A stretch of DNA of 32,042 nucleotides from Bacteroidales bacterium (lineage in GTDB: Bacteria > Bacteroidota > Bacteroidia > Bacteroidales > UBA12481). The notes beneath the pieces were generated by a model, which was not told where the DNA came from, did no database searches, and worked only from the letters and a program-made list of their open reading frames with translations. The position numbers and the translations under genes were made by a program. The DNA lies in the NCBI GenBank assembly GCA_012523435.1, contig JAAYIP010000094.1, forward strand, positions 1-32,042, written 5' to 3'. Each line of letters starts with the position of its first letter. Position 1 is the first letter of the stretch. This document shows positions 1 through 32,042 of the stretch, piece after piece.

Positions 1-2
1 GC

Positions 3-143
3 CGCAATGGAATGCATCGATATAATAATCAAGATCATAGCATGTTGACTGCCATGACCGTGGTGGATAACCTGTTGGCAGGCATCCGTTCCAAGGAGTC
101 GATTTGGCAAGTCAATACCGAAGATGATTACCATGAAGAATGA
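3..143 (+). CDS. 3' end of a probable NAD(P)/FAD-dependent oxidoreductase (partial)
   Basis: An open frame enters from the window edge and runs 46 codons to TGA at 141-143. The readable tail contains RYNNQDHSMLTAM followed by VNTEDDYHEE. From memory, an aromatic-N-N-x-D-H-S-M-x-T-A-M stretch close to the C-terminus resembles the ends of amine-oxidase or protoporphyrinogen-oxidase-like flavoproteins, where it lies in the FAD-binding half; this is recall and not an alignment. The frame overlaps the start of the following membrane-protein gene by 20 bases (or 11 if that gene starts at its second ATG), so the two genes are probably co-transcribed and translationally coupled. Only the tail is present, so the substrate and full domain structure cannot be judged. 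That it is a real gene end is more certain than the family. Confidence 0.5.
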   Translation, partial: RNGMHRYNNQDHSMLTAMTVVDNLLAGIRSKESIWQVNTEDDYHEE

Positions 144-1887
144 CTGGTCGTGGCGGTATTTTTGGCCGGTAGGGTTACTGGCTCTGTTCCTCACGGCAGC
201 CAATGCGTTCTTGCAGGTTCCCGGTGGAGAGGGATTCAATCCCAGCGATGATGGCGTGATCCTGGCACAGTCGTACCGGCTGCTTCAGGGCGAAGTGCCG
301 CACCGGGATTTTATTTCCATCCGACCGGTAGGATCAGCTGTGATGCATCTGATCCATTTTTTTTCGCCGCTGCCTCTGGTGATTTCATCCAGATGGATGG
401 TTCTGCTAGCGTATTTTTTGATCAGTCTGTTGTTTGCCCTGGCCTGGCTCCCTTATGCTAAAATTTTGAGATCGAAAAACGGGCGCTGGTTTTTTGCCGG
501 ACTAGTCCTTTTGCAATTTTTGCTGACCGAGAATCACTATAACCTGTTCCCCTGGACTACGGTTGATGCTCTTCTCTGGGCAGGTGTTGCCTTGTTGGCC
601 TGGAGTCGTCTCGAAGCACGACCGGATAGGAGAGTGTTGGTGAAATTATTCTGTCTCTTTTGGGGGATTACTGCTGCGGCGCTTTGCCGGCAGACTTTCC
701 TTCTGCCAGGGTTACTGCTGGCGATCGTGACGGCCTGGAGATATCTATTTAAAATGCCTGTTGGCTCACGAGGAATGTTGCGTTGGGGTGCCTCCCTGGC
801 CGGAGCTTTGCCGGGATGGGTGTACATCGGTTTTTTAACAATCACAGGCAGCTGGGGAAATTTTCTAACTCAAATGACCGGTCGGACCGAGTTTTGGGAA
901 ACCGGGATTCAGAAGTTCTCCGACAATTTTTGGAGAACACCGGTCTGGGGAGCCTTTATGTTAGTTTTTGTGATCGGCCTGCTGATCAGATGGTCGGATG
1001 ATGACACGCGGCTAATTTTTTTGGCGAAGAAGCTCTTGTCGGCCGGACATGCCGTGTTGATGGTGCTGATCTTATTGGCTACGATTGCTATCTTCTTGAT
1101 TCCAAATTACTTATTTGCCTGGTCGTTCATATTTTTTTGGTTAGTGCTTCTGCAAATTCTTATGCTGAAGTTATTCCCTCTGAACGAAAGGCCACGAATG
1201 GCGATGGCCTGGTGGATTTTGTTGATAGCCTGGACCAGCTCCTTGTCGTTGGGTGACAATGCCCCGGTATTTGCCACGGGGATCTTGGCTGGTGCGGGGA
1301 TTTTGCTCTTTCTTGAGTCATTCACAACTGATAAATTAGCCAGGTGGCCAGTTCTAACCAGTGTTATCGCCGCTCTTTTCCTCGCAGGGCTTACGCTGAT
1401 CTCGTTCAGGGCGCAGCAGCAAAACAATTACCGGGATCTGCCTGCTGATGAGCTAAGTGCTTCGCTGGGAGAGGTATTCCCTGGGTTGAAAGGTGTTCGT
1501 TCGACTGAGGTGATGCACGACTACCTTTCGGAGATCCGGATGATCTACGAAGAGCTCGGATCACCAACTGGCCGTCTGGCTGTTTGGCCGAATAATGCCC
1601 TGATTTATGCTCTTCTCGAGAGTCCCAATCCATTTCCGCTCGACTGGATGCAGGCTGCAGAATATCCTGGAAATGAGAAACGATTATATCAGGAAATCAG
1701 CCGGACTATGAGTAGTGGCACCTACTATATTCTTCTGGAGCGCTATAATGTGAAATGGATTGCTAATCAGCAAATTCCGATTCAACTAGAATCAACTGAC
1801 CATCCTTATCTGGGAATGATGAAGGAGTGGGCGGTGGAGCGGCCGATTGATAGTCGGTGGTTTAGACTTTTCGTCAGCCGCCAATAA
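124..1887 (+). CDS. GT-C-like polytopic membrane protein, putative polyprenol-phosphate-dependent glycosyltransferase
   Basis: This 587-residue protein is hydrophobic over roughly its first 430 residues, with about ten or more predicted membrane helices, then has a soluble C-terminal part of about 150 residues. After the first helix, the stretch around residues 40-70 (NPSDDGVILAQSYRLL, then GEVPHRDF) looks like the first extracytoplasmic loop of GT-C fold glycosyltransferases, where an acidic pair (here D42-D43) binds metal and the lipid-phosphate sugar donor. It would then add sugars on the periplasmic side of the inner membrane; the acceptor is unknown. The start overlaps the upstream oxidoreductase gene, suggesting a joint envelope or glycan role. 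A second ATG at 133 is an alternative start. The gene converges on rpmH with only 16 bases between stop codons and no hairpin visible. The GT-C fold is likely; the enzymatic role is inferred. Confidence 0.6.
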   Translation: MITMKNDWSWRYFWPVGLLALFLTAANAFLQVPGGEGFNPSDDGVILAQSYRLLQGEVPHRDFISIRPVGSAVMHLIHFFSPLPLVISSRWMVLLAYFLISLLFALAWLPYAKILRSKNGRWFFAGLVLLQFLLTENHYNLFPWTTVDALLWAGVALLAWSRLEARPDRRVLVKLFCLFWGITAAALCRQTFLLPGLLLAIVTAWRYLFKMPVGSRGMLRWGASLAGALPGWVYIGFLTITGSWGNFLTQMTGRTEFWETGIQKFSDNFWRTPVWGAFMLVFVIGLLIRWSDDDTRLIFLAKKLLSAGHAVLMVLILLATIAIFLIPNYLFAWSFIFFWLVLLQILMLKLFPLNERPRMAMAWWILLIAWTSSLSLGDNAPVFATGILAGAGILLFLESFTTDKLARWPVLTSVIAALFLAGLTLISFRAQQQNNYRDLPADELSASLGEVFPGLKGVRSTEVMHDYLSEIRMIYEELGSPTGRLAVWPNNALIYALLESPNPFPLDWMQAAEYPGNEKRLYQEISRTMSSGTYYILLERYNVKWIANQQIPIQLESTDHPYLGMMKEWAVERPIDSRWFRLFVSRQ

Positions 1888-1903
1888 AAAAACTTTTAAA
1901 GGA

Positions 1904-2062
1904 TTAGGCTTTGTGGCTTCGCTCGTCGGAAACAGTAAGCTTTTTGCGTCCTTTAGCCCTGCGTGAAGCAATAACATTGCGGCCACCAACAGATGACATA
2001 CGCTCACGAAATCCGTGCTTATTCCGGCGTTTCCGGTTCGAGGGTTGGAAAGTCCTTTTCAT
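1904..2062 (-). CDS. rpmH: 50S ribosomal protein L34
   Basis: This 52-residue, highly basic protein begins [20 protein letters not shown] and continues with the family's RM-S---GR-V---RR-KGRK-LTVSD pattern, so identification is secure. L34 is a component of the large ribosomal subunit. Start and stop were placed by translating the reverse strand by hand: ATG at 2062-2060, TAA at 1906-1904. A purine-rich AAAGGA lies about 8 bases before the ATG. In many bacteria rpmH is followed by rnpA; here the next gene downstream (GT-C-like protein) is on the opposite strand, so L34 appears to be transcribed alone. The upstream neighbour on the same strand is rsmG, whose stop lies 86 bases away with a promoter between them. 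Confidence 0.97.
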
Positions 2063-2102
2063 GATTTGCGTCCTTTAAAATCAGTTCCGTTAAATCGGAT
2101 CG

Positions 2103-2133
2103 CAAAGATAGATATTATTTGAAATAAACCAAA
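2103..2133 (-). promoter_or_regulatory. Bacteroidota-type promoter for rpmH
   Basis: Read on the minus strand, TATCTTTG (2110-2103) matches the TAnnTTTG -7 element and TTTG (2133-2130) matches the -33 element, with a 19-base gap. This is the best-matching promoter in the window. Transcription would begin near 2096, giving a leader of roughly 35 bases before the rpmH ATG. Confidence 0.7.
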
Positions 2134-2148
2134 AACTTCACTGCCAAT

Positions 2149-2772
2149 TCAAAAAACCGGCAGGTAAATAACTTTTTTGGTTTCAAAGAAAGCCTCCTCA
2201 AACCAAAGGCTGATATCATAGGTTTTGACTATGGGGGTAAAGTTTTTGAGCTCTTCGGAGAGTTCACCGCCTTTCAGATAAAAGATTCCATTGGCCAGAC
2301 TGCCGGCCTGGCCTGCTTTGATCAGTGGGTAAACCCATTTATGGAATTCGGGGAAGGAGGTAACGGCGCGACTCACCACGTAGTCAAAGTTTTCGTTGAG
2401 TTCTTCGACGCGGCATTTTTTTGCGGTGACATTTTTTAGCCCAAGTTCTGCAGCGATATTTTCCACCACCATAATTTTTTTGCCGATGGAGTCGGCCAGC
2501 AGGAATTGGGTGTCTGGGAAGAGGATGGCCAGGGGTATTCCTGGCAGCCCACCTCCGGTACCGGCATCCAGGACCAAAGCACCGTGATTGAAAGTCACCA
2601 GTCTGGCAATGGCCAATGAATGGAGAATGTGATTGATAGCTAAATTATCAATATCCTTCCTGGAAATGATGTTAATCCGTTCGTTCCAGTATCGGTATAG
2701 ATCCTCCAGCTGGGAGATCTGATCAGCCTGATGGGGTGTGAGTAGGGGAAAGTAGGTTAAGACCGGATTCAC
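2149..2772 (-). CDS. rsmG: 16S rRNA (guanine(527)-N7)-methyltransferase RsmG
   Basis: The 207-residue protein has the length and pattern of RsmG (GidB), which methylates N7 of G527 in 16S rRNA using S-adenosylmethionine. The SAM-binding glycine loop is VLDAGTGGGLPGIPLA at residues 67-82. Other family features are the N-terminal YWNERINIISRKD stretch before it and DYVVSRAV in the second half. The start is GTG at 2772-2770; the preceding sigma-factor gene ends one base upstream (TAA-G-GTG), so the two are translationally coupled. Loss of RsmG in other bacteria gives low-level streptomycin resistance, which is family knowledge. The gene sits in a minus-strand unit: glycosyltransferase, sigma factor, rsmG. 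Confidence 0.95.
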   Translation of the reverse strand: MNPVLTYFPLLTPHQADQISQLEDLYRYWNERINIISRKDIDNLAINHILHSLAIARLVTFNHGALVLDAGTGGGLPGIPLAILFPDTQFLLADSIGKKIMVVENIAAELGLKNVTAKKCRVEELNENFDYVVSRAVTSFPEFHKWVYPLIKAGQAGSLANGIFYLKGGELSEELKNFTPIVKTYDISLWFEEAFFETKKVIYLPVF

Positions 2773-2773
2773 C

Positions 2774-3364
2774 TTACACTTCTTTAGTTTTTATAATATT
2801 GTATAACAGCTCTTTAGCCCTAAAAAGTTGTGCTTTTAGGGTTCCCATCGGTAAATTGAGTTTCGCGGCGATTTCTTCATAGGAATATTGTGAGAAGTAC
2901 CGGAGTTTAATCAACTCGCTATATCTGGGTTTCAGCTGATCGACAACAGCAAGGAGTAGGTCGGATTTTTGTTTTCGGATCATCTCTTCCTCTGGATCGG
3001 CGAAGTCTGACTGGAGCTGGACCGGATTATCATCGTCAGAATTACGACCTTGGCTATCGATGGAGATGGTCTTGTTACGCTGCCTTCTGATATGATCGAT
3101 CGCGTTGTTATTTGCAATTCTGAACAACCAGGTGCTGAAGGCATATTCGGGCTCATAGGACTTCAGGTTTTTAAAGGCCTTCCCGAATGCTTCAATGGTG
3201 AGATCTTCAGCATCATCTTTGTTGTGGACCATCTTCAGTAACATGTAATAGACAGAATCCCAGTGCCTTTTAAGCAATTCGGCATAAGCTTTCTGATCCC
3301 CGCTTAATGCTTGCTGGATCCTGTCGTAGTCTTGTTTTGCTCGGTTAGAAAGATCGCTAGACAT
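2774..3364 (-). CDS. ECF-type RNA polymerase sigma factor
   Basis: This 196-residue protein has the two sigma regions of the extracytoplasmic-function group and no region 1 or 3. Region 2 covers about residues 25-95, including DDAEDLTIEAFGKAF and the DNA-melting part FSTWLFRIANNNAIDHIRR. Region 4 covers about 137-190, with the helix-turn-helix YSYEEIAAKLNLPMGTLKAQ. It would direct RNA polymerase to an unknown promoter set. I chose ATG at 3364-3362 because it forms a TAATG overlap with the stop codon of the upstream glycosyltransferase gene; a TTG two codons earlier is possible but less likely. No anti-sigma factor gene is adjacent. Coupling to a glycosyltransferase and rsmG suggests constitutive, growth-linked expression, but this is inference. 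The ECF assignment is firm, the regulon unknown. Confidence 0.93.
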   Translation of the reverse strand: MSSDLSNRAKQDYDRIQQALSGDQKAYAELLKRHWDSVYYMLLKMVHNKDDAEDLTIEAFGKAFKNLKSYEPEYAFSTWLFRIANNNAIDHIRRQRNKTISIDSQGRNSDDDNPVQLQSDFADPEEEMIRKQKSDLLLAVVDQLKPRYSELIKLRYFSQYSYEEIAAKLNLPMGTLKAQLFRAKELLYNIIKTKEV

Positions 3365-4527
3365 TACCAACTGAATTTATTGCCTTTTCGAAGCCGGTTT
3401 TTTAAGATGAGAACTGCATGGATCCAGGGGATGATAATCTCGTGAATCAGCGACAAGAGCCAGACTCCTTTTTCTTTTAGACGTTTGATGGTGAGCTTGG
3501 TAATCCAGAGTCGGGTGAGGAGGCGAATGAAAGCCAGGATGATCAGGTATCCTGCAAATCTCCACCAAGATAGCAGCAGAATCAGGCAAAAATAATAGAC
3601 CACCCGGGAGATGCTTTCAAAACGTATCATGAGCCTTTGTCTTCGTCTGAAGTGGGAAACAGCAGCCAGGTCTTCCTGTTTTCGTCTGAGCCACTCCTTC
3701 AAGGTTCTTGGAGCTTCGGCCATTAAAATGCTGTCTGGGTGAATTTCAATCGAGGTATTCAGAGAGGTGGCCGATTGGTTGACGAATACGTCGTTCTCTC
3801 CCGATGGCAGGTGAAGCTGACTGGCATAACCTTTTCGCTTGATAAATAGTGATTTACGAAAAGCAAGGTTTCGACCATTAGCTTTGAATGGATTCCCTTT
3901 CAGTGCAAATCCGAGATATTGCTGCGCATCCATTAGGTTGTCGGTACGAAAAAACCGGTTGAGTACCGATTTTTCGCGATGATAGGTGCAATACCCGATT
4001 ACAATATCATTTTTCATCAGAAAATTCGACTGCATGTGCGTGATCCAGTCGGGCCCCTGCGGTCGGCAGCTGGCCTCCGTAAAGAGCAGCTGCTCATGTT
4101 TGGCAGCTTTAACCCCGATCGTCTGAGCCAGCTTTCGCGCGTGAGGATAAGGATGATTCCGCTCAATATGGGTCACGTAGAGATGTGGATGCTCCTTCTG
4201 AAATTGGGTTAATAGATCCGCCGTCTCATCCTCTGATCCTTCATTAACTACAACGACCTGAAAATCAGGATAATTCTGATTGAGGATGATTGGTAGGTTA
4301 GCTGCCAGGTTGATGGCCTCATTTTTAACACAAAGAATGACTGACACTGAATCCTGGTCTGATTTGATGTTGGTCTTTTTATATCGGCCAACCTGGCGAT
4401 AATAACGCAGGTAAAAAAACATCTGGACCGCCCATGACAGAAGTGTCAGGCAAGCCAATGCCAGGAAAATGTAATCAGACCAGACAGTGAGGGGAATCTC
4501 GAACAGGGTTTGAATAATCTGATCCAT
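3364..4527 (-). CDS. membrane-anchored family 2 glycosyltransferase with altered metal-binding motif
   Basis: The 387-residue protein has one N-terminal membrane helix (about residues 17-40), a GT-A catalytic domain (about 58-290) and C-terminal hydrophobic helices (about 308-380). The domain opens with VSVILCVKNEAINL, followed by VVVVNEGSEDETADLL (91-106), the nucleotide-sugar binding loop. LFTEASCRP (148-156) occupies the place of the usual DxD metal motif, GENDVF (243-248) the acidic base region, and KEWLRRKQED (277-286) the place of the QxxRW-type motif. The likely role is transfer of a sugar from a nucleotide donor on the cytoplasmic membrane face; donor and product are unknown. The DxD position reads E-A-S and the loop has N-E-G-S where N-D-G-S is usual, so catalysis may be altered. 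It is the first gene of the unit with the sigma factor and rsmG (TAATG overlap). Confidence 0.82.
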   Translation of the reverse strand: MDQIIQTLFEIPLTVWSDYIFLALACLTLLSWAVQMFFYLRYYRQVGRYKKTNIKSDQDSVSVILCVKNEAINLAANLPIILNQNYPDFQVVVVNEGSEDETADLLTQFQKEHPHLYVTHIERNHPYPHARKLAQTIGVKAAKHEQLLFTEASCRPQGPDWITHMQSNFLMKNDIVIGYCTYHREKSVLNRFFRTDNLMDAQQYLGFALKGNPFKANGRNLAFRKSLFIKRKGYASQLHLPSGENDVFVNQSATSLNTSIEIHPDSILMAEAPRTLKEWLRRKQEDLAAVSHFRRRQRLMIRFESISRVVYYFCLILLLSWWRFAGYLIILAFIRLLTRLWITKLTIKRLKEKGVWLLSLIHEIIIPWIHAVLILKNRLRKGNKFSW

Positions 4528-4573
4528 AAATAATTAGGAAGATGGTCGCTCAAGCTAGACGATAATAGGCTTC

Positions 4574-4581
4574 CAAAGATA
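4574..4581 (-). promoter_or_regulatory. -7 element of a probable promoter for the glycosyltransferase/sigma/rsmG unit
   Basis: On the minus strand this reads TATCTTTG, a perfect TAnnTTTG element, 46 bases before the glycosyltransferase ATG. The upstream -33 match is weak (TTTC at 4606-4603, 21-base gap). It faces away from an identical element serving tgt 14 bases further along. Confidence 0.55.
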
Positions 4582-4595
4582 GTTTGAAAAAAGCA

Positions 4596-4603
4596 TATCT
4601 TTG
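4596..4603 (+). promoter_or_regulatory. -7 element of a probable promoter for tgt-lptG
   Basis: TATCTTTG matches TAnnTTTG exactly and ends 14 bases before the tgt ATG. Transcription would then start around 4610, leaving a leader of under 10 bases. No good -33 TTTG lies at the normal spacing; the position is occupied by the start region of the opposing promoter. Confidence 0.5.
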
Positions 4604-4617
4604 AAATTTTGTGAAGA

Positions 4618-5748
4618 ATGGAATTTCAAATTGAATCCATAGATCCAGCCAGCCATGCCAGGGCCGGAAAATTCCGGACGGGCCATGGTGAGGTTCCCAC
4701 GCCTGTTTTTATGCCAGTAGGCACTGGCGGAACCGTTAAGGCCGTTCATCAGCGTGAGCTGAAAAGTGACATTGATGCGCCGATCATCCTGTCCAATACC
4801 TATCACCTGTATCTCAGGCCGGGAACCGATGTATTAAAGGCAGCCGGCGGTTTACACCGTTTTATCGGTTGGGATCGACCGATTTTGACAGATAGTGGTG
4901 GCTATCAGGTTTTTAGTATGGCTGAGAATCGCAAGCTAAAACCTGAAGGAGCTTGGTTCTCCTCCCATATCGACGGATCAAGGCACCTATTTAGTCCGGA
5001 AAACGTAGTTGAGATTCAGCGGGCTATCGGATCAGATTTAACGATGGCGTTCGACGAGTGCACACCCTGGCCATGTGATCATCAGTATGCGGCAAGCTCA
5101 ATGAATCTCACCCACGACTGGCTGGCTCGAGGGGTTGAGCATTTCAAGAAGACCGAGCCGTTATATGGCTATGAACAATTTTTTCTACCGATCGTTCAGG
5201 GCAGTGTCTTTCCGGATCTCAGGCGACAATCGGCCGAATTCATCGCATCCATGGAGATGCCTGCCAATGCCATCGGGGGATTATCGGTTGGCGAGCCTGA
5301 GGAAACAATGTATGAGATGATCGAGGTGGTCAATGGCATACTTCCGGCCAACAAACCCCGTTATTTGATGGGAGTCGGCACTCCGGTGAATATTCTCGAA
5401 GCCATCTCACGCGGAGTTGACCTGTTCGATTGCGTCATGCCTACCCGTAATGGACGAAACGGGATGTTATTTACCCGACAGGGTATCATGAATATCAAAA
5501 ACGAAAAGTGGAAAGTCGATTTTTCTCCGTTAGATACGGATGGTGCCTGTTTTGTTGACCAGCACTATTCCAAGGCTTACCTACGACACCTCATCATGAC
5601 AGGGGAGCGGCTGGGTGCACAGATTGCCTCAGTGCACAACCTGGCATTCTACCTCTGGCTGGTGCGCGAAGCAAGGGAGCAGATCCTTGCCGGGACCTTC
5701 ACCCAATGGAAAAATGCGATGATTCCTCAATTGAAATCACGGCTCTGA
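4618..5748 (+). CDS. tgt: queuine tRNA-ribosyltransferase (tRNA-guanine transglycosylase)
   Basis: The 376-residue protein is a full-length bacterial Tgt, which exchanges G34 for the queuosine precursor preQ1 in tRNAs with GUN anticodons. It has the TIM-barrel family motifs: PVFMPVGTGGTVKAV near the N-terminus, LTDSGGYQVFS (90-100, with active-site D92), PIVQGS (191-196), GGLSVGE (220-226), MGVGTP, and DLFDCVMPTRNGRNG (269-282 and following), where D271 corresponds to the nucleophile. The C-terminal zinc region reads DGACFVDQHYSKAYLRHL and ends in IASVHN: only one cysteine (C311) and the histidine (H340) of the classical Cys3His site remain. I recall that Tgt proteins of this phylum often lack these cysteines. 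lptG follows after 4 bases, so they form an operon. Confidence 0.97.
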   Translation: MEFQIESIDPASHARAGKFRTGHGEVPTPVFMPVGTGGTVKAVHQRELKSDIDAPIILSNTYHLYLRPGTDVLKAAGGLHRFIGWDRPILTDSGGYQVFSMAENRKLKPEGAWFSSHIDGSRHLFSPENVVEIQRAIGSDLTMAFDECTPWPCDHQYAASSMNLTHDWLARGVEHFKKTEPLYGYEQFFLPIVQGSVFPDLRRQSAEFIASMEMPANAIGGLSVGEPEETMYEMIEVVNGILPANKPRYLMGVGTPVNILEAISRGVDLFDCVMPTRNGRNGMLFTRQGIMNIKNEKWKVDFSPLDTDGACFVDQHYSKAYLRHLIMTGERLGAQIASVHNLAFYLWLVREAREQILAGTFTQWKNAMIPQLKSRL

Positions 5749-5752
5749 CGCG

Positions 5753-6829
5753 ATGTTCAAAAGGCTTGATATCTATATTATCCTTAAGTTCCTTGGAACA
5801 TTTTTTCTCGCCATCGGATTGATCACGCTGGTGGCTGTGGTGTTTGATTTTTCGGAGCGTGTCGATGATTTTATTCAGCATCAGGCTCCCCTTAGATTGA
5901 TTCTGACTCAGTATTATCTGAATTTCATCCCCTACTTTCTCAATCTGTTTAGTTTCCTGTTTGTGTTTATCGCGGTGATCTTCTTTACCTCAAAGATGGC
6001 TGTCCACAGTGAGATCACGGCTATCCTGGCCAACGGTATCAGTTATCGACGGCTGATGCAGCCTTACCTGATTGCGGCTTTTTGTATTGCCTTGGTCAGT
6101 TTCTTGCTGGCTAACTACCTGATTCCTTACACCAGCATCGCCCGGCTTGATTTTGAAGAAAAATATCTCAATAAAATCAGCGGTCCCCCGGAACGGGATA
6201 TCCATAAGCAGATTGATACCGGTGCCTATATTTATGTTGATAATTTTAACCAGCGTAGCCTGCGAGGAACCCGGTTCTCCATTGAGAAATTCGAAGATGG
6301 AGTGCTGATTTCCAAGCTGATGGCTGATTATGTCCAGTACGATACCGCAACGGGAACCTGGAAGGCTCACAATTACTGGATCCGGGAGATTGACGGTTTA
6401 AAGGAGACCATGACGAGTGGAAAGCTGCTGGATACCCTGCTGAATCTTGATCCCAGTGATTTTAACCGTAGGGCTAATATTGTGGAGGCCATGACAACTC
6501 CTCAGCTGAAGGAGTTCATCGAACGGGAGTTGAGCCGGGGTCATGGAGATGTCTATTACGAGATTGAACGCCATCGCCGATCGGCCGGCCCCTTTGCCGT
6601 GTTTATCCTCACGGTGATTGGCGTGGCCCTGTCAAGCCGACGGATGCGTGGAGGCATCGGTGTACACATTGGATTCGGGATTGCCCTTTCCTTCTCCTAC
6701 ATTCTCTTCATGCAGGTGTCCAAGGAGTTTGCCCGGGCAGGGAGCCTGACGCCTTGGTTGGCAGTCTGGCTCCCAAATTTCATTTATGCGGCCATCGCTG
6801 TGGTTCTATATCGATTAGCACCGAAGTAA
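5753..6829 (+). CDS. lptG: LptF/LptG family permease of lipopolysaccharide export
   Basis: The 358-residue protein has the LptF/LptG (YjgP/YjgQ) layout: three N-terminal membrane helices (about 12-32, 59-79, 104-124), a periplasmic beta-jellyroll-like region (about 125-270) and three C-terminal helices. The cytoplasmic loop SEITAILANGISYRRLMQP (86-104) is the family's coupling segment that contacts the LptB ATPase. LptFG extracts lipopolysaccharide from the inner membrane using LptB2 ATP hydrolysis and hands it to LptC. Placement 4 bases after tgt is typical of Bacteroidota and supports the LptG name, but LptF and LptG are hard to separate by eye. No lptB, lptC or second permease gene is in the window. 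Downstream is a 325-base gap before the next operon. Confidence 0.88.
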   Translation: MFKRLDIYIILKFLGTFFLAIGLITLVAVVFDFSERVDDFIQHQAPLRLILTQYYLNFIPYFLNLFSFLFVFIAVIFFTSKMAVHSEITAILANGISYRRLMQPYLIAAFCIALVSFLLANYLIPYTSIARLDFEEKYLNKISGPPERDIHKQIDTGAYIYVDNFNQRSLRGTRFSIEKFEDGVLISKLMADYVQYDTATGTWKAHNYWIREIDGLKETMTSGKLLDTLLNLDPSDFNRRANIVEAMTTPQLKEFIERELSRGHGDVYYEIERHRRSAGPFAVFILTVIGVALSSRRMRGGIGVHIGFGIALSFSYILFMQVSKEFARAGSLTPWLAVWLPNFIYAAIAVVLYRLAPK

Positions 6830-7154
6830 GGCGGTCGACCAAAATTGACGCTCTGTGGTTGCAATTGTAACGACACCCCCGTTTTTGAGTCATAACCATG
6901 GATCATGCTCACCAAGACATCACCTCCCTGATGATCGTAGGGATTATCTTTGTTTGCGGTGGCACAGAACGGGTTGTTGGCGATAATTTTGGGCGAAAAC
7001 TCGAAAAATAGATTCCGTTAAGGAATGATATAGGATTAGCAATATGGAAGGGTTTTACCATGCGAGGTAGAGCTCTTATTTTAACAACTTTTAACAAGAT
7101 TAATGATTAAACTTGTTCACTATTAAACCATCAAACAGCTAAACAAATAGAGAC
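6830..7154 (+). other. intergenic stretch with no convincing gene
   Basis: This 325-base stretch separates lptG from the ABC/RND operon. It holds a 37-codon open frame at 6898-7011 without a visible ribosome binding site; its translation includes HQDITSLMIVGIIFV, faintly like the end of M20-type amidohydrolases, so it may be gene debris. A TATCTTTG sequence at 6945-6952 matches the -7 element but lacks a -33 partner and lies about 200 bases before the operon. The last 80 bases are AT-rich (repeated TTTAACAA and ATTAAAC stretches) and are the most likely site of the operon's promoter and any regulator binding, although no strong TAnnTTTG is present there. No clear terminator for lptG is visible. 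Confidence 0.4.
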
Positions 7155-8051
7155 GTGGAAATCCGAATTGAGAATCTGGACAAGATTTATAAAAACGGTC
7201 ATAAAGCCCTAACGGATATTAACCTAACCATCGAGGACGGGATGTTCGGACTGCTGGGCCCTAACGGAGCCGGAAAATCCACCTTGATGCGCATTTTGGT
7301 GACCTTGATGAAGCCGTCAAACGGCAGGGTTTTGGTCAACGGCATGGATCTGCAAAAACACCGGAAAGAGGTCAGAGCACTGCTTGGCTATCTTCCCCAG
7401 GACTTTAGATTCTTTGCCAAGTATCGTACCTGGGAGTTTCTCGACTATTCGGCCCGGTTGGCGGGTCTGAAAAACCGAGCCCAGCGAAATCAGGCTGTGG
7501 AGCAAATGCTGGAGCAGGTTGGACTTTATGAAGCTCGCGATCGGCGTGCCGGAAGGCTATCCGGCGGGATGAAAAGAAGGCTGGGAATTGCTCAGGCCAT
7601 AATCGGCGATCCAAAAATCCTGATTGTTGATGAACCAACTACCGGGCTGGATCCTGATGAACGAATCCGCTTCCGGAATATCCTTTCCAAGATGACCGAA
7701 AAGGAGATGATCGTTATCCTCTCAACCCATATTGTTGGCGATATATCGAGTACCTGCCGCAGTATGGCCCTCCTGGAAAAGGGGAAGCTGGTATTCGTAG
7801 GAGCACCTGACGAGCTGATCGACCGTTCAAAGGGCCATGTCTTCCAGATGACCGTGTCAACCAAAGAGTTTGAGGAGATAAAAGAAAAATACAACGTGAT
7901 CTCAACTATCCCTTCGGTCGAAGGATGGGATATCCAGGTGGTTGCTGAAGATACGGGCGATCTGCCTTCAACACTTATTGAGCCTAACCTGGAACATGCT
8001 TACGTCTATTTTATGGAACTGCTGCTGAACAAGAATAAAGAACTTTTTTAG
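7155..8051 (+). CDS. ABC transporter ATP-binding protein (ABC-2 type), first gene of the ABC/RND operon
   Basis: The 298-residue protein is a complete ABC nucleotide-binding domain with a C-terminal extension. In order: beta-1/A-loop IRIENLDKIYKNGHKAL (Y12), Walker A GPNGAGKS (35-42), Q-loop YLPQD (Q82), signature LSGGMKRR (135-142), Walker B ILIVDE (155-160), D-loop GLDP and H-loop STHI (H192). The start is GTG at 7155. It should energise the membrane protein encoded 2 bases downstream. The C-terminal part (GHVFQMTVS onwards) resembles the tail of the ATPase domain fused to the second RND pump in the same operon (GHVWQVEVS), and both share GLDP-ERIRFRN and STHI--DISS-C; the two ATPases are clearly paralogous. 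The substrate is unknown. Confidence 0.93.
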   Translation: MEIRIENLDKIYKNGHKALTDINLTIEDGMFGLLGPNGAGKSTLMRILVTLMKPSNGRVLVNGMDLQKHRKEVRALLGYLPQDFRFFAKYRTWEFLDYSARLAGLKNRAQRNQAVEQMLEQVGLYEARDRRAGRLSGGMKRRLGIAQAIIGDPKILIVDEPTTGLDPDERIRFRNILSKMTEKEMIVILSTHIVGDISSTCRSMALLEKGKLVFVGAPDELIDRSKGHVFQMTVSTKEFEEIKEKYNVISTIPSVEGWDIQVVAEDTGDLPSTLIEPNLEHAYVYFMELLLNKNKELF

Positions 8052-8053
8052 CC

Positions 8054-11000
8054 ATGAAAACAATACGAACCATCCTGACCATAGCCTGGTTTGATATGCT
8101 GATCCTGTTCAGGAGCTGGTTTTTCCGCATTTTTAGCGGGCTGGTCCTCCTGTTCCTGTTGGTCATGAACCTCGCTATGATGGGGGAATCATCCGGTAAC
8201 TGGGGAGTAATCGGCATTGCGTCGAACATCCCTTATTTCAATATCCTCTTCCTGAGCATTAGCCAGACCTTCATCGCCATGTTTCTGGCGTTGGATTTCC
8301 TTAAGCGGGACAAGAAATTGGATACCTCAGAGGTTATCTATACCCGCTCGATGTCCAACTGGTCGTATGTTTGGGGTAAGACCATCGGAATCCTTGGAGT
8401 TTTCCTGGTGCTCAACCTCTTAGTACTGATTCTGGCGTTGATCATCAATCTGGTTTCCCAGAATGTAGCCATCGATTGGCTGGCTTATCTTTATTATCCG
8501 TTGCTGATTACTATCCCTTCGCTGATATTCGTGTTGGGCCTCTCCTTCCTGGTCATGTCGCTGGTAAAAAACCAAGCTATCGCCTTGGTGATCCTTCTGG
8601 GTTATACCGGGCTGATCCTGTTCTTCGGCAAAGCCCACGGTGATTATGTTTTTGATTTCATCGGCAACCTGATCCCCATGGTTCACTCAGATGTGACGGG
8701 GTTTGGATACGAGGGACGCCTGGTCTTACAACGCCTGATCTACCTGATGCTTGGATTATCCTTTATCTCAGCTAGTATTCTGTTGCTGAAGCGATTACCT
8801 CAATCGAGAGTTCTCTCCGCAACCACCTGGTTGATGACTTTCACTTTCGGTATCTTGGCCGGAGCCGGAATCCTTTACTATACCTCCACGGCTTCGGCGG
8901 ATCAAAAATACCGGGCCGACCTGATTGCGCTGAACGATCAGCACGACAATCTGCCCGTATTGTCGCTCGACCAGTGTGACCTGACCGTGGATCATAAAGG
9001 TGACAAGCTAGCCATTACTGCTGCCATGCAGCTTTCAAATGCCACGCTCAATCCAATCGAAAATACCGTTCTTAATTTGAACCCAGGCTTTAAAATCAAC
9101 TCACTCGAAATTAACGGCGCAAAATCTACTTTCGAACAAAAGGAGCATCTGCTGCTGCTAAAATTTCCAGGGCCACTGCTTCCGGGCGATACGATCCGTT
9201 TGCAGATGGATTACAGCGGATCAGTTGATGAAAGGGTCTGTTATCTTGATATTAAGAAGGAACAAGCTGATGAGAAATGGGGACCTGATTTTATCGTGTC
9301 GATCAAAAAACGTTTCGCCATTGTCGAACCAAACTATGTTATCGTAACTCCAGAGTCGGCCTGGTACCCAACCCCCGGAGTCCTTCACGGTTCAAACCTT
9401 TCCGTATTGCCGGTGTGGAACTTCACCACTTTCAACGCTAAAGTGAAAAGTGCTTCCGGCCTTCAACCCATCATGCAGGGTCCGGCCGAACAAGAGGGCG
9501 ATTATTGGAGGTTTGTACCGGAGAACCAACTAACTGGATTAACCCTGATTATTGGGCCATACGAAAGCCGAACCTTAAATACAGAAGATGTAGATTTTGA
9601 GTTAAATATACTGAAGGGGCACGATTACTTCAGTGCTGTTCTGGATTCAGTCGCGGATACCCTTCCGCGCTTTGTGGGTGACATGAAGCAAGATCTGGAA
9701 CGACGGCTGGGATTATCATATGCCTATCCAAGGTTGCGGATCGTTGAAGTTCCGGCTCAGTTCTACTCCTATTCGAGGTTGTGGGTCAAGCACCGTGAAT
9801 TTGTTCAGCCGGAAATGCTGCTGGTCCCGGAAATGGGAACCATGCTCAGCCAGGCTGGATTTGCCCAGTCGTACAAAATGATGGAGAAGCGTCTCAAGCA
9901 GAGCCAGGAGTCCTTGTCAGAGACCGAGATTCAGCTCCGCGTTCTGAACAATTTCTTGTCAACCAATTTCATCCCCGGGACAGACGATTTTCGGTTCCGG
10001 TTCAACGCTGGTTCCCGATCTGTTCAACTGGATAATGAAAAGAGGTACTCAGTCTTTCCCCATTTCTTTACCTATGTCAATTATGTTGGATCAAAAGAGT
10101 ACCCAATTCTCAATACCGCGCTGGAATCATATATAAGTAACACCGGTGAATCTGGAATGATGGGAGGATGGGGCGGAATGGGAATCTCTGGTTTAAACGT
10201 ATCAGAACAGGCAAATGTTGATTTGCAAAAAAAATCGTTTAAAGATTTGTTAGCCAGTGATTTGGATAATTATAATCTCCGGCAGGTGATTGATGCTAAG
10301 GGGCGGTATTTCTTTACTTACCTGGAGGCCATCGCCGGATCTGAAGAGTTTATGCCCTTCTTGCTTGGTGAGTTGCAGCGAAATAAGCATCAGGTTTATG
10401 ATTATTCAACATTTCGGGAGAATTTCCTGGAGCGGTTTGGGTATGACATGGACGAATTTGCCAATGAATGGTATTCAGGGCGACAGTTACCTGCATTCCT
10501 GGTTGGGAATGTCCGTGTGATCGAAGTGCAACAGGGTGATTATACTCGGTATCAATTGCTATTCGATGTATCCAATCCATCCGAGACTTCCGGATTGCTC
10601 CAAATTACGCTAAGAGCTGGTCGTGGAGGTATGGGAGGCGGCCGTGGAGGTGGCTTTGGAATGCGAGGTGGTGGCAGTTCTTTCGCCCTAGCGGGGCGGG
10701 ATGCCAACACGGAGAAGTTCTTGATCATGCCTCCTAATGAGGCTCTCCAGATTGGCTATGTGTTGGATGAACAACCACGCGGAATGTCGGTGAACACCAT
10801 GGTCTCTACAAATCTCCCTGTATCAGTCAGTTTCCCGTTTCCGGAAGTGGAGAAAGTCAAAGGTTATACCCCATTTGAGGGAATGCGACCGATTCCCATG
10901 CTCTTAACGATGGCAGGGGAGGGGGAGATTGTCATCGACAACGAAGATCCGGGCTTTTCAACTACTGGAAAGGCTGCCGATAGCCGGTTAGTGAGATGGT

Positions 11001-11494
11001 TCAATATAAATAAACCAACTGACGATGTCCCTTATGTGGCGATGCAGATGTGGCGTCCTCCGCAAAATTGGACCCCCATCATCCAGTCGGGCTTCTATGG
11101 CGATTTTGTCCGCTCTGCCTTGTATGTGAAGTCGGGCGACGGAACCCAGGTAGCTGAATGGAGAACTATCATTCAGGATCCTGGTTATTATGAAGTGATG
11201 GCCTATATTAATCCGATGACTGCTCGTATGGGGATTCGCATGGGCGGTCAGGGCGGCCGGGGAGGTGGTGGCCCTGGTGGCGGGATGCCGGAGATACCGG
11301 ATGAATACCACTTTACGGTAGATCATGACGAAGGGCAGGACGAAGTGGTTGTTGCCCTGAAGAGTGCCGAAACTGGATGGAACAGCCTGGGATCCTTCTA
11401 TTTCTCGGCTGACACCTCACGGGTGGAGCTGAATAACAAGAATAGCGGTCGAACTGTCGTGGCTGATGCAGTGAAGTGGGTTAAGCAGAAGTAA
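8054..11494 (+). CDS. ABC-2 permease fused to M1-aminopeptidase-like region (no HExxH) and golvesin-type C-terminal domain
   Basis: The 1146-residue protein combines three parts. Residues 1-275 form an ABC-2 type permease with about six membrane helices (first at about 26-43) plus one near 257-276. Residues about 300-830 form a large extracytoplasmic region reminiscent of the M1 aminopeptidases found fused to ABC permeases: beta-rich start, then LRIVEVPAQFYSYSRLW and a helical part. No HExxH zinc motif occurs anywhere, so it is presumably non-catalytic. Residues about 957-1146 (IVIDNEDPGFSTTG, then GYYEVMAYI, and finally GWNSLGSFYFSAD and VVADAVKWV) match the golvesin/xanthan-lyase-type carbohydrate-binding-like domain. 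Glycine-rich runs occur at 855-874 and 1060-1078. It pairs with the ATPase 2 bases upstream. The permease call is firm; the M1 relation is moderate. Confidence 0.8.
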   Translation: MKTIRTILTIAWFDMLILFRSWFFRIFSGLVLLFLLVMNLAMMGESSGNWGVIGIASNIPYFNILFLSISQTFIAMFLALDFLKRDKKLDTSEVIYTRSMSNWSYVWGKTIGILGVFLVLNLLVLILALIINLVSQNVAIDWLAYLYYPLLITIPSLIFVLGLSFLVMSLVKNQAIALVILLGYTGLILFFGKAHGDYVFDFIGNLIPMVHSDVTGFGYEGRLVLQRLIYLMLGLSFISASILLLKRLPQSRVLSATTWLMTFTFGILAGAGILYYTSTASADQKYRADLIALNDQHDNLPVLSLDQCDLTVDHKGDKLAITAAMQLSNATLNPIENTVLNLNPGFKINSLEINGAKSTFEQKEHLLLLKFPGPLLPGDTIRLQMDYSGSVDERVCYLDIKKEQADEKWGPDFIVSIKKRFAIVEPNYVIVTPESAWYPTPGVLHGSNLSVLPVWNFTTFNAKVKSASGLQPIMQGPAEQEGDYWRFVPENQLTGLTLIIGPYESRTLNTEDVDFELNILKGHDYFSAVLDSVADTLPRFVGDMKQDLERRLGLSYAYPRLRIVEVPAQFYSYSRLWVKHREFVQPEMLLVPEMGTMLSQAGFAQSYKMMEKRLKQSQESLSETEIQLRVLNNFLSTNFIPGTDDFRFRFNAGSRSVQLDNEKRYSVFPHFFTYVNYVGSKEYPILNTALESYISNTGESGMMGGWGGMGISGLNVSEQANVDLQKKSFKDLLASDLDNYNLRQVIDAKGRYFFTYLEAIAGSEEFMPFLLGELQRNKHQVYDYSTFRENFLERFGYDMDEFANEWYSGRQLPAFLVGNVRVIEVQQGDYTRYQLLFDVSNPSETSGLLQITLRAGRGGMGGGRGGGFGMRGGGSSFALAGRDANTEKFLIMPPNEALQIGYVLDEQPRGMSVNTMVSTNLPVSVSFPFPEVEKVKGYTPFEGMRPIPMLLTMAGEGEIVIDNEDPGFSTTGKAADSRLVRWFNINKPTDDVPYVAMQMWRPPQNWTPIIQSGFYGDFVRSALYVKSGDGTQVAEWRTIIQDPGYYEVMAYINPMTARMGIRMGGQGGRGGGGPGGGMPEIPDEYHFTVDHDEGQDEVVVALKSAETGWNSLGSFYFSADTSRVELNNKNSGRTVVADAVKWVKQK

Positions 11495-11563
11495 CGGGTC
11501 AGATAACACACCGATCATAGAAAACGAAACAACAAGCAAATCAATCGATAACAGATCCAACTT

Positions 11564-13033
11564 ATGAAAGCTAGAACGTTCTTAGGGGTGGCAATTTTTT
11601 TCGCTGGTTTAACCGGACTGGCTCCCCTGCATTCGCAGCAATTGATCAAACTAGATGATGCGCTGCAGATCGCTGCACAGAACAGCCCGGACATCAAGCG
11701 GGTTGAGCTGAGCCTAATCCGCACCCAGGAGTTGCTTAAGGCAACCCAGGCGTCAATGAAATCTAATTTCCGCTTCACCCTGAATCCGATCGGCTACTCG
11801 CACGACAGAGCTTTTAATGAATTGATCGGAGATTATAATACGCAGGAGAATCTGAGCAGTGCGGGGACCTTTACTGTATCACAACAGTTACCCTGGACCG
11901 ATGGTAATATCTCACTTAATAACCGATTTGCCTGGCAGCGGGCTTATAGTGAGTATGCCGACCGTACCACTTCCCAGTTTACTAATAACCTAAGGATCCA
12001 ATACGATCAGCCCCTCTTTACCTATAACCGGATTAAAATGCAGCTGGCCGGTCTGGAGCTGGACTTTGAAAATACCCAGCTGAACTACAATATTCAAATG
12101 CTCAATCTAGAGCGTTCGGTTGCCCAACAGTTTTATGCTGTTTTTAATCAACAAATGCGCGTCGAAATTGCTAAGGAAGAGCATGAGAATCAGAAAGTTA
12201 ACTATGAAATTATCAAAAATAAGGTTGAAGGGGAGCTGGCCCGATTAGAAGAGCTGTTTCAGGCTGAACTGAACCTGGCCTCCAGTAAATCGAGCTGGGA
12301 CAACAGTCAAGTTAGCCTAGAGAATGCTAAAGATCAGTTCAAAATTTTGATCGGCATGGACCTTTTTAACGAGATCGATATCCTAGCTAATCCGATCGTG
12401 GACACCGTACCTGTCGATCTGAACCTGGCTATCGAGTATGCCCTGGCAAACCGGATGGAATTGAGGCAAAGGCAGATCAGTATCGAGAATGCGCAGTTTG
12501 ACTTGGTCAGAACTATGGCTACCAACGAGTTTGCTGGAAACTTTTCATTGGCAGTAGGTCTCTTTGGAGACAACGAGCAGCTTCCAAAAATTTATTCAAA
12601 TCCGACGGATAACGAGCAAATCAGCCTGTCATTTCAGATTCCAATCTTTGATTGGGGTGAGCGAAAAGCCAGAATCAAAGCATCACAAACAAGCATTGAA
12701 ACACAGAAGCTTAACATGGAAGATGAGCGCAACACCATTATCCAAACTGTCCGCCAGGTTTATCGAAACTTGCAGAACCTGCTGAATCAGATTGATATTG
12801 CTCAACAGAACGTTAGGAATGCCCAGTTGACTTACGATATCAATCTAGAGCGTTATAAGAATGGCGATTTGACCGGGATGGATCTGAGCTTGTACCAGAA
12901 TCAGCTTTCTTCGAAGAAACTTGATTTGGTCAACGCTCAGATTAATTACAAGTTAGAATTGCTGAATATGAAGATTCAAACCCTGTACGATTGGGAAACC
13001 AAGACTGCGATTGTTCCACAAACATCTAAATAA
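11564..13033 (+). CDS. TolC-family outer membrane efflux protein
   Basis: The 489-residue protein starts with a signal peptide (residues 1 to about 24, ending PLHSQ) and continues LIKLDDALQIAAQNSPDIK, the usual first helix of outer membrane efflux proteins. Two homologous halves with long coiled-coil helices follow (about 150-270 and 360-475), rich in Q, N, A and L, separated by beta segments; the second repeat begins DLNLAIEYALANRMELRQR near residue 285. Trimers form the outer membrane channel and periplasmic tunnel of tripartite pumps. It is the only TolC-like gene of the operon and must serve both RND pumps and possibly the ABC modules. It lies 69 bases after the permease fusion gene and 12 bases before the adaptor gene. 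Confidence 0.92.
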   Translation: MKARTFLGVAIFFAGLTGLAPLHSQQLIKLDDALQIAAQNSPDIKRVELSLIRTQELLKATQASMKSNFRFTLNPIGYSHDRAFNELIGDYNTQENLSSAGTFTVSQQLPWTDGNISLNNRFAWQRAYSEYADRTTSQFTNNLRIQYDQPLFTYNRIKMQLAGLELDFENTQLNYNIQMLNLERSVAQQFYAVFNQQMRVEIAKEEHENQKVNYEIIKNKVEGELARLEELFQAELNLASSKSSWDNSQVSLENAKDQFKILIGMDLFNEIDILANPIVDTVPVDLNLAIEYALANRMELRQRQISIENAQFDLVRTMATNEFAGNFSLAVGLFGDNEQLPKIYSNPTDNEQISLSFQIPIFDWGERKARIKASQTSIETQKLNMEDERNTIIQTVRQVYRNLQNLLNQIDIAQQNVRNAQLTYDINLERYKNGDLTGMDLSLYQNQLSSKKLDLVNAQINYKLELLNMKIQTLYDWETKTAIVPQTSK

Positions 13034-13045
13034 TCATTACCGAAA

Positions 13046-14116
13046 ATGAAATCGATCCGAAACCCCTTAGTTGTTCTGGTTTTTTCCGGATTAACCCTCA
13101 TCCTGATCAATGGATGCCGTACCCAGCAAACCGACGCTACCACAGAAGTGGCTGTGCCGGTCTCCATTATGGACATCAGGCCAGCGTCAATTGAGGAATA
13201 TATTGAAACCAATGGAACTGTCTATCCAACGCAGGAGGTAGAATTAAAATCGGAAATGACAGGACGTTATTATCTCCAAAATAATCCCCGAACTGGTAGG
13301 CCATGGGCTTTGGGCGACCGGGTCAGGACAGGAGATCTGATTGTGAAGGTTGAAGACGAGGAGTATGTGTCTAATATTCAAATCGATTCAAAGGGAATAA
13401 ACCTGGAAGTTTATAAAAATGAGGTTGAAAAGCAACAGTCTCTTTACGAAAAAGGGGGAGCTACCCTGCGGGAACTTAAAAACTCGGAGCAAACTTTCAT
13501 CAATGCGGATTATGCTTATAAAAGTGCTCAGTTACAGCTGCAAAAGATGAATGTGATTGCTCCTTTTGACGGAGTTATTGTGGATTTGCCTTACTATACC
13601 AAAGGCAACAAACTCTCGTCTGGGCAGTCGCTGGTAAAGATTATGGATTACCGGAAACTCTATATGGAGTTTCAGCTTCCCGAAAAGAACCTGACTAATG
13701 TGAATGTTAATCAGCGGGTTAGGGTACTGAATTATGCCCTTCCAGATGATACGCTTTATGGGAATATCAGTCAACTCTCTCCAGCTATTAATCCCGATAC
13801 AAGAAGTTTCAAGGGAACTATAATGATTCAGAACGATGACTTGCGCCTGAGGCCTGGGAGTTACATCAAGTCGGAGATCATAACCCTGCGAAACGATAGC
13901 ACGATAGTGATTCCAAAGAAAATCATTGTTTCGCGCCAGAGAGGGAAGACAGTTTTTGTTGTTGACCAAAATACTGCCATGGAACGCGTGATTACCACTG
14001 GACTGGAAAATCCGGATTCGGTCGAAGTGATCCGCGGATTAAAAATGAATGATCGGGTTGTCATTGAGGGATTTGAGACACTAGGCAACCGCTCGAAAGT
14101 TAAAATCGTCCGTTAA
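13046..14116 (+). CDS. RND efflux periplasmic adaptor subunit (membrane fusion lipoprotein)
   Basis: The 356-residue protein has a lipoprotein signal with lipobox LING-C24, so it is probably anchored in the inner membrane by lipid. The order is typical of AcrA/MexA-type adaptors: first beta-barrel strand and half lipoyl motif (about 40-110, with GDRVRTGDLIVKVED), a short coiled-coil hairpin (about 115-165), the second half lipoyl motif (VIAPFDGVIVDLPYY and then GQSLVKIMD), the beta-barrel (about 200-285) and the membrane-proximal domain (about 285-356, ending NRSKVKIVR). It bridges the inner-membrane RND pumps to the TolC-like channel. There is a single adaptor for two RND genes. It lies 12 bases after the TolC gene and 20 bases before the first RND gene. 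Confidence 0.93.
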   Translation: MKSIRNPLVVLVFSGLTLILINGCRTQQTDATTEVAVPVSIMDIRPASIEEYIETNGTVYPTQEVELKSEMTGRYYLQNNPRTGRPWALGDRVRTGDLIVKVEDEEYVSNIQIDSKGINLEVYKNEVEKQQSLYEKGGATLRELKNSEQTFINADYAYKSAQLQLQKMNVIAPFDGVIVDLPYYTKGNKLSSGQSLVKIMDYRKLYMEFQLPEKNLTNVNVNQRVRVLNYALPDDTLYGNISQLSPAINPDTRSFKGTIMIQNDDLRLRPGSYIKSEIITLRNDSTIVIPKKIIVSRQRGKTVFVVDQNTAMERVITTGLENPDSVEVIRGLKMNDRVVIEGFETLGNRSKVKIVR

Positions 14117-14136
14117 AAGGGCCAATCCAGCAGATA

Positions 14137-17100
14137 ATGAGAAAATTAACCGAGTTTTCAGTCAGGTACCCGGTCACCGTTACCATGTTTATCCTGGCTG
14201 TGGTGCTGTTGGGGTTCATCTCTTTTGGAAAACTGGGGACCGACCTGTTTCCAAAGCTTAACAATCCCCGGATTTATGTAGAGTTAAAAGTTGGAGAGCG
14301 TCCCCCCGAAGAAGTTGAGAAGCTGTTTGTCGATCCGATTGAATCGGTGTGTATCAGGCAGGGTAAGGTAGTTGGTGTTTCTTCGGTTACCCGTGTGGGG
14401 ACTGCCCAGGTAACGGTGGAGTATGCCTGGAACGCCGATATGGATGACGCCTTTTTGGAACTCCAGAAGGCCTTGGGAACTTATTCCCAAAATGCTGAGA
14501 TCGACGAACTTCTGATAACCCAGCACGATCCCAACGAGTCGCCGGTGATGTTGGTGGCATTGCAGCACGAAAATCTCACCGATATGGACGAGTTAAGACG
14601 TATCGGGGAAAACTATATCCGGAACGAACTGGTCAGATTGGAAGGGGTAGCAGATGTCCAGCTCGAAGGTCAGGAACAGAAGGAAGTGCTGATCAGCACT
14701 AATGAGTATTTGCTCAATGCCTTTGGCGTGACAACTACCGAGATCACCTCGCAAATCACAAACTTTAACCGGAATATCTCTGGAGGGTCCATCGTCGAAA
14801 TGGGTACCCAATACGTTATTAAAGGAGTCAGCGTATTTTCTAACCTGAATGATATCCGGCAACTGATTGTGGGGTTTAAAACGGAGACCACCACCGAAAA
14901 TGCCACCGCAACAAACACATCGCGCGTTCCTGTTTTTCTCAGGGATGTAGCTGAGGTGCAATTCATCAACAAAGAACCCGATAATATCGTTCGAATAAAC
15001 GGTCAACGAGCCCTCGGACTGGCTATCTACAAAGAGCCCAGTTTTAATACCGTTAAGGCCGTTGAAGAGTTGAAGAAAGCTCTGGTAAAAATCAACAAGG
15101 CCCTTCCCGGATACACCTTTCAAATCATCCAGGATCAGGGAACCTTTATTTCATCAGCCATCGGTGAAGTGCAAAATAGTGCACTCATCGGAATCCTTCT
15201 GGCAGTATTCGTATTGTTTATCTTCCTGAGACGCATCGGAACCACCCTAATCGCTAGTGTCGCAATCCCGGTATCCATTATTGCTACATTTAACTTGATG
15301 TACTTCAATGGCCTGACTATCAACATTATGACGTTAGGTGGTCTTGCATTAGGTGCGGGTATGTTGGTGGATAACGCTATCGTTGTTTTGGAGAATATTT
15401 TCCGGAACCTGGAAAAGGGAATGAGCATCCGAGAGGCTGCCATCACCGGGACCTCACAGGTTGGCGGGGCAATTTTTGCTGCTACGCTGACAACCATCGT
15501 GGTCTTTCTGCCTATTGTATATCTCCATGGTGCCTCTGGGGAGTTGTTTAAAGATATGGCTTGGACCGTAGCTTTCTCGTTGATCTGCTCCCTAATAGTC
15601 GCTATTCTGGTCATTCCAATGCTCTTCCCTAGAGTTATCAAGCCGATCGCTGCCGATAAACAAGCCAAAGCGATGGGCTTTAACTGGTATCCCCGTTTTC
15701 TAGATAAGGTATTGAAAATTAAGTGGTTAATTGTTTTTGCTGCTTTTATACTGATCGGAGTGGCAGCACTTCTTATCAAGCCCATCGGGAGCGAATTTAT
15801 GCCGAGAACCGATGCTCGTGAATTTACGGTAGAAGTGAGGTTGCCCGAAGGTACTCAACTGGAGCGAACAGACGAGGCTGTGAAATCCCTTGAAGGAATG
15901 ATCCGTGAATTGATCGAAGAGGACCTGGAGAAACTGTATGTCCGTGTCGGACCATCAGCTAGCGCGGTGAGCAGTCAATCCATTTTTGAAACCGAAAACT
16001 CTGCTTCCATTAAAATCATACTGACTAACGAGGCACATCGCTCCAGCAGCGTGTTACTGGCGGACTTAGGGAAGCTCTTTGAAACGATGCCTGATATCGA
16101 ATTTAACTTTGTCCTCGACGAGACAGCCCTGATGGCTACTTTGGGAACTGATGAAGCTCCTGTTGTGGTAGAAGTTGTTGGCGAGAAACTGGATCAGATC
16201 GAACGATTAGTGACAGAGGAAGAGGAGATCCTTCATAATGATCCGGATCTTTTTAATATAGAATCGTCAATCAAACCCGGAGCTCCTGAGATTGAGTTAG
16301 TTTTGGATCGATACCGGGCTGGAATGTATAATATCACTATAGATCAGGTCATTAGTCAGTTGACGCAATTGCTGACCGGAACATCAGCTGGTCAGTTCGA
16401 CTATAGTGGAGAGATGACGGACATACGACTGAAGTTACCTGATGTAGAACTCAGTCAGCTTGAGAACCTTGAGCTTCGAGCGGGCGCAAGTAAGGTCAGG
16501 CTAAGTGAAATAGCCACGGTACGCCATGTAGTTGCTCCGAAAGAGATTCTCCGGACCAATCAAAATCGGGTAGGGAAGGTTTCGGCTCAAATCAAGAAAG
16601 GAAAGCCGGTGAATCAAGTGATCAATGACCTGAACCAGTCTCTTAGCGGGGTTGTTCTACCTCCGGGTTATACGATCCGTCAAGCCGGTGAGGAAGTTAA
16701 GCGGAAAGAATCGATGAAGAATCTCGGGTTTGCGCTTCTTTTATCACTGGTATTGGATTATATGGTACTTGCTTCCCAGTTTGAATCGCTCATTCATCCA
16801 TTCACGATCATGTTGACCATTCCATTAGCTGTGGTAGGATCTGTTTTTCTCTTCTTCATTCTTGGTCTCTCCTTCAATATGATGGCTTATATTGGGATCA
16901 TCATGCTGGCGGGGATTGCCGTGAACAACGCTATTATCCTGCTGGATTCGATTAATCGATTGAAACGAGCGGGGATTAGCCGCAGAGAGGCCATACTGGA
17001 AGCAGGTCACCAGCGCATCCGTCCCATCCTGATGACCAGCCTTACCACGATTTTGGGATTATTGCCAATGGCTATCGGGTTTGGACCCAATGCCGTCTTA

Positions 17101-17238
17101 AGGACTCCCATGGCTCTGGCTGTAATTGGTGGTTTGGTTACCAGCACGCTGTTAACCCTGATCGTAATCCCCTGTGTGTATGATCTGTTAGATCGGATCA
17201 TGCCTCAAAGAAAATATGTCGATGGTCAAATCAGCTAA
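14137..17238 (+). CDS. RND efflux pump inner-membrane subunit (first of two)
   Basis: The 1033-residue protein has the complete RND layout: TM1 (about 12-30), first periplasmic porter/docking block (about 35-335), TM2-TM6 (about 345-500), TM7 (about 530-548), second periplasmic block (about 555-855) and TM8-TM12 (about 862-1015). TM4 contains GAGMLVDNAIVVLENIFRN, where D412 corresponds to AcrB D407, but the next residue is N413 in place of AcrB D408. TM10 reads GIAVNNAIILLDSIN, with N930 where AcrB has K940. This D-N/N-N pattern occurs in a broad COG0841 subclass, so it is not by itself degeneration. The 12-base spacing to a second RND gene suggests a heteromeric pump, as in MdtBC. Substrate unknown. 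Confidence 0.93.
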   Translation: MRKLTEFSVRYPVTVTMFILAVVLLGFISFGKLGTDLFPKLNNPRIYVELKVGERPPEEVEKLFVDPIESVCIRQGKVVGVSSVTRVGTAQVTVEYAWNADMDDAFLELQKALGTYSQNAEIDELLITQHDPNESPVMLVALQHENLTDMDELRRIGENYIRNELVRLEGVADVQLEGQEQKEVLISTNEYLLNAFGVTTTEITSQITNFNRNISGGSIVEMGTQYVIKGVSVFSNLNDIRQLIVGFKTETTTENATATNTSRVPVFLRDVAEVQFINKEPDNIVRINGQRALGLAIYKEPSFNTVKAVEELKKALVKINKALPGYTFQIIQDQGTFISSAIGEVQNSALIGILLAVFVLFIFLRRIGTTLIASVAIPVSIIATFNLMYFNGLTINIMTLGGLALGAGMLVDNAIVVLENIFRNLEKGMSIREAAITGTSQVGGAIFAATLTTIVVFLPIVYLHGASGELFKDMAWTVAFSLICSLIVAILVIPMLFPRVIKPIAADKQAKAMGFNWYPRFLDKVLKIKWLIVFAAFILIGVAALLIKPIGSEFMPRTDAREFTVEVRLPEGTQLERTDEAVKSLEGMIRELIEEDLEKLYVRVGPSASAVSSQSIFETENSASIKIILTNEAHRSSSVLLADLGKLFETMPDIEFNFVLDETALMATLGTDEAPVVVEVVGEKLDQIERLVTEEEEILHNDPDLFNIESSIKPGAPEIELVLDRYRAGMYNITIDQVISQLTQLLTGTSAGQFDYSGEMTDIRLKLPDVELSQLENLELRAGASKVRLSEIATVRHVVAPKEILRTNQNRVGKVSAQIKKGKPVNQVINDLNQSLSGVVLPPGYTIRQAGEEVKRKESMKNLGFALLLSLVLDYMVLASQFESLIHPFTIMLTIPLAVVGSVFLFFILGLSFNMMAYIGIIMLAGIAVNNAIILLDSINRLKRAGISRREAILEAGHQRIRPILMTSLTTILGLLPMAIGFGPNAVLRTPMALAVIGGLVTSTLLTLIVIPCVYDLLDRIMPQRKYVDGQIS

Positions 17239-17250
17239 GGAATCAGTCAG

Positions 17251-20200
17251 ATGAGGATTATTGTAACCAGAAAAGTCCTGATCTCCATGGTCTTTCTCGG
17301 GCTAACCCTGCTCGGGATAGTATCCTACCGGCAACTACAGGTTGAACTGTTTCCAAATGCCCAGGCACCCTACCTGGTGGTGCAGGTTTCTTCGAATGTC
17401 GAAGTGGACCCGGCTTATATGGAGCGTCAGGCAGTGATCCCCCTGGAGGGAGCTATTGGTGGATTGCAGGGAATCGAAGAGATTTCGTCAACCGCATCCC
17501 AAAGAAGGGGAACGATCACCATTTCTTATACACCAAAGACAGATCTTAAATACGCTCAGCTCAAGCTACAAGAGCGGATTAATGAAGTCAAAGGCTCCAT
17601 CCCGGAAGAGTTTCAGGTGATGGTGGTCAAAGTCGACCTCGAACAGATGGCTAACCAGGCTATGGCGCTCGAAGTGAGAGGTACAGGCGGCGTTAATCGG
17701 ATCAGACAGATCGCTGACGAAAAAATCAAACCCAGGCTTGAGAATATTGACGGAGTGGCCGGCATTACCGTTTACGGTGGTCAGGAGAAAATGCTGGAGG
17801 TGACACTCAATCGCGATGCCTGTGAGGCCTACGGAATCACTCCCTATCAGGTCAGAAATGCCATAAGCCAGAACGGGCGCGACCGTACCTATGTCGGCCG
17901 GGTGTTCCAAAGCAACCGCATGCATTTTGTTCATGTGATGGCCGAATATACCGATGCCCGCGAAATAGAAAATATAGTCGTCAGGGAAGCCGGACCAGTT
18001 TTGCTTCGCGATGTAGCCTCGGTCTATTTTGGCGTGAAGGAGGAGACCTCTTTTTCGCGGGTTAACGGCCTCGAATCGGTTACCATTAACCTGGTTGGAG
18101 ACTCCCAGGTCAACCTCATCGACCTGTCCGATTCAGTCAAGGAAATGGTTAATCAGCTGAATAAGGAGTTTGAACCCCTGGAAATTGAGATTATGATCCA
18201 GGAGAATATGGCCGAGATCATGGAGGAGAATATCAAACAGATTGTTAATCTGGCCATTACGGGTGGTGCTATTGCGGTTTTTATCCTTTGGATCTTCCTG
18301 AAGAATGTCCGCCTGGTGACCAGCATTGCACTTTCTATTCCAATTTCGGTTTACGTTGCCTTTAACTTTTTCTATGCCGCGGGGATTTCTATCAATAGCC
18401 TGACACTAGTTGGTATGGCACTGGCAATTGGGATGCTGGTGGATAACAGTGTGGTTGTTCTGGAAAATATATACCGGCATGCGGCCGGGCGAACCCATCC
18501 GGATATTGCTGTGGTGAAGGGTACGCGGGAGGTTTGGAGGTCAATCCTGGCGTCAACACTGACCACAATCACAGTTTTTCTCCCCTTCCTCTTTTCCGAT
18601 AACTACATGATCCGCATCCTCGGAAGTAACATCGGGATATCCATCATCTCAACACTACTGGTTTCGATGATGGTTGCCCTGTTGCTGATCCCCATGCTGA
18701 CCCACCTGATCCTCCAGCGCCAACCAGATAAACGTCCGGTAATCTTTGAGAAAGTTTCGCTTCATAAACGATTGATTCAGTTTTATCTGCTCATTCTCAA
18801 GTCTAGCATGAGAAATCCGGCTGCTACAATTGTCGGAGCCCTGGTGCTGTTTTTTGTGAGCCTCTTCGGGGTTCTCGCGATCTCAACCAATACACTGCGA
18901 GAAGCCGAGACCCGTGAGCTACGTTTGGCAATTACGATGCCTCAGGGAACCACCCTGGAGGTAACCGATCTTGCAGTGAAGGCCATGGAAGAACGACTCA
19001 TGGAGATTCCGGAGCGAGAGGAGATCGTCACCGAAACACAGGAAGCTCAAGCGACTGTTCGTATTAAACTGGTGGAGAAGTTCGAGAAGGTGGCCGACAG
19101 GAAACTCCCAGAAATTAAGTCAGATATAGAGAAAAGAATCCGGAATATCCCCAACGTTGAATACGAATTTCAGCAGTTTTCATCCAGTGGTGGTTTCTCT
19201 GCAGGAGGGGCTGGCGGTGGCGGAGGCCAGTCGGGCGGAGGCCTGGAATCATTCCTTGGCGTTGGCATTCAACAAGAAAGAGTTATCATTAAGGGTCAGG
19301 ATTTTGATATGATGAAATCTGTGGGTGAAGACCTCACCTACTACCTGGAAGATCTGCCCACCATTCAACAGGCAAATTTAGGAGTTCAGGATAACCGACC
19401 AGAAGTGAGAATGGCGTTCAACACCAGAGAGATGGGAGAGAGAGATGTCCCCCTTAACTCGGTGACATCAGAACTCAGCTCATTCCCAACCGAATTCAGC
19501 ACGGGCGTTACTTTTAAAGAAGGAACTGAAGAGTACGATATCCTGATAAAATATGACCTGCCGGATGATGAGGAGGAGAGAACACGTACCATGGCCGATC
19601 TCCAGGAGATGGATATTCCGTCAAGCACCGGTGCTCGCCATCGGCTTACCGACCTGGCCAATATCTATTTCGCTTTTGGAATGGGTAATATCAACAGATT
19701 AAACCAGGAAAAGCAGATTCAAATCACCTACCGGTTTGATGCTGAGACAAATGCATCAAAACCAGTGCTTGAAGCAGCCAGAGAAGAGGTGGATGCCCTG
19801 GTTGCCAGCTTGATTGTTCCAGCTGGGATCGCCATTGAAGTTCAGCATGAAGAGAACGAGTTTAAGGATTTCTATTTTCTGATAGCTGCTGCCTTTATCT
19901 TCATTTTCATGATCATGGCAGCGGTTTTCGAGTCTATTAGCACCCCTTTTGTACTGCTATTTTCGATACCGTTGGCAGGCATCGGTTCATTCCTGGCCAT
20001 TTTACTTACCAACAACTCCCTGATCAATGCCAATACCCTGACTGGTTTCATTATTCTGATTGGTATTGTGGTGAATAACGGTATTATCCTGATCGACTAT
20101 ACTAATGTGTTGAGGAAACAGGGATTTCGTAGAAGCAGAGCACTGATGGTAGCTGGTTTGGCACGGCTACGCCCTATTCTGATAACTGCGGCTACCACCA

Positions 20201-21987
20201 TAGTGGCTATGTTGCCGCTGGCCCTTGGTAAATCGGAGTATGTCAGCCTCATCGGAGCACCTTTTGCCATCACGGTAATCGGAGGCCTTGCCCTGAGTAC
20301 GATTCTTACACTGGTTTTCATTCCCACCCTCTATTCGGGACTGGAAAATTCCCTGAAATGGATGCGGGATCAGTCGACGGGCACCAAGATATTTATGTAC
20401 ACTACCATCCTGCTGCTGGCAGTGCTAATCTATTTCCAAATCCACACCTTTATCTGGCAGCTGGTGCTGATGCTCCTGGTGATTCTCGGCGTCCCGGCAT
20501 CTACCTGGTTCCTGCGTAATAGTCTGAAAAAGGCTAGCTCGAAGGTTATCGCTGATGATGAACCCATTCTAATCCAGATTCAAAACCTGGTGAAGATTTA
20601 CGAGCGCGACAACCGCTTTACCCGTCAGTGGAAAGCCGGTACTGCTATCCGTCGACGCCTTGGAATCGAAAAAGAGGTTACCTCCTGGAAAGACCTGGAA
20701 AACCTGGTTTGGCAGCTGCCACTGCTGGGCTTCCTGATCTTCTTTGTCTATTTCTACCTTGAAGCAGGAATCTGGATCCTACTGCTGAGTTTTGCGATTT
20801 GGTTCTCATTGTTAGGCATTCAACAATCAGTCAATCAGTTAATTAATTACAAGAAGAGCATAGGTAAAGGTATTTGGCGACTGGTGCCTAAAGGGCTCTC
20901 CAAATGGATTGGGGCATTGATTCTATGGGGATTCCCGGTATTTAGCCTGGTGGTTTTTCATCAACGCTGGGGAAATATCGCTTTGGAGGTGATCATTGGT
21001 GTCTTGTGGTTCTTAGGGATCATTGTGTTCCTGACCTCTAATCGTTTGATGCGTGAAAAAGTCAATATCAACCGACTGAAAGGCCGATTTGCTGTTATTC
21101 GTCGCCGGTGGTACCAGTTGGTTCAATCTATCCCAGTTATCGGGAAAAAGCGTAAGCCATTCAAAGCACTTAAGGGTGTTTCAATGGAGATTGGGAATGG
21201 CATGTTTGGATTGCTGGGGCCTAATGGTGCCGGGAAGACAACCTTGATGAGGATCATCTGTGGCATCCTGGAGCAGAGTTATGGGAAGATTTGGATAAGT
21301 GGAATCGATACGCAGGAGAAACGGGAAGAGCTTCAAGGGCTGATTGGCTATTTGCCGCAGGAGTTTGGAATGTACGAAAACATGACTTCTGAAGAATACC
21401 TTAGTTACCAGGGAATTCTAAAGGGGATCAAAGATCCTGCTCTTCGTTCCGAACGGGTTGAATATGTGCTGAAAGCAGTGCATAAGTTCGATCGAAAAGA
21501 TGAAAAAATTAGTAGTTACTCGGGCGGGATGAAACAACGAATAGGGATTGCACAGATTCTGCTGCATTTACCAAGAATACTGGTAGTAGATGAACCCACG
21601 GCCGGTCTTGACCCACGTGAACGAATTCGTTTCCGTAATCTACTGGTTGAGCTTTCCAAAGAGCGCGTGGTGATCTTCTCAACCCACATTATTGAGGATA
21701 TTTCAAGCTCCTGTAATCGTGTCGCTGTGCTCGACCGTGGAGAGATGGTGTACCTGGGCGTTCCTGAAGCAATGGCACGTACCGCTGAGGGACACGTCTG
21801 GCAGGTGGAAGTCAGCCTCGCTGAGTTTGACAAACTGTCTGAGGAGTACAAGATTGTCCATCATATGAGAGACGGCAAGAAAATTCGGGTCCGCCTCCTA
21901 GCCGAGAAGCCTCCTATGCCGGATGCCATCCCGGTGAAACCATTGCTGGAAGATTCCTATTTATGGTTACTGAAGAAAGTGATCTGA
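17251..21987 (+). CDS. RND efflux pump fused to a C-terminal ABC ATPase domain
   Basis: This 1578-residue protein joins two transporter classes. Residues 1 to about 1035 are a full RND pump: TM4 reads GMLVDNSVVVLENIYRH (394-410) and TM10 GIVVNNGIILIDYTN (938-952), with a glycine-rich loop at 645-664. Two further helices follow (about 1047-1063 and 1067-1087). Then come LIQIQNLVKIYER (1107-1119), like a beta-1/A-loop of an ABC domain; about four helices (1152-1170, 1172-1190, 1219-1237, 1243-1262); and the rest of the ABC domain from 1303: Walker A GPNGAGKT (1323-1330), Q-loop YLPQE (Q1370), signature YSGGMKQR (1423-1430), Walker B ILVVDE (1443-1448), H-loop STHI (H1479). All ATPase motifs are intact. 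Helix parity keeps the ABC part cytoplasmic. The frame is continuous, with no internal stop or obvious recent junction. The ABC-2 permease gene follows after 1 base. Confidence 0.92.
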   Translation: MRIIVTRKVLISMVFLGLTLLGIVSYRQLQVELFPNAQAPYLVVQVSSNVEVDPAYMERQAVIPLEGAIGGLQGIEEISSTASQRRGTITISYTPKTDLKYAQLKLQERINEVKGSIPEEFQVMVVKVDLEQMANQAMALEVRGTGGVNRIRQIADEKIKPRLENIDGVAGITVYGGQEKMLEVTLNRDACEAYGITPYQVRNAISQNGRDRTYVGRVFQSNRMHFVHVMAEYTDAREIENIVVREAGPVLLRDVASVYFGVKEETSFSRVNGLESVTINLVGDSQVNLIDLSDSVKEMVNQLNKEFEPLEIEIMIQENMAEIMEENIKQIVNLAITGGAIAVFILWIFLKNVRLVTSIALSIPISVYVAFNFFYAAGISINSLTLVGMALAIGMLVDNSVVVLENIYRHAAGRTHPDIAVVKGTREVWRSILASTLTTITVFLPFLFSDNYMIRILGSNIGISIISTLLVSMMVALLLIPMLTHLILQRQPDKRPVIFEKVSLHKRLIQFYLLILKSSMRNPAATIVGALVLFFVSLFGVLAISTNTLREAETRELRLAITMPQGTTLEVTDLAVKAMEERLMEIPEREEIVTETQEAQATVRIKLVEKFEKVADRKLPEIKSDIEKRIRNIPNVEYEFQQFSSSGGFSAGGAGGGGGQSGGGLESFLGVGIQQERVIIKGQDFDMMKSVGEDLTYYLEDLPTIQQANLGVQDNRPEVRMAFNTREMGERDVPLNSVTSELSSFPTEFSTGVTFKEGTEEYDILIKYDLPDDEEERTRTMADLQEMDIPSSTGARHRLTDLANIYFAFGMGNINRLNQEKQIQITYRFDAETNASKPVLEAAREEVDALVASLIVPAGIAIEVQHEENEFKDFYFLIAAAFIFIFMIMAAVFESISTPFVLLFSIPLAGIGSFLAILLTNNSLINANTLTGFIILIGIVVNNGIILIDYTNVLRKQGFRRSRALMVAGLARLRPILITAATTIVAMLPLALGKSEYVSLIGAPFAITVIGGLALSTILTLVFIPTLYSGLENSLKWMRDQSTGTKIFMYTTILLLAVLIYFQIHTFIWQLVLMLLVILGVPASTWFLRNSLKKASSKVIADDEPILIQIQNLVKIYERDNRFTRQWKAGTAIRRRLGIEKEVTSWKDLENLVWQLPLLGFLIFFVYFYLEAGIWILLLSFAIWFSLLGIQQSVNQLINYKKSIGKGIWRLVPKGLSKWIGALILWGFPVFSLVVFHQRWGNIALEVIIGVLWFLGIIVFLTSNRLMREKVNINRLKGRFAVIRRRWYQLVQSIPVIGKKRKPFKALKGVSMEIGNGMFGLLGPNGAGKTTLMRIICGILEQSYGKIWISGIDTQEKREELQGLIGYLPQEFGMYENMTSEEYLSYQGILKGIKDPALRSERVEYVLKAVHKFDRKDEKISSYSGGMKQRIGIAQILLHLPRILVVDEPTAGLDPRERIRFRNLLVELSKERVVIFSTHIIEDISSSCNRVAVLDRGEMVYLGVPEAMARTAEGHVWQVEVSLAEFDKLSEEYKIVHHMRDGKKIRVRLLAEKPPMPDAIPVKPLLEDSYLWLLKKVI

Positions 21988-21988
21988 C

Positions 21989-22705
21989 ATGTTCAAGAAA
22001 AGAATACAAATAATCTGGAACTGGATCTTTAATATGGTCCGGTATTACCTGAAAGTCATATTCGCGGGGAAATTTATCTGGTTTCTTCTCGCCTCATTGG
22101 GATTTTTTGTCATCGTATTGCTGATCACACTGTTTTCTGGCAATACCATCCACTCCGGTGTGGTTTATGAATTACTCTTATACCCGGGATTGCTTTTGGT
22201 ATTCTACCCGATAGTCTTTGGGATACAGAATGATGAGGATACCCGGATACTGGAAATCCTATTCGGCATACCTAATTATCGGTACAAAATCTGGCTTGTC
22301 CGTTTGATCTTGATCTATTTTGTGGTATTCCTGATTCTTCTCCTGCTGGCTATGTTCGGCTCCTGGGCTATCGTGGATTTCTCCGTTTTTAATATGGCTT
22401 GGCACCTGATGTTCCCAATCTTTTTTATGGGTACTCTGGCCTTTCTTCTGTCTACTTTTATTAAGAATGGAATTGGCACAGGCGTAGTCCTGATCATTAT
22501 CGGGGTATTTTTTCTGATTCTGGCTGATGCGATCGCCCGAAGCAAATGGAACCTTTTCCTTAATCCCTTCACCATCCCTGATGGAATGAGTGAAACAGCC
22601 TGGAAATCAATTGTTCAGGACAATCGAATCATTCTGTTTGTCGGAATGATTCTATCTCTTTTAGGAGGCCTGACAAGCCTTCAGAAGCGAGAACGGTTTA
22701 TTTAG
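21989..22705 (+). CDS. ABC-2 type transporter permease
   Basis: The 238-residue protein is almost entirely hydrophobic, with about six membrane helices (near 30-50, 60-80, 102-124, 138-157, 163-183, 212-231) and no enzymatic motif. The loop GIQNDEDTRILEILFGIPN (78-96) between helices 2 and 3 fits the amphipathic coupling region of ABC-2 permeases such as NosY, where it contacts the ATPase. Its gene begins one base after the RND-ABC fusion ends, so the fused ATPase is its most likely partner. It lacks the large periplasmic extension of the other permease in the operon. It is the last gene of the operon and converges on the M64 peptidase gene with 14 bases between stops; no hairpin is obvious. 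Confidence 0.85.
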   Translation: MFKKRIQIIWNWIFNMVRYYLKVIFAGKFIWFLLASLGFFVIVLLITLFSGNTIHSGVVYELLLYPGLLLVFYPIVFGIQNDEDTRILEILFGIPNYRYKIWLVRLILIYFVVFLILLLLAMFGSWAIVDFSVFNMAWHLMFPIFFMGTLAFLLSTFIKNGIGTGVVLIIIGVFFLILADAIARSKWNLFLNPFTIPDGMSETAWKSIVQDNRIILFVGMILSLLGGLTSLQKRERFI

Positions 22706-22719
22706 AGGAGAGCGATCCG

Positions 22720-23991
22720 TTATTTGGTATAGTAGTCGATCATCTCCTGGATCGTTTTCTGGCATACCGGGCAGAAGGGATCATTAATCCAGTTCATCTT
22801 GCACTTATTCATCGGGCTGTAAATCCCTTTGGCACTATACAGACCACCTTCGTATGCACCTACAACTCCTTTGTATTGATGGGTACGCGGAGTAGGAATC
22901 GGGGTGCCGGGCTTAACCATCGACTTCCACTTTTTATTGAAATCAACCAAAGTGGTTACATTGGGCTGAATTGGCTCAACCGTCAAATCAACGTAATCAC
23001 TGTAAGCAACATCACTGGTGTAATACTCGTCGGCTAACCAGGTGAAGCTGTGCCCAAACTCATGCACAAAGACCCCAACCGATTGTGGATTATAGGCAGT
23101 AAAGCAGCCGTAGTAGTTGTAAACCCCACCTCCACCATATTTGTCCGAATTGACCAGAATAATGATGGCATCGTAAGGGGCGTTGGCCGCAACATCACGA
23201 ACCGACTTGATGTCGTATGTCATGTTATAACGCTCACTGTCAAAGGTATAGAAGCTAGTATTCAGCAATGTTTCTTTGTAAATACCCTTGCCAGGGATAT
23301 CCGTTCCGGATTCGACTGACGGGGCCTCTACTAACCAAATATTAAACTTGTCCTCATTGGCGGTGAAGGGCGCAGAATCAAATAGCCCTTTCGAAAACTT
23401 CTTCACCGACTCCCGGAACTGATCCATCTCCCCCGCGGTAAAACCATCCGGCAGAAAAACAATATCAATCTTTTTGGTAGGATCTCCTGAATCGTGAACC
23501 ATGTAAGCCTTGTACACCGGTCCGGCTTCTTTCTTGATGAAATAGTCTTTAGGATCTATCTCATATTCAAATACTTTCTGGAGCTTTGTCTTGCGGTCCC
23601 GAGTTAATAATCGCAGCTTAACCGGATTTTTCGGGTAGGGTAACAGTACGGTTTCATAAAAACACCGCGAGGTCACCTTGGATTCAGCCGTGGATTGCCA
23701 TTCGCTAAAAAGCCCTGCATAGCCCCGCGAGTAGATCATCTTCTTCGATGTTTTATCATACACCTCAACCCGATATTCGCCCCAAGGAAAAGGATCAATA
23801 AGCCTGGTACGGGTCCCCGACCATTTGCCCTCCTGCCTCATGCCCTCAAAATAGACCTGCTCCGAGGTGGCAGTACCGCAGCGTTGGTAATCGAACCGTA
23901 ACGTGTTGTCGGTGAAGTAATCTTCATATCGAATCTGAGCCTGGCCAACGGTAAACGTCAGGCTGAGGAGCAAAAGAATCAGTTTGACCAT
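22720..23991 (-). CDS. secreted M64-family (IgA peptidase type) zinc metallopeptidase
   Basis: I start this 423-residue protein at ATG 23991-23989 because that gives a clean signal peptide (MVKLILLLLSLTFTVGQAQ); the longer frame reaching 24126 has a non-secretory N-terminus and would overlap the divergent channel gene. Residues about 20-140 fit the M64 N-terminal beta domain. The catalytic domain (about 155-423) contains IDIVFLPDGFTAGEM, the zinc motif HEFGHSFTWLADEY (H310, E311, H314, with D321 as probable third ligand) and a C-terminal cysteine pair NDPFCPVC. M64 peptidases include the Clostridium ramosum IgA protease and many Bacteroides proteins, but the substrate here is not known. It is probably exported through the Sec pathway; no sorting domain is visible. 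Confidence 0.9.
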   Translation of the reverse strand: MVKLILLLLSLTFTVGQAQIRYEDYFTDNTLRFDYQRCGTATSEQVYFEGMRQEGKWSGTRTRLIDPFPWGEYRVEVYDKTSKKMIYSRGYAGLFSEWQSTAESKVTSRCFYETVLLPYPKNPVKLRLLTRDRKTKLQKVFEYEIDPKDYFIKKEAGPVYKAYMVHDSGDPTKKIDIVFLPDGFTAGEMDQFRESVKKFSKGLFDSAPFTANEDKFNIWLVEAPSVESGTDIPGKGIYKETLLNTSFYTFDSERYNMTYDIKSVRDVAANAPYDAIIILVNSDKYGGGGVYNYYGCFTAYNPQSVGVFVHEFGHSFTWLADEYYTSDVAYSDYVDLTVEPIQPNVTTLVDFNKKWKSMVKPGTPIPTPRTHQYKGVVGAYEGGLYSAKGIYSPMNKCKMNWINDPFCPVCQKTIQEMIDYYTK

Positions 23992-24037
23992 GGTAGTAGT
24001 TTTTACTATTTTTAAACAGTAAAGGTAAATTACATTG

Positions 24038-24045
24038 TATTTTTG
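24038..24045 (+). promoter_or_regulatory. -7 element of a probable promoter for the mechanosensitive channel operon
   Basis: TATTTTTG matches TAnnTTTG and ends 30 bases before the channel gene ATG. No clear TTTG is found at the -33 distance. Just upstream, TTTACT (24002-24007) and AGTAAA (24018-24023) form a 6-base inverted repeat between the divergent genes that could be an operator or chance in AT-rich DNA. Confidence 0.4.
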
Positions 24046-24075
24046 CCAAAAGGATTTTAAAACTTCAAGCTGATT

Positions 24076-25386
24076 ATGGGTGAGCACCTGAGACAATTCT
24101 TTAAAATGATTTCCGATTGGATGCATTCCTGGGGTTTAACGGGTCCTACCGGGCAGATTCTTCATGTTGCTATTCTCATGGTCCTGCTGATCGGCTTGGG
24201 ATTGCTAATCGACAGGCTAACCCGCTGGATCCTGACAACCATCATTCACAGGATCGTGATAAAATCGACCACCCGATTCGATGATATCCTGCTCGAAAAG
24301 GGAGTTTTTAAACGTTTGAGCCGCTTGGTGCCTGCACTGATTGTCTATTACATGATCCCACATGTATTTCAGGGAGTCTTCCCCTCAACTGGCGATACAG
24401 TATTAAATCAGATTATTATTCAGTGGGTTGAGCTTTTCCAGGATTTCACCTCCACCTTTATGGTTGTTGTCGGGATATTGGTGGTATTCTCGCTACTGGA
24501 TGCAGGTAATCAACTCTACAATCAATCCGATATCTCCGGGAGGGTTCCCATCAAAGGATACATCCAGCTTGTTAAGGTCATTATGGTGATTATCGCCCTG
24601 GTTTGGATCCTCTCTCTCTTTTTTAACTTCGAGCTCAAAGGATTTTTTACCGGCTTGGGCGCCTTTATGGCCGTACTCATGTTGGTATTCAAGGATACCC
24701 TTCTCGGACTGGTGGCCTCTATTCAATTATCAGTCAACCGGATGATCCGGATTGGCGACTGGGTAACCATCCCTTCACGAAATGCCGACGGAGTTATTCA
24801 GGATATTACGGTCAACGTTGCCAAGGTGGAGAATTTTGATAAAACTATCATCACATTCCCAACTTACGCCTTGGTGTCTGAACCAGTGCAAAACTGGCGG
24901 GGTATGAAAGAGGCCCAGGGGCGTCGAATCAAACGCTCCATTAACATCGATATGGCCACCGTCCATTTTTGCCCCGATGAACAGTTGGATCAATTTGAAG
25001 GAATCGATCTTATTCGAGATTATATCCAGACCAAGAGAAGAGAGTTTGCCGAGCTGAACAAGGAAACCGGTGTCAATAATGATAATCTGGTTAACGGTAT
25101 TCGTCTGACTAACCTCGGAATCTTCAGAATGTATCTGGAGTATTACTTGATCAACGAGCCTAGGATTCATACTGATATGACGTTTATGGTCAGGCAGTTG
25201 CAGCCCACAGAAAAGGGCATTCCACTAGAGGTGTATGCTTTTAGTAAAACCACGGTTTGGCAGACCTATGAACAAATACAATCTGATATTTTCGATCATA
25301 TCCTTGCTGTGCTGCCTCAATTCGGACTCAAAGTGTTCCAGAATCCAACTGGTTTCGATTTTAGACAGATAGCCAGTAAAGCCTGA
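24076..25386 (+). CDS. MscS-family mechanosensitive ion channel, YbdG/MscM-like
   Basis: The 436-residue protein has five likely membrane helices (near 28-47, 84-100, 125-143, 163-183 and the pore helix about 193-218, GLGAFMAVLMLVFKDTLLGL) followed by the cytoplasmic beta domain and a C-terminal alpha/beta region. The sequences MIRIGDWVTIPSRNADGVI and DKTIITFPTYALVSEPVQN, then WRGMKE and RRIKRSINIDM, are characteristic of the YbdG subgroup, which gives miniconductance mechanosensitive activity in E. coli. It likely protects against osmotic downshock at the inner membrane. It is the first gene of a unit with the GWxTD lipoprotein, 2 bases downstream. The family is confident; subgroup naming is by motif resemblance. 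Confidence 0.92.
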   Translation: MGEHLRQFFKMISDWMHSWGLTGPTGQILHVAILMVLLIGLGLLIDRLTRWILTTIIHRIVIKSTTRFDDILLEKGVFKRLSRLVPALIVYYMIPHVFQGVFPSTGDTVLNQIIIQWVELFQDFTSTFMVVVGILVVFSLLDAGNQLYNQSDISGRVPIKGYIQLVKVIMVIIALVWILSLFFNFELKGFFTGLGAFMAVLMLVFKDTLLGLVASIQLSVNRMIRIGDWVTIPSRNADGVIQDITVNVAKVENFDKTIITFPTYALVSEPVQNWRGMKEAQGRRIKRSINIDMATVHFCPDEQLDQFEGIDLIRDYIQTKRREFAELNKETGVNNDNLVNGIRLTNLGIFRMYLEYYLINEPRIHTDMTFMVRQLQPTEKGIPLEVYAFSKTTVWQTYEQIQSDIFDHILAVLPQFGLKVFQNPTGFDFRQIASKA

Positions 25387-25388
25387 TC

Positions 25389-26693
25389 ATGTTAAGGAAA
25401 CCTGCCTCCAAATGGTTAACCGGTATGAGTAAACGGTGGATTTTTTTTATCCTGACTATCCTGCTGGTTGTCATTTCATCTTGTGTGAGCCTCCGCAGGG
25501 GAACCCGCCAAATGACCACCTTGTCACTCTATAATCCTGGCCAGACAACCATACACCCCGAGTTCACAATCTATCACCACTCTGATACCGAAAGCTCCCT
25601 CTTTTTTCGATTGCTGTCGAGCGAACTGCTTTTTAATCAGGCTAATCCACAAATGAAAGATCAGGCCCGGGTGCGGTTGAGTTATGTGCTTTACGCATCT
25701 TTGGCAAATAATGAAGTAGCAGCCAGAGATACCCAGTCATTTGTCTTCGACCGGGATATCGTTGGAGAACAGGTGATCGGTAGCGTGAAAATTCCGACAG
25801 AACGAGGGAAAACCTACCTGATTGATGTCAGGCTTGATGATGTGTTGCGGAATACAACCTATCGGGATTATGTGTTGGCCGACCGTTTTTCTGAGTTTCC
25901 GCAACAAGATTATCTGCTCTTGACCTATCCGGGAAACCGAGTGAGTTTTCAGCGTTATTTTTATGCTGACGAGCATTTTCGGATCCTGAAAAAGAATACA
26001 CAAATCAATCAGATCTATATATCCATATTCTCTCCAAGAGATGTCTTGCCCTTACCGCCCTATTCAGTTGATACACCACTCGACCTGGCCCCTCTGCCGG
26101 ATTCTACCATCTCCGTCAGCTGGTCGGAGCAGCAGCTTTTCAGACTTGGACAACCAGGCATTTATGTTTTCCATGACGATCCATCACGATCAAGAGGCTT
26201 GGGATTGGCTCAGTTTGGCGATCGCTATCCACAAATCCGAGCCCCGGAAGATATGCTTCTGCCTCTTCAATACCTGATGACCCGTGAAGAGTATGCTGAC
26301 ATTATCCAAAATGCTGATATCAAGAGAGCAGTGGATGATTTTTGGCTTAATAAGGGGAAGACCATGGCCAATGCCCGCGATCTAATTCGGGTTTATTACA
26401 ACCGGGTGACCTTTGCCAATATCTATTTCGCCTCAAGCCGTCAGGGATGGCAAACCGACCGTGGAATGATCTTTCTGATCATGGGTCCACCTTCTGTTGT
26501 CGAAAAATCCGAGACAAGAGAGGTGTGGAAGTATGAGATGGCAGAAACTGAGCAGACTTACCGGTTCGATTTCGATCTGGCCGACGACTATTGGATGGGG
26601 TACGATTATTCTCTTAAACGCAGTGAGGAGCACAGAACTATCTGGAATAGAGCTGTGGAATCTTGGCGGAAAGGGAAAATATTCAGTTTATAA
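25389..26693 (+). CDS. GWxTD-domain lipoprotein
   Basis: The 434-residue protein begins with a lipoprotein signal: a basic segment, a hydrophobic stretch IFFILTILLVVIS and a lipobox ending at C32 (VISSC). A second ATG at 25425 (residue 13) would give a more standard signal length and is an alternative start. The middle is beta-rich. The C-terminal part contains the GWxTD signature, GWQTDRGMIFLIMGPPSVVE (353-372), followed by WKYE; this domain is found mainly in Bacteroidota and Chlorobi lipoproteins of unknown function. The protein should be anchored in the outer or inner membrane facing the periplasm. It is tightly linked to the channel gene upstream (2 bases) and rlmB downstream (8 bases). 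Biological role unknown. Confidence 0.85.
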   Translation: MLRKPASKWLTGMSKRWIFFILTILLVVISSCVSLRRGTRQMTTLSLYNPGQTTIHPEFTIYHHSDTESSLFFRLLSSELLFNQANPQMKDQARVRLSYVLYASLANNEVAARDTQSFVFDRDIVGEQVIGSVKIPTERGKTYLIDVRLDDVLRNTTYRDYVLADRFSEFPQQDYLLLTYPGNRVSFQRYFYADEHFRILKKNTQINQIYISIFSPRDVLPLPPYSVDTPLDLAPLPDSTISVSWSEQQLFRLGQPGIYVFHDDPSRSRGLGLAQFGDRYPQIRAPEDMLLPLQYLMTREEYADIIQNADIKRAVDDFWLNKGKTMANARDLIRVYYNRVTFANIYFASSRQGWQTDRGMIFLIMGPPSVVEKSETREVWKYEMAETEQTYRFDFDLADDYWMGYDYSLKRSEEHRTIWNRAVESWRKGKIFSL

Positions 26694-26701
26694 TCAAACT
26701 T

Positions 26702-27448
26702 ATGGAAATACAGGATTACATTTTCGGTCTTCGACCAATTAGGGAGGCCATCGAATCGGGTAGGGATATTGAAAAAATCTGGGTCAGCAAAGGCCTACAG
26801 GGCGATCTGTCACGAGAGGTGATGGCCATAATTCGAAAATCCGGTATTCCCTACCAGATGGTCCCTGTGGAGAAGCTTAATCGGTTGACACGGAAGAACC
26901 ATCAGGGTATTGTTGCCATAACTTCACTGGTGACCTACCAGCCTTTTGATGAGGTGATCGCCAGTGTTTTCGAATCCGGACGGGATCCGCTGATCATCAT
27001 TTTAGATCATCTTACCGATGTTCGAAATCTCGGTGCAATTGCTCGCTCCGCTGAAGCTGCAGGCGCAGATGCCATCGTGGTGCCGGAAAAGGGTAGCGCA
27101 CAAATCAATGCTGACGCGATGAAAACCTCGGCCGGAGCCCTGAGCCTTATCCCCGTTTGTCGCACGTCCGATCTGAAGAAAACCATCCGCTACCTCAAAA
27201 ATGCTGGCCTTCAAATTGCCGGAGCTACCGAAAAAACAGACCTGCTATACTACCAGGCTAACCTGAGCTCACCACTGGCCCTGATCATGGGTGCGGAAGA
27301 TACCGGAATCGACCCGGAGCTCCTCGCCCTCTGCGATCAGGAAATCAGAATCCCAATGTTGGGCCGGATCAGCTCGCTCAATGTCTCCGCAGCTGCCTCT
27401 GTCATCCTGTTTGAGATTGTCAGACAACGATCCGTTGCTAGTCAATAA
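26702..27448 (+). CDS. rlmB: 23S rRNA (guanosine(2251)-2'-O)-methyltransferase RlmB (TrmH/SpoU family)
   Basis: The 248-residue protein is the normal length for RlmB. It has the N-terminal substrate-binding domain (IFGLRPIREAI at 7-17 to VAITS near 75) and the knotted SPOUT catalytic domain: motif 1 LDHLTDVRNLGAIARSAEA (N109, R115), motif 2 LIMGAEDTGI (194-203), motif 3 IPMLGRISSLNVSAAAS. It transfers a methyl group from SAM to the 2'-hydroxyl of G2251 in 23S rRNA. I start at ATG 26702, just after the GWxTD gene; an earlier TTG at 26663 would overlap that gene and add residues unlike the family. RlmB is the best fit, although other TrmH-family RNA targets cannot be excluded. Confidence 0.9.
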   Translation: MEIQDYIFGLRPIREAIESGRDIEKIWVSKGLQGDLSREVMAIIRKSGIPYQMVPVEKLNRLTRKNHQGIVAITSLVTYQPFDEVIASVFESGRDPLIIILDHLTDVRNLGAIARSAEAAGADAIVVPEKGSAQINADAMKTSAGALSLIPVCRTSDLKKTIRYLKNAGLQIAGATEKTDLLYYQANLSSPLALIMGAEDTGIDPELLALCDQEIRIPMLGRISSLNVSAAASVILFEIVRQRSVASQ

Positions 27449-27492
27449 ATCGCTGAAAAATTGTAAATGAATAACGCAACCTTCAGATTATC

Positions 27493-27792
27493 ATGAATAT
27501 GCTGGAATCAATTGGCTGGATAAGAAATATTGTCCTGAGTATCGGGGTGATCCCACAGGTTTGGCAAACATGGAGAACCCATGACGTGAGTAGTTTTAAC
27601 TGGCCATTCTTGCTAATGTGGGCCGGCGGAGTCTTTCTGACATTCATTTACATCGCGGCAGGAAATCTGCAATCCGGAGAGTTCCAATGGCCTTTGTGGC
27701 TGAACTATCTGGTTAATATCCTGGGAACATTTTACCTGGTTTATGCCAAAGCTAAATACAGCGGGAAAAACACAACTTCGTCTGACAAGTAG
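27493..27792 (+). CDS. small PQ-loop (SemiSWEET-like) membrane protein
   Basis: The 99-residue protein has three predicted membrane helices (about 5-24, 36-56, 66-84) and a short polar tail. The first helix carries GVIPQVWQTW (18-27) with the PQ dipeptide at 21-22, followed by SSFNWPFLLMW, which is the PQ-loop pattern of SemiSWEET proteins; these dimerise to form small sugar carriers. The substrate here is not known. The gene is 44 bases after rlmB and probably ends that transcription unit. It converges with the ABC-F gene, with a small hairpin in the 28-base gap region. Confidence 0.7.
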   Translation: MNMLESIGWIRNIVLSIGVIPQVWQTWRTHDVSSFNWPFLLMWAGGVFLTFIYIAAGNLQSGEFQWPLWLNYLVNILGTFYLVYAKAKYSGKNTTSSDK

Positions 27793-27818
27793 AGCCCACT
27801 AATCAGTATTATCCGGGC

Positions 27819-27835
27819 AATCAGGTATCCTGATT
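27819..27835. terminator. possible bidirectional terminator hairpin between convergent genes
   Basis: AATCAGG-TAT-CCTGATT is a perfect 7-base stem with a 3-base loop, lying 27 bases after the PQ-loop gene stop and covering the last codons of the ABC-F gene on the other strand. No T-run follows on either strand, so an intrinsic terminator is only a possibility. Confidence 0.3.
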
Positions 27836-29761
27836 TAACAATTCCTCATGAGCTTCCTCCCACTCCGACATGGCCACTTCTAACTCCGCTTTTAATTGCT
27901 CATATTCCAAGAATGGATCCTCACCCGTGTTGTCAGCCATACTCACCGGATCAGCCAGGAAAGCTTCAATGACCTGAATTCGTTTCTCCAGTTCCTCAAT
28001 TTTCTCCTCCGCACGAGTAATTCTCAACTGAATCTTTCTTTTTTGGCGCTCCAGCTCCTTTTTCTCTTCATAACGCTGCTTGTTGTCGGAAATAGTTTTG
28101 ACTGTGTCATTCCCTCGGGAGCTCGACTCCTTTTTTTCTATTTCACGAAGGGTGCTGATTTTCTTTTTCTTCAGGAACTCAAAAATGTCGCCGGGATACT
28201 CCTTGATCTGCTTATGCCTGAATTCGTATATCTTACCAACTAACCCATCGAGAAAATCCCGGTCGTGAGAGACTACTATCAATGTTCCGGTAAACTTCAG
28301 GAGGGCCTCTTTAAGGACCTGCTTGGACCGTAAATCAAGGTGATTGGTCGGCTCGTCGAGTACGAGTAAGTTCCTGGGTTCCAGAAGCATGCAGGCTAGG
28401 GCCAAGCGGGCACGTTCTCCACCGGATAGCACCGACACTTTCTTGTCAACGTCATCTCCACTGAACAGAAAGGCTCCAAGAATATCCCTCATCTTACTCC
28501 GGATTTCTCCTACGGCAACATAATCGACCGTCTCAAAAACAGTCCGTTCGGGATCTAACAGATCGGCTTGGTTTTGAGCGTAATAGCCGATTTTTACCGC
28601 ATGGCCGGTCCGACAGTGCCCCTCATGGTCCAGTTCCCCCATAATGATCCTGGCCATCGTGGTTTTCCCTTCCCCATTGCGACCCACAAATGCAACCTTC
28701 TCCCCACGATGGATGGTCAATTGTACTTTATTGAGCACCTGAAGTGATCCATAACTCTTGCTGACATCCTCAGCCTCAACAACAATAGTTCCTGAATGGG
28801 GTGCTGGAGGGAACTTGATGTGAATGGTAGAACCATCAATCTCATCGATCTCGATACGCTCAATTTTGGCCAGCTGCTTAATTCTTGACTGAACCTGCAC
28901 CGATTTGGTTGCCTTATAACGGAAGCGCTCAATGAACTTTTCCGTATCAGCTATCATTTTTTGCTGGTTGCTATAGGCAGCCAATTGTTGTTGCCGTCTT
29001 TCAGCGCGGAGTTTCAGAAATTCCGAATAGGGAACCTGATAGTCGGCCAGGCGGCCCAGCGTGATCTCAACGGTTCTGAGAGTAACCCGGTCAAGGAAAG
29101 TACGGTCGTGAGAGATCAAGACTACCGCCCCTTTGAACTCTTTGAGGTAATCTTCGAGCCACTGAATTGATTCGATATCGAGATGGTTTGTTGGCTCATC
29201 AAGCATCAGAACATCAGGACTTTGCAAAAGAATTTTTGCCAGTTCAATACGCATTCTCCAACCTCCCGAAAACTCGGAAGTGCGCCGCTCAAAATCGGTT
29301 CGTTCAAAGCCCAGCCCGACCAGGGTTTGCTCTATTCTGGCTTCCCGATTGCGTCCATCGAGGATCTCATAGCGATCATTTTTTTCCGCCAACGCCTGAC
29401 AAAGACGGTGATAATCATCGGTTTCATAATCGGTTCGCGCGGCGATTTCGATGTTGATATTCCGGATCTCTTTTTCGAGTAGCAGTACCTCTTCGTAAGC
29501 TCTTTCGGCCTCATGGAATACAGTAGTAGTATCGGGGCAGTTTAGTTGCTGCGGAAGATAGCCAAGCCTGATTCCTGATGGTACCGACACGGTTCCACCT
29601 GAAGGTGCCATCTCTCCGGTGAACAGTCTGAGAATCGTTGTTTTGCCAGCTCCGTTCTTGCCCACCAGCCCTAGCCGGTCGCGCTGACTCACGATCAGGG
29701 TGATCTCCTTAAGAAGGTCGAATCCTCCAAAACTGACGGTTACCTGGTCGAGCGAAATCAT
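27821..29761 (-). CDS. ABC-F family ATPase (ribosome-associated type, YheS/Uup-like)
   Basis: The 646-residue soluble protein has two ABC domains and no membrane segments. Domain 1: Walker A GKNGAGKT (34-41), signature EFSGGWRMRI (163-172), Walker B VLMLDEPTNHLD, H-loop SHD. The inter-domain linker (about 245-325) is charged and helical, with FIERFRYKATKSVQVQSR, the P-site tRNA interaction motif region. Domain 2: Walker A GRNGEGKT (360-367), signature LSGGERAR (445-452), Walker B LLVLDEPTNHLD. A charged coiled-coil tail (about 545-640) follows, as in Uup/YheS-type proteins. ABC-F proteins bind the ribosomal E site and help translation; some confer antibiotic resistance, but nothing here indicates that. 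Its ATG overlaps the upstream DUF1643 gene by 4 bases (ATGA), so they are coupled. Confidence 0.93.
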   Translation of the reverse strand: MISLDQVTVSFGGFDLLKEITLIVSQRDRLGLVGKNGAGKTTILRLFTGEMAPSGGTVSVPSGIRLGYLPQQLNCPDTTTVFHEAERAYEEVLLLEKEIRNINIEIAARTDYETDDYHRLCQALAEKNDRYEILDGRNREARIEQTLVGLGFERTDFERRTSEFSGGWRMRIELAKILLQSPDVLMLDEPTNHLDIESIQWLEDYLKEFKGAVVLISHDRTFLDRVTLRTVEITLGRLADYQVPYSEFLKLRAERRQQQLAAYSNQQKMIADTEKFIERFRYKATKSVQVQSRIKQLAKIERIEIDEIDGSTIHIKFPPAPHSGTIVVEAEDVSKSYGSLQVLNKVQLTIHRGEKVAFVGRNGEGKTTMARIIMGELDHEGHCRTGHAVKIGYYAQNQADLLDPERTVFETVDYVAVGEIRSKMRDILGAFLFSGDDVDKKVSVLSGGERARLALACMLLEPRNLLVLDEPTNHLDLRSKQVLKEALLKFTGTLIVVSHDRDFLDGLVGKIYEFRHKQIKEYPGDIFEFLKKKKISTLREIEKKESSSRGNDTVKTISDNKQRYEEKKELERQKRKIQLRITRAEEKIEELEKRIQVIEAFLADPVSMADNTGEDPFLEYEQLKAELEVAMSEWEEAHEELLNQDT

Positions 29762-30348
29762 GGCTGGAAAGGTTTCAGATCATAATCATACCCCCACATC
29801 AACCCATGTAAAGGTTCCCGTGTCTCCTGTTTGCCACAAACCTGATAAATCGGACCGTTAAATTGCTCTCTGATAATCATTTTTACTCCTTCGATCCGCT
29901 CCTGATAAGCCAGCGACCTGATCCCGGAAGGACCTCCCCAGGCACAAATCAGATAGTCCGACCGCTGGAGTAACTGCCTGAGAAACACGTCGTTTTCGCT
30001 TCCTATGATCGCAATGGAACCCAGTTCCAAATATCGCTGGTTAACCTCTGCAGCATCGGTTGCCCTGAATGCAAAAAGATTGTAAATGTTCAGAAAGGCG
30101 GCGTCAGGAAAGCGTTGCCAGACAAATGTTTCAACTTTGCGAATAGTTGCATCAGAGCGCTTTTCATCGGCCGAACTGGGATTCTTGAGAATGACCGTTA
30201 CCCTTTTGGAACGGGACTCGTTGAGTAAATCCTTACGATACGCCATCTGTAGGGTGTACCGAAACAGACGATCTGGTGAGAAATCTGCTCCGATGCCGGA
30301 TACGTCAATCTCCGAAAAGTGGTCTATCTGTCTTCCAATACGGGCCAT
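29758..30348 (-). CDS. DUF1643 domain protein
   Basis: The 196-residue protein has the DUF1643 pattern: FRYTLQMAYRKD (29-40), VILKNPSSADEKRSDATIR (52-70), NIYNLFAFRATDAAEVN (87-103), GSENDVFLR (116-124) and ICAWGGPSG (134-142). The conserved N-P-S-x-A-D, N-L-F-A-x-R-A-T-D and A-W-G blocks make the family call good. The family's biochemical function is not established to my knowledge; it is often found next to unrelated genes in bacteria and phages. No signal peptide or membrane helix is visible, so it is cytoplasmic. It is the first gene of a two-gene unit with the ABC-F ATPase (4-base overlap). Confidence 0.85.
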   Translation of the reverse strand: MARIGRQIDHFSEIDVSGIGADFSPDRLFRYTLQMAYRKDLLNESRSKRVTVILKNPSSADEKRSDATIRKVETFVWQRFPDAAFLNIYNLFAFRATDAAEVNQRYLELGSIAIIGSENDVFLRQLLQRSDYLICAWGGPSGIRSLAYQERIEGVKMIIREQFNGPIYQVCGKQETREPLHGLMWGYDYDLKPFQP

Positions 30349-30366
30349 TCTTGTTTAATTTTGCGG

Positions 30367-30374
30367 CAAATTTA
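30367..30374 (-). promoter_or_regulatory. -7 element of a probable promoter for the DUF1643/ABC-F unit
   Basis: On the minus strand this reads TAAATTTG, matching TAnnTTTG, 18 bases before the ATG, with no good -33 partner. A short inverted repeat TGCCC-GATT-GGGCA (30383-30396) lies immediately upstream, between the two divergent genes, and could be an operator. Confidence 0.4.
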
Positions 30375-30422
30375 GGCAATCTTGCCCGATTGGGCATTGT
30401 AGGAATTGCACCCGGGGTTTAT

Positions 30423-30430
30423 TACATTTA
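30423..30430 (+). promoter_or_regulatory. weak candidate -7 element for rlmD
   Basis: TACATTTA differs from TAnnTTTG only at the last base. It ends 12 bases before the probable TTG start codon. A TTG at 30397-30399 could act as the -33 element with a 23-base gap. The match is marginal. Confidence 0.25.
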
Positions 30431-30442
30431 GCCGCATTTTTA

Positions 30443-31855
30443 TTGACAATTTTGAAAAAGAAGCCACTGCCATTAATCGAGAAAATCAGAATTGAATCGG
30501 TGGGCGCCGAGGGAAAAGCTGTTGCCCGTCATGAGAACAGGGTCATCTTCGTTCCTATGGTGATTCCCGGTGATGTAGTTGATGTTCAGGTAGTTAAAAA
30601 AAGGCGAACCTATTCGGAAGGTCGGATGGTACGAATCGTGTCACCTTCGCCCGATCGTCAAAAGCCTGTGTGCTCCCACTTTGGCGTTTGCGGTGGTTGT
30701 AAATGGCAGATGTTGCCCTATTCCCTGCAGCTAAAGTATAAATCGCAACAGGTGGGCGACCAGCTGACAAGGATTGGACAGCTGAAGCTGCCCGAGATCC
30801 GCCCGATCATCGGTGCTGTTCAACCTGAGTTTTACCGCAATAAGATGGAATACACCTTTTCCAACAGGCGGTGGTTGACTAACGAAGAGGTTCGTTCGGG
30901 TGTTGACCCGGAAGAAGATCCAGCATTGGGCTTCCACGTTAGAGGGCTGTTTGATAAGGTTGTCAATGTTGATAAGTGCTGGCTGCAATCCGATCCAGCC
31001 AATGAAATCAGAAATGAAGTAAGACGGTTCACCCTGGAACACGGATTTTCCTATTTCGATCTTCGGAAACAGACCGGGCTGATGCGCAACCTAACGATCC
31101 GCTGTACTTCAATCGGTGAATGGATGGTTATCGTTAGCTTCCACGAGAATAGCCCGGACCAGATCCGGATGCTGATGGACCACCTTAAGGAGCGGTTCCC
31201 ATTCCTCACTTCTCTCATGTATGTCATCAATCCTAAAAGAAATGATACCATCGCTGATTTGGATGTAATCACTTGGTATGGAAGGGATTATATCATTGAA
31301 GAGATGGAGGGCCTCCAATTCAAAATCAGTCCGAAGTCTTTCTTCCAAACAAATAGTCATCAGGTGATGCGCCTCTATCAAGTGGTAAGGGATTTCGCTG
31401 AACTGAAGGGCGATGATGTTGTGTATGACCTCTACACCGGAACCGGAACCATTGCCCTGTTTCTTGCCAGGCAGGTCTCGAAGGTAATCGGGATAGAATA
31501 TGTGCCCGAAGCTATCAAAGATGCCCAGATCAATGCCGAAATGAATGAGATCAGCAATGCTGAATTTCTTACTGGTGACATGAAAGATGTTCTCGGCTCT
31601 AGCCTGTTTGAGCAATATGGCCAGCCCGATCTGATTGTTCTTGATCCGCCGCGCGCTGGAGTTCATCCTGATGTCATCACTGCGATACGCGATACTGATG
31701 TTCCACGAATAGTCTATGTGAGCTGCAATCCGGCCACTCAGGCACGCGACCTGGCACTCCTATCCGACCGATATGCTATCCAGGCTGTTCAGCCGGTTGA
31801 TATGTTCCCTCATACTCACCATGTTGAGAATGTCGTCCTACTTAAAAAATATTAA
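30443..31855 (+). CDS. rlmD: 23S rRNA (uracil(1939)-C5)-methyltransferase RlmD (RumA/TrmA family)
   Basis: The 470-residue protein begins with a TRAM RNA-binding domain (about 12-67), followed by four cysteines for a 4Fe-4S cluster: C77, C83 and C86 in the segment PVCSHFGVCGGCKWQ, and C179 in VDKCWL. The SAM-dependent domain has FFQTNS (300-305), the binding loop VYDLYTGTGTIALFLA (327-342), VLDPPRAG (399-406), the catalytic cysteine C428 in VSCNPATQARDL and the general base E462 in HVENVV. It adds a methyl group to C5 of a uridine in rRNA. No ATG exists near the N-terminus; TTG at 30443 or TTG at 30452 is the likely start. Bacteroidota carry several RumA-like paralogues, so the exact uridine is uncertain. 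Confidence 0.9.
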   Translation: MTILKKKPLPLIEKIRIESVGAEGKAVARHENRVIFVPMVIPGDVVDVQVVKKRRTYSEGRMVRIVSPSPDRQKPVCSHFGVCGGCKWQMLPYSLQLKYKSQQVGDQLTRIGQLKLPEIRPIIGAVQPEFYRNKMEYTFSNRRWLTNEEVRSGVDPEEDPALGFHVRGLFDKVVNVDKCWLQSDPANEIRNEVRRFTLEHGFSYFDLRKQTGLMRNLTIRCTSIGEWMVIVSFHENSPDQIRMLMDHLKERFPFLTSLMYVINPKRNDTIADLDVITWYGRDYIIEEMEGLQFKISPKSFFQTNSHQVMRLYQVVRDFAELKGDDVVYDLYTGTGTIALFLARQVSKVIGIEYVPEAIKDAQINAEMNEISNAEFLTGDMKDVLGSSLFEQYGQPDLIVLDPPRAGVHPDVITAIRDTDVPRIVYVSCNPATQARDLALLSDRYAIQAVQPVDMFPHTHHVENVVLLKKY

Positions 31856-31874
31856 CTAATACTGTTTTCGACCA

Positions 31875-32042
31875 ATGAGTCAGATTATTACCGTTTTTCG
31901 TAAGCTCCCCTCCGCTTACTGGTGGGCTAACTAGATGGAACTTTTTGAACGACTTGCCTGGTACGGCATGTTTATACCGTTGGCTCTTTACCTGACCGGA
32001 TCAACCGAGTCAGGTGCGCTGGGTTTTACTCAGATGCAAAAA
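31875..32042 (+). pseudogene. start of a POT/MFS-like transporter interrupted by an in-frame TAG (partial)
   Basis: An ATG at 31875 opens a frame reading MSQIITVFRKLPSAYWWAN, then TAG at 31932-31934, then continues in the same frame MELFERLAWYGMFIPLALYL to the window edge. The second part is the first helix of a peptide-transporter-like (POT) or related MFS carrier, whose hallmark is E-x-F/W-E-R-x-x-Y/W-Y-G. In such proteins the sequence before it normally reads as a short amphipathic lead with P-x-x-F/Y-W-x-A-N directly joined to the M-E-x-F-E-R motif, so the TAG sits inside the conserved block. Either the gene is broken, or translation starts at ATG 31935 immediately after the stop, losing about 20 residues, or the base call is wrong. 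Only the first 168 bases are present. Confidence 0.6.

Follow-up and report, generated by a model that had tools for sequence, protein, structure and literature searches.

A conserved protein of Bacteroidota joins an RND permease to a predicted split ABC ATPase within a seven-gene putative export operon

RND pumps figure in textbooks as proton antiporters, and ABC transporters as machines driven by ATP. Among the described tripartite systems, AcrAB-TolC and the other HAE-1 pumps resemble the locus reported here in the full-length ACR_tran homology of the permease, in the adaptor and in the TolC channel, and in MacAB-TolC an ABC ATPase works together with an adaptor and TolC. According to a review from 2021, the tripartite assemblies with ABC transporters are of type IV and type VII only (PMC8277102). 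The locus lies in a window of 32,042 nucleotides, the whole stretch of Bacteroidales DNA that was analysed (assembly GCA_012523435.1, contig JAAYIP010000094.1), and encodes a protein in which an RND permease and an ABC ATPase form a single chain. An earlier note, made from the sequence alone, had described a continuous frame of 1578 codons at positions 17251-21987. This frame was recovered on the forward strand as one ORF which starts with ATG, encodes 1578 amino acids and has no internal stop. The Pfam search bears out the claim that a full RND pump and an ABC ATPase are present in this chain. The N-terminal part is a full-length ACR_tran domain (residues 3-1029 against profile positions 4-1018 of 1021, E 4e-170), and the C-terminal part is an ABC_tran domain (residues 1307-1451, E 2.5e-28). 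The top PDB sequence match of the fusion is MdtB. RND and ABC models of NCBIfam match either half, and none spans both among the 25 best matches listed. The window contains no ambiguous bases, and the third-position GC content along the fusion frame runs without a sharp break. The genes of the operon, with the RND part of the fusion given separately, are the following.

7155..8051, forward strand: NBD-A, stand-alone ABC ATPase of 298 aa, first gene of the operon (Pfam ABC_tran, E 1.4e-33)
8054..11494, forward strand: ABC-2 permease with M1-aminopeptidase-like and Golvesin_C-like parts, 1146 aa (6 TM; Golvesin_C E 3.5e-13, weak ABC2_membrane_3)
11564..13033, forward strand: TolC-type outer-membrane channel, 489 aa (Pfam OEP, E 5.3e-42)
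13046..14116, forward strand: RND periplasmic adaptor (MFP), 356 aa (TIGR01730 RND_mfp, 183.6 bits against a cut-off of 94.9)
14137..17238, forward strand: RND1, unfused second RND permease, 1033 aa (ACR_tran E 1.3e-212; relay D-N-N)
17251..20355, forward strand: RND2 part of the fusion, residues 1-1035 (12 TM, porter and docking domains; ACR_tran 3-1029)
21989..22705, forward strand: 6-TM ABC-2 (type V) permease by predicted fold, 238 aa, directly downstream of the fusion (AF2 pLDDT 83.5)

The fusion of the two halves is real. The window comes from an assembly of 369 contigs, which might favour an assembly or frameshift artefact joining two genes. Against this stand 61 complete fused homologues from independent assemblies, cultured isolates among them, and the near-constant length of the insert across the homologues. 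The artefact reading is thus refuted, and the probability left to it is negligible. A missed stop or frameshift between the halves, of which the earlier note had warned, is likewise contradicted by the complete fused frames in many other genomes. With the C-terminal 548 residues as the query, the linker and the ATPase were found in 18 others of 99 related genomes. Complete fused frames of 1536-1595 aa are present in 12 Bacteroidales genomes among these 18; the remaining frames are shorter, mostly at contig ends. Five further carriers, with frames of 1561-1640 aa, were found among 395 genomes drawn evenly across the phylum. Two of the five belong to another class, within which 2 of 149 genomes carry the fusion. 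The fusion is therefore sparse outside its home groups. A separate genome collection was scanned with the downstream permease as the query, and the best 80 of the 473 relatives obtained were read; they comprise the 61 complete fused homologues, and the genome collections searched may overlap in part. Together with the window's own protein these homologues make up the 62 aligned fusions to which the counts below refer.

In the 80 loci read, the gene preceding the permease is a fused RND-ABC gene wherever the contig extends, is unmasked and is free of frameshifts, and none of the loci with enough sequence contains the RND and ABC halves as separate genes. An apparently unfused RND2 in one genome (G025) was rejected because the gene is cut by the contig end, and an apparently lone ATPase (L058) because masked bases lie upstream. 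Two copies from MAGs (L081 and L090) look frameshifted. The carriers include the cultured isolates Prolixibacter denitrificans, Draconibacterium sediminis, D. aestuarii, three Maribellus, Mariniphaga anaerophila, Tangfeifania diversioriginum and Puteibacter caeruleilacunae. Carriers with the labels KSB1, Krumholzibacteriota and Deferribacteres come from MAGs, and their binning may be wrong. The search of plasmids at E 1e-100 gave no match to the fusion.

The gene order NBD-A, ABC-2/M1-like permease, TolC, adaptor, RND1, RND2-ABC and 6-TM permease is conserved, both within Bacteroidales and in a second class of the phylum. The adaptor gene is the only one in the operon, which thus combines two RND genes with one adaptor and one TolC. 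NBD-A is 42% identical to the fused ATPase (fusion residues 1302-1575). In profile comparisons, the N-terminal part of the 1146-aa permease best matches TMD2 of permeases with the arrangement TMD1-TMD2-M1 (prob 98.6), and its C-terminal part matches the M1 part of the same proteins (prob 98.5). The HExxH motif was found in all four of the stand-alone TMD1-TMD2-M1 relatives inspected; of 14 operon copies of the 1146-aa permease, 13 lack it, and the other contains an HETKH string as a candidate only. The M1-like domain may be a pseudo-peptidase turned into a substrate-binding or adaptor domain.

The earlier note had regarded the gene downstream of the fusion as an ABC-2 permease, and the predicted fold of the 238-aa product agrees with this assignment. 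The AF2 model matches NosY with Z 16.2 and an rmsd of 3.8 over 219 aligned residues, a Z only moderately above the caution level for a helical bundle, and the top list of matches consists nearly entirely of ABC-2 permeases. By sequence, ABC2_membrane_3 is reached only at E 3.3 (Pfam). The most conserved stretch of the protein, GIQNDxDxRxLEILFGIPNYRYKVW, is situated in the loop after TM2, the place at which type V permeases contact their ATPase. Since the 1146-aa permease matches only the TMD2-M1 half of its relatives, its partner membrane half is missing and could be supplied by the 238-aa permease, whose profile match to TMD1 is weak (E 0.016, prob 2.8). The comparison suggests, short of proof, that the 238-aa permease stands in for the absent first half; if so, the fused ATPase may pair with NBD-A.

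The operon is adjoined by genes for an M64 peptidase, an MscS-type channel, a GWxTD-domain protein and RlmB (22720-24126, reverse strand; 24076-27448, forward strand), a set which lies beside the operon in the closest relatives only. Elsewhere in the window, positions 124-1887 contain a 587-aa ORF with no Pfam match at E 0.001, and 27821-29761 on the reverse strand contain a 646-aa ORF with two ABC ATPase-like stretches as in ABC-F proteins.

The structure of residues 1036-1578 was predicted with AF2 from 41 aligned homologues (pLDDT 83.1, pTM 0.65). Behind TM12 of the RND part the fusion is arranged as follows.

20377..20526, forward strand: TM13-TM14 hairpin behind RND TM12, residues 1043-1063 and 1067-1092 (AF2 helices)
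20560..20610, forward strand: first strand of the ABC ATPase with A-loop Tyr1117, residues 1104-1120 (AF2 strand 1108-1117)
20611..21141, forward strand: insert inside the ATPase, residues 1121-1297, a cytoplasmic helix followed by TM15-TM18 (AF2)
21142..21984, forward strand: rest of the ABC ATPase and C-terminal extension, residues 1298-1515 and 1516-1578 (ABC_tran 1307-1451)

Within the insert the model places a cytoplasmic helix at 1122-1136, then TM15 (1146-1169), TM16 (1173-1204), TM17 (1216-1240) and TM18 (1243-1269). A further helix (1281-1293) and strand 2 (1304-1314) lead to Walker A. In ABC ATPases the segment from strand 1 to Walker A is usually one continuous stretch, which is not strictly defining, and NBD-A of the same operon is built in this way, its strand 1 being followed directly by strand 2. 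The sequence and the model agree that the fused ATPase is interrupted: an insert of about 175 residues with four predicted helices separates the first strand and the A-loop tyrosine from the rest. The predicted ATPase fold matches 1vpl with Z 26.7 and an rmsd of 1.7 A over 234 aligned residues, and 4yer with Z 28.6 and an rmsd of 3.5 over 264. From residue 1104 onwards the strand is matched to the very beginning of solved ABC ATPases, and the alignment of about 235 residues over a model range of 475 is as expected if the insert is skipped. A K-x-Y motif is found in the A-loop strand of all 62 fusions, with Tyr1117 at the A-loop position. The insert measures 161-178 aa in every one of the 62 (four hydrophobic peaks in 49, three in 13), and two hydrophobic peaks mark the TM13-14 region in 61. 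Two helices followed by four give a consistent topology, which would leave all of the ATPase on the cytoplasmic side; the predicted pose of the ATPase relative to the helices is not trusted at a pTM of 0.65.

Of the 12-helix pump and complete ABC domain described earlier, the 12 TM helices of the RND part and the presence of both domains stand. The description has to be amended by the six extra helices, which bring the predicted number to 18 per protomer, and by the interruption of the ATPase near its N-terminus by the four-helix membrane insert. The insert has no Pfam family at the gathering score. TM13-18 were also considered as a degenerate ABC-2 membrane half and rejected: profile similarity to ABC-2 halves stays below prob 1, no Pfam family reaches its cut-off, and the PDB sequence match is only at chance level. 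The arrangement suggests that four membrane helices can be inserted between the first two strands of an ABC ATPase without loss of the fold.

The motifs Walker A (G1323-T1330), Q-loop (Q1370), signature (S1424GGM), Walker B (D1447/E1448) and H-loop (H1479), which the earlier note had reported as intact, are all present. Each of them, and also the D-loop, is found in 62 of the 62 aligned fusions, the Walker B glutamate and the H-loop histidine included. By mean identity to the window's protein, the ATPase (1298-1515) is the most conserved region (77%), followed by TM8-12 (75%), TM2-6 (67%), the A-loop strand (63%), the two periplasmic parts (53% and 43%) and TM13-14 with the insert (37%). This pattern implies constraint on the ATPase as well as on the RND membrane core, and neither looks like a passenger.

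Proton-relay positions were assigned by alignment to E. coli AcrB, MdtB, MdtC and CusA. In the fused RND, D398 corresponds to AcrB D407, N399 to D408, N942 to K940, R972 to R971 and T979 to T978. The aspartate D398 is kept in all 62 fusions, and asparagine occupies the D408 place and the K940 place in 61 each. RND1 has the same D-N-N pattern, with asparagine at these two places in 54 and 55 of 57 sequences. By alignment, two of the three AcrB relay residues are missing from both RND subunits, which retain the equivalents of D407, R971 and T978. The triad D-D-K is found in 18 of 20 other Bacteroidales RNDs compared. An RND from a tandem pair of the same genome (L006, G000 contig C98) has D-N-N in a frame of 1011 aa that lacks an ABC domain; L007, which is truncated ahead of the remaining position, has D-N. 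CusA has D-A-E at the relay places. Other RNDs do without the complete triad, so D398 may still support proton coupling, and the D-N-N pattern is no proof that this coupling is lost.

In the ATPase tree the fused ATPases form one clade (support 100/100), the NBD-A proteins of the fusion operons form their own (100/99), and stand-alone relatives from other Bacteroidota form a third (98/96). The tree separates these three clades jointly from six further ATPases of the genome (99/99), which are long branches. Read most simply, this topology implies that the fusion arose once, within the ATPase lineage linked to ABC-2/M1 permeases. In the RND tree the RND1 and RND2 clades each have a support of 100 and their union is without resolution, while MdtB and MdtC are sisters. 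Another locus (L029, G441 contig C6, 2-2893) contains a 964-aa frame whose C-terminal end (669-959) is an NBD-A-like ATPase, and next to it comes a frame of 1185 aa; it is possibly another unusual ABC fusion.

We propose that the products of the seven genes make up a single composite export machine, in which the fused ATPase would power an ABC-2 (type V) transporter tethered to the RND pump, and we give this proposal about an even chance of being correct. RND2-ABC and RND1 would form the inner-membrane RND trimer, which together with the single adaptor and the TolC channel would provide a passage through the outer membrane. The six extra helices, TM13-14 and TM15-18, would hold the cytoplasmic ATPase of RND2 at the membrane. 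Adjacency and the predicted fold point to the 238-aa permease as the membrane half powered by this ATPase, possibly in an ABC heterodimer that pairs the fused ATPase and 238-aa permease with NBD-A and the 1146-aa permease. We infer that the ABC half would move the substrate from the cytoplasm or the inner leaflet to the periplasmic face, from where the tethered RND half would take it out through TolC. Since ABC motors function as dimers, and since a second, unfused RND is encoded in the operon together with only one adaptor, three ATPases per complex are less likely. A heterotrimer of RND1 and RND2-ABC with one or two fused ATPases fits the two-RND, one-adaptor operon: one ATPase could pair with NBD-A, and two could pair with each other. 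Such mixed 2:1 RND trimers have a precedent in MdtB2C1 (PMC7015380). The fixed gene order, the two well-supported ATPase clades of the operon (100/100 and 100/99), the invariance of the motifs in 62 of 62 fusions and the high conservation of the ATPase argue for the composite machine. So do the NosY-like fold of the permease directly following the fusion, the combination of two RND genes with one adaptor and one TolC, and the reduction of the 1146-aa permease to a TMD2-M1 half which the 238-aa permease could complete. Against it count the weak match between the 238-aa permease and TMD1, the three-fold symmetry of RND pumps versus the two-fold symmetry of ABC transporters, which has to be reconciled, and the missing sister grouping of RND1 and RND2, unlike MdtB and MdtC.

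The fused ATPase could instead act on the RND cycle itself through TM13-18 by the membrane core, supplementing or replacing the proton drive. We know of no member of the RND superfamily whose cycle is energised by ATP. The loss of the D408 and K940 equivalents from both RND subunits, against D-D-K in most other Bacteroidales RNDs, makes such coupling somewhat more plausible without establishing it, and the six predicted helices would tie the ATPase to the membrane. Substitution of one relay residue in AcrB has been reported to abolish extrusion (PMC8277102). However, the D407, R971 and T978 equivalents are retained, CusA and L006 depart from the triad as well, the latter without an ABC domain, and a purely RND-directed ATPase would not need the separate ABC-2 permease that is always present. 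This adjacency was seen in loci located via the 238-aa permease, and the other genome searches met the permease beside fusions independently. We consider direct driving of the RND cycle by ATP unlikely.

It is also conceivable that the operon encodes two separate transporters, which the fusion would only co-localise and keep in stoichiometry, with no energetic hand-over. One would consist of NBD-A and the 1146-aa permease, the other of a dimer of fused ATPases (two RND2-ABC per trimer) with two 238-aa permeases. Relatives of NBD-A occur with TMD1-TMD2-M1 permeases and have no RND neighbour in the stretches read, and a 2:1 heterotrimer as in MdtB2C1 would provide exactly two fused ATPases. Yet only one membrane half is left in the 1146-aa permease, and the genes of the operon are inherited together; we regard both the mere co-localisation and this particular composition as doubtful. 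Finally, nucleotide binding might regulate the RND pump or its assembly, the ATPase serving as a gate or sensor instead of powering transport. Non-transport ABC-type ATPases exist in general, which leaves room for such a role. It is very improbable in view of the invariance of every catalytic motif in 62 of 62 fusions and the ABC-2 permease partner that is always adjacent. If the halves are coupled, this conserved polypeptide, with its ATPase split by membrane helices and its RND relay incomplete, offers a test of whether ATP can power an RND cycle and of how inner-membrane ABC export feeds a tripartite pump directly.

Each domain of the fusion belongs to a known family. The earlier note knew of no characterised example of a covalent RND-ABC permease, and none was found in the open-access literature (preprints outside the scope), which is weak evidence of absence; the architecture is apparently undescribed in the literature searched. 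The fusion differs from AcrAB-TolC and the other HAE-1 systems in its partly lost relay, its C-terminal ABC ATPase and its 18 predicted helices versus 12. MdtABC-TolC of E. coli likewise combines two RND permease genes, both full ACR_tran permeases, with one adaptor. MdtB and MdtC, however, have neither an ATPase nor extra helices, carry the D-D-K triad and are sisters in the tree, whereas RND1 and RND2 have D-N-N and no supported sister grouping. MacB of MacAB-TolC is a type VII (FtsX-like) transporter with four TM helices, whereas the operon proteins scanned gave no Pfam match to MacB or FtsX domains at E 0.001. The Bacteroidota ABC permease/M1 aminopeptidase proteins have an ATPase of a related clade and a homologous permease with an M1-like domain; unlike the operon proteins, they are stand-alone, with two membrane halves per chain, HExxH in the four inspected and no RND genes in the stretches read. 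The type V transporters NosDFY, PmtCD, Wzm-Wzt and ABCA/ABCG share the predicted ATPase fold (1vpl, NosF), and the 238-aa permease has the predicted fold of NosY and PmtCD. In contrast to these exporters, the ATPase described here is carried covalently by an RND permease, is interrupted by four predicted TM helices and stands in a tripartite setting.

Follow-up and report, generated by a model that had tools for sequence, protein, structure and literature searches.

Can an ABC nucleotide-binding domain (NBD) be assembled from two pieces of chain that lie on either side of a membrane module? This question is raised by an open reading frame at 17251-21987 on the + strand of the window, a stretch of 32,042 nucleotides from a Bacteroidales bacterium, which encodes a protein of 1578 residues combining an RND permease with an ABC domain. 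Few protein domains are as uniform as the ABC NBD. The best explanation of the sequence comparisons and structural models presented below is that the C-terminal NBD of this RND-ABC fusion is, with high probability, discontinuous; it may be set in a hybrid export machine. According to its predicted anatomy, the chain leaves the NBD after residues 1107-1117, builds a membrane module with about four helices (residues 1118-1304), and rejoins the domain at strand 2.

Layout and strand 1 of the fused NBD

The RND permease part comprises residues 1-1032 (17251-20346, + strand) and matches Pfam ACR_tran over residues 3-1029 (E 4e-170). It is followed by two hydrophobic segments, identified by hydropathy at residues 1042-1092 (20374-20526, +), which are found in nearly all homologues and were absent from an earlier note on this DNA. 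That note had read residues 1107-1119 (LIQIQNLVKIYER, nucleotides 20569-20607) as the beta-1/A-loop opening of an ABC domain, similar to the start of the operon's stand-alone ATPase, and had placed the continuation of the domain only from residue 1304, beyond an insert with about four hydrophobic segments. On the basis of profile, conservation, predicted structure and superposition, strand 1 and the A-loop were assigned to residues 1107-1117 (LIQIQNLVKIY; 20569-20601, +), with Tyr1117 as the A-loop residue.

In place of a turn of 4 residues, strands 1 and 2 are separated by an insertion of 187 residues (1118-1304; 20602-21162, +). Its strong hydropathy segments lie at residues 1148-1195, which has the length of two helices, 1215-1238 and 1239-1267. 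Together with the predicted structure, hydropathy yields four predicted membrane helices at residues 1155-1169, 1172-1204, 1214-1240 and 1243-1269 (20713-21057, +), in line with the number of segments first proposed, and a further helical stretch is predicted ahead of strand 2 at residues 1281-1298 (21091-21144, +). The insert opens, right after the A-loop, with a predicted helix at residues 1121-1131 (20611-20643), within which Arg1125 is invariant and the aromatic residue 1127 nearly invariant; a role of this stretch at the nucleotide or at an interface is possible.

The remaining NBD, including a C-terminal subdomain, occupies residues 1304-1578 (21160-21984, +) and is supported by a Pfam ABC_tran match (E 2.5e-28) and by its motifs: Walker A at 1323-1331, the Q-loop with Q1370, the signature YSGG at 1423-1426, Walker B with E1448, and the H-loop with H1479. 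As the earlier note had it, the domain resumes only with FKALKGVSMEIGNGMFGLLG at residues 1304-1323 (nucleotides 21160-21219), Walker A starting at 1323. The A-loop Tyr is thus 206 residues away from the Walker A Gly, compared with 23 in the stand-alone ATPase of the operon. Since the ABC_tran match in the fusion protein spans residues 1307-1451 and begins past strand 1, it cannot by itself locate this strand.

A strand-1 profile of 12 positions was built from 20 stand-alone operon ATPases of different genomes and scored at every position of 26 fusion proteins. In the fusion protein of the window the motif ranked first among 1567 positions with 20.5 bits, the runner-up place in the linker scoring -6.2, and its score was reached by 1 of 3000 linker shuffles. 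The top position of the whole protein was x-I-x-I-x-N-L-V-K-I-Y or a close variant in all 26 homologues, and no good strand-1 candidate was detected by the profile scan in the residues just ahead of strand 2 of the fusion proteins. Among 28 aligned fusions, the A-loop Tyr and the Arg eight residues downstream were invariant (28/28), as were the Walker A Lys, the signature Ser, the Walker B Asp/Glu, the H-loop His and the Q-loop.

The structure of the region was predicted twice. The first time, residues 1026-1578 were modelled from an alignment of six rows, with a poor and uninformative outcome (pLDDT 63, about 25 at strand 1, where no strand was formed). The second prediction covered residues 1096-1578 and used five fusion relatives and 41 NBDs cut to start at strand 2, so that these 41 rows carried no strand-1 information (one stray residue each). 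The resulting model (pLDDT 87.4, pTM 0.71) contains a complete NBD with a strand at residues 1108-1117 (pLDDT about 97), strand 2 at 1304-1314, four membrane-length helices within 1155-1269 and the helical stretch at 1281-1298. Superposition with VIA-align placed 235 of the 238 residues of 1vpl on the model at 1.5 A (Z 29.2), and aligned model residues 12 to 415 with residues 1 to 232 of the 1f3o chain (MJ0796); other solved ABC-2-type relatives likewise align over nearly the full length. In most solved chains, residue 1-2 falls on model residue 9-12 (protein residues 1104-1107). Provided that the start of the 1f3o alignment is free of gaps, Tyr1117 coincides with Tyr11 of MJ0796, which we take to be its A-loop residue. 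Stacking of Tyr1117 on adenine is a possibility. From the model and its superposition on solved NBDs, the domain is predicted to be an assembly of two chain segments around the membrane module, as had been proposed.

Residues 1107-1119 could instead be a chance resemblance or a dead remnant, with the true strand 1 just before residue 1303 or missing altogether. Such a reading would fit the shallow first prediction, in which the stretch was unstructured. It is highly improbable in view of the deeper prediction and superposition, which place these residues as strand 1, of the invariant A-loop Tyr, and of the top rank of the motif in every one of the 26 homologues, with nothing comparable near strand 2. 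The finding that the earlier note had named as decisive against its own proposal, a strand contributed by the residues just before 1303, was not obtained in the model: these residues are mostly helix (1281-1298), and residues 1108-1117 lie within the fold.

The catalytic elements of an ABC NBD (Walker A, Q-loop, signature, Walker B with the catalytic Glu, and H-loop) are all present. The strand-1 part of the antiparallel sheet, with its aromatic A-loop residue, is provided by the predicted strand at 1108-1117 and the invariant Tyr. What the fusions lack is the short turn between strands 1 and 2 that makes the NBD one continuous domain, the Tyr and Walker A being 131-247 residues apart. The discontinuity is a variation of layout and not of catalytic motifs.

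Distribution and ancestry of the fusion

Matches to the fusion were found in 19 of 99 genomes in a search for relatives, the source genome included. In 18 of these 19 the strand-1 stretch was followed by a long insert or the locus was cut by a contig end, and one had a shorter insert; the alignment of homologues thus bears out that the insertion is conserved. When sampling was widened within the order, 52 of 393 genomes carried the fusion with its insert, and an even sample of the phylum gave the full fusion in the source genome and five others. Named relatives that carry it are Parabacteroides massiliensis, Carboxylicivirga and Ancylomarina euxinus.

The split also occurs outside Bacteroidota, in one assembly each of KSB1 (L171) and Latescibacterota (L025) and in assemblies of Gammaproteobacteria. 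The gammaproteobacterial fusions have textbook strand-1 motifs, e.g., PPLLEVKHLGKIYG, with a gap of 210-219 residues to Walker A. Any one of these draft assemblies may contain misbinned contigs; in the gammaproteobacterial order, four genomes agree. A tree was computed from 95 NBDs; the 33 fused ones among them all fell into one clade with a support of 1.0, and the stand-alone ATPases of the operons formed another. As all fused NBDs belong to one clade, the split most simply arose once.

The length of the insert varies across the fusions. Two members with short inserts (L136 and L137) have about two helices fewer and are nested within the long-insert group, which indicates that the module can be lost in part with strand 1 retained. 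Longer inserts were observed at L138 (11560-16440) and L135 (1166-6085), with 247 and 230 residues, respectively, from the Tyr to Walker A; the extra residues follow strand 1 and precede the first membrane helix. No RND-NBD fusion without an insert was found among about 1,090 genomes at the search thresholds applied, three of the five genome searches having favoured insert-bearing ones by their query or threshold, and the absence of such fusions is a weak conclusion. Viral contigs scanned for further fusions yielded NBDs only.

Operon partners and proposed mechanism

The fusion belongs to a conserved operon of seven genes in the order ATPase, ABC-2 permease, outer membrane factor, adaptor, RND, RND-ABC and small putative permease, all on the + strand in the window. 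In Bacteroidota loci the same order is kept as far as each contig stretch extends, a single end gene at most escaping detection. The first gene (7155-8051) encodes a stand-alone ABC ATPase, a paralogue of the fused NBD with 42% identity. The second (8054-11494) encodes a protein of 1146 residues with an N-terminal ABC-2-type permease, a large periplasmic part and a Golvesin_C end. Support for the ABC-2 assignment comes from its family, in which ABC2_membrane_2 was hit by 12 of 18 members with a best E of 7e-9; the protein of the source genome itself scores under the curated cut-off of ABC2_membrane_3. Its orthologues in Bacteroidota loci have about 1100 residues, and the zinc-protease motif HExxH was found in none of 19 orthologues. 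The operon continues with a TolC-like outer membrane factor (11564-13033; Pfam OEP), a HlyD/AcrA-like periplasmic adaptor (13046-14116; Pfam HlyD_D23) and a stand-alone RND permease (14137-17238) that shares 26% identity with the fusion's RND part.

The last gene (21989-22705) encodes a membrane protein of 238 residues, which is a probable ABC-2-type permease partner by its position and by a weak family assignment. Its family (about 240 residues) lies directly downstream of the fusion in nearly all loci of sufficient length; its match to an ABC-2 membrane family is weak (one of 19 members, E 7e-4), and when its profile was compared with that of the large permease, the probability came out at just 1%. 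Two further observations concern the surroundings of such genes. In a gammaproteobacterial assembly, three relatives of the large permease with about 1160-1185 residues are encoded next to genes for an ATPase, an adaptor and an RND (L085), the RND-ABC fusion of that genome being on a separate contig (L168). In the window, a GWxTD-domain protein is encoded at 25389-26693, downstream of an MscS-like channel gene and a peptidase M64 gene and outside the conserved operon.

On the likeliest reading, the operon encodes a hybrid ABC/RND tripartite exporter, in which the stand-alone ATPase would be the partner of the fused NBD and the insert would anchor the latter to the bilayer. For such an exporter we tentatively propose the following mechanism, which is a fair possibility and not a firm conclusion. 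The fused NBD and the paralogous stand-alone ATPase would supply the ATP-dependent dimer of a single ABC-2-type exporter, with one membrane half contributed by the N-terminal region of the 1146-residue protein and the other by the 238-residue protein. This exporter would be covalently tied to a two-subunit RND pump, consisting of the stand-alone RND and the fusion, and the RND pair would use one shared adaptor and one shared outer membrane channel. The hairpins on either side of strand 1 may pin the NBD core to the bilayer beside the RND helices, and the closing and opening of the NBD dimer could be passed on to the RND part or to the partner permease. Strand 1 has extra membrane helices on either side, six in all, so that the edge hairpin of the NBD would be held at the membrane surface; this tie of the NBD core to the bilayer may matter for function.

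A different membrane half is conceivable, namely the insert together with the two preceding helices instead of the 238-residue neighbour. These amount to about six helices, the number found in a usual ABC-2 half. We consider this improbable: the inserted module gave no convincing match to a Pfam or NCBIfam family, ABC-2 families included, and no detectable relation to the 238-residue protein, the insert is much shorter in one lineage, and the 238-residue protein follows the fusion in nearly all loci.

The proton-relay residues of the RND parts were compared with those of AcrB, with the register taken from an alignment to MdtB. The fusion has a full-length ACR_tran match and thus belongs to the RND (HAE-type) permeases, but the relay of AcrB (D407, D408, K940, R971 and T978) is incomplete in the fusions: the equivalents of D407, R971 and T978 are kept, D408 is replaced by Asn or Thr, and K940 always by Asn. 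The stand-alone operon RNDs have Asn at the Lys940 equivalent, save for one Ser, and mostly Asn in place of the second TM4 Asp. Both RND parts of the operon (14137-17238 and 17251-20346 in the window) retain the first Asp of TM4 as well as the Arg and Thr of TM11.

This retention, and the completeness of both NBDs, would suit an arrangement in which the split NBD is real and the link is a tether only, with an ABC-2 exporter and a proton-driven RND pump sharing adaptor and channel and no energetic coupling between them. This arrangement is plausible, though we are inclined to doubt it. Both RNDs are without the equivalents of Lys940 and the second TM4 Asp, unlike the two other RNDs of the source genome, which have the usual Asp-Asp and Lys, and a membrane module kept inside the NBD across phyla goes beyond the needs of a tether. 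A stronger form of coupling, in which cycling of the NBD dimer is passed to the RND helices via the inserted hairpins, takes the place of the partly lost proton relay or adds to it, and so powers the RND pump with ATP, seems unlikely. A physical link between ATP and RND-type efflux in the hybrid exporter proposed here is suggested by the predicted folding of the arrangement into one ATPase and by its recurrence in several bacterial phyla.

Comparison with known systems

The literature searched, most subscription journals lying outside its coverage, yielded no account of an RND permease fused to an ABC domain or of membrane helices splitting an NBD. A conserved membrane module in the turn between strands 1 and 2 would represent a new way of coupling an ATPase to the membrane. 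The ABC and RND superfamilies are normally viewed as alternative energy sources for tripartite efflux. As the fusion unites the two, the driving or gating of an RND pump by ATP can be tested in one protein, and, should ATP indeed power the RND part, ABC and RND would form one energy-coupled export machine.

The fused NBD shares its whole fold, its motifs and its C-terminal subdomain with ABC-2-type ATPases such as GldA, DrrA, NosF, TM0544 (1vpl) and TM_1403 (4yer). These ATPases are continuous, with a short turn between strands 1 and 2, whereas the fused NBD has about 183 extra residues with membrane helices at this place and, unlike them, is joined to an RND permease. With AcrB and MdtB/MdtC, the fusion system has in common the full RND architecture, the adaptor and the outer channel. 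MdtBC consists of two different RND subunits encoded in one operon, and the same is true here; one of the subunits, however, adds about six membrane helices and an ABC NBD, and the equivalents of Lys940 and the second TM4 Asp of AcrB are Asn. The whole set can also be likened to MacAB-TolC, an ATP-driven exporter with an adaptor and a TolC-like channel. The single chain of MacB begins with the NBD, after which come four helices and a periplasmic domain; in contrast, the present set has no match to a MacB-type family and includes an RND pair.
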